A DNA stretch of 64,000 nucleotides from Hygrocybe punicea (lineage: Eukaryota > Basidiomycota > Agaricomycetes > Agaricales > Hygrophoraceae): contig OY744467.1 in the NCBI GenBank assembly GCA_963556145.1, forward strand, positions 186,001 to 250,000, read 5' to 3'. The notes beneath the pieces were generated by a model. That model did not search any database, was not told where the DNA came from, and saw only the letters and a program-made list of their open reading frames with translations. Shown in pieces: positions 1 through 64,000 of the stretch (its first letter is position 1; each line of letters opens with the position of its first letter). The position numbers and the translations under genes were made by a program.

Positions 1-324
1 GGTCAAACCTGTGACAGAAGCGTGTAAAAATATGGCGAGTTGCTCTTCAAGGGTAACCCAACGAGAATCTCCCAATCCAAGAAATCGCATGGTTGAAATG
101 ATCTCAAGAAAAACTTCCTTTTGAACCCCAAGAGAATGATGGATCCGATCTGGATGTCCCAACAGAAGCTCGTCTACCCAGCCCTGACCAGAGAGGATTG
201 ACGTGTGGAGAGGCCGTGGCGGAGCCCTGCGGTGGGGAAGGATGTAGTCGAAGAGAACGGTAATGAGAACCAGCGCATAGCGCATTAGACGGGAACGCTG
301 ATTGGCAAGCGTAACCACTGGCAT
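1..324 (-). CDS. PIF/Harbinger-type DDE transposase, N-terminal part, cut by the window edge
   Basis: An open frame runs from an ATG at 324-322 to base 1 (108 codons, no stop). The visible protein has a basic/hydrophobic start, then a block of the type TSxLSGQGWVDELLxGHPDR, then an LGVxKxVF segment, and ends in VTLEEQLAIFL...VTGLT. This series matches the N-terminal (DUF8040-like) region that precedes the DDE endonuclease domain in fungal and plant Harbinger-type transposases. That assignment rests on memory of the family, not on a search. The catalytic domain would lie to the left of this window, so its integrity is unknown. An alternative start is the ATG at 285. No TIR is visible for this element inside the window. 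Confidence 0.65.
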   Translation of the reverse strand, partial: MPVVTLANQRSRLMRYALVLITVLFDYILPHRRAPPRPLHTSILSGQGWVDELLLGHPDRIHHSLGVQKEVFLEIISTMRFLGLGDSRWVTLEEQLAIFLHASVTGLT

Positions 325-682
325 GTCTGCAGCAGGCAGCAGAATCGGACTTGGGGCTGTAGATTACTAGATAACCCAATTCTAACTCCGAAGCCGTATC
401 TAGCGAATGTAACGTATCTAACATGAGATATTATCTAATAACCTGGTAGCCGAACTGGCTCTAAGTTAAGCTAGTTATTACGGTTTGTCCAGATGCAGAT
501 GATTTTGTCGCACAGCAGGCACTGCCGGTAACTACTCTTTGCTATCAACGTGGAACACCACTGAAGTTAATCTTTCATGAGATCTACGAGCTAATTGTCA
601 GGTTTTCCTTGCCACGGATGACACCAATTCAACTTCGACTCTTGATGAGTTTTGCCGGCACAGTCGGGTTTTCTGCCTCCAT
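325..682. other. Upstream region of the Harbinger-type gene, no gene seen
   Basis: The stretch between the transposase start and the MITE at 683 is AT-balanced sequence with no convincing reading frame or repeat. It probably holds the promoter of the minus-strand transposase gene, but I see no clear TATA or initiator element. Confidence 0.4.
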
Positions 683-756
683 TACAGTCGGTTGCATAAA
701 GATTGAGAAACACAATCCGCAAAAGCTTGTTTGTCTAAGTTTGCAATAGGGTCTGG

Positions 757-2333
757 TGTTACGATTCCAACTCCGCTTCCAACCCCGATGCCCATTCCGA
801 TACCCACCATGACGATTCTGCACTGCACACCTTCCTTTTTCATTTCATTTTGTCCTTTGTCTTCCTTTCAACGTCATTGTTTCTTCATTCGGACATCCTT
901 GTATTTTCTTATTCTTGTTCTCTTTTTGTCCCTCCTTCTAGAACAATCCAGACCGACCATGGACATATCCCACGACAAACCGATCACAATGGCTGTACTC
1001 CCGACATAGCTCATTACCGTAATTGTCATTGGCAGCATTGCCATCACCTTCCTGATCGGTTTCTACCTTGTTATGATCTATCTTTGGCATTGGCACCGAA
1101 ACCCTTCTGCCATTGATACTTCTGACTTCCACCTCAACAATATCTCGACACGTAATTGACAATTGCCATTCCCGGATATTTGGTTTCCATATTCGTACCC
1201 TGTGCCCACCATTATCCTCCCTGACGATCCGACGACATTCCTCACCTGCATGCGAACTCTGAACAATCCCCGATCATGGGACATTTCACTGGTCTCTCTA
1301 ATCCGACCATTGCCGAAGCACATTCTTTTGGACTTCGACCACAGACCATACGACTTCCCAAACAGTGAACCAACCCCTATCGCATATTGTTCGCACGACA
1401 CCGCTTCAATGCAGTACCCGACGACTTGTTCCCACAGCTTGTCACTCATGCCATGACTCGAAACCTGGACCCACATTCATTTATCTTTTTCCATCTTTCA
1501 TCTTGATACCTCCCACACTCGTTTACAATGATACCCTTTCTTGGACGAATACCGACATCAAGTGGACCTTCTTGTTCCACAAACAGGACAAGACACCGCT
1601 CCTCGATATGTCATCAACAGACATCGTCATCCGGTACAGCTTATGCTGTTCACATGTCTGACCTCGACTAGCCCACCGTCCTAGTTGGTTTTCCTTCCAC
1701 ACATTCCTTTGTTTTCTTTCTTGCAAACCTTGCCACTACATCCACACCACCTCAAGACATTCTCATCACCAATCCCACACTGGATGATACCCATCTTCGA
1801 CCCGACCGTGCAATGCACTTGCCAGATTGCACACTTGCTTGTTACAGCAAGTGTAGACCCCGAATAGGCAATTCTGCACATCACATGATCCGATGACAAA
1901 TCATCCGAGTCATCTGGACCTCACCTCTCCCTCAATGACACCCGGGCCTCCAGTTGGATCGCGAGAACATCGACATGAGGACGCCTCATGTGCGCCTCAT
2001 GGTGAACACATGGTAGAGTTGGACATGTTATGGCTTCATGGTTGTATTTCTGTTTACCTCCCCTCAAGACCAGTCACTATATATACTGTTCTTGTTGTTG
2101 GTTCGGACTTTTTCTTCTTTTCCTTTCTTTACGTTTAGTCTGGTTCTTGGGGCAGACTCATCTTGTTTGGGTAACCCCCACGGCTCGCAATGACATAGAC
2201 CTTGACCCCCCCCCCTCTTAGCAGTGTTGTCTTAGCTGTAAGCAACAATGAAAACTGCTGTCCTCTCCTCTGGAATCCGATCCCTAGTTAAGTTGATTGT
2301 TGCCGGAGCCCGCTGCAGAAGCGATCCGTAACA
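757..2333 (+). repeat. 5' LTR of the LARD-like element
   Basis: 1577 bp, TGTTACG...CGTAACA. The terminal block GTTGCCGGAG..CCGCT...GCGATCCGTAACA is shared with the 578-bp LTR of the chromovirus G1. A TATATATA run near 2084 lies about 250 bp before the LTR end and is a candidate core promoter. Short ORFs inside the LTR are repeated identically in the 3' copy and show no protein-family features. Confidence 0.9.
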
Positions 2334-3309
2334 AAAGACTAAACGTTTCCCAACTCCCTCGACATTCAACTTTCGACATGAACCAATGAACCCCCTCCTC
2401 TCTCCCGAATCTCTCCCTCGTCCTCCCCTACACCCTCTCCCTCTCCTCCTCCTCTCGACTTTATTCATCCCTCAACCCTGACCCCACACGAATGGACGAA
2501 CGAACGATGCTAGCCTGCTACTGACACAGACCTGAAATCTGTTGATGTACACTAGTCACCCGGACCCCGAATGATTGTTGAATACTCCGAATGGTCAACC
2601 TCAAGACTGCCGCCCTGCGAATTATTTATGGTTTATCCATAATAATTGCTCAAGCCCAATCCTGGAACCTGAATTGAAACAAACCCCTGACTAACGTCAC
2701 CACTGTCATTCCGCTACCTCGATATGATAATTATGACATGAAATGATGCAATGGACAAGACTTGTCATTGCCCCAGATGCAGAAGGACACTGCTAGACAA
2801 ACCAATCGCCTCAGGTATCCCACCTTCATGATTCAAATATGTTTTGGTTGTACCAGACATATTACGACTCCCTCTCCCTGGATGAACCGAAAATCAACGA
2901 ACCCCTCAAACCGCCTTCCTATTCTTCCTTCCACCTCCTCCCTCCCATCTCCTCACCAAATGCAGAAAGCCCAGAGAAAGCCAGTACGCATACGAAACCC
3001 TGATTCCTGAAATGACCTGTACATGTGACAAAGAGAAGTGGTTGATCTTAGTAGTCTGTTGGAACAGATGAAAGGGGACCCTCTTTGTTTGACATGGATG
3101 AATGAACGACCAAGATTATAATGATTGTCATGAATGGAACACATACGAAACGCCACTCCTTACCGATTTGGATAGCGCGGATCGGCATATCAGGTGATAT
3201 CCCGCTACACACCCTCTTTTTCTAGAAGTTTGATCCCCGATCATACATACGAATCCACGAGGCAACCAAGACCCTGGTACATGGATCGATCACTGGAAAC
3301 TCCGACACG
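2334..3309 (+). other. 5' internal region of the LARD-like element, leader without recognisable gene
   Basis: The region begins AAAGACTAAAC right after the LTR, like G1. No clean tRNA primer-binding site starting with TGG is seen at the LTR edge. The sequence is C-rich with scattered short frames and looks like an untranslated leader. Confidence 0.5.
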
Positions 3310-3786
3310 ATGCTGACAACGAGGCATGGTAATTACCGAAGACGGAAAACTTCTTTATACCACCCACTTGTCGTCACCCTGGCCAACCTCTGCCCTCCAG
3401 ACCATCCCTACCCATGGCCTGACCGCCGGTCCTGGAGTGACCCCTACGTTTGGTGTTTACTCGACCGTCCTGACGACTGGGTTGACTATATCAGTTGGAA
3501 CGATCCTCGTATCCCCCACCTGGTCACCATCCACGATATTTTCCTCGGTCCTATCTTACGGGAACTACATCGACTTCGCAACCGTCTACGGCCTACCGCA
3601 CAAAGAAATCGTCGCATTCAGACCCTCATCCACGAATTACAAGTTCTCCTCGACTTTGACGTACCATTCCATCGACTTGTTGTTCGCATCCCCGCTCCTC
3701 GTCTTGCACCCGTACCCCAGAATCATCGTGACACACGTATCGTCCAGCATCCTCGACACCGTCCCCACCGTCGACATCGACGATGA
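3310..3786 (+). CDS. ORF1 of the LARD-like element, unknown 158-aa protein
   Basis: The ATG at 3310 opens a 158-codon frame. The protein has a Trp/Asp-rich first half (motifs such as WPDRRSWSDPYVW and DDWVDYISWND), a helical Arg/Leu-rich middle (ILRELHRLRNRLRP) and a basic His/Arg-rich tail. It does not resemble gag, a retropepsin or an envelope protein I know. Its stop overlaps the next start as ATGA (3783-3786), which suggests termination-reinitiation coupling. A second frame starting at 3326 is open over the same stretch but is Ser/Thr/Val-rich and less protein-like. Function unknown. Confidence 0.45.
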   Translation: MLTTRHGNYRRRKTSLYHPLVVTLANLCPPDHPYPWPDRRSWSDPYVWCLLDRPDDWVDYISWNDPRIPHLVTIHDIFLGPILRELHRLRNRLRPTAQRNRRIQTLIHELQVLLDFDVPFHRLVVRIPAPRLAPVPQNHRDTRIVQHPRHRPHRRHRR

Positions 3787-4274
3787 GTCTCGACGTACCC
3801 TTTATCTTCGATGATCTGGACAATGAGCTATATTTTGGTGCAGTGAACATTTGCGGTGAAGAACATCCGACTCCCCCCATTGATGACTTTGATGCGTACA
3901 TGGACAGTCTCACTGATCTTCCGACACCCCCTCGAAAAGTAACCCACCGACTGCATATAGAGATGGATGATGAATACCGAGCATGGTTGTATTCTCCACC
4001 TCTTGTCTCGCTCCAAACCCAGTCACGTCGCCGCTCTCCACTTCTTCCCCAATCCCAGAAAAAGAAACTCGACCGTGCACACCGTTCTGACGGCCATAAC
4101 ATGCAGAACAAACGCTCGAGACATGGGACCAAAGAACCCGATTATCATCGTCATGCCTTATTTCGTGCAATGCATGAGCGTATGGTGAAGGGGAAGGAGA
4201 ATGACATCCATGGATTGGATTGGAGATTGATGTTGTTTGTGAAAGGATACACCCCTGTCATGTATGATTCATAG
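3783..4274 (+). CDS. ORF2 of the LARD-like element, unknown 163-aa protein
   Basis: 163 codons, overlapping ORF1 by the ATGA tetranucleotide. The N-terminal half is acidic (FIFDDLDNELYF, PPIDDFDAYMDSL). The middle carries basic clusters (RRRSPLLPQSQKKKLDRAHR and NKRSRH) that could act as nuclear localisation signals. The C-terminus is ordinary globular sequence. No catalytic motif is seen. Placed downstream of ORF1 and upstream of the 3' LTR, it may be an accessory protein of the element, or captured coding sequence. No homolog is recognised. Confidence 0.45.
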   Translation: MSLDVPFIFDDLDNELYFGAVNICGEEHPTPPIDDFDAYMDSLTDLPTPPRKVTHRLHIEMDDEYRAWLYSPPLVSLQTQSRRRSPLLPQSQKKKLDRAHRSDGHNMQNKRSRHGTKEPDYHRHALFRAMHERMVKGKENDIHGLDWRLMLFVKGYTPVMYDS

Positions 4275-5355
4275 AATGGACTTTCCCCTGTATGTAAACG
4301 ACCTCGACATTATTTACACCAACGAAAACACCCAGAAGAAGAAACAGAATACCCAGAAACAGAAGAGAAGAAACAGAAATGGAATGGACAGATGGAACAT
4401 GACCATAGAGAAACATGTAGCAGGTTCTCTCACCAGCTATACAAATAAGAGACAAAGCAGCAGGTTCTCTCACCAGCTATATAAATAAGAGATGAATATC
4501 CGAAACGATATAAAATCTATGACCCCCAGACGCATGCATGATCGCTATAAGCCGTAGAATGAACCTCAATGTCTATGGACATCAGAACTGAACCAGAAGG
4601 ATACTGGTTATCAAACCAATGACCTCCAAACCCATGTGGAAAGGAACCCGATGTGCTGCTGACCAGTATGGCAGTAAATGCACCAGAAAAAGAAACAATG
4701 AAGAATGAATCCCCATCCGAAATCCTTTGCCAATGTATAACTTGGAACTGGCAACTCTTTCATCTTCCTTATCCCGAATTCCCAAACATCTTCTGACCAA
4801 CACCAGACCCTGTTGCATTCATGGAATATGAAGAAATCTCGCACACCATTTGAGTGTAGGAAATCCACGATCAGTCAACAACACCGATATCTGAAACGAT
4901 ATAAATCTATGCTCATTCGAATGTCCGTAATGACTATAAACTTCTGACACCCAGAACTCTCTGACATCCAGAACTCCCTCATCCCAAAAATGCCGACCAC
5001 CTAATTCTCTTTGAACCGAAAACCCTGAATGAACACCTGGACCCCGACAACCTTTACCTCCCTTCAACCCGACACCCTTGACGACTTAATAACGAAATAA
5101 CAATGATCTCTGAATATCCACAATGACAAAAAAACAATTGGACGAACCCGGATATATTTCTTTTGAAACCCTTGTAACTCAGTAACGTCTTCATGATTTA
5201 ATGACCTTTGGACTGACATTTTTTCCTTCATCTTGTCTTTGATTTCTTGCCGACCTTGATCATGTCGTTAAACTGTCTGTTCTTTCCTTGTAATTTTTTT
5301 CCTTGTTCTTTGTTCTTCCAGTTAATCGGGACGATTCCCCTTGTTCTGGGGGTAT
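4275..5355 (+). other. 3' internal region of the LARD-like element, with tandem repeat and polypurine tract
   Basis: No gene is seen. A ~30-bp unit containing CAGGTTCTCTCACCAGCTAT occurs twice in tandem at 4429-4492. The last 40 bp (TTAATCGGGACGATTCCCCT then TTGTTCTGGGGGTAT) are nearly identical to the same position in G1 and contain the purine run that would prime plus-strand synthesis. Confidence 0.55.
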
Positions 5356-6932
5356 TGTTACGATTCCAACTCCGCTTCCAACCCCGATGCCCATTCCGAT
5401 ACCCACCATGACGATTCTGCACTGCACACCTTCCTTTTTCATTTCATTTTGTCCTTTGTCTTCCTTTCAACGTCATTGTTTCTTCATTCGGACATCCTTG
5501 TATTTTCTTATTCTTGTTCTCTTTTTGTCCCTCCTTCTAGAACAATCCAGACCGACCATGGACATATCCCACGACAAACCGATCACAATGGCTGTACTCC
5601 CGACATAGCTCATTACCGTAATTGTTATTGGCAGCATTGCCATCACCTTCCTGATCGGTTTCTACCTTGTTATGATCTATCTTTGGCATTGGCACCGAAA
5701 CCCTTCTGCCATTGATACTTCTGACTTCCACCTCAACAATATCTCGACACGTAATTGACAATTGCCATTCCCGGATATTTGGTTTCCATATTCGTACCCT
5801 GTGCCCACCATTATCCTCCCTGACGATCCGACGACATTCCTCACCTGCATGCGAACTCTGAACAATCCCCGATCATGGGACATTTCACTGGTCTCTCTAA
5901 TCCGACCATTGCCGAAGCACATTCTTTTGGACTTCGACCACAGACCATACGACTTCCCAAACAGTGAACCAACCCCTATCGCATATTGTTCGCACGACAC
6001 CGCTTCAATGCAGTACCCGACGACTTGTTCCCACAGCTTGTCACTCATGCCATGACTCGAAACCTGGACCCACATTCATTTATCTTTTTCCATCTTTCAT
6101 CTTGATACCTCCCACACTCGTTTACAATGATACCCTTTCTTGGACGAATACCGACATCAAGTGGACCTTCTTGTTCCACAAACAGGACAAGACACCGCTC
6201 CTCGATATGTCATCAACAGACATCGTCATCCGGTACAGCTTATGCTGTTCACATGTCTGACCTCGACTAGCCCACCGTCCTAGTTGGTTTTCCTTCCACA
6301 CATTCCTTTGTTTTCTTTCTTGCAAACCTTGCCACTACATCCACACCACCTCAAGACATTCTCATCACCAATCCCACACTGGATGATACCCATCTTCGAC
6401 CCGACCGTGCAATGCACTTGCCAGATTGCACACTTGCTTGTTACAGCAAGTGTAGACCCCGAATAGGCAATTCTGCACATCACATGATCCGATGACAAAT
6501 CATCCGAGTCATCTGGACCTCACCTCTCCCTCAATGACACCCGGGCCTCCAGTTGGATCGCGAGAACATCGACATGAGGACGCCTCATGTGCGCCTCATG
6601 GTGAACACATGGTAGAGTTGGACATGTTATGGCTTCATGGTTGTATTTCTGTTTACCTCCCCTCAAGACCAGTCACTATATATACTGTTCTTGTTGTTGG
6701 TTCGGACTTTTTCTTCTTTTCCTTTCTTTACGTTTAGTCTGGTTCTTGGGGCAGACTCATCTTGTTTGGGTAACCCCCACGGCTCGCAATGACATAGACC
6801 TTGACCCCCCCCCCTCTTAGCAGTGTTGTCTTAGCTGTAAGCAACAATGAAAACTGCTGTCCTCTCCTCTGGAATCCGATCCCTAGTTAAGTTGATTGTT
6901 GCCGGAGCCCGCTGCAGAAGCGATCCGTAACA
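5356..6932 (+). repeat. 3' LTR of the LARD-like element
   Basis: 1577 bp, the same length as the 5' copy, with one visible mismatch. It is followed by TSD TCTGG at 6933-6937. Confidence 0.9.
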
Positions 6933-7382
6933 TCTGGCGTGACTTTTCCCTCCATCAGTATCAACTTGTGCTCGCTGATTGTGGCCTGGCACCAAGAAGA
7001 CTGTATGGTTAGAGAAATCGTGAACCTTGTAGGATGTAGTCAGAGTACTGTATACAGGGTTATCTGATACTGTGAAGACACTGGCATAATGATGAAAACA
7101 AAAGAAGACCATACCAATCCAACTTGGATTGTTGAGCCAACCATCAGAGGGGTGGCTTAGCACATTCTCCTTATCATTTCGGATGTACAGCGGAGGAAAT
7201 CCCCTCTCATGAGCAGCACTGGACAGGCGAGAGTGGGTTTTGGGAACGTCGTACCCGATGCTGTGACTGATCTGTGACGATGTGTGACCGGTCGTGACAA
7301 ATTGCTAAATTAAGGTTATGGCAAGCTTAGACAAACAAGTCTTTGCGGATTGTGTTTCTCAATCTTTATGCAACCGACTGTA

Positions 7383-7726
7383 GTGGCAATAACGCGATAC
7401 GCAGGGATTTCTATTTCCCTGCGTATGACCTTTTTCCTGTCAACCAGACTGGTGCGGTTGTACACCTAAGTTGCTAGTAGGTCCGCATGCTTTGCTTCGT
7501 TGCTTGATGAGCTCATTCCTAGAGTGCCTCACGGAGATGGCCCACGGGTTAATAAGAGCATCTTCAGTTCCGACTGGACAACCTTTGGGATCATGACAAA
7601 TATCATGATAGCCAACCCTGTTTACGTCCTCAGCCGCATAGACGTCCAAGGCGGTGATGGCCGCCTTAAAAGTGTTCGAGTCAACGCTGCATAAAAAGGT
7701 CTGGGTTACCTACGGCATCACACACC
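7383..7726 (+). promoter_or_regulatory. Upstream region of the GPI-type protein gene
   Basis: 344 bp without a convincing gene. It contains an imperfect hairpin around GCAGGGA..TCCCTGC (7401-7422). An ATAAAAAG box at about 7691 lies 35 bp before the ATG at 7727, a plausible TATA element. Confidence 0.4.
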
Positions 7727-8398
7727 ATGCACCCTCTGTTCCAGACACTCCTTCTCTGCCTATCGTTTACGCCTTATATTTCTGCAAAGAATGCCGCTCC
7801 CGATAGCCTAATCCTCATATTGCCAGCGTCCAACCCAGTGCAGGGCAACACGACTTTCCCTCTGGGTTTTGAAGACCCCACGACAACCACGGTCAATGGT
7901 TTGTCCATTACTTACAACATTTCGGTCACGTATCCCAATGGCACGAATGCGTGGATTCTGGCGGATTCTGGCGGTTGTAAGAGCTATCCGGGATCGGGCG
8001 CTTGGGCTTACGTGAATGCTACGCAGGAGGGAATGCAAGTCGTCTGCGCTATTTATTTTATATATTCAAAAGCTGATTGCATTCACAAAACTTGCAGATA
8101 CTCTGCATTCTGGAATATCACCTACGGTTATCCCCCCAATGCCACAACCGACAGCTGTGGACCTGGGCCATTTTCGTACCAGAACTGGATAGTGAACAGG
8201 ACGATCACGGTTATCAGGAGTGATATCGATTCCGGCAGTATCTTGCCAACATTGGCCACATCGGTTGTCTCAACAAATTTGCCGAGCAAGCCTACTGGGA
8301 AAGTGTTGAATAGTGCTGTAGGGTTGGGTTCTTTGAACACAGTTGTTGGATATTCAATCACACCGCTACTCTCTGCTCTGGTGCTTTCAAGTTGGTAG
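7727..8398 (+). CDS. Secreted, probably GPI-anchored cell-surface protein
   Basis: 223 codons from the ATG at 7727. The N-terminus is a signal peptide (hydrophobic FQTLLLCLSF, probable cleavage near residue 20). The middle has many N-glycosylation sequons (NTT, NIS, NAT, NIT, NRT) and Cys residues. The C-terminus is Ser/Thr-rich and ends in a short hydrophobic tail (PLLSALVL), as expected for GPI attachment. Small wall-associated proteins of this layout are common in Agaricomycetes. A 60-bp AT-rich stretch at 8038-8097 looks intron-like (CTGAT branch, TTGCAG end), but the only GT donor there would shift the frame, so I keep it as coding. Function unknown. Confidence 0.6.
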   Translation: MHPLFQTLLLCLSFTPYISAKNAAPDSLILILPASNPVQGNTTFPLGFEDPTTTTVNGLSITYNISVTYPNGTNAWILADSGGCKSYPGSGAWAYVNATQEGMQVVCAIYFIYSKADCIHKTCRYSAFWNITYGYPPNATTDSCGPGPFSYQNWIVNRTITVIRSDIDSGSILPTLATSVVSTNLPSKPTGKVLNSAVGLGSLNTVVGYSITPLLSALVLSSW

Positions 8399-8675
8399 TG
8401 ATGGAAATGTGTCAATGATTTCCCCAAGCATAAATAATACAGCATATCCTAATAAGATAATACTTCGTCTTATCGTGGAACTAGCTTCGGCGCTTCGGCC
8501 ATCGCTGGTATATCTCATAATTCAAATGCCCTCAAATCAGCACGAAAACGTTTGTAATGGCTTCGACAGCAGAGGATATCGTTAGTAATGAATGAAATGG
8601 TCGCCAACTCGTTGTTGACTTCACCTCTCTTCTACGCGGGGAGTGATTGCCCTCTGTCTCTCGACATTGTTCACA

Positions 8676-10405
8676 ATGCTGAGAAAACATCCAAAGCCAA
8701 GTGCAAGTTTTCTCCCGTATACAAAGCGACACACTTCACGCTCCTTTTCACTTGCTTGCAACTCTCTCGTTGCAATCTTCATGGGCTACGTCTGGTCCCA
8801 CAAAGCCAAGTTGAGTTCCGATACGATTTGGGTCTCGTTGGCAAATAACAATCTCCCGCTGCTATCCACCGTCATTTCCTGTGTTCCACCATTGATTGCA
8901 GCGTACGGTTTCGACAGGGATTGGCTGGTATCTTCCTCCATCACAGGCCATCACCATTCGCAATCCGGTGCGCCTACTCCCGAACAATACCACGTCGCTA
9001 TCCGGGTCATTGGTAATGCCGATTTCGGAGCCATCATGGCAGCAACCAAGTATCTGCTCGGACTCTCAAGCAAAGCTCGCCACCCTCACTGGTCCATCAC
9101 CGTCCTTTTCATCTCGACATCCCTAGCCTACCTCGTCGGCGGCATTGATATTTGGCTCCATCGAGCTATCTTACCTGTTCGCCTGACCTCCTTCGTCGCA
9201 GTTCCTAAACCCTCCACGTCTTTTTCTCGAGTCGCTTGTCGGACACCGAACGATTGCGGTAATGAATTCGTAATCAGTGACAGCATCGCTACCTTGACCA
9301 ACACGTCGTCCCTTAAAGAAGTCTTCATTATCCCTGGTACCGCTATCGCTCTCCTTCTTCCCTCTCAAACCATGCGCCGGCAGATAAGCCTCTACCTTCG
9401 GAATGTACACTACATGTGCTCCTGTGGGCCTGGAATGTGGCGTGTACCCCCCTCGTTTAATTCGATAGCATTCGGTTGTTTGGAGCATCCCTCATTCCAA
9501 TCAATCTCTTTCTCAAACGACATTCATCAGGGTAGTGTTTTATCAAGCTTTAATGACGATCCTCAAGACTCACTAAAGATTGAAGTCATCACTCCGGCGA
9601 TAGGTAATGCTTGTGTCTTTGATGACGGTGAATAATTGTACTGATTCGGTCTATCAGTCACAAATGGAACAGACCCACAGATGATTGGTATTTCTCCGTC
9701 TTTCTCTGGTGCGAATTGAGCATTCTGAATGTCACATATCTTCATCAACCGTACCACAATAATACCGTTCAAGTGACACATCACGAGCCCGCCAGACCAG
9801 AAGATAAACAGCTTTTGGCCGATGCGCTGCTTTGGGATTCCTTCTCGGTATTCGCTGACCCTTACACACTCAATTTACTCACTTATTCCGACACCCAAAC
9901 CTACGTTTCTGCATACGCTGTTCAAATCTCCCGAATCACTCTGGGTCTTACAGTTGACATCGTCAAGTCTTCCCCTACCCTCGTTGAGTACTCGTCCATT
10001 GACACCCACGGCTCGCAGATTTCTGCCGTGCCCTTTTTCGCCTTCATCGTCATCAACGCCTTCATCGCCATATGTGTCCTTATCGTCGGTCTTGGGACTA
10101 AGACAAGCGGGCCCTTGCTGAAAAACTCGAACGGCTGAGATTTGGATGCTGTTGTGCTCGCACAGATGAGATTGACTGGCGCTGGCTCGGTGATCTATGA
10201 GATGTTTTGTACCACAGGGGAGAAGAACCTTGAGAGGTTGGGTTGCGACGATACGGATGATCTGTTCAAGGGGGACGCCGCGTTGGACCAAGACAGGATT
10301 AGAGTCGTTGTGGATCGTTGTGGCGATGCGAAGAGTAGTCATTTTGGAATTTCGACGGAGGTAACGAGACATTTGGATGAAGTTGGTGGGACTGTGATTT
10401 TGTAA
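8676..10405 (+). pseudogene. Multi-pass membrane protein gene, decayed
   Basis: The open frame lacks an upstream ATG beyond 8676 (in-frame stop at 8616), so the N-terminus may be lost. Hydrophobic segments lie around residues SLVAIFMGYVW, PLLSTVISCVPPLIAAYGF, WSITVLFISTSLAYLVGG and, at the C-terminal end, FFAFIVINAFIAICVLIVGL, giving about four membrane spans with a large extracellular loop. A clear intron lies at 9604-9657 (GGTAATG donor, CTGAT branch, CAG). After it the frame breaks at about 9717 (one base missing in GAATTGAGC). A TGA at 10136 interrupts a tail (MRLTGAGSVIYEMF...) that continues in frame to 10405. Undescribed fungal membrane family; ligand or role unknown. Confidence 0.5.
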
Positions 10406-10962
10406 TGGGTTTTGTTTGTGGTTTGGCTTGCTTCCCGTTATCGTATTAACACCAGTTTTCAGACGTTCTCGAGCCAGATGTAGCATTTTGATCAATGCAG
10501 GCACAAATACGGATGATTCCACTGTTATTCGGATACAGAAGAAAGCTTTCGTCACTTTTTGAACCGTTGGATGAGAACTTTCGAAACAGTTATTGAAAAG
10601 ATGAACATTGAGCGTTGGATCTAATTGTACTTTGAATTATCATCTCCTCTCACCACTCCATCTATGTTAAACCTGACGCCTTCACACCTGTCGTGCTTAT
10701 ACCCGACATAGTATCCTCACCTGACTGCCACACCCGACATACATACCCATCGTATACGTGCGTACCTGGTAGACCTATTACTGATCCCCCTCTTAATACT
10801 AAGCCAGTTCTAGCAATGATCCCTGCAGCTGCTATCAACAACAACTTGACATGTAGAATACTTGCTCAGTTCCCAATAGCAGTGGAAACTGGAAGAGTGG
10901 TCCAGCCCAAGGTTGATTATTAGTTATGTTATTCTAATTACTGCCAGTCTAGGGCTAGGAAT
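10406..10962. other. Intergenic stretch, nothing clear
   Basis: No coding frame is convincing. The part at 10660-10760 has scattered ACCCGACAT motifs that recall the G2-type LTR, too degraded to call an element. Confidence 0.35.
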
Positions 10963-11278
10963 ATTATATATACTGTATTCTAAAAAAGTTGGGGTAGGCT
11001 AGTGGCGGACTAGCCATTGATGTAGATTTCTACCCCCAACCAGTGTGTATCCAGATGCCTGCAATGGATCGAAATGGTATGGACTATGTTGCCTTGGTTG
11101 AGGATGCCTTGTTGGTGTGCTTGTGAGTCTATTGAATTATATATACTGTTTTGTAAAAGAGTTAGGCTAAGACTAGCATTGGTCTACCAACTTTCAAAAT
11201 TTATGACCCCTTACTAGTGTGATTTCTCAGTGTTTGTTGAGACAATACTGTATTCTTGACAAGACAAAGATTGTGACA
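10963..11278. repeat. Diverged tandem duplication, ~170-bp unit
   Basis: Two copies begin ATTATATATACTGT at 10963 and about 11135. Each continues with a TAAAA-AGTT-GG block and an ACTAGCATTGGTCTACC-like block. It is AT-rich, with no coding content. Confidence 0.5.
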
Positions 11279-11652
11279 TTATCTAAGCCTATTTTACATT
11301 GTCTGATTTACATGGCACACTTTGAGTCACCTCAATCGGAGCCCCGGTTACATTGCCTGACTGACATGGCGCACTTTGAGTGAGCTCAATCCGAGCCCAG
11401 TTACATTGCCTGCTTTACATGGCGCACTTTGAGTCAGCTCAATCCGAGCCCAGTTACATTGCATAAATACTTACACGGCACACTTTGAGTCAGCTCCAGT
11501 CCGGATACATTGCCTGCTTTACACGGCACACATTGAGTCAGCTCAATCCGAGCCCAGTTACATTGCCTGCTTTACATGGCGCACTTTGAGTAAGCTCACT
11601 CCGAGCCCATTTACATTGCATAAATACTTACATGGCACACTTTGAGTCAGTA
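11279..11652. repeat. Minisatellite, ~54-bp unit, about six copies
   Basis: The unit reads roughly TTACATTGCCTGCTTTACAT, then GGCGCACTTTGAGTCAGCTC, then AATCCGAGCCCAG. Copies at about 11290, 11348, 11400, 11453, 11510 and 11580 differ by substitutions and short gaps. The array ends just before the stop codon of gene beta. A related ACTCAAAGTGTGCC motif occurs in gene alpha at about 55078. Confidence 0.75.
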
Positions 11653-11656
11653 TGCC

Positions 11657-14600
11657 TTATTCTCCCCTTTGACGTTTGCCCAACACCCCCATACTCGCCA
11701 TTGCATCATCCTCATCTAACACCTGATCAATCCTGTCTTCCAGCGTCATTTCTACCTCATTTCCCCAAATGTCTTCATCATCGTCATGCTCGGTAGTCTG
11801 TGCTTGATCGGATCTGAATAATTCTTCATTGCTAGTCATTGCGGGTGTGTTTGGCAAAGGAAATGCCACACATTCTCCTGACTCAGCCACATGATCAGCG
11901 ACTTCCCATCCAAACAACAGGTGAAAGGCCCTCCATGCCCCATATGGTTTGTCGGCCATCATTTTTAACATTGTGTCATGTATGTTGCACAGTTTGGTTT
12001 CTGAAGAGAGGGCCCATGATTTATTGAAGACCGGCAAATGGTTGATCCCGTTGCTGAGTGCCTTAGCCAATCCCATTCGTACCAAATTCAATGGTGTGAT
12101 CCCCTTGTTTCCTGGCATTTCATTCATTCAGTCATTTCACCTCACTTGGTAATGGTTAGGCACAGATCTGCTCACCATGTTTCCTTATCCATGAGCGATT
12201 AAGCACATTCTTGTTGGCTGCCAGCCAAATCCGCAGTGGTGAACGTGGATCCATGAACATGATAATATATGTTGACAGCATAGTGATGAATGGTACTGGG
12301 TTGGAAGCTCCTCTTCGCCCACTGGAAGTCACAATCCATGGCAAGCTTTTCACTTGCTCCGTCAGTTGCCTCGGTGACAAGTTGGCCTTTGTTAGGTTCC
12401 GAAGCTTCTGCGCATCCGCAAAGATTGTCGGACACACTTTCGAGAATAACACAGCAACCATCATCGCCAACTTGTGCTGCCATAATGATCCATTGTATTG
12501 GTCCTTGACATATTGATACGTATCGCTGACCAGTTTCTCGTCGGAGTGTGTGTTTTCTTCCACCGATGTGCAGCTGAGAGACCACTCAACAGGCAGCTCA
12601 CTTTGCTGCTCGAAGTTCATGTTTGTGAGCTCTATCATGGTTAGTACTGTGGACCATTCATTGCTCGTGCTCGATGCCAACATGGCTTGCATGCCAGCTG
12701 TCGCAGCCAAAGATTCATCCACAATCGCCACTGTCGGTACCTGTCTGGTGAGCCCCACATCTCTCGTCAGCATGACCCAGAAATCATGGCGAGGTGTCAT
12801 TTTTCATTGACCACGACCTGGAACCGGTGGAGCGTGCCAAAAAATATACTGAATCCTCATTCATTGAGCGCAGATCTCAAACACACCACTGATGAAGTCC
12901 CCCTCGTCTGCCGTTGGTATGAACGGCGTCATTTCCTGCACTGCAACTTTCAAAATTGACAAGAATGATCCCTTCGGATGAACCGGTGAAGTGATAGTGG
13001 TCAGATTACCACGACGTCCCATCCCATAAAGCAACCTGCCCAATTCACGATATGATACCGTTCTTGGATTGGACATTGGTAAACCGGCCTGCATATTTGC
13101 CTGTGTTTTGCAAACAAGTTGGATCATCTGATGCAACGTATCATTGTTGTGGAGCCTGCATGGCCCATATGCAAAGGGTTCTGTACTTCTTTTCCACTGC
13201 TTGAGAACTAGCTTTCGATTCTTGGCAGTTTCAACATCTGCTCTCGCATCACTCTTTGACAGCTCTGTTATCTCTTGCTTGACGGCATCACTGATGAGTA
13301 CGACACAATCTTGGATGTATGCTGTCAAGGCAACAACAGCAATTGAGTAGATGTGTTTATTTTCAGCTTGTGCATTGATGTAGAGGCCTGGGGGAGGCCG
13401 AACGAGGCACTGAGCAATGGCAAAGTAGGCATACATGCGCTGTGTGAACACATAGGACAATTCATTTCGTCACTCAATCAAGGTTATGAGTTGGGCTTAC
13501 CACATAATGAGCCAGCCCATATGTCCACTGCTGTGCTCGTTTTGATGCTGATAAAGGTTGATGTGTTGCAGGGTTGAATGGCCAGAGCTCAGGCACAACA
13601 GCAAAAGCATCATCTGCAGTTAGTCCCATTCAAACGGCCGGTGAAAATGCGGGTAACCCATGGTCGATTAATGCCAAAGAGATCCAAAGGGGACGCATCA
13701 CTGTCGTAGTGAGAACCTTTCCATGGCCAGTGTGCAAAAAGCTCAAGCCTCATTCTATCACCGACGTAAGCTCAATCCACAGTGGATTGATGTGACGTTT
13801 CTCCTCCAGCAGTGGCTTGGCCTTCCCCCAGATCTTCTCCAGTAGAACCGTTAAGCCATACGAAGTCCACTTGTAAACATTCGGAAATGCCTGCAATGCA
13901 TCTGTAAAATCATATTCCATTAGGTTATCAAAGAAATCAACTCACCGCAGGTGTCATCAAAAAAATATGTGGCTTCAGATCATCCAATATCCTAGGATGT
14001 GCATAACATCGTGACAACGGAACGAGAATTTCGCAAAACAACTGTCTGTTCATGATATGTCTATGGAACACGCCAATGTAGCACATGCAACGGTTGACTC
14101 ACCCTCCTGTCCTATACTGTGGCTTTATTGTGAGCAGGTCAATGTTGTATACATTTTTGAACCAAAGTTCACGATTCACGTTGGCTTCTGCTATTTTGCG
14201 GGGGAAGCATTGGTGGGGAAGATCGTTTTTGCACAGATTGTACTTTTTCTCGGCCATGTGAATTTCCTTTGGTGTTTGTGCATAGCTCCCAGCAAGCGCA
14301 GCAGTTATCAGTCCAAGTTGTGCATCGTGATGTTGCACACCCTTTCCATGTGCAAATGCATGACTGCATTGTAGCCTTGTGTCGCCACTCCATTGATGGG
14401 TTGGTGCCGGGACCATAGCACATGATGAGCAACTTCTTCATCTTCATCATCTTCTCCTTCGCTAAACAGCGAACTCGTCTGCCTCGGAATTTTCAACTTA
14501 TTATTGAGATCCTTCACGAACGGTGTGAATCTGTTGATGAGACCTTCTGCTTGAAAGTGTCCATGATATTTCAAACCTGCCTGGGGATAGACATGATATT

Positions 14601-15343
14601 GCAACTTGTGGTTTGGCCGCTGAATGCTATCCTCTGAGTTTGAGTCAGGACTGTCACCCGGTAGCTCAGTGAACAACTCATGTATATGTCGCAGTGTCAC
14701 TAGGCCCGCATAAGGTTGAATGACCGGGTCATGCTTGGCTAGGTGACGTGCCACACGAGTGCCCCGTTCCATGTAGATGTTGATTTCATTGTCGTTTTCA
14801 TCCACAACATCCATCGCTCGAACTTCCTCCAACGACAATTCCACTTGTTCAGATTCGATCGGGCTGTCCCATAATGGCCCAATAGCATCAAATACCTGAG
14901 CTTCTGGACGAGGTACCCACTCGACGACCTGACGCATGCTGAAAGTCAATCACTTTCAGAGTGGTTGTTAGGTACCCATGAGTGCAAACCATACACACCG
15001 AATGTGAGTAGCTATCGCAACACCGATGTAGCGGATTTTTCCATAATCATGTTCTTTGGCCCAGTTCACTTTCTCCACAGGGTCACCAAATTCTTGGTTT
15101 TGTCCATACCAAGAGGTTATGCTGATGGGGCGCCACAATAGGAAGAAGCCATCTTCGGTGTACTGTGCTGGAGCATGTGTGAGCCAAGTGGAATAATTCT
15201 CTCAAATACATTTGTCGAATTCTCGGAGCATGTTGAGCTTTAAATTCAAGACACTGAATTCACTGTAAATCCAATGATGCAGTAAGTCAGCTAGAAATAA
15301 CTCCAAACATCGAACACAACATATGGAATGGAATGTTATGTGC
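11657..15343 (-). pseudogene. Gene beta, C-terminal part: large uncharacterised intron-rich gene
   Basis: Minus-strand coding blocks follow one another: 15207-15010 (APAQYTEDGFFLLWRPISI), 14938-14308, 14320-14099 (LITAALAGSYAQTPKEIHM), ~13900-13500, 13460-12861, 12800-12156 and 12127-11657, ending GKRQRGE-stop. Typical short introns separate some of them (for example GTGTGT...TTTCAG at about 15005-14946 and GTAAGC...CACAG at about 13502-13442). Frameshifts at about 14310, 13770 and 13620 break the frame, so it is decayed. The last block has an acidic stretch and a basic nuclear-type tail. I do not recognise a domain. The N-terminal half is at 49353-50137, and the 34 kb between is element G2 with its nested insertions. 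Confidence 0.55.
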
Positions 15344-16128
15344 TGTAGAGGGCTCTCCACCCTCTGAGGCCGGAAACCCGACATATCACGAATCTGCTCC
15401 AATCCAACGACTCTAATGATCCCAGCTCGAACCCGACATAACCCGGTGCATACCGACTAGCACAGCCGCTCCAGTACGGGATCGGACCAACCTCCATACC
15501 CGCAGAGTATCAAGCATTGTAGAAGGATCTCATCAGACTGGAAACCCAACATCGGACTTACATAGTTTGCGCATCTGTCTCCCTTATGGAGATATACAAA
15601 AGTATTTTACATCTTTTTCATTTGATTTCACTTCTCCCCTCCATTTCTCTGTCATCGTTGCCTCCCAACCTCTGTCCTATTTCTCCATTTTCCTCCCCCC
15701 TTGTTCTCTCTCATCGGCTGAGGCCTCTCGTCCGAATTTAGATAAGGATTTTTGTAGTATAAAAAGGTGCCCAAGGCGCCATATCAATAATAAGAAACCA
15801 GTCCCCATTTTCCCTCTCTCTCAGAGTCCCTCTCAGTAGCACACATCGCTCACACATCGCCCCCGGTCTCTCTACCATCTCCCCATCGTTCTGCCATCAT
15901 TATTATCGTACCGCTCGTCACCCGACTCCCGACCTGCCGTACCCGACATCGTCGGCTTCATCGGCTTACGTCGGCCTCGTTATATAGTAGTAATACTTAC
16001 TCAGCGGCTTCCCTTTTTCTATCCCGTACTTTTATACTGAAGCTAGCTAGACTATTCCCTGTCACTTCTACGCTGACCCCCACAGGCTAGGATTATAGTT
16101 CCGCAGCCACCCCAACCTCGCCATTACA
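15344..16128 (+). repeat. 5' LTR of G2
   Basis: 785 bp, TGTAGAGGGC...CCATTACA. It matches 48797-49352 along its first ~550 bp and, more distantly, the reverse solo LTR at 18756-19621. The next bases are TC then TGGAGCCCACTGCGAGG, which fits a tRNA primer-binding site starting with TGG. Confidence 0.85.
15758..15765 (+). promoter_or_regulatory. TATA box in the G2 5' LTR
   Basis: TATAAAAA followed by GGTGCCCAAGG. The same box is kept in the 3' LTR at 49212-49219. The transcript would start about 30 bp further on. Confidence 0.55.
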
Positions 16129-16164
16129 TCTGGAGCCCACTGCGAGGAATAGTTTAGCCTCACC

Positions 16165-16327
16165 ATAGCTTCTTCCTCCCGTATCCCACCCTCTGACCGA
16201 CGTCTTCGAGACTTACCTCAAAGAACACTTCAACAAGAACTCTCTCTAGCCGCCTTCGACCCGACAATCGACGATGACCTCTTTCAACTAGTACCCGACC
16301 ACCTTGCTCGACACAACAACCTTCCGC
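16165..16327 (+). pseudogene. gag: G2 gag, first segment (start codon lost)
   Basis: The frame after the LTR has no ATG. At 16165-16167 the context CACC-ATA-GCT looks like a Kozak-type CACC-ATG-GCT with ATG changed to ATA. From there the frame is open (ASSSRIPPSDRRLRDLPQRT, ... DLFQLVPDHLARHNNLP) up to TRIM A at 16328. It resumes at 18168 after one copy of the CCGC duplication. Confidence 0.65.
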
Positions 16328-16484
16328 TGGAGTAGTGGGACCTGCCAGTCACGTGACCAGGTTCCCACGGTTTGACCTAGTTAGTAGCCTTCCAGATGTA
16401 GTAGTCAGTCCATCCTTCCTATCCAGTCGACCTTTCCCTCGAGTCCTGCGTGAGCCCCCGGAGTGGTACCTCGGTACCACTCCA
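16328..16484 (+). repeat. 5' LTR of TRIM A
   Basis: 157 bp. It carries GTCACGTGAC (a CACGTG E-box) near its start and an inverted GAGTGGTACC/GGTACCACTC at its end. Confidence 0.85.
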
Positions 16485-17817
16485 ACGTGGTGATGAGAGT
16501 GCGATCGACCCACGGATCTCTTTTCTTTGGTCTCTCAGCTTTTTTTTTTCTCCACCTTTTCTGGAGAGGCGACCTTTTTTCGGCCTCACCACCCACCGCT
16601 GCGCAACCGCGGATTTTTACTTTATTCACGGCCGTACAACACTCCAGTTACCCCCCGGCACTCGTGTTCAGCCCAATAGGGCCCCGCGTCGCCCCCCGTT
16701 GACCCAAAAACGCGCCCGCGACCCTTCTCAACACCCAAGCGCCTGCCACGTCATCACCCTCAACCCCCCGCTTTTCGTATGTCCCGTTCCCAACCCACGT
16801 TCGTTCAATCCCCCGCGCCCTCGTTCCATCCACCAGGGCCCCCCGTTGCCCCCCGTTGGCCCCAGACGAGCCCCCACCGTCGTTCTCGGACACCCAAGCC
16901 ACGCGCCACGTCACCATCGCGCGGCCCCGTTCTACCAGCACAACTGGCCCAGACCAGCTCACCAAACTCGCGGCCCACCCCCCAGAGCACCCTGCGTCTC
17001 GCTAACGCCCCGAACGAGCCCCCACCGCCGTTTTTGGTCACACCACGGATTCGTCGCGCCCCCCCGCCGGACCCCAGTTCTTTCGTGTACCCCAGCCCCA
17101 CACGGACCCATACGACCTCCCGTGCCCTCGTTCCACCGGCCAGGACCCCCGTTCCCTTTCGTCGCACCAAACGAACCCCCGCCGTCACCTCCAGACACCC
17201 CAGCCCCGCGCCACGTCACCACCGCGCGGCTCCGTTCTGCCAACGTAGCCGGCCCCGGGTCGACTCACGACACTCGCGGCCCACCCGTTCACCATCCCGG
17301 AGCACCCCACCTCCCTCCAATACCGCGAGTGGACTGTGCCCGCCGTTCCCAGACCCCCACCGCGTTCCGCCACGTCACAACCCCCCGGCCAGTTCCTAAC
17401 ACCATACCTGGCCCCGCGAACCCTCGTTCAGCTCCCTGCGGCATCGTTCTCGACCTGGACGAGCCACCCCGATCTCTTCGCGTGATACGCCAACCCCCTC
17501 CGCGTCGGGATACCATGCCCTTGTTAAGTACAACCCTATGCCCCGTCAGTATTATAGCTTTTATTATAGCCTCGTCCCCCGTTCCCCCGATACTGGATGT
17601 CAATCACAGTCTACCTACACGCCGTCACTACACTACGTTCACGCACCCGTTTACCCGATCTCCGCCAATACAGTTATATTTTGGACCACCTGAACCTTCA
17701 CACTGCGCTAAGTACTTGCTAGGACGATTCGAGGGATCTTTGGCCTTGCGTTGTGAGCCCGAACCCTTGCGAGGGAGGCATTCGAAGAGTTTTGAGTTTG
17801 AGGAGAGTCTTGTATAG
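16450..17817 (+). other. Pro/Arg/His-rich open frame inside TRIM A
   Basis: 455 codons open from within the LTR. Composition is dominated by Pro, Arg, Thr, Ser and His, and the frame is made of degenerate repeats carrying FVAPNEPPPSPP and RHVTTAR. Other frames are also open over long parts, so GC-rich composition alone could explain it. A conserved PNEP-type repeat recurs in TRIMs B, C and D, which leaves some chance of a real protein. No known domain. Confidence 0.3.
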
Positions 17818-17969
17818 TCTGGTCATCTACCGCCCCCTGCGCGAGGACGACTTCCCGCTTCACGATATAAGGCCCCGGCCTTGATTCGAGGCATTCTGAG
17901 GGACTGGGAGTTGTGGCTTGAGAGTTTTTTGGTCAGTTTTGTTTGTTTCGTGTTCTTTTCTGTAGCAGT

Positions 17970-18006
17970 TGGCGACGAGGGCGTCGCCATGAGGAAAAGG
18001 GGCACT
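17970..18006 (+). promoter_or_regulatory. TRIM A 3' hairpin and polypurine tract
   Basis: GGCGACG (17971-17977) pairs with CGTCGCC (17982-17988) around an AGGG loop. ATGAGGAAAAGGGGCACT leads directly to the LTR. The stem sequence varies between TRIMs but stays fully paired. Confidence 0.7.
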
Positions 18007-18163
18007 TGGAGTAGTGGGACCTGCCAGTCACGTGACCAGGTTCCCACGGTTTGACCTAGTTAGTAGCCTTCCAGATGTAGTAGTCAGTCCATCCTTCCTA
18101 TCCAGTCGACCTTTCCCTCGAGTCCTGCGTGAGCCCCCGGAGTGGTACCTCGGTACCACTCCA
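18007..18163 (+). repeat. 3' LTR of TRIM A
   Basis: 157 bp, identical by eye to 16328-16484, followed by TSD CCGC. Confidence 0.85.
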
Positions 18164-18755
18164 CCGCTCGTCTCAGGGTCAAATACACCCTTATATCTTT
18201 CATCCGACAGCTTTGAATCGATCGATATACCGATTATTACTATAACACCCGACTCATCGGATCTTAGCTCCGCTCCTGCATCGCCTACGTCCCCGACCTC
18301 GACCTCGTTAGAACCGCCATCTACGTTACACTCGCTCTTGACATCGAAAACTCCGTCTTCGCCTTCGTCTTCATCCTCGCCTTCGTCCTCATCCTCGTCC
18401 TCATCCACGTCCTCATCTTCGCCCACGCCTTCATCGTCAACATTACCCGACCCACTCATTGTACTCCCGACAACCGTTTCATCGACATCTCAGCTCATTC
18501 CTATTCCCACAATGACTTCGACCGCCGGATCCTCAACCGCTACTGTTCCCCATGTTACCCCTCGACAGATGCCCGCTCGCGGTCACTCCACGGCCCCGAC
18601 CTTCGATGGGAACCTGCTCAATCTAAACCGCTTCTTCAAAGAAGTTGAGATACTTGCTGCTGATGCCACTCTCGACGATGCAGGGCGCATCAAGCATAGT
18701 CTGCACTACGCGTCGCTTAGCGACTACGAGCTTTGGGCGAGCTTACCTAGCGCGA
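18164..18755 (+). pseudogene. gag: G2 gag, second segment
   Basis: It continues the frame of the first segment: PLVSGSNTPLYLSSDSF, a long Ser/Pro low-complexity linker, then a gag-like globular part (TFDGNLLNLNRFFKEVEIL ... SLHYASLSDYELWASLPSA). The FDGNxxNLxRFxxEVE pattern is typical of the start of the gag domain in this basidiomycete gypsy group. The segment is cut at 18756 by a reverse solo LTR. Confidence 0.7.
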
Positions 18756-19621
18756 TGTAGATGCGGGTTCGGGGTGGCTTCGGAACTATAAAAAGAGTGA
18801 TCCTAACCTAGGGGTGTCAGCGTAGAAGTGACGGTGGATAATCAGTGTCGGGGATAGTGGTAAAGTGTAGTAAAATAAGGCCGCCATGTAAAACTGAACG
18901 AATAATGACAAACCCGGCGATAAACGGACTGAAAACGGACTAATAATAATCAACCCGACGATGCCGACGATGTCGGGTACGGCGGGTCAGGTCGGGTCAG
19001 GTCGGAAACGATGAATGAGTAAAGGAACTATGATAAAGATGGTGATGTGAACTATGAAAAGCTAAGGGTCTATGAGGACGAGCTTTTGAAGGAACTAAAA
19101 CAGATTCTGACTATAGGGAAACGGGGACTAAGGGTATATTTTTGTTACGGTCGTCGGGGACCGTTTTTATAGTACAGGGATGAGTAGTCTACTTTCGGAC
19201 TTTTCTACTTCGGCCGATGGGAACTACAAAGGGGATTTGGAATGGGGATGTGAAGAGGGGGTTGCAATGCGACAGTGACAGGGAAATGGAGAGGAATGCA
19301 AATATAAAAAGATAAAGATGTAAAATGTCAAGTGTATCTCCAATAGGACGAGGGGACGCATATATTGGGCAAGTCCGATGTTGGGAATCGAGTCCGATGA
19401 GATCCATGAACTAGAATTGGAACTCCGAGGTGTTTGAGCCTACCGGATTTGGTCCGAAAGCGGCCATCACGAAGCGGCATACGTCGGGTCACGTCGGTCA
19501 CATCGGGTCACGTCACGCCGGGTTACGTCGGGTTCGAATGCAAGTCGAATAGTGGCATCGGGTTGGTCCGGATTCGTGTTATATCGACGATACGGCCTCA
19601 GAGGGACATTGAGTCTCTACA
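18756..19621 (-). repeat. Solo LTR related to G2, reverse orientation
   Basis: 866 bp. Read on the minus strand it starts TGTAGAGACTC (at 19621) and ends CGCATCTACA (at 18756). It aligns along its length with the G2 LTR, including TCTGAGGCCG, the TTTTACATCTTTTT block, a TATAAAAA box and GTCACTTCTACGCTGAC. The 4-bp duplication is GCGA (18752-18755) versus GTGA (19622-19625), where the second looks like a CpG-decayed GCGA. Removing it rejoins gag as SLPSA-TGIDYATF. It is more diverged than the other insertions, so it belongs to a sister family. Confidence 0.75.
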
Positions 19622-20354
19622 GTGACCGGCATCGATTATGCCACGTTCAAAAGAAGCGTACTTGTGCTCTACCCGGGCATGGAAGACGATCACCAGTACA
19701 CTATGGCAGATCTCGACCATCTTACCCATACCCAAACCACTTATGGCATCCGTACTTGCGCCGAACTTGGCGAATATTACCGTGAGTTCATCCGGATTTC
19801 CGGGTTTCTCTTAGACAAAGGTCGAATCTCTCCCCGAGAACATAATATCGTGTACGAAAACGGCTTCCATGCCGAACTCAAAAAGGATATCAAAACCCAC
19901 CTACAATACCAGAAACCCAACCACTTCCATAGCAACCCCTACGATTTCCAAGACTTTCACAACTGCGCCCACTTCCTGCTGGCCGGAACGGTGGCAAAAC
20001 CGTCCACTGTCTCTCGTCTATCGTCCACTTCGCCTGCTGCCATCTGATATTCTACCCCCATAGAATCTGCTACTCGTTACCCGCCACCCGTTCGCTATGA
20101 CTCCGTTGTTCCTAAAGCGGAACCAGTCGAACCCAACGTATCTGACCTCTTTCGCCTCGTCTCACAACAACTCGCTGTCCTCACACAAGCCCTTACCGAG
20201 CGTAATGGCCATTCAAGGCCTTGTCAGGATAGGACCGAGCCGACCACGTCGGGACAAGGGACCACCAATTTCAACTGTCTCTTTTGCGACGATCGGTTCC
20301 ACCACATTCGTGATTGTCCTATTTGTGAACAGTACACTAAGGACGGAATATGCC
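19622..20354 (+). pseudogene. gag: G2 gag, third segment with CCHC zinc knuckle
   Basis: The frame continues TGIDYATFKRSVLVLYPG ... DLDHLT ... FRISGFLLDKGRIS ... to a TGA at 20045-20047 where an Arg CGA is expected. It reads on through an RLVSQQLAVLTQAL helix to a CX2CX4HX4C zinc knuckle (CLFC-DDRF-H-HIRD-C, about 20268-20310). The knuckle would package genomic RNA in the gag particle. The frame is cut at 20355 by a foldback element. Confidence 0.75.
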
Positions 20355-21228
20355 CAATACATATTGGTACCTTAGTTAACTATACTGACAGTATTGGTAC
20401 AAGTTTATGGTGCACTATTGTCAGTAAATGCTGTCTGAAGCAAGTATTGTGATTAGTAAAACTGAGAGGTGAACACAGGTCTGGTTTTACTACAGCTGGC
20501 ACTAGCTGTGAGTTCAGTTTCACTATATCCAGCACTTGCTGCAGGTTTTAGTTCTACTGTCACCAGTACTTGCTACAGTGTAGGTTTTACTAATTCCAGC
20601 ACTGGCTGCTGGCCCTTGGCTGGTTTTACTATATCCAGCACTTGCTGCAAGCCCTGGTTATATTATTGTAGCACTTGCTACAACCTCAGTTTTACTAATA
20701 TCAGCACTTGCTAGGTTGCCCTTTCACTATAGGGATTCCTTGCCCATTATCCCCTTTAGGTCAGTGTAGTTGCACATCTTATATATCTATATATCTATCT
20801 ATATATATATACAATTTCCTTTGGATCCCCTTGGCTTGAGTGATATCCTCAACTTAAGATTATACTAGTAGCAAGTACTGGCATTAGTAAAACTGAGGTT
20901 GCAGCAAGTGCTGCCAATGATATAAGCAGGGCTAGCAGCAAGTGCTGGATATCATAAAACTAGCCAAGGGCCAGCAGCAAGTGCTGGAATTAGTAAAACC
21001 TATACTGTAGCAAGTACTGGTGACAGTAGAACTAAAACCTGCAGCAAGTGCTGGATATAGTGAAACTGAACTCACAGCTAGTGCCAGCTGTAGTAAAACC
21101 AGACCTGTGTTCACCTCTCAGTTTTACTAATCACAATACTTGCTTTAGCCAGCATTTATTGGCATTAGTGCACCATAGATTTGTACCAATACTGCAGGTA
21201 TAGTTAACCAAAGTAGTAGCATGGACTG
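20355..21228. mobile_element. Foldback/MITE-type element H6 with long inverted repeats
   Basis: 874 bp made mostly of two inverted arms (about 20377-20760 and 20850-21211) that are near-perfect complements around an AT-rich centre with TATCTATA repeats. The ends read CAATACATATTGG and, reversed, CAGTCCATGCT. The flank ATATGCC is duplicated (20348-20354 and 21229-21235). The arms contain repeats of CCAGCACTTGCTGCAGG, a motif also used in the arms of H5. There is no transposase. Excision restores gag as GIC-HKNEHGHIVLPNG. Confidence 0.75.
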
Positions 21229-22500
21229 ATATGCCACAAGAACGAGCACGGCCACATCGTATTGCCCAATGGAATGTACCTTCCAAAGGCTATCGTCGGC
21301 AAAAATATGAAGGAACGCTTCGACGCATGGCATGCACAGAACCCTGGAAACCGCGCTCCCCCTACCCGTAACCCCACAGAACCCTTCCAACACGATCCCC
21401 CACCTCACGTCAAAACCAACTTCGTCTCCGTCGTCGAAGTACCCACCTATGAACCCAAAGCCACGCCCAAGTACGCAGACATCTTTCAGTCTACGACCTC
21501 CAGCATTGACGACGACAACGAGCAGATCAAGGTGTTGGAAGCCAAAGTGCAATGGCTTCGCAAATGGGTTAGATTTGACGGCATAGAGATTCCATCAAAA
21601 GTGAAAGGAAAGTCTAGGGAGTCGTACCCTAACCCGCCCGCTGCCTCTACGTCAGTGCCCGTCACGAAACCGGTCAAGAAAACGTCTACCAGACCTGTCA
21701 ACGAGCACCCGATCACCATCGTTCCACCTTCGAATACGCGGCCGACTGAGCCGACCGCCTTCATGCCACACACTCCCCAGAACCTTCCCGTGTCACACCC
21801 CCAATACCGCTACCAGGCTCCTATCGAAGATCCCGGTATCACTAAATCCGTCATCGACCGCGCTCTCGATTCTCAAGTTTGCATCTCGCAACGGGAGCTC
21901 CTAGCCATGTCATCCGACGCCCGCTGCCACATGAAGGACCTCACCACCTCGAAGAAAGTTACCGCCGAGACCAACAATGTAGAAGTCTTCCACTTCCACG
22001 CACCCGAGATCCCCACCTGCTCCTGCCACCACTGTCAAGAGAACGTCCCACTCATCGTCGGCCGCAACTCAGTCCCTCTCCGTGCGGTCTACCCGCTCAT
22101 CAACAGCAAATATGTATTCGAGTGCGTTCTGGACAACGGCTCCATGATTATCGGTATGCAATGCGACATATGGGAAAAACACGGTTATGGCCTCCAGAAC
22201 ATGAAGATGTGAATGCAATCGGCAAACAAGAGCGACAACGATACCCTTGGCCGGATCGCCAATCTCAAATTTACCTTTGGCAACGTCGATCTTTTCCTAC
22301 AAGTCCAAGTCATCGACGACGCCCCCTACGAAATCCTCATCGGCTGCCCCTTCTTCATGCTTTCCGAGGCCCTCACGAAGGACTACAAAAACGGGGATCA
22401 ACAAGACACGATCATGGATCCAAACACCGGCGCCATTGTCACCTTACCCATTATCGAGCATAACCAAAAGAACCGACGCGAGCGGTCCGACACCGGGAAA
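21229..22500 (+). pseudogene. G2 gag C-terminus and retropepsin
   Basis: After H6 the frame reads HKNEHGHIVLPNGMYLP, a Pro/Thr-rich linker, then a protease-like domain with FECVLDNGSMIIGM near 22125. The active-site triad is expected to be D-S/T-G, so DNG is a substitution. A TGA at 22210-22212 again replaces an expected Arg codon, after which ANLKFTFGNVDLFLQVQV and APYEILIGCPFF (the C-terminal retropepsin fold) follow. A one-base frameshift near 22497 separates it from the RT frame. Confidence 0.65.
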
Positions 22501-24520
22501 CTGGATTTTTAGAAGTCGAGGACCCGGAGATACCTCTCGGGAAGGACGCACCGGGAGATGAGAAGCTGCCACTCGAAAGTGACCACATGTATACCACGAA
22601 CTATTCTTCCCTTTTGCTGTTTCCATTAGAAGAGGACTTATGTTTTTCCATTGATCTAGATTTCTCCTTGTCTCAGCCTCAGACTGCCGCGCAGTATATT
22701 TCTTTGTTGACCGATGTACAAAATCAGATACGTACTACCGATACCCTGCCTTCCTCTTGTTCTGTTTCCGCTTCCACGTCATCTGTTTCACCTTCCGATG
22801 TTTGTAACAGCGCCCCTACTAAACAAGCTGTTTATATCTCGTATACAACCCCCCCTACCAGGGACCTAAAAGGTGTCATCACCAAAAAGAAGTACAAAAA
22901 GGTAGCTGATCGCGTCCGCCCAATTTCTACAACTCTACCCGACCAATACCGAATCGTACGTGAGATCACGGGCGACCCGCTAGCCGATTTACCCATGCTC
23001 CCGACACACCCGCCCGACTTTACACCTGGGACCCGCTATACCCAGGAACGACACGATGCGATGCTGATGAACCCAGACGGATTCCTTTGGCCTGAGGAAG
23101 AGAAACTCGGCCATCATATTATTAAAACCCAAGAAGCCGCTTTTGCTTGGAACGAATCTGAGAAGGGACAATTCAACACTGACTACTTCCCGCCGATCCA
23201 CATCCCTACCATACCGCATGACCCATGGGTTCATAGAAACATCCCGATTCCACCTGGCATCCTCAACGAAGTCATTGGTATCATCAAGGACAAAATCAAT
23301 GCCAGTACCTATGAACCCTCGAATTCATCATACCGCTCCCGCTGGTTCTGCGTCTTGAAAAAGGATGGGAAGTCCCTTCACATTGTACACGATCTACAGC
23401 CTCTTAACGCCGTCACAATCCGTGATCCCGCCGTACCGCCTATGACCGAGCACCTAGCCAAAGCCTTCGGAGGCCACTCGTGCTATGCCTCCTTCAATCT
23501 CTTCATTTCCTTCGACCAATGCCTCGTCCATCCCTCCTCTCGGGATTATATGACGTTTCAATCTCCACTCGGAACGCTTCGACTCACCCGGATCACCATG
23601 GGATACACTAACTCTCCTCAGATCTTACACAGCGACTCTACATACATCCTCCGTGACGAGATCCCTCATCTTGCCATCCCATACATTGACGATATACCCG
23701 TCAAAGGTCCTCCAACCCGATACGAACAACCCGACGGTACCTACGAGACCATACCCGAGAACCCGGCGATCCGGCGGTTCATCTGGGAACACTTCCAAGG
23801 CATCAACCACGTCATCCAGCGTTTCCGCTATGTCGGCGGAACCTTCAATGGCAAGAAACTCGATCTCTGTCGACCATCGGTCATCGTTGTCGGTCACCGA
23901 TGCACATACGAAGGAAGAGTAGCCGACGACTCCAAAGTACAGAAGATTCGCGATTGGCCACTGCCAACCAACCTCACCGAAGTCCGCGCCTTTCTCAGTA
24001 TCTGTGGTGTCTTGTGTATTTTTATCAAGGACTTCTCGCTCCACTCCCGACCCCTCGTCCGTCTTACCTGCAAAGGCATTCCCTTCGAATTTGGCGAAGA
24101 AGAAGAGACCGCCGTCGAATACCTCAAAAATGCTGTCATTACATCACCAGCGCTGCGCGCTATCGATTACATGCGTGAATGGGAGGTCATCCTCACCGTT
24201 GATTCTTCCGTCCTTGGAGTCGGCTTCGTTCTCATGCAAATCCGTGCCGATGGAAAATGATACCCGAATCAATTCGGTTCAATATCTTGGAACGAGCGTG
24301 AATCTCGATATTCCCAGTCCAAGCTCGAGCTTTACGGTCTCTTCAGGGCCCTCCGCGCCTATCGGATTTTCATTATCGGCGTCCGCAACCTCACTGTCGA
24401 AGTCAACGCAAAATACATAAAAGGGATGCTCAACAACCCCAACATCCAGCCCAATGCTACGATCAACCGATGGATAGCCAGCGTGCTCTTATTTGATTTT
24501 AGACTCGTTCACATACCCGC
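22501..24520 (+). pseudogene. pol: G2 reverse transcriptase and RNase H
   Basis: The RT frame is open from about 22501 through an ATG at 22587 to 24257. Visible motifs: WFCVLKKDGKSLHIVHDLQP, motif A region YASFNLFISFD (the usual first catalytic Asp is Asn), MGYTNSPQILHSD, and the active-site YIDD at about 23680. The connection domain GHRCTYEGR...DWPLPTNLTEVRAFL is typical. RNase H starts ILTVDSSVLGVGF. A TGA at 24258-24260 (expected CGA) is followed by NERESRYSQSKLELYGLFRA and FDFRLVHIPA, where TRIM B interrupts at 24521. Confidence 0.8.
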
Positions 24521-24675
24521 TGGAGTGGTACGGAGGTACCGCTCTGAGGGCTAGCTGGAGAGTCTCACAGAAGAGCTGGCGAGGAAGGCTGGATTCGGAC
24601 TGACTACTGACAGGGATCTATCTACAACGAACCGTGGGAGCCTCGTCACGTGACTAGGCACTCGCTACTACTCCA
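24521..24675 (-). repeat. 3' LTR of TRIM B (sense is minus)
   Basis: 155 bp. It contains TCACGTGACTAGG (a CACGTG box) and ends in CACTCCA on each strand. Confidence 0.85.
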
Positions 24676-24717
24676 AGTGCCCCCCTTCCTCATAGCGACG
24701 TCCTCGTCGCTATCAAG
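24676..24717 (-). promoter_or_regulatory. TRIM B 3' hairpin and polypurine tract
   Basis: ATAGCGACG (24692-24700) and CGTCGCTAT (24705-24713) form a perfect 9-bp stem around a TCCT loop (AGGA in sense). The adjoining AGTGCCCCCCTTCCTCAT is the complement of the purine tract. H5 inserted at the TATCAAG that overlaps the stem's outer base pairs. Confidence 0.7.
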
Positions 24718-24959
24718 CAGTAGACCCAGTCGTTTTGGTCAACCCAATTGCAGATATAGTTGCAAAAGGTAGGTACACATAGCGCAGTTGCTTGCTGGGG
24801 GGGTAGGTTAACCCAAAAGACAGCTCTTGCTGGGGAAATGTGGAGTGGTAGGTTGACCCAGATACAGCTCTTGCTGGTCAAGGGTGGCTGGGTGAGTCAA
24901 CCCGGTGTCAGCTCTGCCATGGGGTAGGTTAACCCAGGACAGCTATTCTGGGATGGTTG

Positions 24960-25920
24960 GGTTGACCCAGGTCCAGCTGTTCAAGCAATGTGGGTTGACC
25001 TGGCTGCAGCACTGGGTTGACCTGGGCCCAGCACTTCCTGCCAGGTAGGGTGGCTGGGGTCCAGCTATTGCTGCAGCACTGGGTTGACCAGGGTTCAGCT
25101 ATTGCTGCAGCACTGGGTTGACCCAGGTCCAGCACTTGCTGCGGGGTCAGGTTGACCCAGGACCAGCACTTGCTGCAGGCTTGGGTTGACTCGGGTCCAG
25201 CTATTGCTGCAGGGTCAGGTTGACCCAGGACCAGCACTTGCTGCACACTTGGGTTGACCAGGGTCCAGCTATTGCTGCAGCACCAGGTTGACCTGGGTTG
25301 ACCAGGTTCCAGCACTTGCTGCAGGGCTTGGGTTGACCGGGTTCCAGCTATTGTTGCAGCACCAGGTTGACCCGGGACCAGCTCTTGCTGCAGGCTTTGG
25401 TTGACCAGGGTCCAGCTATTGCTGCAGCACCGGGTTGACCTGGGTCCAGCTCTTGCTGCAGGCTTTGGTTGACCAGGGTCCAGCTATTGCTGCAGCACCG
25501 GGTTGACCTGGGTCCAGCACTTCCTGCAGGCTTGGGTTGACCGGGGTCCAGCTATTGCTGCAGCACTCGGTTGACCCAGGTCCAGATATTGCTGCAGGGT
25601 CAGGTTGACCCAGGACCAGCACTTGCTGCAGGCTTGGGTTGACCAGGGTCCAGCTATCGTTGCAGCATTGGGTTGACCAGGGTCCAGCACTTGCTGCAGG
25701 ATCCAGTCGTCCAGGGTCCAGCTCTTCCTGCAGCACTGGGTTGACTGGGGTCCAGCACTTGCTGCAGGATCGGGTCGACCGGGGGCCAGCACCTGCCATA
25801 GCTCTGGGTTGACCCGGGACCAGCACTTGCTGCAGGGTAGTTGACCTGGGTCCAGCTCTTGCTGCAGGTTTGGGTCAACCAGGGTCCAGCTCTTGCTGTA
25901 ATGTGGGTCCATATTGGTCC
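24960..25920. repeat. Left-arm minisatellite of H5, ~34-bp unit
   Basis: Units alternate GGTTGACCCAGGTCCAGC, then ACTTGCTGCAG or TATTGCTGCAGCACTG, for about 28 copies. The inverted partner array is at 31490-32330. Open frames through the array (repeats of the GQPDPAAIAGPWSTQCC type) come from the unit length and lack of stops, not from coding selection. Confidence 0.85.
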
Positions 25921-26340
25921 ACAGGATTGAGCCATAACACTCTCAATGTTGACAACATTGACAGAGCTCCCAACCGCTCATGCCAATATTTATTCAGACA
26001 CTGCAATATCCAGTAAAGAAAATGTGTCAGTGTGTTCATCACACAAATGTAACATAATTTGAAATGCAATAATTCAAAGCACAGGTAATCCCAAAATTAC
26101 AACATTCCTATTTTGAAAATGCACAATATCTCACTCTTAGCTTTATCTCTCACATGAGCTACTTATTTCCAAACAACGTTTATACCACAATCAGAAATTT
26201 CCCCACTTGGAATTTTGTGCCTTTTTTATTTAATATTACTCAAATCTCAATTGGAATCAGTACAATACACTCACTATTACTTAGAATGGCAATATCAATT
26301 TCATTATTATTTTATCCAAATACATAATTAAATAATACAG

Positions 26341-27260
26341 GGGATGGGGGGAAGACAGGTAGGTGTCAGTGGGATGGGGACTGGGACTGGGACTGGGACT
26401 GGAAGTGGGTGTGGGTGTGGGTGTGGGAGAAGGGAGTGTGGGAGTGGGAGTGGGAGAAGGGAGTGGGAGTGGGAGTGGGAGTGGGAGTGGGAGTGGGAGT
26501 GGGAGTGAGAAGGGCAGGAGGGAAGGGAGGAGGGAGGGGCAGCAGGGAGTGGGAGAGGCAGAGGCAGAGGGAGGAGGGGTGGCAGGAGGGGTGGTGTGTA
26601 CATACCTGTGCGTTCCCGTCATTCCCATCGCCGTCGTCATCGTTCCCGTCGTTCCCATCCCTGTCGTTCCCGTCCCTGTCGTTCCCATCGTTCCTCTCAT
26701 TCCCGTCCCCATCGTTCCCGTTGTTCCTCTCGCTCCCGTCCTCGTTGTTCCCGTTGTTCCCGTCCCCGTTGTTCCCGTTGTTCCTCTCGTTCCCGTCCTC
26801 GTTGTTCCCGTTGTTCCCATCCCCGTTGTTCCCGTTGTTCCTCTCGTTCCCGTCCTCGTTGTTCCCATTGTTCCTGTCCCCGTTGTTCCCGTTGTTCCTC
26901 TCGTTCCCGTCCCCGTTGTTCCTCTCATTCCCGTCCCCATCGTTCCCGTCATTCCTCTCGTTCCCGTCCTCGTCGTTCCCGTCCTCGTCGTTCCTGTCGT
27001 TCCCGTCCTCGTCGTTCCCGTGGTTCCCGTCCCCGTGGTTCCCGTGGTTCACGTCCCCGTGGTTCCTGTGGTTCACGTCCCCGTGGTTCCCGTCCTTGTC
27101 GTCATCCTCCTCCTTGTCCTTGTCGTCATCCCCGTCACCGTCACCGTCGTCCTCCTTGTCGTCCTCCTTGTCCCCGTTTTGGTGCCGTCCTGCTTGCCCC
27201 CGTTCTTCCCACCGGTATGGGCCTTTCTTGTCGTTCTACGCCACCCTTTCATCATCGCGT
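26341..27260 (-). repeat. G/C-rich low-complexity arrays of the left central module of H5
   Basis: 26390-26515 is a GTGGGA hexamer array. 26600-27180 is a GTTCCCGT(C/T) array. Read on the minus strand the second encodes Asn-Gly-Asn/Glu/Asp repeats. A minus-strand intron with canonical signals lies just upstream at 27397-27333. The arrangement mirrors the right module at 28200-29215. Confidence 0.75.
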
Positions 27261-27332
27261 TGTTGGGCGTTGATGTGACGTGGCGCGGGCGTGTGTGTTG
27301 CGGTGCATTCCCGGCGTGACAGTGAGAAAGTC

Positions 27333-27397
27333 CTACATAAAAATAACAATATTAGTTAGCATAGTAATAGATAATAAGTTTTGAGAATTGTACTTAC
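27333..27397 (-). other. Spliceosomal intron, left central module of H5
   Basis: On the minus strand: AAG-GTAAGT donor at 27397, TGCTAAC branch site, TATGTAG acceptor, 65 nt. The upstream exon carries a short CTTCA/TGAAG inverted repeat close to the donor. Confidence 0.65.
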
Positions 27398-27399
27398 CT

Positions 27400-28200
27400 T
27401 CTACTTGACTTCACTTGAAGCACTGTTCTCGTGGACGTGTGGACGCATCCTGGACTGTATGCGACGATTTGAACGCACGCCGGAGGTTGCCAATTCCCCA
27501 AACGGGCGCGAGTTGCCATATATGTAACCAAGATCTTATTTTTCTCAGTGTAATTGCATGGAGCACAACAACTTTGTAACACATTTAAGACCATGAGGGG
27601 ATAGAATTAGCCTATAACTACATCCTCCCCAAATTGTCTATTTTATTATGGCCTACATAGAGAGATATTTATGATTCATTGATACCTCCCTGCCAATTTC
27701 AGACCCTTAAAGTGCAACTTTACCAATATTGCTCTGAAAAATATGAAAATAATTGTGAAACTACTATGTAAAGTATCTATTGTATTGATGATCAGTGCCT
27801 GGCACTTGGTGGTCCCAGAAATCTGTTGTAGCCAAGAAATGAAAGGTTCAGAGTAAAGCTGAAGTTTGGACTCGGTTGATGGGTCAGCCACAATGCACAA
27901 TTCTGTGCATTTGCTTGGCTGCAACAAAGGTCCTGGTCCACCAACAATCAGGCACTTATGTGTACCACAATGAGTACTTATTCAAGTACTTCTTAGATTA
28001 ATTTCAGATTTTTAAGACAAAGTTAGATCATTAAAGGTCCAATTCTGGCAGAGGAATGGAATAAATTCTGAATAGCTCTTGATGCAGGGCCGAATAAAAT
28101 ACTAAATTTGACATGAGAGTAGGTATACTATATTTACATCTTTTCAGAATCTCACTTGGGGTATACATGCCTTGTTGTGCATGCGAGAAGATTCAAAAGC
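27400..28200. other. Central spacer of H5
   Basis: AT-rich sequence between the two divergent modules. The part at 27480-27530 is an inverted, diverged copy of 28210-28260 (GGCAACTCG...CCCGTTTGGG). No gene is seen; a bidirectional promoter would be expected here. Confidence 0.4.
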
Positions 28201-28307
28201 TTCAGCCACACTTCCATGTTTGGCAACTCGAACCCGTTTGGGAAATCGGCAACTGCCGGTTGGAGTTCGACAACACGAAACAGGTGCAGAAGAGCAACAA
28301 CACGAAA

Positions 28308-28388
28308 CGGGTGCAGAAGAGCACCCGAGGTAATTTCTTTTTTTAAAATCTTTTGTGAGTTGTATGCTAATGATTAGAATGATTGCAG
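28308..28388 (+). other. Pre-donor hairpin and intron, right central module of H5
   Basis: CGGGTGC (28308-28314) and GCACCCG (28321-28327) pair around AGAAGA, immediately before AG-GTAATTTC. The intron is 28330-28388, with a TGCTAATGA branch and TTGCAG acceptor. It is followed by ACGAC/GACGAG-rich exon-like sequence to 28910. Confidence 0.65.
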
Positions 28389-28399
28389 CTACACCCACG

Positions 28400-29215
28400 A
28401 CAAACACAGGCGAACCCGAACCGCAACCAACACCAGCCCAGAAAACACCGCCACGGCCACCCCAGCAAACGGAGCGGATGCCGATGAAAACGGCCACGGA
28501 AACGAGGCCATGAGGCCAGGTACGAGGATTCGCCAATGACCGAGACAGACAGCCGAGACAACCACAGCGGCAACGACGAGGACAGAGACGGCGAGGGCAC
28601 ATACGGCCAGCGAGGAGATGACAGGATGGCGGAGACAACGACGATGATCCAGGAGACGACGAGGACAAGGACGGGGACGGAGACGGCCAGCGAGAGGACG
28701 ACAGGATGATGGAGACGACGACGATCCAGCGGACAACGAGGACTACAGGGGATGACGACGACAACGAGGACGATGACGACAACGAGGGGAACGACGGGAA
28801 CAGGAACGACAGGGACGGGAACGCGGAGATGGGGATGATGGGGACGGGGACGGTGGAGATGAGGACGGCGGAGACGTAGACGAGGACGACGAGGACGAGG
28901 AGAACTCAACAGGTATGTACATCCCACTCTCCTCCCTCTCCTCCACCCTCTCCTCCAGCCTCACCCTCACCCTCTCCCTGCTGCCCTTCCCTGCTGCCTT
29001 CCCACCTTCTCACTTCTCCCACTCCCACTCCCACTCCCACTCCCACTCCCACTCCCACTCCCACTCCCTTCTCCCACTCCCACTCCCTTCTCCCACTCCC
29101 ACCTTCCTCCCACTCCCACTCCCTTCCTCCCACTCCCACTCCCACTCCCTTCCTCCCACTCCCACTCCCTTCCTCCACTCCCACTCCCTTCCTCCCACTC
29201 CACACCCACCTTCCT
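28400..29215 (+). repeat. GACGA-type and CCCACT-type arrays of the right module of H5
   Basis: 28560-28900 is rich in GACGAC/GACGAGG units. 28990-29205 is a CCCACTCCCACTCC array interrupted by TTCTCC/TTCCTC. They are the mirror image of the left module's arrays. Confidence 0.75.
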
Positions 29216-29277
29216 CTCACCTGCCTCCTTTACTATTTAATTATGTATTTTAATAATCATTAAATGTAGGATTATTC

Positions 29278-29713
29278 TATTTGGCTCCCCGGGGTGCATC
29301 AAACTTCCCGCGCACCCCTTGCCTTATAAGGTGATAGCTATGTAAAATAATTTTGACTAATCAATTTTAACTCAAGTTCTACTGGTGATAAAATGACTGA
29401 AAATTTATCTCTATGCAGTGTGAAGACTAAGACATGCAAAAACTAATTCTTACCAAATTCTGTTTAGTTGGTGTTTAGATATAGGCATCAATTCCAGATA
29501 AGTTCTTTATTTCTAAGCAACTATTCAATCAAAGCAAAGCATTATTTTTCTATGAACACCTAGAAGTGTAACCTTACTCATCTAAGTTTTTCTATGATTT
29601 TATCACCAACAGGACTTTAATTAAAACTGATTTATTGGATGTATTTCACTTAGCTACCACTATATAAGGTAAGGGGTGCGTGGGAAGTTAGGTGCACCCC
29701 GGGGTGCCAAATA
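29278..29713. mobile_element. TA-flanked MITE in H5
   Basis: 432 bp (29280-29711) with inverted termini TTTGGC(T/A)CCCCGGGGTGCA and further matching ~60 bp, flanked by TA on both sides. No ORF. Stowaway or Tc1/mariner type by its duplication. Confidence 0.7.
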
Positions 29714-30282
29714 GAACTACCCTTAAATGTATGTGTCTATTTTAAGTAATAGTTAGGTTATATATATTGATTCCAATAGAGAATTGAGTAAATAGAAAAG
29801 CACAATATGCCAAGTAGGGTAATTTCTGGTTTTACCATAGATTGCATGGGGGATAAGTAGCTCCTGTAATGGCTGATAGCTGATAGTAAAAGTAAGATAT
29901 TGTGCATTGTAAAAATAATAATTATGTAATTTTGCTATTCCCTGTGCTTTTAATAATTGCATGCAAATTATATTATATGGTACATTTATGTGGAGTACAG
30001 ATTGAAACATTTTGATTACTTTAAATATACGGCAGGTTCTGAATAAATATTGGCTTGAGCTGTTGTGAGCTCTGTCAATGTTGTCAACATTAAATACATA
30101 CAGGCAGAGTGGGATGTTGCTCAATCCGGTGGACTCACATGGGCCCATGTTGACCTGGTCAACCTAATCCTGCAGTGAGAGCTGGGCCAGGGTCAACCTT
30201 ATTCTGCAGCAAAAGCAGGGCCATATTAACCCAATGCTGGAGCAATAGCTGGACCCTCATGAACCCAATCCTTCCACATGGG

Positions 30283-31477
30283 TAAGGCATTGCACGGGTA
30301 CGGGTTTACCCGTGGTTATTCCAAAACGGGTAACAGCGGTTCGGGTACGGTGTTCAGGTTTGCACACCTTGTCCAAACCGTACCCGTTATCCGCGGGTGA
30401 CGGGTTTTCATGGGTCTGTCAACCCAAGCCCCCCAGGTGGGTTTTTTCTTTCCTATTTACTTTATTTTCAATAATAATTTCTTTACTTTAGCTAAACTAC
30501 AACTGTGACAAGCGCAAACAACAACAACAAGAAACTCACGGCAACGGCAACGACAACCGTTTTCAACAATGACACGGCAACAGGTGTGGGTGCCAGGGCA
30601 CCCCAGGTAAGCTTTATTCATCTATTCTACCAATTACTCAAATACTTTTAGGTTTTTTTCTCGCACCCTCGCGCCAAACGAACGCGAACATGGCAACAGC
30701 AACAAGCACATGGGACGCAGCCGAGAACGGGGACAACCAAGGCCGACCATGACAGCAAGAACGATAACGATGGGAATGATGACGACGAGGTAAACGAAGA
30801 CAAGAACGACGACGGTGAGAACGGGAAGATGACGACAAAGCGGGAACGGCAACTACGACAACGGGAAGACGACAACGGGGGAACAGGACAACGAGGACAA
30901 CAGAGACCGGGACAAGCACGACGACGGCAACGGGGACGACGATGGCAACGGGGACGACGATGGCAACGGGGATGACGATGGCAACGGGGATGACGACGAT
31001 GGCGACGATGAGGACCGTGAGCACGGGAACGGGGACGGGGGGCAACAGATGACAGAAACGAGGCGGACGCCCATGGGACATCCCCAGCACCATCCAACCT
31101 CGCGAAAACACGGAGCGCGTCAATTGACATGCCCCCGTTCTTTGCGAGGTAGTCAGCACGCGTGGATGCCCATGGAAAGTCCCCGGCCCCCATCCAACCT
31201 TGCAGAAACAGTTCCGCTTCGCGAACACGCCCCGGCCGCGTCAATTGGCGTGCGGACGGCCATGGAAAGTCCCCGGCCCCAATCCAACCTCGCAAAGACA
31301 GACAGGGCACGTCAATTGATGCGTCCCCGTTCTTTGTGAGGTTGTTAGGATGGGACACGGCGGGTACCCGCAAATAACGGGTACGGTGTGTACCCGTCAT
31401 CGGAAAGGGTACGGTTTCTGCGGGTACGGGTCCGGTGTCAGGAAATCTGACCCGTGGTATACCCGTGCAACGCCTTA
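30283..31477 (+). mobile_element. hAT-like non-autonomous element H3 in the right arm of H5
   Basis: 1195 bp with perfect 8-bp TSD CACATGGG (30275-30282 and 31478-31485). TIRs begin TAAGGC(A/G)TTGCACGGGTA. Subterminal CGGGTACGGGT repeats are typical of hAT elements. Inside, from left: a GGGTGC/GCACCC hairpin (30588-30602), an intron at 30607-30651 (GTAAGC donor, TTTTAG acceptor), GATGGCAACGGGGAC-type arrays (30880-31010), and three copies of a dyad around GTCAATTGAC (31097-31342). No transposase. Confidence 0.8.
31097..31342. promoter_or_regulatory. Dyad motif copies in H3
   Basis: Complete copies at 31097-31150 and 31287-31342, and a partial one at about 31217-31270. Each has ACCTCGC(A/G)AA, a central GTCAATTGA(C/T), and TTTG(C/T)GAGGT. 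The same ~54-bp arrangement occurs in H2 (46145-46198) and H1 (56885-56937). It could be a transposase or transcription-factor site. Confidence 0.6.
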
Positions 31478-31489
31478 CACATGGGTGGG

Positions 31490-32330
31490 TCTGGGATCAA
31501 TGCAATGCTACAGGACAGGCTGGACCCAAATCAACCTACCCTACAGCAAGTGCAGGACCTGGGTCAACAAAGTGCTGCAGCAATAGCTGGACCCCGGTCA
31601 ATGCAAGCCCCACAGCAAGTGCTGAACCCAGGTCAACCCAGTGCTGCAGCAAGTGCTGGACCAAGGTCAACCAAGTGCTGCAGCAATACCTGGACCCTGG
31701 TCAACCCAGTGCTGCAGCAAGAGCTGGACCCCAGTCAACCCAGTGCTGCAGGAACAGCTGGACCCTGGTCAACCTACCCTACAGCAAGTGCTGGGCCAGG
31801 ATCAACCCAGTGCTACAGAAATAGCTGCACCCAGGTCAACCCAATGCTGCAACGATAGCTGGACCCTGGTCAACCCAAGCCTGCAGGAAGTGCTGGTCCT
31901 GGGTCAACCTGACCCTGCAGCAATATCTGGACCTGGGTCAACCCAGTGCTGCAGCAACAGCTGGACCCCAGTCAACCCAAGCCTGCAGGAAGTGCTGGAC
32001 CCAGGTCAACCCAGTGCTGCAGCAATAGCTGGACCCTGGTCAACCCAGTGCTACAGCAATAGCTGGACCCAGGTCAACCTGGTGCTGCAGCAATAGCTGG
32101 ACCCTGGTCAACCCAAGCCTGCAGCAAGTCCTGGTCCCGGGTCAACCTGACCCTGCAGCAATAGCTGGACCCGAGTCAACCCAGTGCTGCAGCAATAGCT
32201 GAACCCTGGTCAACCCAGTGCTGCAGCAATAGCTGGACCCCAGCCACCCTACCTGGCAGGAAGTGCTGGGCCCAGGTCAACCCAGTGCTGCAGCCAGGTC
32301 AACCCACATTGCTTGAACAGCTGGACCTGG
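31490..32330. repeat. Right-arm minisatellite of H5
   Basis: Same ~34-bp unit family as the left arm, on the opposite strand (CTGGACCCAGGTCAACCCAG then TGCTGCAGCAATAG). About 24 units. Confidence 0.85.
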
Positions 32331-32589
32331 GTCAACCCAACCATCCCAGAATAGCTGTCCTGGGTTAACCTACCCCATGGCAGAGCTGACACCGGGTTGA
32401 CTCACCCAGCCACCCTTGACCAGCAAGAGCTGTATCTGGGTCAACCTACCACTCCACATTTCCCCAGCAAGAGCTGTCTTTTGGGTTAACCTACCCCCCC
32501 AGCAAGCAACTGCGCTATGTGTACCTACCTTTTGCAACTATATCTGCGATTGGGTTGACCAAAACGACTGGGTCTACTGTATCAAGGAC

Positions 32590-32642
32590 CTGAAAGAAAG
32601 AAAGAAAAAAAGAAAAGAGGAAAGAAAGAGGAAAAGAAGGAA
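32590..32642. repeat. Purine-rich GAAA tract
   Basis: GAAAGAAAGAAA-type low-complexity tract between the H5 right end and the TRIM B open frame. On the TRIM B sense strand it is a pyrimidine tract ending TTTCAG. Confidence 0.7.
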
Positions 32643-34597
32643 CTAATCTACTCCACTGGGGTCTAGCAAAGGAACTCCAAGACTGGGATCGAAGGGAATG
32701 GGAACTTGTCCAGGAAAAGATGGAAAAGAAACGGAGGGATGGGAAAAGTCAGGAGAAACATGATGGGCACAAGCCAGAGATCTCGATGAGTTTTGCATAG
32801 AGGCAGTGGAAAGGCGGTGGGGTTGCAGTCGATGAGCGGAACTGTCAAAATATGCAGGGTATGATCGGCACTGAGGTGGAAGTTGATATACGGGGTGTCT
32901 CGCACAAGATTGGTATGGGTGTGGTTGAATGCGGTGATTGCGGTAGCGAAGTGTGGACCACGGGTTTCGTGTCCTGAGGTGGATAGCGGCAGGGATGCTG
33001 TTCGGTCGCCACGTAGTGTTGCAGGCAGGGCGGGTGTTGCGCCAAGCAAGGTTTTGGTGGGGAATGTTGAATGCGGGGACGGCTTGAGTTTTCGGGGCAG
33101 GAATATTGGTGCAGCATGTTGCTGGCGCTGTCTCCACGGGCTCTGTTTGTGTAGACACGTTGGCATATCGTTTTGCAGGCCTAGATGGGTCTGCTTCGCG
33201 TGTGGTCGCGTGTTGGAACTGAGGTGCGTCCCCCGTACATGTATCCTCCTCCTTGCTTGCGTATGGTCGTGTTCCCTCACCTTGCCCTTTGATGTCTCGC
33301 CTCACGACGCCATCTGCTTTGTCCCGGTTCTCTCCTGCAAGGAACTCCGCGATCTCGGACGCCAGAGGCCACGACTGGCCATGCGGGTCTCCGCAATGCG
33401 TTTGGTGGATGGTGGAAGCGTGGTACGGTGTGGGCACGAGACGCTCGTGTTGAGGGTTTGGTTTTGGGTCAGGGTAGACGGGGATGGTGGCGCGAGACGG
33501 TGTAGGTGTGAGACGTTTGTGTCGGAGGGGTTTCGAGGCCAGTTTCGCGGTGCTGGGAGTGGGCATGCCGGTGTGCATTGAACACTCACGCTCATGCGAG
33601 CTTTTTGGGTTGGGGTGGGATATGGTTGCAGGCTGGGATGGAACGGGCGCGGGACAGGGCTCTGGGGTTGGCCTTGCATTGGGGTTGGGTCTACGCGCCG
33701 GGTGTTCGTGCTCACGGCCGCTTTTGGCCCTGGGGTTGGGGTATTTCGAAGGGAGCTGGCGGCTGCTGCTCCAGGGTGCTTGGGGTTGGGGGTGGCAAGA
33801 GCTGTGGGTGCTGGGCATTCGCGTCCGTGCTCGGTTTGGAGGTGGTTGGCGTTGTGGGACGGCGTGGTGGACGCGTTTGACGTGGGCTGTGGCTCGTCTT
33901 GGCACACCAGCATTGGCGTCTGTGGTTTCCGGGTCAATGGGGGCGGGGCCGTACGTTGGGGTTGCGGCTGAGGTGCTGGTGGTGCTTCGCGGTGCTTCAC
34001 GTTCATTGGTGACGTGGCGGCAGCAGCTGGGCTGGACTGGGGTTCGTTTGGGCACACGGGTGCTCGCGTTGGCCGTTCCTGGGTCGACGTGGGTGTGGTT
34101 GGATGCTGGGGCCATGGTCCGAGTATTGAAGGCGAAGGCTGCAGCGTTGGGTGCAGCCGTGACGTGGCAGTCGTGTTGGGCGTGATGGGCACGCGTGCGG
34201 ACAGCGTTGGGGCCTGCGAGATGGTAGACGGGGTTGCCGTTGACGTTGTGGGGACTTGGGGCGTGGTTGCGAGGGTGGGGGATGCAAATGTGGCGGTTGG
34301 GTTTGGGGCGCGTTCTGACGTGTTTTGCAGCGAGGGTGGGGCCATTTGGGTGGGCAATAATGACGTGGCGTGCTCGGGCGCGAACGTCGACGTTTTTGGT
34401 GGAGGTGGGCGTGCTGTGGTGTGCTGGGTTGAATCTTGGGGTCCGTGCCTCGTTTTTGGCTGGCCGCAGTTGGCGGTAAGGTGGGTCGACGAGGCTGTTG
34501 AATGTTCACGGTCGGAGGCACTGGGTGGTGTTGGGATGGCGTTGGCGGGCACCGGGGCAGTGAGTGTCGTCATTGTGTTCATTTGGGTCCACGTCAC
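32643..34597 (-). other. Pro/Thr/Ala-rich open frames inside TRIM B
   Basis: Two overlapping minus-strand frames are open: 34115-32643 (490 codons, ending DPSGVD) and 34597-33302 (431 codons). Both are low-complexity and GC-rich with a repeated APVCPNEPQSS-type unit. Because several frames stay open, coding is unproven. The repeat has counterparts in TRIMs A, C and D. Confidence 0.3.
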
Positions 34598-34925
34598 TGT
34601 GGGCTGGGCTGTTGGTGGCGAGATTGTTGGTTCTCTTTTTGTGTTGGTTTTCCACCGCGATTTTTCCTTCTTCGCTCATTCTTTTTGTTTCTTTTTCATA
34701 GTCATTTGTGTAGGTTGAGAAAATGAAAATGTTTGATGCTCGGAAAATCATTCAGTGCTTGGAAAATCACTTGGTGCTCGGGGAACTGCTCGGTGCGCTG
34801 TGCTCTGTACACTGCTCGGTACTCGTAAAATCGCTGGGGTGCTGAAAATTCGCTGGAAATCGCAGGAAGTTGCTAAAAATCGCTGAAGATGGAGGCTGTG
34901 TTCGAATCCGCTCTCATCACCACGT

Positions 34926-35080
34926 TGGAGTGGTATGGAGGTACCGCTCTGAGGGCTAGCTGGAGAGTCTCGCAGAAGAGCTGGCGAGGAAGGCTGGATT
35001 CGGACTGACTACTGACAGGGATCTATCTACAACGAACCATGGGAGCCTCGTCACGTGACTAGGCACTTGCTACTACTCCA
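34926..35080 (-). repeat. 5' LTR of TRIM B (sense is minus)
   Basis: 155 bp, four CpG-type mismatches to the other LTR. CCACGTTGG..., i.e. the primer-binding-like GTGGTGATGAGAG, adjoins on the left. Confidence 0.85.
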
Positions 35081-36704
35081 CCGCTTCCGCACATGGTGCA
35101 CCCGACGGACTCTCCAGACGTCCCCGCGCTGCAGAAGACCCCAAGGAGATCGACGACTCCAATGATTGGCTCGACCACTCCTATGGTTTCTTCATGGAAG
35201 TCGTTAATTACCGACCCGTCCCTATGCCCTTTAAACCGATTAGCATATGTGGCCATTGTCGTACCACTGCTGACCGTCTCCAAGAATTACCAACCGCCCT
35301 CGTCTATGCGAATCAAGAAACCGTCTCTGACATACCGCGATCCGATAAAGCCCGCGCGGCCGATGCTCATCTGTCCCTTGTCGAGGCTTGGTTGCGAAAT
35401 CCATCCTGACCCGCTGACCTCACGGATGAACAATACCGTTTGTTCCTGCGATATGCCCTCGAATTCTTCCTCACCGATAACAAGTTATGGCGTAAAGACC
35501 GTCACGGGAAACACAAACTCGTCATACCACCTGACCGCCGGCTTCAGTTACTCAAAGACGCTCACGACTCTCTCGGCCACAAAGGCATATTCTCCGTCCA
35601 CGCCTGCCTACTCGATCGTTTCTGGTGGCCGCACCTCGACCACGACGTTAAGTGGTACGTCCAGTCTTGTCATCAGTGTCAAGTACGTCAAATGCGTTAT
35701 CACCACATACCCCTGACCATCGCTACACCGGCCTCGCTATTCAGCATATGTCAACACGATGTTTATGCCATGATCTGGCAGCTTCCGGTACATTGTCCAA
35801 GCCCATTGCTCCCTCTCCACTTATCCCGAGTTCCGAATGCTATGCTGCGAGACCGGCTCGACCATCGGCACATTCCTATTTGAAGACATCTTATGCCATT
35901 GGGGTGCCCTCGAAGAAATCGTTACCGACAACGGCAAGCCGTTCGTAGAAGCGCTCAACTATCTCGCCTCCCGCTACGGTATCCGGCACATCCGCATTTC
36001 GCCCTACAACTCACAAGTGAATGGGCCTGTTGAACGTCGCCACCTAGATGTCCAGGAGGCCATCATGAAAAGTTGTGATGGAGACGAAAAGAAATGGCAT
36101 ACCATAACCCACTCCGTATTTTGGGCCAAACGGGTCACCACACACAAGAACCTCAGATACTCCTCCTACTACATCACACACGGAGTAGAGCCGCTTTTTC
36201 CATTCGACTTTGCCGAAGCCACATACATGGTTCCGACACAAGATACGATGTGCACAACCGACCTCATAGTCATCCGTGCCCGCCAACTTCATAAACGAGA
36301 AGCCGACCTCAATCGGGTCAAAGAAAAGCTTACCAAGTCTCGGCTCGCGTCCACCCGACAATTTGAAGAAAAATATGCCAACACGATCAAAACCTTTGAT
36401 TTCGAACCCGGCAACCTCGTCCTCGTCCGGAATTCCCGTATCGAGATGTCCCTCGATCGAAAAGCCAAGCCGCGATACTTCGGACCCATGATTGTAGTCA
36501 GGAAAACTCTCAGCGGATCGTATATACTAGCCAAACTCGACGGTGCAGTCTCTAAATCCTGATATGCTGCTTTCCGAGTCGTACCCTACTATGCCTGTTC
36601 AAAGATATCGATACCCTTGGACGATTTTCTACAATACCCCAATGCCGATGATACCGACTCAGGCGATCTCGATGATCCGACGTACCCGCTCTCTATAGAC
36701 CCCT
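35081..36704 (+). pseudogene. pol: G2 integrase
   Basis: It continues pol after TRIM B: GAPDGLSRRP, TGA at 35407-35409 (expected CGA), then the HHCC zinc domain (HDSLGHKGIF ... WYVQSCHQCQ, about 35570-35690). The core domain loses its frame near 35750, where the first catalytic Asp would be, and resumes at about 35840 with IVTDNGKPF (second Asp) and NGPVERRH (Glu). The C-terminal domain has KPRYFGPMIVVRKTLSGSY, the GPY/F-type module. A TGA at 36560-36562 (expected CGA) precedes AFRVVPYYACS and SIDP, where G1 inserted. Confidence 0.75.
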
Positions 36705-37282
36705 TGTTACGCCAAACCCCGATTCCCACTCCGCATCCTCACCCTCATCACACGACGCTATTGTTGACTGGGTATGTAACATCATCGAAGACCAACGGAG
36801 AAATCATCCAGAACGTTACCAACGTGTTCATCATCCGATCCCCGCCGACACACACGATACCTCACCTATTGTTCGTGCACTTAATAACACCGCACAACAC
36901 AATCACCATATTCGATGTCTTCTGTCACCGGATCTTCAACAAAGCCGTTGGCCACCACGATGGCACCCCAAAACGCGGACAACACGACGAGCATTCATGC
37001 GACGGAGCTTATTCGAACGTCGACCATCACAAAGCATTCATTTGCCGATGTCGTACATCTTGGTAAAGAAGCCTGCTCTAAAGTCGTTCGATTAGTATAT
37101 AACTATGGCCATTCGTAGTTAGTATCCCCAAGTTTAGTCTGGCTACACTTCCCCAGATCGCTACCTACCCAGAACTCTCTCCCCCTCTTCTCTACTTTTG
37201 TTTGTACTTGCTTCTGTTTATTTCATCCTCACGTTTGGTTTGTTGTTGCTGGAGTCCGCTCTTACAACAGCGATCCGTAACA
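36705..37282 (+). repeat. 5' LTR of G1
   Basis: 578 bp, TGTTACGCC...CGATCCGTAACA. It is followed by TAAGACTAAAC, shared with the LARD-like element. Confidence 0.9.
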
Positions 37283-37532
37283 TAAGACTAAACTTCTTTT
37301 ACTCTCTCAACAACGAATCTGGAACAACCTGGACCCACGAAGATACCGAACACCTGATTCTGACCTTGACGACGATTATTATCTTGCACCAGAAACGTCA
37401 GATTCTTCTGACGACGCCGAATTCGACCACTACGTCGCAACACAAGTCACCTTCCAACCTCCGCCTCTCCCCCCGTCATCACTTTCTTCTACAACAACTC
37501 CTCCTCACTATCAACCTTGACGAATACAAAGG

Positions 37533-38549
37533 ATGTCTGGCGAAACATCCGAAGAAACCCATGACTCAACCACAACTACATCACCCACAGCCCCGTCATC
37601 TCCCAAATCACATATTGCTCCGCCAGCTAAGTACGATGGGAACAAGGAGGGATTCAAAACATTCCTTCGAGGCGCAGTCATTTACCTCCGCGCCAACGAA
37701 ACCGCTTTCCCCGATGATGAAAAAAAGATCCTTTTTATCATCTCGTACCTGCATGGAGGACTCGCCGGAAGATGGGCAGATGAGTTCGTCGACGTTGCCA
37801 TGGGACACTCCCCCATCAACTTCAGATCCCTGGAAGACTTCATTACGGAATTTAGATGACATTTCGAGAAACCCGACCAGAAGAAAGACGCGTTAACAAA
37901 ATTGAATGAGTTACGCCAAGGGAAAATGACCGCAGACGAATTCTGGATTGAATTCGATACTCTTCGACGGATGTCTGGACTCGGCGAAATCCTGAATGAC
38001 AGCTATCTCATTCAGCTCATCGAACTCCATATGAACAAGCCATTGATCGACCAGATATATACGGGCATGACTATTCCGACAACCGTACAAGAATGGCGAG
38101 ATCAAACAACCAAACTCGACCAGCAATGGCGACGTCGACAGGATCAGATACGATCCATGAATACGAATACCCCGAAACAACGATATAATTCCAATACGGC
38201 GACAACTACGACAACAACCTCTCGACCACAAGTTACCCCTTCTCGTCCCATATCAGAATCTGTCCCGATGGACGTCGACACACGACGAACACAACCCCGA
38301 CAACAAACGTTTACTCGTTTGACAGACGAACAACGGTTGGATTTCATGAAGAAGGGGATTTGTTTCAAATGTCGGCAACCCGGACATATCTCGCGTAATT
38401 GTCCAGAACAACAGGGACGACAACAGATTTGTTCTATGGAAACTGTTCAACAAACCCCGAAACAACAACAAGACGATGGCAAAGACGCCCGGATTGCCGC
38501 ATTGATGGATGAATTGGCGGCGATGAAGTTGAAGCAAGAGGGTTTTTAA
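37533..38549 (+). pseudogene. gag: G1 gag (one TGA)
   Basis: 338 codons from the ATG at 37533. The Retrotrans_gag-type domain spans about residues 30-170 (PAKYDGNKEGFKTFLRGA ... EDFITEFR-stop-HFEKPDQKK ... TVQEWRDQTTKLDQQWR). A linker rich in Thr/Gln follows, then one CX2CX4HX4C knuckle (CFKCRQPGHISRNC, near 38370-38410), then a short C-terminal helix. The TGA at 37857-37859 sits where Arg is expected and would cut gag at residue 108. Gag forms the virus-like particle and binds the element RNA. Confidence 0.88.
38540..38549 (+). promoter_or_regulatory. Programmed -1 frameshift site between G1 gag and pol
   Basis: The heptamer G-GGT-TTT (38540-38546) fits X-XXY-YYZ and is followed directly by the gag stop TAA (38547-38549). 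The pol frame is exactly -1 relative to gag and is open from here except for TGA codons. No strong downstream pseudoknot was worked out. Confidence 0.65.
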
Positions 38550-41500
38550 GAAAGCGACGTGATGCGCAGGAGGCCACGATCGCACGACTCAAGAAAGATG
38601 TACACGTATGTAAACAATTCAATGGTGTATTTTCAAAACTCAAAGACCTCCGCAATGACCTGAGACAACAACCGAAACAACAACCAGAAGTAAAACCAAA
38701 ACAGGAAAGTAACACGTGGTGAGATACCCATGTTACGGACGAAGAAGACAAGACAACGAAGAAGAAAACAACGATTGAATCCGAATTCAATGCCATGGAA
38801 ACAATTGTGGCCATCCGGTCAACCACAATGGGTTATGCCCTCGACCTCTTATGTGATTATGACATACACGGACAATGGACAGAGAAGATTTCGCCGGGTT
38901 TGGTTCTCTCTCTCAATCGTCGATCAATTGATGATGCAGTTCAATGGCTGGTACACAATATGCCCCAGGACTCACCACAAGAACCACGAACTCTAGAACC
39001 AATACGAGCCATAACACAGAAAGATTCCGAACTTCATATGGCGTTATTGGTTCATGGTTTCGTCTCGGTCACCCAAGATGGTCGTCAATATCCCATGACC
39101 GGTTTGATCGATTGTGGCTGCACGATCTGTGCAATTGATATCGGCTACGTCAAAGCGCACAACATTCCCACGAAGCCATACTTAAATCCGTTTAATTCGT
39201 ATATGAGCGATGGGACACAACCAAAAACAGGACAGATCACTGAATATTGCGAGTTGCAAATGTGGCTTGGGGATCATCAAGAATTACTCCGTTTTGCAGT
39301 AACAACATTGGCGAAAATGGATATCTTCCTTGGATACGATTGGCTCAAAAAACATAACCCAGAAATTGATTGGCGTGAAAACGAGATCAAGTTCTCACGA
39401 TGTCTTTCGGGTTGTGGCAAGCCATCAACAATACGGTCAACCGAATTCAACACTGTGGTCTGGGAACGGCCTCTTTGGTTCGATCAAGTGATGGAAGAAA
39501 CGATGGACCCAGCACACTTTCGTTCATTCATGACCAAGTCGACAGAACTCGCAATCAAAGCACAGGAACAACAAAAAGAGAAATCGTTCGAAGAACTGGT
39601 CCCTGAAACGTATCATGAATATCGCGATGTCTTCGAACCCTCTGGGTTTGATGAGTTACCGGCACGGAAACCTTGGGATCACGCAATCACCCTGAAACCG
39701 GATGCACCGGACCATCACGACTGCAAGTTATACCTGTTATCACCAATTGAAAAACAAGACCTCGATAAATTTCTCGATGAGAATCTGAAAACAGGACGAA
39801 TTCGACCATCACAATCACCATATGCTTCTCCTTTCTTTTTCGTATCAAAGAAGGATGCTGCAGAACGACAACCAATACAGGATTACCGATGGTTGAATTC
39901 ATGGACCGTTGATGACAAGTATCCATTACCGTTGATCAATGACATCATCAAGCAACTTGCTGAAGCAAAATTCTTCACAAAACTCGATGTTCGATGGGGT
40001 TTCAATAATGTTCGGATCAAAGAAGGCGATGAACACAAAGCTGCCTTCCTAACCCCGAAAGGTCTTTTTGAACCGACCGTGATGTTCTTCGGGTTGAAGA
40101 ACTCACCACCAACGTTTCAACGACTGATGAATCATGTTTTTCATTATGAAATCCGTGAAGGCTGGCTTTTGGTGTACATGGATGACATCCTGATCTTCTC
40201 GAAATCATTGGAAGAAAACCAACAACGCACGAAACAAGTCCTGAAGATTTTCCGGGAAAATAACTTATTCCTGAAACCCAAGAAATGTACATTCGATAAA
40301 CCAAAAGTCGATTATCTCGGCCTTATCGTCGGTGAAGGACAAGTCCAAATGGATCCTGTCAAGACCAACGCGATCACCGATTGGCCAGTCCCTACAAATC
40401 TTACTGAACTACAACGGTTCATTGGTTTTTTGAATTTTTATCGTCGTTTCGTCAAAAACTTTTCACGGATTGCTGCTCCTCTTCATAGACTTACAGGAAA
40501 AGCAAAATGGGATTGGACAGAAGAGCAACAGAATGCATTCGATCGATTGAAGACAATCATCACAACCGATCCCATCCTTGTTCTGCCCACACCTGACAAG
40601 AAATTCATCATCGAATGTGATGCTTCTGATTATGCCATAGGTGCCATCTTATCACAAGAACAATCCGATGGCCTCTTCCGACCCGTCGCATACATGTCGA
40701 CAACAATGACACCAGCAGAACGAAATTATCAAATTTTCGACAAGGAATTACTCGCAATCATACGAAGCTTCAAAGAATGGCGTCACTTCCTTCTTGGTGC
40801 GAAAGAACAAATCGACGTGTTCACCGATCATCGTAACTTGGAATATTATCGTAAACCACAAGATCTCACACGACGACAAGCACGATGGATCGCATTCCTA
40901 CAGGATTACAATTTTTGTCTTCTATACAGAAAAGGATCACAAAACAAGAAAGCCGATCTTCTTTATCGGCGTGTTGATCATAAACCAACAGAAATGGATA
41001 ATAAAGGTTTGATTGGACTACCTGATTCTCTTTTTATCGTACCAGAACAATCCATTCGGCGAATCCTCCATTCATCTCTTTCCCGCGACAATATCATTTC
41101 CCTACACCACGATAACCCAACAGCTGGACATCCCGGTCGTGATAAAACAATTGAGTTGATATCGTGAACATCGACATGGCCGACTATCCGTGATGACATC
41201 GAACGGTATATTACCGGTTGTGCCGAATGCCAACGAAACAAACCACGTCGTGGGAAACAATTGGGACAGCTTTTCCCTCATGAAGTACCACCGTATAATT
41301 GGCATACGATTTCCGTCGACATGATTGGTCCCTTACCGGAATCGCACGGCTTTGACGCCATTTTGGTCATTGTCGACAAATGATCGAAACATCCAATCTT
41401 TGTCGCCACCAATACGACTCTGACATCAGAAGGTTGGGCCAGATTATTCCACGATCACGTTTTCAAACGCTTCGGCATGCCACATTTCATCATATCTGAT

Positions 41501-42832
41501 CGTGGTTCTGTTTTCGTTTCGCGTTTCATTACCGAATTATATTCCCTGATTGGCATAAAAGGACGACCAACAACAGCATATCATCCTCGTGCTGATGGAC
41601 AGATGGAACGAATGAATCAAGAACTCGAAATCTTTCTTCGTTTCTTTACCAATTACCAACAAGACGATTGGCATGAATGGCTTGCCCTTGCAGAATTCGC
41701 ATTGGCCAATCGCGAATCCTCCGCAATCAAGGCTTCCCCTTTCTTTGCCACACAAGGACAACATCCATGGACCGGCCTCGACCTCGACACGCATACCCCT
41801 ATCGTCAATGAAGCCGTCAGTGATTTCATCACACGAATGAAGACCATACAACAAAAGATTGGGGAAATCGCAGATGTCACGAAACAGACGATGAAGGATA
41901 AGTATGACAGCCATGTCAAAAAGATCATCTTTTCTCCTGGTGATAAAGTCTGGCTAAATGGAAAGAATTTGACCACAGATCGACCAAGCAAAAAATTGGA
42001 CAATCAGAAATTCGGTCCATTCGTCGTCAGTAAACGGATCGGTTCGTCATCGTACAAGCTCAAATTGCCGAAGACCTGGAAAATCTTTCCCGTATTCAAT
42101 GTCGCTCTCCTTTCCCCATTTGTCCCTCCTTCCTCCCCTATTCAACAAAAATACCATCTTCGACCTCCCCCCGAAATCATCGACAATGATGACCACTACG
42201 AAATAGAACATATCCTCGATTCCCGTATTCGTCGAAATAAATTATATTACTTAGTTCATTGGCTTGATTATCCCCGAGATGAAGATTCCTGGATCCCCGC
42301 ATCCGAAACCTCATACTGCCAGGATCTCGTCGATGACTTTCATAAATTACATCCCAAAGCTCCATCTTCATCATCTCTCCGTTCACTTTTTACTCTTCCC
42401 CCTTCCATTATCCTCCCTTTTTCCTCTTCTTCCATTTTACTTGCCATATATCCAAAAAACGCCACCCTCATCGCCAACCATACAAAGAACCACGAATTCC
42501 GAAAATACGTCTTTCCCCCTAATGTTACTCACGCCTATCTTTACGAAACTGCCCCCGTCGACGCCATTACCGCCATCATCGAAATCGCCCCCCCTATCAC
42601 TGCCCCTGCCTTAATTGCCGACGTCAGTGGCGTTGGCAATTCCGACTTCAATACCCGTGTTAAAACCTGTCCGTACGCTTTCCCGATCTTACATTATTAT
42701 CACCTTCCATCACCTATCCCCTCCGCCGCCCTTTCGCATGATTATGACATTTCTACTCCTCATCGTTTTTCGTTGCTTCCTTCTTCTTTCACACGTGATC
42801 ACCCCGTGAATCCCGATCACCTCGTTTATTAG
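38546..42832 (+). pseudogene. pol: G1 pol: protease, RT, RNase H, integrase, chromodomain (three TGA)
   Basis: Frame -1 from the slippery site. The retropepsin has GLIDCGCT (DCG where DSG/DTG is usual) and FLGYDWLKKHNP. RT has FFTKLDVRWGFNNVRI (first Asp) and YMDD near 40180. RNase H has ECDASDYAIGAIL, DKELLAI and FTDHRNL. Integrase has the HHCC finger (HHDNPTAGH ... GCAECQ), SVDMIGPLP, ISDRGSVF and GQMERMNQ for D,D,E, and KFGPFVVSKRIGSSSY (GPY/F). The end carries a chromodomain (YEIEHILDSRIRRN, YYLVHWLDYPRDEDSW), which targets integration to marked chromatin. TGA codons at 38720, 41165 and 41381 replace expected Arg codons. Otherwise intact. Confidence 0.9.
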
Positions 42833-42912
42833 TTTTACCAGCCCTAATCTTTCTTGCCTATATATGCTTCTTCCGTTTCTTTTCTTTCGTTTGCCCCTTT
42901 TTCCCCTCTTCC

Positions 42913-43340
42913 ATGTCGTCTCCTTCTTCCCCTCCCTCTGTTTCTGATCATTACATCTACGACTCCGACGGTTTCCCTCATTGTTGGTACGAGTTACCCC
43001 CGACTCCACGTTGCCTTTACGAACACAATGTCCCCCGTCGCCGTCGTCGTTTTTGTGACCAGTCTCTTCGCTTTGAATTCCCCCCTTCTTCCTTCACTGG
43101 TTCCTTCTCCACTGATGATGTTCTTCTTCCCCTCGGCCTCGACTCTCGTCTTTTCCCCGCATGGCTCCCGCCTTCCTCGTTCTTCGCTTGTGCCCACAAG
43201 TCCATGGTCCCACGGTTGGTCCCCGTTTGGTTCTCCGATGCTCCCGTCAACCTTAGCGAGGAGTTCTGCGATTGCTGGGAGACTGCCATGTTGTTGCTCC
43301 CACCGGTTAATCGGGACGATTCCCCTTGTTCCGGGGGTTT
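42913..43340 (+). CDS. Possible third ORF of G1 between pol and the 3' LTR
   Basis: An ATG at 42913 opens a frame of about 143 codons before the LTR (it then continues into it). The start MSSPSSPPSVSDHYIYDSDG and the body (PHCWYELPPTPRCLYEHN, FEFPPSSFTGSFSTDDVLLP, LSEEFCDCWETAMLL) look protein-like rather than low-complexity. No family is recognised. It may be an accessory protein or leftover flank. The last residues before the LTR (VNRDDSPCSGG) come from the conserved pre-LTR segment shared with the LARD-like element. Confidence 0.35.
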
Positions 43341-43918
43341 TGTTACGCCAAACCCCGATTCCCACTCTGCATCCTCACCCTCATCACACGACGCTATTGT
43401 TGACTGGGTACGTAACATCATCGAAGACCAACGGAGAAATCATCCAGAACGTTACCAACGTGTTCATCATCCGATCCCCGCCGACACACACGATACCTCA
43501 CCTATTGTTCGTGCACTTAATAACACCGCACAACACAATCACCGTATTCGATGTCTTCTGTCACTGGATCTTCAACAAAGCCGTTGGCCACCACGATGGC
43601 ACCCCAAAACGCGGACAACACGACGAGCATTCATGTGACGGAGCTTATTCGAACGTCGACCATCACAAAGCATTCATTTGCCGATGTCGTACATCTTGGT
43701 AAAGAAGCCTGCCCTAAAGTCGTTCGATTAGTATATAACTATGGCCATTCGTAGTTAGTATCCCCAAGTTTAGTATGGCTACACTTCCCCAGATCGCTAC
43801 CTACCCAGAACTCTCTCCCCCTCTTCTCTACTTTTGTTTGTACTTGCTTCTGTTTATTTCATCCTCACGTTTGGTTTGTTGTTGCCGGAGTCCGCTCTTA
43901 CGACAGCGATCCATAACA
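43341..43918 (+). repeat. 3' LTR of G1
   Basis: 578 bp, preceded by CCGGGGGTTT and followed by TSD CCCCT. Confidence 0.9.
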
Positions 43919-43923
43919 CCCCT

Positions 43924-44211
43924 CGGCCGACGATGATTAGGCAATTTTTATCTTATCTTGTCCATTTTATCTCTATACTTAGCATTTCTTTCTTTTCTTG
44001 TGACAAATGATGCGAAGAGTCCCATGTCTTCGGGAGCCATTGGCTTTCCTTAGCTGGGTGAACATGCTGAAAATGTCTTTTATATATATACAAAAAAATC
44101 TTTTCATTTTATTTACACAGACACGATTTTGTATATACATTTTTAGAGACGGCCGAACTTGTAGTCTCGCCCCATCAAAACCAGCATTGCCGACACCCGC
44201 TCGTGATCGAT
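43924..44211 (+). other. End of G2 pol and spacer to the antisense gene
   Basis: The first 14 bp complete G2 pol (stop TAG at 43935-43937). The rest is AT-rich, with TATATATACAAAAAAAT at about 44081, and probably holds the polyadenylation signals of both converging transcripts. No gene. Confidence 0.5.
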
Positions 44212-44587
44212 TCAAAGCCTTTGGAGGCATTGGCCGTATTGGATGAGATGCCGGTTCACCTCGGCACCCAGGGATCCCAGCTCCTCTGTCAGCGTGGCGA
44301 GCCGCACGGACACGCTTCCAAAACTCTCTATCACTCCGTCGAACAGGTTTCCTTCGGAAGCCGCCCTAGGCTTTTTCATCGGCCGCTCCTCAGCCATCTC
44401 TTCTTCCTCGTCGTCCGAATCTGACTCCACCTCTTCGATCGGCCACTTACTCGTCGATGCCCGAGCGGGTCTCATCCAAATTGTCTTGGTGGTAAACAAG
44501 AGCGGTTTCCTTGTACCCGCTACTGCCTTTCCCTTGCCGGTGTCTGCCTTGCGTCGTCCCCCGCCCGTCTGATGAGTCGCGTTGGTA

Positions 44588-44676
44588 CATTTCTTCTTTA
44601 ACTTTCGACACCTCTCACAAACGTACCCGGTCACGCCTCGACACGCCTCTTGAGCCTTGACGCAATTGGTGCATGG
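44588..44676 (-). other. Zn2Cys6-type motif of the antisense gene
   Basis: Six Cys in CX2CX6CX7CX2CX6C within the first 30 codons of exon 3. The second half CERCRKLKKKC resembles the basic first half of GAL4-type clusters. The two halves are each CX2CX6C, so two separate knuckles cannot be excluded. Confidence 0.6.
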
Positions 44677-46144
44677 CTGTAAAGGAAACGGTCCGGTAAA
44701 CTTTTACGATGCTCAATGGGTACGAATAGGTACTCGACAATAAGGACTTACCGTCGTCCCGTCCACGTCCTCGATTGCCACACCCGGCATCTCCTCATCT
44801 CCTAGATTGGCTGGTGGCTCTGGTGCCAGTTCGCCGGGATCTTCTTCGAATCCGACTGCGACTTCGCCCTCCAGCACCGGTATGAGGTCCTGCTCACCCG
44901 TGGTCGATGCGTTGGTGATATTTGTTCCCACCTGCCGGTCCTCGCTGACCTGTCGCCGATATTCGATCCCATCCCTCTCAACCCGGTCCACCTCCTGAGT
45001 CCACTGCTGCCCTTCTTTCTCTATCCTGAGCTTCTCCCGCCTCTCCTCTGCAGCCGCTCCCCGTTTCTCCACCTCTGCTCACGCCTGTGCCTCCGCCAAC
45101 CATCTTGCCTCCTCTTCCCACGCAGCTGCCTCCGCATCTGCCCGCCGCTTTTCTTCTTCCTCCTCCTGTCTAGTCCACTCAGTCGTCTCCGTCAGCCACT
45201 CCTCCAACGTGTCTGCATACGCCTGCCGATCTTTCCACAAAGGAAGCGTCAGTATACTTTTGCCCGCGTCTTTGAGCTTGGTCATGATCCCGTTATATAC
45301 CCGCTAGCGGACAATGTTAGTCGTACAGGATCTCACTTCTGGATAGTGTTTGAAGGTCCAGTCCCTAGGACCGGGAAAAAACCAGGACCTAACCGGACCA
45401 GACCGGAAAAAAACCGGACCTCGGTTGCGGTTCATCCTTTTTTCTCATTAAAAAACCGGTTGCGGTTAACTTAACTTACATTACTAAGGACGGGGTTGCA
45501 ACCAGTTTTAACCGGTTGCAACTGAACTTGGCAGTCTATGCGAGCTACAAAGTAATATTTATTTATTAAACTAATTAGACTACGACTTAATATAAAATTG
45601 GGAGATGAGGCTGGGTTTATATAGGCCGTGTGGTGTGCTCACGGACCATGTCAACAAGTTTGGCCACAAATGCTGGCCAAACAAGAACACTAACGAGTAC
45701 CTATTTCCCACGTCGACCAAGACCGCAGCAAAACGACCACGACGGCCACAAGGAAGCGAGAAAAGGCAGTGGGGGGTGGTGCGCCCACTCCTGCTGCAGA
45801 AAAAGTATGTTTTTCATTTTCATTTTTCATTTATTGTTCTATGCTAATTCCTGACCAACATGATGACCCACGCCAACGGAGCCACCAATGCGCCCGTCAA
45901 CACACTGCCCACGTGTCCGACATGACCACCACTGCCACCATCAATGGGACCACCAACGCTGCCATCAACGGGACCGCAACACCCCCACCAACACGCCAAC
46001 ACCCACCACTGGGGGCCGTCAACGCAGCAGGTCCGCCAACGCCGTCATCAACAGGGCCGCAATGCCCCCACCACTGGGGGCTGTCAACACAACGGGACCA
46101 CCAACGCCATCATCAATGGGGCCGCAACGCCCACACCCCAGTCC

Positions 46145-46198
46145 ACCTCGCATACACACGGCGATGCGTCAATTGACGTGTGTCCAGTTTTGCGAGGT
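46145..46198. promoter_or_regulatory. 54-bp dyad motif in H2
   Basis: ACCTCGC, then CGTCAATTGACG (a perfect 12-bp palindrome, 46167-46178), then TGCGAGGT. Same layout as in H3 and H1. Confidence 0.65.
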
Positions 46199-46350
46199 TG
46201 AAGAGAGAGTGTGGGTGTGCAGAAAGACTCACCAATGTCACCAATGGGGTTGCCAATGGCCCAACGTGCCCCCAAAACCATCAGTTATTAATTATTAAGA
46301 ATGATTTAGCTATTTAGATAATTAGCGTGATTTTCCCTGGTTGGAACCGG

Positions 46351-46507
46351 TGTAGTAGGGACTAGGGGTCCCTACTGGTGTCTCAGTGATCTCGGATGGT
46401 GTGACAAGCTGAAGTCTCATAAGCTATCTACACAAAAGGTAATCCTACGGAACATGGGAACAATCACGTGATCTACTAGTAGTAGTGGGGCACTACCCAC
46501 TACTACA
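46351..46507 (-). repeat. TRIM D outer LTR, left
   Basis: 157 bp, TGTAGTAGGG...CCCACTACTACA, with ATCACGTGAT box. Confidence 0.85.
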
Positions 46508-46550
46508 TGTACCCCCCTCAAAAAAAACTGTGGCGTCCTCGCCACTGAGG
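46508..46550 (-). promoter_or_regulatory. TRIM D 3' hairpin and polypurine tract
   Basis: GTGGCG (46530-46535) and CGCCAC (46540-46545) pair around TCCT (AGGA in sense). The adjoining TGTACCCCCCTCAAAAAAAA is the complement of the purine tract. Confidence 0.65.
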
Positions 46551-47767
46551 AGTCAAAGACCAACAACACTCACAAAATCTCCCAAACTCCCACTCAAAAC
46601 TCCAACTCCGTCGAGGACTTATGAAATGCTGCCGACAGGTATGCCCCCCGGTGGACGCCACCACCAGCTCAAGATACCATTTGTCGACCAAATCGCCTGT
46701 GCTCAGAGCGTAACTCACCAAGGGAGGTGGAAAACTCGTAACGTGTTGGCATTGGCCTGGGGTACTAGATACATCGAACAGTGAACAGGGACTGCAAAAA
46801 CCAATGGCATGCGGTAGTGTAGGCAAAATGAAGGGCGATGGGTAATGAAAACTAGAGTACTAGAAAACTGGGTGTCGACTAGGTATGACATGGCGGGACT
46901 TTGGGGGCTCGAAAATGGCGGGGGTGGCTCGTGTATAGTGGCAAAGGGATACTAAATACTTTGGGTCACGGAACGTGGTTGCAGGGAGCTGGTCGAGTGC
47001 GTTCGTGTGAGTGGATAGTGGAGAACCGTGGGTCGATTGATGATGACGCGGCGGGTCCGTGGGGTGGCTATAAAGGCTGGCGACCACTCGTTTGGGATGG
47101 CGCGAGTGAACAGGGACGTCCAGTGCGTCGAACAAGGGCCTGTGGGGTCGGTTGTGTGGGCTAGAGGGCTCGGTTACATGAAAACGGGGGACGATGGCAT
47201 GGTGATGTGGCAGTGGCCATAGGGCTGGCGACCATTCGTTTGGGACGAAGAATGGGAGTGCGGGGCACTGGTACGCTGGATGAGGGCATGGAGGGTGTAA
47301 CGCGTATGTGTGGGGCTTCAACTGATGCGTATGGGGTGCTAACGAAGATGACGTGGCGTGACACGGGGGCTCTAAAACGGTGGGGTCAGCTCGCGTGGGG
47401 TGTACGTGGGGGTACGTGGAGCTTCTAGGACGTGTGTCATGAGTGCTAAGGGCGCATCGAGCGTGTGCGTAGAGCTTGAGAACTGTAAAAACGCGGTGTA
47501 AAATGAAGCAATGCTGAAAAAAGCATGTTGGCCGTAGAAATGCGCGTGGTTAGTGCAACACAGCTTAGCGAGGGTCTTGGGAATGTTGATCGTAGGCGTG
47601 GGGGTTCTTATGAGTGCGTCTTGGTGGTGAACAATGAAAAAAATCCAAGTTGAAGACGATGACGTGGCGATGCGCGGGTTGGCCTTTTTGCCTCGAAAAA
47701 GGGGCCGTGGCGGTGTATGGTAAACGTGAAGGCTCATGGGTTATCTAACAAAAATGGGGGTGGCCGT

Positions 47768-47924
47768 TGTAGTAGTGGGTAGTGCCCCACTACTACCAGT
47801 AGATCACGTGATAGTTCCCACGTTCCGTAGGATTACCTTTTGTGTAGATAGCTTATGAGACTTCAGCTTGTCACACCATCCGAGATCACTGAGACACCAG
47901 TAGGGACCCCTAGTCCCTACTACA
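47768..47924 (+). repeat. TRIM D inner, inverted LTR
   Basis: 157 bp, the reverse complement of the outer LTRs apart from a few sites. It is followed by the primer-binding-like TGGTGATGAGAGTG at 47927. Confidence 0.85.
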
Positions 47925-48097
47925 CCTGGTGATGAGAGTGTGATTCGTCTCAGCCTTTCTTTTCTCACCATTCTCCAGCTTTTTTGAGCCCCTTCTGAGC
48001 TTCTCTACTGGTTTTCTCACGCTTACAGCTTTTTCACGCGGTCTCACCACCCAGCTGCAGAGCAGCCCCCGTTTTTTGTCCATGGCCAGCCACACGG

Positions 48098-48254
48098 TGT
48101 AGTAGGGACTAGGGGTCCCTACTGGTGTCTCAGTGATCTCGGATGGTGTGACAAGCTGAAGTCTCATAAGCTATCTACACAAAAGGTAATCCTATGGAAC
48201 GTGGGAACAATCACGTGATCTACTAGTAGTAGTGGGGCACTACCCACTACTACA
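48098..48254 (-). repeat. TRIM D outer LTR, right
   Basis: 157 bp, differing from the left outer LTR mainly at CpG-type sites (for example CCTATGGAACGTGG versus CCTACGGAACATGG). Confidence 0.85.
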
Positions 48255-48796
48255 CCGGTTAAGACCAGTTGGGTCCACCCAAAATCAAAAAATGAACTGG
48301 TCCTCATAGGTCCGGTTCAGGTTTTTGACAAATTATGCAATGAGTTAACTGGTCCGGTTCCGGTTAATGTCCAAAAATGGCAAAAAACCGGACTGGACCG
48401 GACTTTAAAACACTACTTCCGGATGGAAAACTCACCATGGCTTTTCTACGGTCGATCAACCACTGCCGCGCCGCGCCTTCCTCGCCCTCGACCATCCCCA
48501 CAAACCCGTCGTTGTGAAACTCGGCGATTTGGTCTACCGCGTCCTGGTAGTCCACCCGGGTCTTGGCATTGATGCTTTTAACGAAAGCGGGATAGGCATC
48601 GTAGTCGTCCATGGTGAGAGTCGAGGTGGAGTGTTGAAACGAAGTTAGGAAAGCCGATCAATGACGACGTGTTTTTTTTATGTTTTTCTCACTTTGTTGT
48701 TGTTTGGTCGCTCACGTGGTTAGCCACCTTCGCGCCCCACGTTTGAAGATCTCGTACTATTGACCACGGATGGTCTCTATTAGAAGACCCAAGGAG

Positions 48797-49352
48797 ATGT
48801 AGAGGGCTCTCCACCCTCTGAGGCCGGAAACCTGACATATCACGAATCTGCTCCAATCCAATGACTCTAATGATCTCGGCTCGAACCCGACGTAACCCAG
48901 TGCATACCGACTAGCACGGCCGCTCCAGTACAGGATTGGACCGACCTCCATACCCGCGGAGTATCAAGTATCGTAGAAGGATCTCATTGGACTGGAAACC
49001 CGACATCGGACTTACCTAGTTTGCACATCTGTCTCCCTTATGGAGATATACGAAAGTATTTTACATCTTTTTCATTTGATTTCACTTCTCCCCTCCATTT
49101 CTCTGTCATCGTTGCCTCCCAACCTCTGTCCTATTTCTCCATTTTCCTCCCCCTTTGTTCTCTCTCATCGGCCGAGGCCTCTCGTCCGAATTTAGATAAG
49201 GATTTTTGTAGTATAAAAAGGTGCCCAAGGCACCGTATCAATAATAAGAAACCAGTCCCCGTTTTCCCTCTCTCTCAGAGTCCCTCTCAGTAGCACACAT
49301 CGCTCACACATCACCCCTGGTCTTTCTACCATCTCCCCATTGTTCTGCCATG
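48797..49352 (+). repeat. Truncated 3' LTR of G2
   Basis: The first 556 of 785 bp of the G2 LTR. It stops after GTTCTGCCAT and runs into gene beta at GGTTATGAATAG. Most mismatches to the 5' LTR are CpG transitions. The last ~230 bp and the TSD are missing, which points to a deletion after insertion. GTTATG is present on both flanks (15335-15340 and at the junction). Confidence 0.8.
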
Positions 49353-50137
49353 GTTATGAATAGACCAGCAAACAAAGCCTTCTGTAACATGGAGAACAAA
49401 AAAACACCAGGATCCGGTAATGTGTGGGTGATAGTTGAGTGGACCCAGAACATGTCCCTGCCGGCACAATCTTGCTGTCTATACCCAGTGATATTACTGG
49501 GGCCATCGCGATCCATACATCCTCCGCCATGGGAGAGCGACCAATCCATAGAATCGACCCAGCAGGATCAAAACCGAGCATGGCATACTTTGACGGGAAC
49601 TTGTGAATTGGTTGGACCAAGTTGAGCCCAAACTCGAAGTTATGCATGTGTTGTTCATTCAGAATGCATGCAGCAAGGCCAATGTCCGCAGACACACAGG
49701 TAAAGAAGTCAATGAAATTGAGGTCCGCATTTCACGAAAGCATCCTGTCATTTGGTTTCACAGTGTATACTTCATCAAGGTCCAGATCGACTCGTTTGTT
49801 TAGTAATGCCAGTGCCGAAGAGACCTTTGACCTGTCATAGTTTTTTGCTAGACGACTCAACCTCACTTTAAAGGGGTTTTGTTGGTGATATGAGTTTCTC
49901 TCCTGGTCAACACCAAAATCCATGAGAGAACCGAGGACCTGTTCCTGTGACACAGAGTCTGACCCGGTAAGGTTGGCCGCTTCTTGTGTGACATCAAATG
50001 GTGCGATGTGGGTCATGTCCTCGGTTTCTCCATTTTCACTGACCAGAAAACCATAACTATCAAGGCGTAAAGTTAAGTTGATCCAGAGTGAACCTAGCTT
50101 GGCCAACTTACTCATCAACTTCAGCGGTGGTACTCAT
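49353..50137 (-). pseudogene. Gene beta, N-terminal part
   Basis: Starts at an ATG at 50137-50135: exon 1 is MSTTAEVD, intron 50111-50057 (GTAAGT donor, CTTAAC branch, GATAG acceptor), then DYGFLVSENGETEDMTHIAP. The frame runs FKVRLSRLAKNYDRSK ... VKPNDRMLS, then a TGA at 49732-49734 where CGA is expected, and continues NADLNFIDFFTCVSADIGLA ... LGFDPAGSILWIGRSPMAED to a second intron (GTATAG...TTACAG) and a short exon cut by the G2 LTR. No domain recognised; no signal peptide. It joins 15343-11657 after removal of G2. Confidence 0.6.
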
Positions 50138-50734
50138 ATTTTGAGGTTGATGATGGTAAAAGGTTTGAACGTAAAATTTTATTTCATGTTCCGATGCATG
50201 CGGTTGGTGTCTGCTTTCAAAGTTAGTTTCCACATGGCAGCAACTCTTCCACATCTGGAATTCATGGCGATTCATATTGGCTGTTCATCTTCAATTGAAT
50301 GATAATTATAATATTAACTCAGAGTTCTTGACTCGTTCACCCTGAGTCAAGGAAACGGAAACCGGACTGCGGACTGTAACAATATACATGGTAGCAGAAG
50401 CAATGAATTAGTGCTTGGGAGCTGGTTCGATTACAAGCATAGAGGAAGATGCCTTTTGGCCTGTGGGTACTTTACGTCCCCCTGTCACAAGAATTATGTC
50501 AACGACGTTGCGTGCACAGTAACAAGCAGTCTAGCAATGATCATTTTACCGGTAGTGCACACCTTCTTGCTGACCTCTTTGCGGCAATTGCTTTTCGGTG
50601 CGTGAGCGTGACTGTCGCCAACATCAGAGTCATCTTCCAAGCAAATGACTGCAATAGATAGGTATGTTGTTAGCAGGTTTTACCCTTCTGCCTGAGAAGC
50701 CTCTGTGACTTGGGCAAAAGATCTGGGCCAACGG
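50138..50734. other. Upstream region of gene beta, no gene seen
   Basis: About 600 bp with short frames only. It contains TGAGTCAAG/ACTCAGAG-type motifs near 50315-50350 that resemble the minisatellite unit near the 3' end of beta. It probably contains the beta promoter. Confidence 0.35.
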
Positions 50735-50892
50735 TGTAGTAGTTGTGCCTGGTCAGTCACGTGATCAGGTTCCCATGGTTTGACCTAGTTAGTAGCCTTC
50801 CAGATGTAGTAGTCAGTCCATCCTTCCTATCCAGTCGACCTTTCCCTCGAGTCCTGCGTGAGCCCCCGGAGTGGTACCTCGGTACCACTCCA
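50735..50892 (+). repeat. 5' LTR of TRIM C
   Basis: 158 bp, with GTCACGTGATC box. Confidence 0.85.
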
Positions 50893-52551
50893 ACGTGGTG
50901 ATGAGAGTGTTCTTCGACCCACGCTTCTCTTTTTCTCATGGTTTTCCCACTTCTTACAATTTTTCTCGCGAGACAACTTTTTCCGGCCTCACCACCCCCC
51001 AAATTTTCACTTTCCCTAGACCCAGCTATGTCCACACGACCCCCCGCAACTTCGTTCGACGTTCCGGAGCCCCGCGTTCCCCATCAGGATCCCACATGGC
51101 CCGCTACTGCGAGTTTTGGACAACCCAACGAAAATCGCATCGCCGCCGCGCGGACCCCGTTTTTTTCATGCACCCCGGACCCAAAATGCACGCGTTCGAC
51201 TCCCCGCACCCTTGGCTCATCTGCCAGAACCCCCCGTCGCGCCTCGTCGTCTCAAACGAACCGCCCCGCACCTTTTGGTCGCCCCATGGATCTGCCACGT
51301 CACCATTGTTAGACCCCCCGTTTCTCGTCACCCCCACCCTTACACGGACCCATTCGACTCCCCGCACACTCGTTCCGCTAGCCAGAACCCCCCGTTCCCA
51401 TTCGTCGCCCCAAACGAGCCCCGCCGCTCTATGGACACCCCAGCGAACTCCCACGTCAGCATTCCGCGACACCGTCTCCCGTGGATGCCCACCCCAACCC
51501 ACGCTCATCCAACCCCACGGACCCTCGTTCGACGTACTGGAGCTCCGCGCTCGCCTACGCCACCTCGAATTCACGGTCGCAGACCTTTTTGGCCACACCA
51601 CGGATCCGTCGCGCCCCCCCGTTGGACCCCCGTTCTTTCGTGTACCCCAGCATCACACGGACCCATTCGACCTCCCGTGCCCTCGTTCCACCGGCCAGGA
51701 CCTCCCGTCCCCCTCCATTGCGCCAAACGAGCCCCCGCCGTCGATTCCAGACACCCGGGCCACGCACCACGTCACCATCGCGCGGCCCCATTCTGCCAAC
51801 ATACCCAGCCCCGGATCAACTCACGAAGCTCGCGGCCCACCCGTTCACCATCCCGGAGCACCCCACCTCGATCCAATACCACCGTGCCCACCGTTCCCAG
51901 ACCCCCACCGCGTTCCGCCACGTCACCATCTCTCGGCCGGATTCTTGCACCATACCCGGCTCCTCGAGCCCTCGTTCAGCTCCCCGCAACCTCGTTCTCG
52001 ACCCTGGCGACTTCCCCGACCCGTAGGGACCCAAACGAGTCACCGCCGCGACCACTTAGCACCCCAGCGCTAGTCCCCTCATATCGAGAATCCCCGATGC
52101 CACCGCATGGCCCAATGCACCCGTATGCTTTCCCTTTCCCCCGTTTACACCGTACCTTGTCCCGTCCTATCCCCTTTCCCCACCCTCGACATTTATTGGA
52201 TATTCAACCTATCTACGAACCATCACTGCTCGACAGCACCGTACCTATTTACTTTCGCACGAACCACCCAGTCTATTTTCGGATCACAAGAACTCACACC
52301 CTGGGCTACAAGAACTTATGGTTTTGAACGTTTTTATCCTACCCTGCGATGTGAGTCCCAGAGGCATTCGAGGATGGAGGAGCAGAGCAGAGTTACAGTT
52401 TGGTCATCTACCACCCCCAACGATCTTGGAGGACGATACGGTCCCGCCTCACGTGTAAGGCCCGGGGCATCGTGAGGGACTGGGAGTCGTGACTGGAGAG
52501 TTTTTTTCTTGGTCAGTTTTGTTTTGCTTTTTGTTTTCTTTTAGTAGCGGT

Positions 52552-52589
52552 ATGGTGACGAGGACGTCACCATGAGGAGGAGGGGCACT
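52552..52589 (+). promoter_or_regulatory. TRIM C 3' hairpin and polypurine tract
   Basis: Perfect 9-bp stem ATGGTGACG/CGTCACCAT, loop AGGA, then GAGGAGGAGGGGCACT. Confidence 0.7.
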
Positions 52590-52736
52590 TGTAGTAGTTG
52601 TGCCTGGTCAGTCACGTGATCAGGTTCCCATGGTTTGACCTAGTTAGTAGCCTTCCAGATGTAGTAGTCAGTCCATCCTTCCTATCCAGTCGACCTTTCC
52701 CTCGAGTCCTGCGTGAGCCCCCGGAGTGGTACTCCA
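52590..52736 (+). repeat. 3' LTR of TRIM C (11-bp deletion)
   Basis: 147 bp. The end reads GAGTGGTACTCCA instead of GAGTGGTACCTCGGTACCAC then TCCA, consistent with slippage between short direct repeats. Confidence 0.8.
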
Positions 52737-52740
52737 ACGG

Positions 52741-53256
52741 TAGTGAGTAAGTGCATGGAGCAGAATGATGGTTGTCACACATTCAACTCCAGGTTCATAC
52801 CCTGGTGGAACTTCGCATTCATATCATTTGAGTGCCCACTGCTAACTGAAGTTAACCGAACTTACTTGAGTCATCAGCCGGCACATTGGAAGGACCTTAG
52901 AAGAATAAATTGTTGGTGCAGTTAGTGCACCAAAGTGCACCACTTACCTGACACATCTGCCAACGTTGAAGGCCCTTTAATGAAGAATAATTAGGTGCAG
53001 TTTGAGCTGGCTCACACCGAGCCTACTCACCTGGTGCATCTGGTATTAGATGTTGGTATTATTAATCAGTGCAAATGGGCAGTTAGAGATCCGCATGATC
53101 CGCATAAGCTTACTTTCGTCAGTCAGATCCCAACCTTTCAGAGAATATGAATATATGAATGATACATTGAGTTGGGAGACCTATAACAATTCAAATACTC
53201 ACCAAACTCATCAACTATGATGGGAACCTCTGCACCAAATATTGAGCTGACTATTA
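52741..53256. other. Spacer between TRIM C and gene alpha
   Basis: No gene is convincing. GTGCACCAAAGTGCACC and GAGCTGGCTCACACC-type short repeats lie at 52915-53040. It is the 3' flank of alpha. Confidence 0.35.
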
Positions 53257-55894
53257 TCAACCATCACCAATCAGTTGATGAACGTGATAGATGTGGCATA
53301 GTTTGAGTGGGTAACTGACCAGAATTCGTAGCGAGGATGTCGACTTCAAGAAGTCATGTATTAATTGAATTGACGATCGACATAAATGGACACACATACA
53401 GGCATTGATGGCCTCATCAAGGTCATCGTCAAGGACCTTGATGTTGTCTGATCCATCAATTGCGTGTCCTTTACCCTTCACATAGTGCCCTGCATGGTTC
53501 AAATCTGCATCAATATCATCTCCTGCCACTGTTCAGAGGCAGAAAGTGAGAATGGATAATAATCACCTTACCATTGTCGAGATCCATATCCTCAGTGTGG
53601 CTCCCACCGACATCGGCCTTTTTGCCCTTCCGAGCAGGCAGCTTGCGTACTTTGCTTGCTGCCAGATTTGTTACTGAGTCCTGTTGGGACTTCCTCTTTT
53701 TGACCCTAGGCAGCAGTGGCAGCTTTGTAGCCGTCTCGACTGTCGTTAGCTTTGGCGCTGCCGACTTAGACAGTTTGGAGGGACGGGCATCGTCATTGGT
53801 GCTCTCATTGTTGTCCAGCTCCTAGTGATCATTTGTTTGTCTGGGATTACACAAAGGAGCCCTCACTCACCTCGACTTCCAGCCGGGTGATCGAAAAAAG
53901 ACGATCCACTGTGTCAAATCTGCTGTACCACTTGGGATTGATTGCAACATTGTCAACCTCATCGTCCTGGTGGAGCCGCAACTCCTCGAGCACAGCATAA
54001 TTCACGGACAGTGCGCGGATCAGTTCTGTCAGTGCGAGGCTGACATCACCGGTGACTGGGGATTTCGATCCGCGATCAACTCTCACGAAGGGCAATTTTT
54101 CCATCTTTGTGACTATGCCCTGCAACTGCCTTGCAGCCACCTGCTTTCGTTTGGTCACGGCTTCGCCCGTCACAAAGGTCCTGATGTCAAAGGTGGCTTC
54201 ACTCTTTGCCACCGGGGTACTTTTGACGGTGATGCCATCAACGTACTTCCACTCAGCGCGATCTGCCGTGACCACCTCTCCAGTCTTGCTCACTGCAATG
54301 GTCATGATGGTTTTGACATGGCCACTTAACAGAGCTGCAATGCCAGTGCGCAATCGTTGTCCGGCATTTGACTTCTTCAGCAACACCGGCCGATAAAATT
54401 CCACCAACCGTTTCTCGAAGATGGCTGCCATCGCAAGGTGCGGCCAGTCATGTGTCCTGTTCTGGGTCTTCATCCATGGCCATTTCGTCGCAGCGAGGCA
54501 AAAATTGGGTATCACGACATAACCTGTCGCGCACTGTACCACCTCCATGTTCTTCAGCACTTCCTCCTTCTCATCAACCAGCGTCGACAACATCACCCCC
54601 ATCCATTTTGGCACATTGGCCCAGGTTTAAATGACGCTTCCAGTTGTCCTTTGACTGTGGGCCGCATTGATTCAAGATCCTTGTTCGCAGAGTGGATGTC
54701 TTCATCAAATTGGCCCAGGTTATCGTGTTCATATAGAAGGTACATTGCCAACTTTGTGCTATTAGCAGTTGCACCACTGACAGCAAGGTCGTCACATACT
54801 GCATGTGCAGGTTTCGATCCATCGCGAAAGCGTGTTGTATCCAGCTTGACAGCAGCCAACATGTGTGAAGTGAAATCATTGGTGGGTAAACCGTTTCGGT
54901 AGAGGAATTCATACTCTACTAATGGTTCGATCCACCTCGAGATCTAACGAAGTAGTTCGTTAGTGGAAGTTGATTCGAACACGCTCCACGCTGCCATCAT
55001 TGTCCTTCGAACTGGTCCACGGTTTGAGCTGACTCAATGCCTGCAGTTTCCTTCCAAGTGACAGTCTGCGCTTAGAACTGACTCAAAGTGTGCCAACCAG
55101 CATCATCCATGCTACTCTCCACACTTGGAACTCACTCACACCGCGGCAAAACACTTACCTCGCGTAAAGCCCACATTACCATCCCCAATCCATCTGTAAT
55201 TCCGAATATAAGCGATTTCGTGAGGATCGGCAGGTTCATGTACTTGTGGTGTGTGTGCAGCATCCACTTTAGTTTCGCTGTCATGGTATCTGCCGCCCGC
55301 TTCTCGTCATCTCCACCACAATGTTGTCATGCAAATACGTTGTTACCTCCTTGCTGTATGCCTTGAAGTACAGCGAAATGAGCGAATTTCCTGATCCCAC
55401 CAATCCAAGCACGGGTACCATCGATCCCTCCAATGCAATGAATGTCTTTGTCAACATGTGGTCCATTGCATTCAGGACTGTCTCTGTAAGTTGGCCCTTC
55501 GTGAATCCTGCCTTGCTCCATCGGAACTGCTTCCATGTTGGCGAGATCATATCTCCTCATCCGCCTTCGACACCTGCATCGCATCTTGCTTGCTTACCTC
55601 CCTGTAATATCGGCTCAACTCATCCGCTGACATACTCATACCTTCACCTTGAAAAAGAAAGCATAACATCGAGGCACCGACATTGGACACTTCCGCAATG
55701 ATCTGCACATCAAATCAGTTCCAATGTCCCTGCCAGCTGAGCTATCTTGTTAATACACTAACCCCGCCATACACGTTCTGCATGTGAGTCCTCTGCCAGC
55801 CCAGCGTGAATATCTTCAACGTTGTGAAATGCTCCCCGAATGTGTTCAACGTCATAAGTGACTGAAGGGTGTCTTGACCATTGAGTATCTGCCC
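53257..55894 (-). pseudogene. Gene alpha, main part: large uncharacterised intron-rich gene
   Basis: Minus-strand blocks, in coding order: 55894-55780 (NTFGEHFTTLKIFTLGWQ), 55550-55281 (PTWKQFRWSKAGFTKGQL, EGSMVPVLGLVGSGNSLI), 55270-55170, 54890-54620 (KLAMYLLYEHDNLGQFDEDI), 54614-53870 (PKWMGVMLSTLVDEKEEVL, RTHDWPHLAMAAIFEKRLV), then a Lys/Arg-rich segment (KKRKSQQ, KVRKLPARKGKKAD), and a short tail ending at 53257. Introns have good signals (for example GTAAGG...GAACAG near 53576-53531). Basic clusters suggest a nuclear protein. No known domain or catalytic motif is recognised. A frame break near 55280 and the H1 and LTR insertions make this copy non-functional. Confidence 0.5.
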
Positions 55895-56384
55895 TAGTGT
55901 TGCCGTAGTTCGGTTCCGAACCTAGCCGAACCCGGTTCAAACCCCGAACCGAACCCGGGGTTCAGTCTAAGTTCAGCCAAGTGCTGAACCGGACCGCGGG
56001 TTCAGTTCCGGGTTTCGAGGCCTGCCGGAATTCCTGAACGGCTCCAAACCGCGTCCAAACCGCGAACGCGGATATTTTTAAGGTATTTATTTCATTTGTT
56101 TTTTGTATTTCTTTACTTACTTTTTCGTGTTAAACGATATCATGTGACCATTACACGAAGGTCTTCACCAACAACAACAACGCAAGGCCCATGAACGCGA
56201 CACAATGTCGCGTTCGTGAATACAGGTAAGTCTCGTAAATTTCCTTAACTTTACTAATATTACCTGCCACAGGCAACTTGACCGTGACCACATCGCGAGC
56301 ACACCACCACACACAACATGGATCCCAACGCCAACGCCAACGGACGTGGGACAGCCGCAACACCACCACCACCACCACCACCAC

Positions 56385-56875
56385 CACCACCAGCGGCGGC
56401 AACGGCAACCAGGCAACGACAACGGCAACAGCCAGCAGCAGCAGCAACAGCGGAAGCAGCAGCACCGGCAGCAACAGCAGCAGCAGCAGTGGCAGCAGCA
56501 GTGGCAACAGCCAAAGCCATCCAACATCACCACCAGCAGCAGCAACAACATTAATGGCAACCACAACCACGACGGCCAGCAGCAGCAGCAATGCCGGCAG
56601 CAGCAGCAACAGCAACAGCGGCAACGGCAACGGCAGCAGCAGGAGCGCAGGAGCGGCAGCAGCAACGGCGGCAGCAGCAGCAGCAGCAACGGCAGCAGCA
56701 GGAGCGCAGGAGCGGCAGCAGCAACAGCGGCAGCAGCAGCAGCAGCAACGGCCGTGACAGCAGCAGCAGCAGTGGCAGCAGCAACGGCGACGGCAGCAGC
56801 AGTAGCGCCGGCAGCGGCAGCAACAGCAGCAGTGGCAGCGGCAGCAGCAGCAGCAGCGCCGGACGGCTCCCCCGC
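56385..56875 (+). repeat. CAG/CAA-rich array in H1
   Basis: Trinucleotide-based low complexity (CAGCAGCAGCAACGGCAG). Several frames on both strands stay open through it, which reflects composition. Confidence 0.8.
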
Positions 56876-56884
56876 AGCCCAACT

Positions 56885-56937
56885 ACCTCGCGAAGTGTAG
56901 CGCCGTATCGATTGATACGTGCCTGCCATTCACGAGG
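56885..56937. promoter_or_regulatory. Dyad motif in H1
   Basis: ACCTCGCGAA, central GTATCGATTGATAC, then CACGAGG: same spacing (53 bp) as the H2 and H3 copies, with a different core. Confidence 0.55.
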
Positions 56938-57130
56938 AGAACGGAGCTCATGGGGTGAGCCCACCTCGGTCCGGGGTTCAGACCGCGTCTGAACCCAGAC
57001 CGAACGCGGAGAGACAGTTCGATGCCGTCCGGGTCCAGGTTTGGCCATGCGCCAAACCGGACCCGAAGTTCAGTTCGCGGTTCCGCCAAAAAGGCTCGGA
57101 ACCGGACCGAACTGAACTTCGGCAACACTA

Positions 57131-57441
57131 ATCTGCCCCAACTTGCTGTCCTTACGCATTGCATCCTGTTTGATCATGGCCTGTTTCACCGCGTCCGCAT
57201 CCATCATCTGCCAGATTATCAACACCAGCTTTTCGACTTCCGTTTCCGTGTATTGAAACAGCCGTTTATTGCGTGACAGATAATACGCTGCATCCTTTCC
57301 ATGCTCCAGGAGCACCTCTATAGATGCTTGTCAGCGATCCATCGCACACAGGTGTTCTGCACTTACTCTGGTCGATCACCTGCACCCCCCAATATTCCGT
57401 CTCCCCGAGTCCCCATTCAACTATCTGCAATGTCGCCTTCA
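57131..57441 (-). pseudogene. Gene alpha, upstream exons
   Basis: Minus strand: 57441-57367 (MKATLQIVEWGLGETEYWG), intron 57366-57318 (GTAAGT donor, GCTGACA branch, CTATAG acceptor), then 57317-57131 (VLLEHGKDAAYYLSRNKRLF ... LIIWQMMDADAV ... KDSKLGQI). It continues across H1 into 55894. The 5' end is cut by a reverse LTR at 57442, so the true start is not visible in this window. Confidence 0.6.
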
Positions 57442-57943
57442 TGTTACGGATCGCTTCTGCAGTGGGCTCCGGCAACAATCAACTTAACTAGGGGGGGGTT
57501 TCCAGGGGAGAGAAGAGCAGTTTTCATTGTTGCTTACTACTAAGACAACACTGCTAAGAGGAGGGGGTCAAGGTCTAATGTCATTGCGAGCCGTGGGGGT
57601 TACCCAAGATAAGGGGGTCTGCCCCAAGAACCAGACTAAACGTAAAGAAAGGAAAGAAGAAAAAGTCCGAACTAACAACAAAGACAGTAGATATAGTGAA
57701 TGAACTTGAGGGGAGGTAAATGAGAATCCAACCATGAAGCTACAACATGTCCAACTACACCATGTGTCCACCATGAGGCGCACATGAGGCGTCCTCATGT
57801 CGATGTTCTCGCGATCCAACTGGAGGCCCGGGTGTCATTGAGGGAGAGGTGAGGTCCGGATGACTCGGATGATTTGTCATCAGGTCATGTGACAAGCGGA
57901 ATTGCCAATTCGGGAGGGCTTTACACTCCCCCACACATCCTCC

Positions 57944-58326
57944 TGGAGTCAACCAGGAATACCGAGTATTTACCAAGAATTTACCAGGAATTTACCAGGA
58001 CTAGCCAGGAATGGCTTCCAGCCAAATTCTGAGTCCACCACTCAAATTGACAAGGAATCCTGGTAAAATCCACCAGGAATACCAGGATTCCTACCAGGAA
58101 TACCAGGATTCCTACCAGGAATACCAGGATTCCTACCAGGAATACCAGGATTCCTACCAGGAATACCAGGATTCCTACCAGGAATTCCCAGGGATTGACT
58201 GGGACTTTACCAGGACTATTCCTGGTAATTTACCAGGAATTCCTGGTACCAGGAATGAACCAGGAATCACCTGTAACCAGGACTTTACCAGGAGTCCTGA
58301 TGAATTCCACCAGGAATCCACCAGGA
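57944..58326. repeat. Left subterminal repeats of H4
   Basis: Short ACCAGGAAT units. At 58070-58185 a 22-bp tandem ACCAGGAATACCAGGATTCCT occurs about five times, encoding QDSYQEY in one frame. The right subterminal block at 62796-63060 has the same units. Confidence 0.8.
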
Positions 58327-58679
58327 ATCCCTTAATGCCTAGGCATCCTATTTAGGCTATACTGTTTAATACATTATATATTATATAATTGATATCTACT
58401 GTTTGGGGTTGTGTCCCGAGACTTTACGGCGGCGGAAACTCAATTATATACCCAAAATAAGTAATGCACGGACCATTCAACACAGACGCGCGTGATCACA
58501 TGACCTGAAAATTCAACACAGCCGCAATCACGCGTTCAACACGCCAACAACCAACGTCCAGCACGACAACGCCCAACGCGACAACGCCCAACGCCCAAAC
58601 GGGAACGAGACGGGTTAGGGAACGGAACACCAAGCAGCAACAGCAACAGCAACTTCACGACGCGGACGAACACATGCGG

Positions 58680-60150
58680 TTACGGAGGGGGTGGTGATGT
58701 GCCCACCCCGGCATCAGTATGTTTTTTTTAATTTTTATATTCTGTTACTGACTATTTCCTACGAGGTCCATGCCCACGCCCACGAGAACGGGAACGAGAA
58801 CGGGAACGGGAACACGAGCGGGAACGGGAACGGGAACACGAGCGGGAACGGGAACGAGAACGAGAACGCAAACGGGAACGCAACCGGAAACGAGAACGGG
58901 GGAACGGCCACGGAGGGGGTGGTGATGTGCCCACCCCCGCATCAGTATGTTTTTTTAAATTTTTATATTAGGTTACTGACTATTTCCTACGAGGTCCACG
59001 CCCACGCCCACGAGAACGAGAACGGGAACGGGAACGAGAGCGGGAACGAGAACGGGAACGGGAACAAGAGCGGGAACGGGAACGAGAACGAGAACGCAAC
59101 CGGGAACGCAACCGGGAACGAGAACGGGGGAACGGCCACGGAGGGGGTTGTGATGTGCCCACCCCCGTCTCAGTATGTTTTTTTTTTATTTTTAAATTGT
59201 TATATTCTGTTACTGACTATTTCTACGAGGTCCACGTCCACGCCCACGCCCACGAGAACGGGAACGAAAACGGGAACGAGAACGAGAACGCAGACGGGAA
59301 CGCAACCGGGAACGAGAACGGGGGAACGGCCACGGAGGGGGTATGTTTTACTTTTTTTTTAAATTTTCTATTCCATTACTGACTATTACCTACGACGTCC
59401 ACGTCCACGAGAACGGGAACGCAACGGGAACGGGAACGGGAACGGGAACGGGAACGGGAACAGCAACAGCAACAGCAATCTCACGCGGACGAACGCAGGC
59501 GGCCACGGCGGGGGCCCACCCCCGGCATCGGTATGTGTTTTATTGATGTCTTTGCGTTTATATTGCCGTACTGACTATTACTACGACGCCCACGCCCACG
59601 CCCACGGCCTCAACAACCACAACGAAGACGACGCGGCCGAAAGCGGCCTAGACGGCGAGGGACACCCGATGGCCAGCAACGGCCCCAGACGACCGCGATG
59701 CAACCAAACGGGGAGGAGCAGGGGCAACGGGGAGGTCAGCAAAAGCGGGGATGGTGCGCCCATCCCCGCTGCTCAGGTCTGATTTTTTTGCCTTGTCATT
59801 ATCTGATCCTGATATTGTGCTACAGACCACGCCAGCGCCAAATGAGGACCCCACCACGTCCAAACGCCATGCAACGGGATACGGTAGGTTAAAGGGGCTG
59901 GACCCCAACGGCAAAACCCAGCGCAACAGCTTACAGCGACCACGGCGGCAACAGCAGCAGCAACAGCAGCAATGCGGCTGCAACGGCCACAGCGGCAGCA
60001 GCAACGGTAGCAACAACAACGGCGACACCCGCAGCCACGACAGCTGGCAGCGGCTACCGGCGCCAACAGCAGCGACAAACGGCGACGCGCCCAAGCGTCG
60101 GTGAGTTTGTTATTGATTTGTTATTGATTTTTTCACTAACGACGTTCTAG
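58680..60150 (+). other. Tandem exon-intron modules in H4 (gene-like, Asn/Gly/Glu repeats)
   Basis: Module starts (CGGAGGGGGT) at about 58683, 58911, 59139 and 59330, then two more diverged modules. Each has a G-rich/C-rich hairpin, a GTATGT donor, TTACTGACTATT branch region and a CACGAGAACGGGAACG-type exon array that reads Asn-Gly-Asn-Glu. Introns: 58717-58765, 58945-58993, 59173-59229 (acceptor TACGAG), and later 59777-59825 (CTACAG) and 60101-60150 (CACTAAC branch, TCTAG). In the modules at 59341 and 59532 the acceptor reads TACGAC, so the AG is lost. Transcript function unknown. Confidence 0.6.
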
Positions 60151-60480
60151 CTACACGGCTGTACCTGCCCCCATGCCCACAAGGCCAACAGGAACGAGAG
60201 ACGACGCCACGACGGGGACAACGACGGGCGATGAGAACGAGGACCGGGACAATGACCGCGAAGGACCGGGATGAGGACCACGGGAATGAGAACGACGATG
60301 ACGACACGGCCGCCCCGATGATGACACGGCCCCCCCTCCAAAACACGCCCCCCCCCTCCAAAACATGGCCGCCTCCTTCTCTGCCATCTGCCATCTCCTG
60401 TCTCATCTACCCCCTCTCCCTCCCTTCCCGCCTTCTTCCCTCCCTCTTTCCCTACCTCACTCCTTCCCCCTCCCTCTCCA
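60151..60480 (+). other. End of the gene-like part of H4
   Basis: GACAACGACGGGCGATGAGA-type low complexity, then a C-rich CCTCCCTCCC run to 60478. No domain. It looks like the last exon and 3' end of the modular transcript. Confidence 0.4.
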
Positions 60481-62700
60481 TAGTAATTAATGAATTAAGA
60501 AGTAGTATAAATTAAATTTTCAGTTTACAAATAAATATCAAACAATTTATAAAAGTTCAAGCAAATTCCTCTCAGATTGCCAGTGAAAGCCTAATAATTA
60601 TACCATAAACTCTGAAATAATTCTGGTCAGATTCTGGTCAGATTCTGTACAGAATGCTAGTTTCCTGTAGACCAAAATAGAAATAAAAGACTGGACCAGC
60701 TAAAAATCCAATGTCATATGTAGATCTATATTATTGAAATGAACACAGATGAATCTGATGCTGGATTGAAACAGGAAGACAGTGAGCATGAGAGTAGTGT
60801 GTATTAGATCTGTAGTAGCTAGTTTTACTGCAAAGGAAATAAACTCAACATGTTGCTTGGGAGAGATTTGCTGAGGTGCCATATGTATGAAAAAGTAAAA
60901 TAGATATACATATGATGAGCACTTATGCAGCTCAATTACATGTAGAGGGAAATATGATTGTTTGAAAGACCATAATGAGCATGAGTTACCAGGCATATTA
61001 TACAATTTGTGTCTTTGGACTGTATGCACAGTCACTTCCTGCAGAATAGTTCATGTCTAATTAGACAGGATCAGTAAGAACATGCAGTTGGAAGATATAG
61101 AATTTTACGAAGATTCCAATATATGACGATTGAGTTCATGTTTGGGCTCTGAGGCAAATGCATAGAGAAAAGTACTGTGTAGGTTTGTACACTACTCTGA
61201 CATTGTTGGAAACTATGGTTACAGGCATAATACCATAGATAGAGTACATCCAGTGTCCTTTTATACTAAGGAATATATGCTAGAACATTCCTAAATGCTT
61301 ACTAACAATATTACTAATTAGTCTGGATAAGTCTACATAATTCTCTGCTTGAGTGGCGGATTCCACATAATTCCAATAGACATTTCCCACAACCTCAGCA
61401 ACATACAGCAGCTGAGCTTCACACCATATCTTTGTTTGGTCAGACAAAGAACAACATGACACCCCCCCAACAATATCTAGACTTACCAAAGTATCCCAAA
61501 GTTGGATAGTATATGGGTGGATCAATATTGTTGAAGGGCTTGTAGGAATGTATAGCTTTCATGCATCTTTAACAGACTCCAAGTCTTGGAAAAATAGTTT
61601 ATAGGACAATTCACAAAGCAAACTCCAGCAATATTCCTTGGTGATAGATCTAACCTACATCTGTTCAAGAATCATTGTATTCAGTTACTACTGCTTCTGG
61701 TACTGCCAGGTAATCTGTTACTGAATAAGCATTTGGATCATTGGGAGAAAACAGAGTCATGACTCAAGGACATCAGTACCGTTGTTATCATTACCCAAGT
61801 GCAGCTGATATTATTACTAGTTGTCATCTAGCTGCTTTGGTAAGACAGAATGAGAATCAAGCAGTATCAACACTTGTTTGTGAGGATGTCTATTTGGCAC
61901 GATGCAACCCAAGTTCAACAATATGCCCATCAACATGGTGTTATCATGGATGTACAATTAACTATAAGAGAGCCTTCAATACTCAAATGAGTTCTGATAT
62001 TCATAACTGAAGGACTTGGAGTATAGGCTTGTGAACAGTACACTGTGTATTAGCTATTGTGAAAAGTTCAATAAAATTGCTGACTCTGAAAGTATTTGAG
62101 CATATGTTTCTATTAAGTTTGCATCAATCATAATTTCTTTGTGGATTTACTAATTTTACTGGATTTTTAATTTACAATGACTAAAAAACAGTCATCAGCT
62201 GTCTGAAATTAGTCAGCTTTAGCCAATTTATGACAACACTAAATACATAGAATGAATGAGACAGAAATATTAAGGAGAAAGGGATGAGTATCTGATCATG
62301 AAACTAAGACTTTATATTACCAACACTTTTAACAGTGTGATAACAACGGGATATATTTTAAAATTGGATGATCATGATCTTCTTATTATGTTTATAATGA
62401 AAACTTCTTGAATGAGTCTAAAGGAATGTGTGGAGGAGTGCAGTATATAGACTAATAATAATATAGTACATTTCAAATCTTCTTTTTAAATTAACCAGGA
62501 ATCTACCAGGAATCTACCAGGAATAGATTTAGCAGGACAATATTACTTAGAAAGGAAATTATGCATACTATATGGATTTATTGATCTGTGTTGTCAGACA
62601 TCCCCTATTGTCAATATTGATTGAGAAAAAGGTCAAAAGGTTTCAAAAAGCCGGTGTGTAAGTCAGGGAGGTGTCTCTATTGGAGGCTCAAAGCTACACT
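60481..62700. other. AT-rich interior of H4, no recognisable gene
   Basis: Short frames on both strands (for example 61741-62010 plus and 61525-61280 minus) show no family features. No DDE or hAT dimerisation motif is seen. It may be decayed transposase or filler. Confidence 0.4.
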
Positions 62701-62706
62701 TATGTA

Positions 62707-62780
62707 TAGGACTGATGGCTCAGTGGCTTGAGTGGCTGGTTTAAATTTGTGGAGGTCATGGGTTCAATCCCGGGCAGAAA
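62707..62780 (+). other. tRNA-like / SINE-like Pol III promoter sequence
   Basis: An A-box match TGGCTCAGTGG (62716-62726) and a B-box match GGTTCAATCCC (62761-62771) lie 34 bp apart, as in a tRNA. The acceptor stem does not close, so it is not an intact tRNA gene; a SINE head or tRNA relic is more likely. Confidence 0.4.
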
Positions 62781-64000
62781 CACTTTTGCAATTTGATTGC
62801 CGGAATTTACCAGGAATTACCAGGAATGAGTGCCGGACTTTATCAGGAATCCACCAGGAATCCACCAGGAATCACCAGGAATTAATCCTCATGGAATAAA
62901 TCATTCTAAGTCTGCATTCCTGGTAAATTCCACCAGGAGTCCGGCAGGAATTTACCAGGAATAAGAATCCAATTCCACCAGGAATGACATTCCTGGTTGA
63001 TTCCTGGAGGAATCCTAGGAATCTACCAGGACAACCAGGATTCCACCAGGAGTCCAGTAGGACCTGTGGAGGAGTGAAAAGTGAAGCAATTCGGGGTCTG
63101 TACTTGCTATAACAGGCAAGTGCGCAGTCTGGCAAGTGCATTGCACGGTCGGGTCGAAGAGGGGTATCGTCCAGTGTGAGATTGGTGAAGGGAATGTCTT
63201 GAGGTGGTATGGATGTAACAGCAAAGTCGGCATGAAAGAAAACAAAGGAATGTGCGAAAGGAAAACCAACAAGGACAGTGGGCTAGTCGAGATCAGACAT
63301 GTGAACAGCATAAGCTGTACCGGATGACGATGTCTGTGTTGATGACGTGTCGAGGAGCGGTGTCTTGTCCTGTTTGTGGAACAATAAGGTCCATCTGATG
63401 TTGGTATCGTCCAAGAAAGGGTATCGTTGTAAATGAATGTGGGAGGTAACAAGGTTATGGATAAAAATGGATAAATGAACGTGGGTCCAGGTTTCGAGTC
63501 ATGGCATGAGTGACAAGCTGTGGGAACAAGTCGTCGGGTACTGCATTGAAGCGGTGTCGTGTGAACAATAAATGATAGGGGGTTGATTCACTGTGTTGGG
63601 AAATCGCATGGTCTGTGGTCAAAGTCTGAAAGAATGTGCTTCGGCGATGGTCGGATTAGAGAGGGCAGTGAAATGTCTTGTGATCGGGGATTGCTCAGAG
63701 GTCACATGCAGGTGAGGAATGTCATCAGATCGTCAGGGAGGATAATGGTAGGCACGGAATACGAAAGTGGAAACCATATATCCAAGAATGGCAATTGTCA
63801 ATTACGTGTCGATATATTGTCGAGGTGGAAGTCGGAAGTATCGATGGCGGAAGGGTTTCGGTGCCGATGCCAAAGATAGATCATAACAATGTAGAAACCG
63901 ATCAGGAAAGTGATGGTGATGCTGCCAATGATAATTACGGTAATGAGCTGTTTCGGGAGTACAGCCATTGTGATCGGTTTGTCGTGGGATAGCGTAAACA

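What the first reader, a model, noticed from the sequence alone, without database searches (positions are those of the whole stretch)
46351..48254. TRIM D carries an inverted third LTR bounded by an inverted 4-bp duplication: a footprint of self-integration
Seen: outer LTRs are direct repeats with TSD CCGG. A third LTR plus the 5' internal start (47768-48093) is inverted, with CCGT just before it and ACGG just after it. An intramolecular integration that inverts part of a cDNA is expected to leave its 4-bp target duplication in inverted orientation at exactly these two junctions. Inferred: a self-integrated product was later inserted in the genome with LTRs at both ends. The primer-binding-like site is now antisense to the outer LTRs, so this copy should not be able to replicate by the normal route, which makes its presence as a clean TSD-flanked insertion puzzling.
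Basis: partly seen in the sequence, partly recalled or inferred. Interest (0 to 1): 0.78.

Follow-up and report, generated by a model that had tools for sequence, protein, structure and literature searches.

The report
Self-integrated mini-retrotransposon fossil in fungal chromosome
A tiny jumping gene of a fungus appears to have once inserted its DNA copy into itself, and the resulting scrambled circle, normally a dead end, was probably caught in a chromosome by recombination with an ordinary long terminal repeat, leaving an unusually complete scar.

Summary
Window 46351-48254 has two direct 157-bp LTRs with a CCGG target duplication, and a third, inverted LTR carrying the PBS-side internal piece, bounded by CCGT and ACGG. 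In 16 of 16 related copies displayed (of 20 fetched by place), the two internal halves are contiguous and share this site once (CCGT in 12, CpG-decay forms in 4). That is what integrase-made, inverting autointegration at one 4-bp target leaves. The site fits the family's target: 36 of 46 listed target duplications have CG at the centre in at least one copy. The PBS matches tRNA-Leu(AAG) at 20 of 21 positions and is antisense to the outer LTRs. Each inner junction was found only here in the 92-Mb genome (25-26-base patterns, up to 3 mismatches). Autointegration gives a circle with one outer-type LTR; the extra LTR and the CCGG are most simply explained by recombination of that circle with a resident LTR. 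This step is inferred. One tension: the inverted LTR carries two variants absent from both outer LTRs, which needs gene conversion, a resident full-length element, or unequal cDNA LTRs. Autointegration is known from extrachromosomal DNA; its chromosomal capture is the unusual part.

The parts
46347..46350 (.). Outer target-site duplication, left copy (CCGG)
   Evidence: Identical CCGG at 48255-48258; 12 of 12 paralogous empty sites read have the 4 bp once (CCGG in 10, CCAG in 2)
46351..46507 (-). Left outer LTR (157 bp); in the element's own sense (minus strand) the 3' LTR, next to the polypurine tract
46512..46519 (-). Polypurine tract GAGGGGGG, next to the left LTR
   Evidence: same place in 17 of 17 paired elements listed (GAGGGGGG in 15, AAGGGGGG in 2)
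46508..47763 (-). Internal segment A, orientation normal relative to the outer LTRs
   Evidence: same orientation relative to the LTRs in the relatives
47764..47767 (.). Self-integration target site, first copy (CCGT)
   Evidence: single-copy and contiguous with the other half in 16 of 16 relatives displayed
47768..47924 (+). Inverted third LTR (157 bp), the former 5' LTR
47927..47947 (+). Primer-binding site, 20 of 21 complementary to the 3' end of tRNA-Leu(AAG) with an added CCA, first 14 nt perfect; antisense to the outer LTRs
   Evidence: pairing counted by me
47925..48093 (+). Inverted PBS-side internal segment X
   Evidence: 98% identical over 173 bp (4-bp site included) to the normally oriented segment at C34:4534227-4534399
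48094..48097 (.). Self-integration target site, second copy, inverted (ACGG)
48098..48254 (-). Right outer LTR (157 bp)
48255..48258 (.). Outer target-site duplication, right copy (CCGG)

Best explanation
A linear cDNA of a small non-autonomous LTR retrotransposon (TRIM-like; window order LTR-A-CCGT-X-LTR) was attacked at CCGT by its own two LTR ends. The inverting form of autointegration gave a circle LTR-A-CCGT-(inverted LTR)-(inverted X)-ACGG, which carries one LTR in the outer orientation. Homologous recombination between that LTR and an LTR already in the chromosome with CCGG on both sides (a solo LTR, or a full-length copy that later lost its own interior) inserted the circle, so that the unit ended with an LTR at each end and an undamaged CCGG duplication. 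Shown by sequence: the junctions, the single-copy site in relatives, the clean outer duplication, the antisense PBS, no second copy of the junctions found. Inferred: integrase as the agent (strong), the circle (from the geometry), recombination into a resident LTR (most economical).
For: Both inner junctions lie exactly at LTR termini and carry one 4-bp site in inverted orientation. Related copies have the two halves contiguous with the site once, 16 of 16 displayed. The length equals the family's target duplication, and its CG centre fits the family: of 46 listed duplication pairs, 36 have CG at the centre in at least one copy and 7 more have TG or CA in both, against a CpG frequency of 5.2% in the window. 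The outer insertion is clean: 16 of 19 paralogous sites in the lists have a 4-base gap between the flank matches, and 12 of those, fetched, carry the 4 bp once. Recombination partners exist: 30 of the 71 LTR copies in the census look solo by their 10-12-base flanks. No second copy of either junction was found. The PBS is antisense to the outer LTRs, so a route without reverse transcription of the rearranged form is attractive. A held paper names this inverted 2-LTR circle as one expected outcome of Ty autointegration (PMC4751563, passages).
Against: The inverted LTR has T at LTR position 112 and G at 128, both outer LTRs have A and A. The combination T112-A113-G128 is otherwise seen, among the LTRs aligned, only in both LTRs of the copy at C1:609888-611596, so it looks inherited. 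With identical cDNA LTRs, one crossover with a solo LTR should leave at least one of these variants in an outer LTR. So gene conversion, a resident full-length element (left LTR wholly resident, crossover in A, right LTR chimeric), or a cDNA with unequal LTRs is needed as well. No other isolate and no reads could be examined. The same paper found almost no autointegration junctions among yeast Ty circles (abstract: no signs; one mosaic read consistent with scenario IV of its figure, an autointegration form), so such circles may be rare.
Confidence: 0.8

Rival explanations
1. The self-integrated form became a linear DNA with LTRs at both ends outside the chromosome (for example by recombination of the circle with another cDNA) and was then inserted by integrase at CCGG.
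For: Clean 4-bp duplication of the family type; the outer LTRs differ by only 2 of 157, both transitions at CpG sites. It would also allow the outer LTRs to differ from the inverted one.
Against: Needs two rare steps before integration; no second copy of the junctions was found. Nothing in the sequence clearly separates it from recombination with a chromosomal LTR.
Confidence: 0.1
2. Nested insertion: a second copy inserted in reverse at CCGT, then a deletion removed its other half together with X of the first copy.
For: Reverse nested insertion probably occurred elsewhere in the family: C41:1713517-1717384 reads, in my interpretation, as a reverse insertion at ACGT inside the right LTR of a first copy, followed by loss of the palindrome centre.
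Against: A nested insertion leaves a direct, not inverted, 4-bp repeat. The deletion would have to end by chance both at the exact element position used as target and at the first base of the right LTR; only GG is shared there (sequence).
Confidence: 0.04
3. Replication-based template switching or a two-break inversion produced the inverted block without integrase.
For: The block is an inversion plus an LTR; up to 3 bp (CGG) of possible microhomology at the right junction with the CCGG flank (my reading).
Against: No microhomology seen at the left junction, both breaks exactly at LTR termini, and a 4-bp overlap equal to the family's target duplication with its CG centre.
Confidence: 0.03
4. 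Assembly error.
For: No reads could be examined; the family is repeated in the genome.
Against: An inverted 4-bp duplication at exact LTR ends, and variants that distinguish all three LTRs, are not what a collapse or misjoin makes; the contig is 6.8 Mb long.
Confidence: 0.03

Closest known systems
Autointegration products of Ty elements and retroviruses: inverted 2-LTR circles
   Same: Geometry of the inversion: both LTR ends joined to an internal target (described in PMC4751563, passages; the inverted target duplication is recalled general knowledge)
   Different: Those are extrachromosomal; here the product sits in a chromosome with a third LTR and an outer target duplication
eccDNA of Magnaporthe oryzae LTR elements formed by autointegration (MAGGY, MGRL3, GYMAG1)
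   Same: Autointegration inferred for fungal LTR elements (PMC9694575, passages)
   Different: Modelled there as single-LTR circles of various lengths, seen as extrachromosomal DNA
TRIM elements (terminal-repeat retrotransposons in miniature)
   Same: Short direct LTRs, PBS, PPT, no protein domain found, solo LTRs
   Different: 14 of 17 paired copies are 1.5-2.0 kb long (internal 1.2-1.7 kb), 3 longer; classical TRIMs are smaller (recalled); PBS fits tRNA-Leu(AAG)
cDNA-chromosome recombination of Ty1 (recalled, no paper seen)
   Same: DNA made by reverse transcription enters the chromosome through LTR homology
   Different: Usual products are normally ordered elements, tandem or converted

Membership tests
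Inverting autointegration product | LTR ends joined to an internal site of the same element | tested here: met
   47767/47768 and 48097/48098 join internal sequence to LTR termini
Inverting autointegration product | Target site duplicated in inverted orientation, length as in normal insertions | tested here: met
   CCGT / ACGG, 4 bp; family duplications are 4 bp
Inverting autointegration product | Both halves contiguous in the uninverted element | tested here: met
   16 of 16 relatives displayed, of 20 fetched by place
Inverting autointegration product | Both LTRs of the cDNA identical at birth | tested here: inconclusive
   inverted and outer LTRs differ at 112 and 128 by variants that look inherited; later recombination could have changed the outer ones
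Inverting autointegration product | Circular intermediate | not testable with these tools
   no extrachromosomal DNA data
TRIM-like non-autonomous LTR retrotransposon | Short direct LTRs TG...CA with a target duplication | tested here: met
   157-bp LTRs, TGTAGTAG...CTACTACA; 4-bp duplications
TRIM-like non-autonomous LTR retrotransposon | PBS and PPT | tested here: met
   tRNA-Leu(AAG) PBS 20 of 21; GAGGGGGG tract
TRIM-like non-autonomous LTR retrotransposon | No gag-pol | tested here: met
   6 open frames of 80 aa or more overlap 46351-48254, the longest 153 aa; 0 of 6 match Pfam at E 0.001. Relatives were not tested.
TRIM-like non-autonomous LTR retrotransposon | Very small size (limit recalled, not from a call) | tested here: inconclusive
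   14 of 17 paired copies 1.5-2.0 kb, 3 of 2.5-5.5 kb
Recombination of a circle with a resident LTR | Pre-existing LTR at the site | not testable with these tools
   no second isolate held (no relatives here)

The most novel reading that the evidence does not exclude
Autointegration, often called retrotransposon suicide, is not always a dead end: scrambled circles can return to the chromosome. In the boldest form, the rearranged unit itself became a linear substrate that integrase inserted at CCGG, so that self-integrated DNA can still be mobile.
Probability: 0.1. Interest if true: 0.72.

Novelty: new variant of a known kind. Interest (0 to 1): 0.52.

Why it matters
Autointegration is known from circles and laboratory reactions. 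A chromosomal copy that keeps both target-site scars suggests that such circles can be retained and inherited. It gives a simple signature (an inverted LTR block bounded by an inverted target duplication of family length, with the outer duplication intact) that can be counted in any genome to measure how often autointegration happens in nature. It may also explain some three-LTR elements that would otherwise be called nested or chimeric.

Tried and rejected
That C41:1713517-1717384 (head-to-head arms joined at the PBS) is a second reverse-transcription oddity: by eye, its two flanks match the two sides of a repeat like that at window 46135-46205, and a 42-bp LTR remnant starting at ACGT follows the inverted copy, so reverse nested insertion plus loss of the palindrome centre explains it. 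That the differences among the three LTRs are all private mutations: 98 (T in the right LTR) and 104 (A in the left) are transitions at CpG, but 112 T with 128 G of the inverted LTR is shared with the C1:609888-611596 copy. Further copies of the junctions: none found. Of the 46 hits of a tRNA-3'-end pattern I fetched 6: five (L074-L078) have CCAGG following in the genome and look like the PBS region of other elements; one (L079, longer as L092) is a tRNA-Leu(AAG) gene with an intron. ARAGORN without introns found none in L074-L079. ARAGORN's own fold of L092 ends one base later than the usual 7-bp acceptor stem that I used for the PBS comparison, and the CCA is assumed to be added to the tRNA. 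The LTR table held misoriented duplicates of some loci; the census was redone, and only one search's variant comparison is used, which duplicates do not alter.

Full report
The claimed structure is present. Two direct 157-bp LTRs (46351-46507, 48098-48254) are flanked by CCGG on both sides. A third LTR (47768-47924) is inverted, preceded by CCGT and followed, after 169 bp, by ACGG. The left and right LTRs differ at 2 of 157 positions; the inverted one differs from either at 3.

What the normal element looks like. A search of the window's own genome (92.2 Mb, 42 contigs) gave 171 matches, with only 40 of 108 candidates scored, so this is a lower bound. I fetched 20 loci by place. In 17 of them I could pair two LTRs; there the order in window orientation is LTR, A, X, LTR, with X opposite to the window's X. 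Of the other three, L055 is a composite, L056 has no LTR match at the threshold used, and L062 has one LTR. On the minus strand a normal copy reads 5' LTR, CC, PBS, X, A, PPT, 3' LTR. The PPT is GAGGGGGG in 15 of 17 and AAGGGGGG in 2; the PBS TGGTGATGAGAGTGTGATTCG occurs at its place in the 17 with one-base variants in some (the printed PBS of L060 is shifted because only 135 bp of its LTRs matched, and is cut off before its end). The PBS fits the 3' end of a tRNA-Leu(AAG) gene that ARAGORN finds when introns are allowed: 14 nt perfect from the CCA end and 20 of 21 in all (the pairing count is mine, with CCA added and a 7-bp acceptor stem). Six open frames of 80 aa or more overlap the window element, the longest 153 aa, and none of the six matches Pfam at E 0.001.

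The key test. If the block arose by inverting self-integration at one 4-bp target, the halves beside CCGT and ACGG must be contiguous in normal copies and share the 4 bp once. In the 16 of 20 fetched loci where I displayed this place they do: CCGT in 12, CCAT in 3, CTGT in 1, the last two being decay forms of a CpG. L052, L056, L057 and L062 were not displayed. BLAST matches of the two halves overlap by exactly 4 bases there, for example in L043, L045, L050, L053 and L054.

The target preference. I listed 46 target-duplication pairs: 16 from full or composite elements and 30 from solo LTRs. The window's own CCGG is not among them; L045, L056, L060 and L062 were left out; the two C6 entries have identical flanks and are probably one insertion duplicated, so 45 may be independent; L061's pair looks out of register. 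CG is central in both copies in 17, in one copy in 19, TG or CA in both in 7, none of these in 3. CpG makes up 5.2% of the dinucleotides of the window. CCGT/ACGG at the inner junctions and CCGG at the outer ends both fit, a hint that the same kind of integrase made all of them.

The outer insertion is clean. The flanks belong to another repeat, whose copies without the element exist. Of 19 places found with both flanks, 16 have exactly 4 bases between the two flank matches; 3 do not (two overlap, one has 104 bases). I fetched 12 of those 16: the flanks are joined by the 4 bp once, CCGG in 10 and CCAG in 2.

One event. The left inner junction matches 3 places within 3 mismatches: itself and two ordinary LTR outer ends beside their target duplications (C3:2812688, C8:1946682). 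The right one matches only itself (the nature of the other two). A census of 71 LTR copies (56 from fetched loci, 15 from 14-base pieces at their ends; 4 partial) has 20 beside a PPT, 16 beside a PBS, 11 solo with identical 4-bp flanks and 20 others. One of the 20 others is the window's right outer LTR; the other 19 have flanks that look genomic, mostly with 4-bp ends that differ by CpG decay. By eye, in these 10-12-base flanks, I saw no other LTR end joined to an internal site; at C41:1717343/1717344 an LTR end meets an LTR remnant. The census covers what the searches listed, not every copy in the genome.

Mechanism. A linear cDNA LTR-A-t-X-LTR that attacks its own t with both ends in the inverting way gives a circle LTR-A-t-invLTR-invX-inv t. 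A held paper states that Ty autointegration gives either an inverted 2-LTR circle or two truncated circles (PMC4751563, passages). Read from its outer-type LTR, this circle is the window unit minus one LTR. Adding one LTR, with CCGG on both sides, is what recombination with a chromosomal LTR does. It is inferred.

Results against the simplest version. The inverted LTR has T112 and G128; both outer LTRs have A and A. T112-A113-G128 also occurs in both LTRs of the copy at C1:609888-611596; G128 alone is more widespread, and T112 also occurs at C8:581065. All three window LTRs share T31 and A39, seen otherwise only in the copy at C33:4951278-4952986 among the LTRs aligned; A46 is shared also with the copy at C6:802928-804439. 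A circle with identical LTRs crossing once with a solo LTR should have left T112 or G128 in an outer LTR. Recombination with a resident full-length copy (crossover in A, then loss of the old interior through the right LTRs), gene conversion, or a cDNA with unequal LTRs would each explain it; the data do not choose. [quoted passage not shown]

Host and literature. The host is therefore probably an agaricomycete fungus (inference). Circles attributed to autointegration are reported for LTR elements of the fungus Magnaporthe oryzae (PMC9694575, passages). I searched the held library for this kind of footprint or for such TRIMs in fungi. No listed title or abstract start announced a chromosomal footprint of inverting autointegration, but I saw passages of only four papers, the lists were cut, and the Ty1 paper cited there is not held. 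So I cannot say that it is unreported.

Verdict: confirmed observation, interpretation supported, with capture by LTR recombination as the likeliest last step. This is known chemistry in an unusual, well-preserved chromosomal form.

Noticed in passing
L055:518-4385 (C41:1713517-1717384): Head-to-head pair of family copies joined at their PBS ends without LTRs between; reads as reverse nested insertion at ACGT inside an LTR followed by loss of the palindrome centre.
   Followed up: partly
L056 (C33:733400-739300): Three units of a divergent family member in tandem at a period of 1583 bp, with the same match identities in each unit.
   Followed up: no
window 16328-18166, 24518-35080, 50735-52732: Other short-LTR elements with different LTRs; the first two named show TGGTGATGAGAG or its complement beside an LTR, and 4-bp duplications with central CG (CCGC, CCGC, ACGG) can be read at the ends of the three.
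   Followed up: partly
C6:7409501-7409658 and C6:7414517-7414674: Two solo LTRs in opposite orientation, 5 kb apart, with identical 12-base flanks on both sides: probably an inverted duplication of one insertion.
   Followed up: no
window 36704-43918: Gypsy-type element (RT, RNase H, Tf2-1-like SH3 and Chromo domains in two open frames) between 579-bp repeats 98% identical.
   Followed up: partly
hits, e.g. L074, L075: 22 hits share one identical 20-base tRNA-3'-end-like stretch; in the two fetched, CCA follows in the genome. They may be PBS regions of another abundant LTR family.
   Followed up: no
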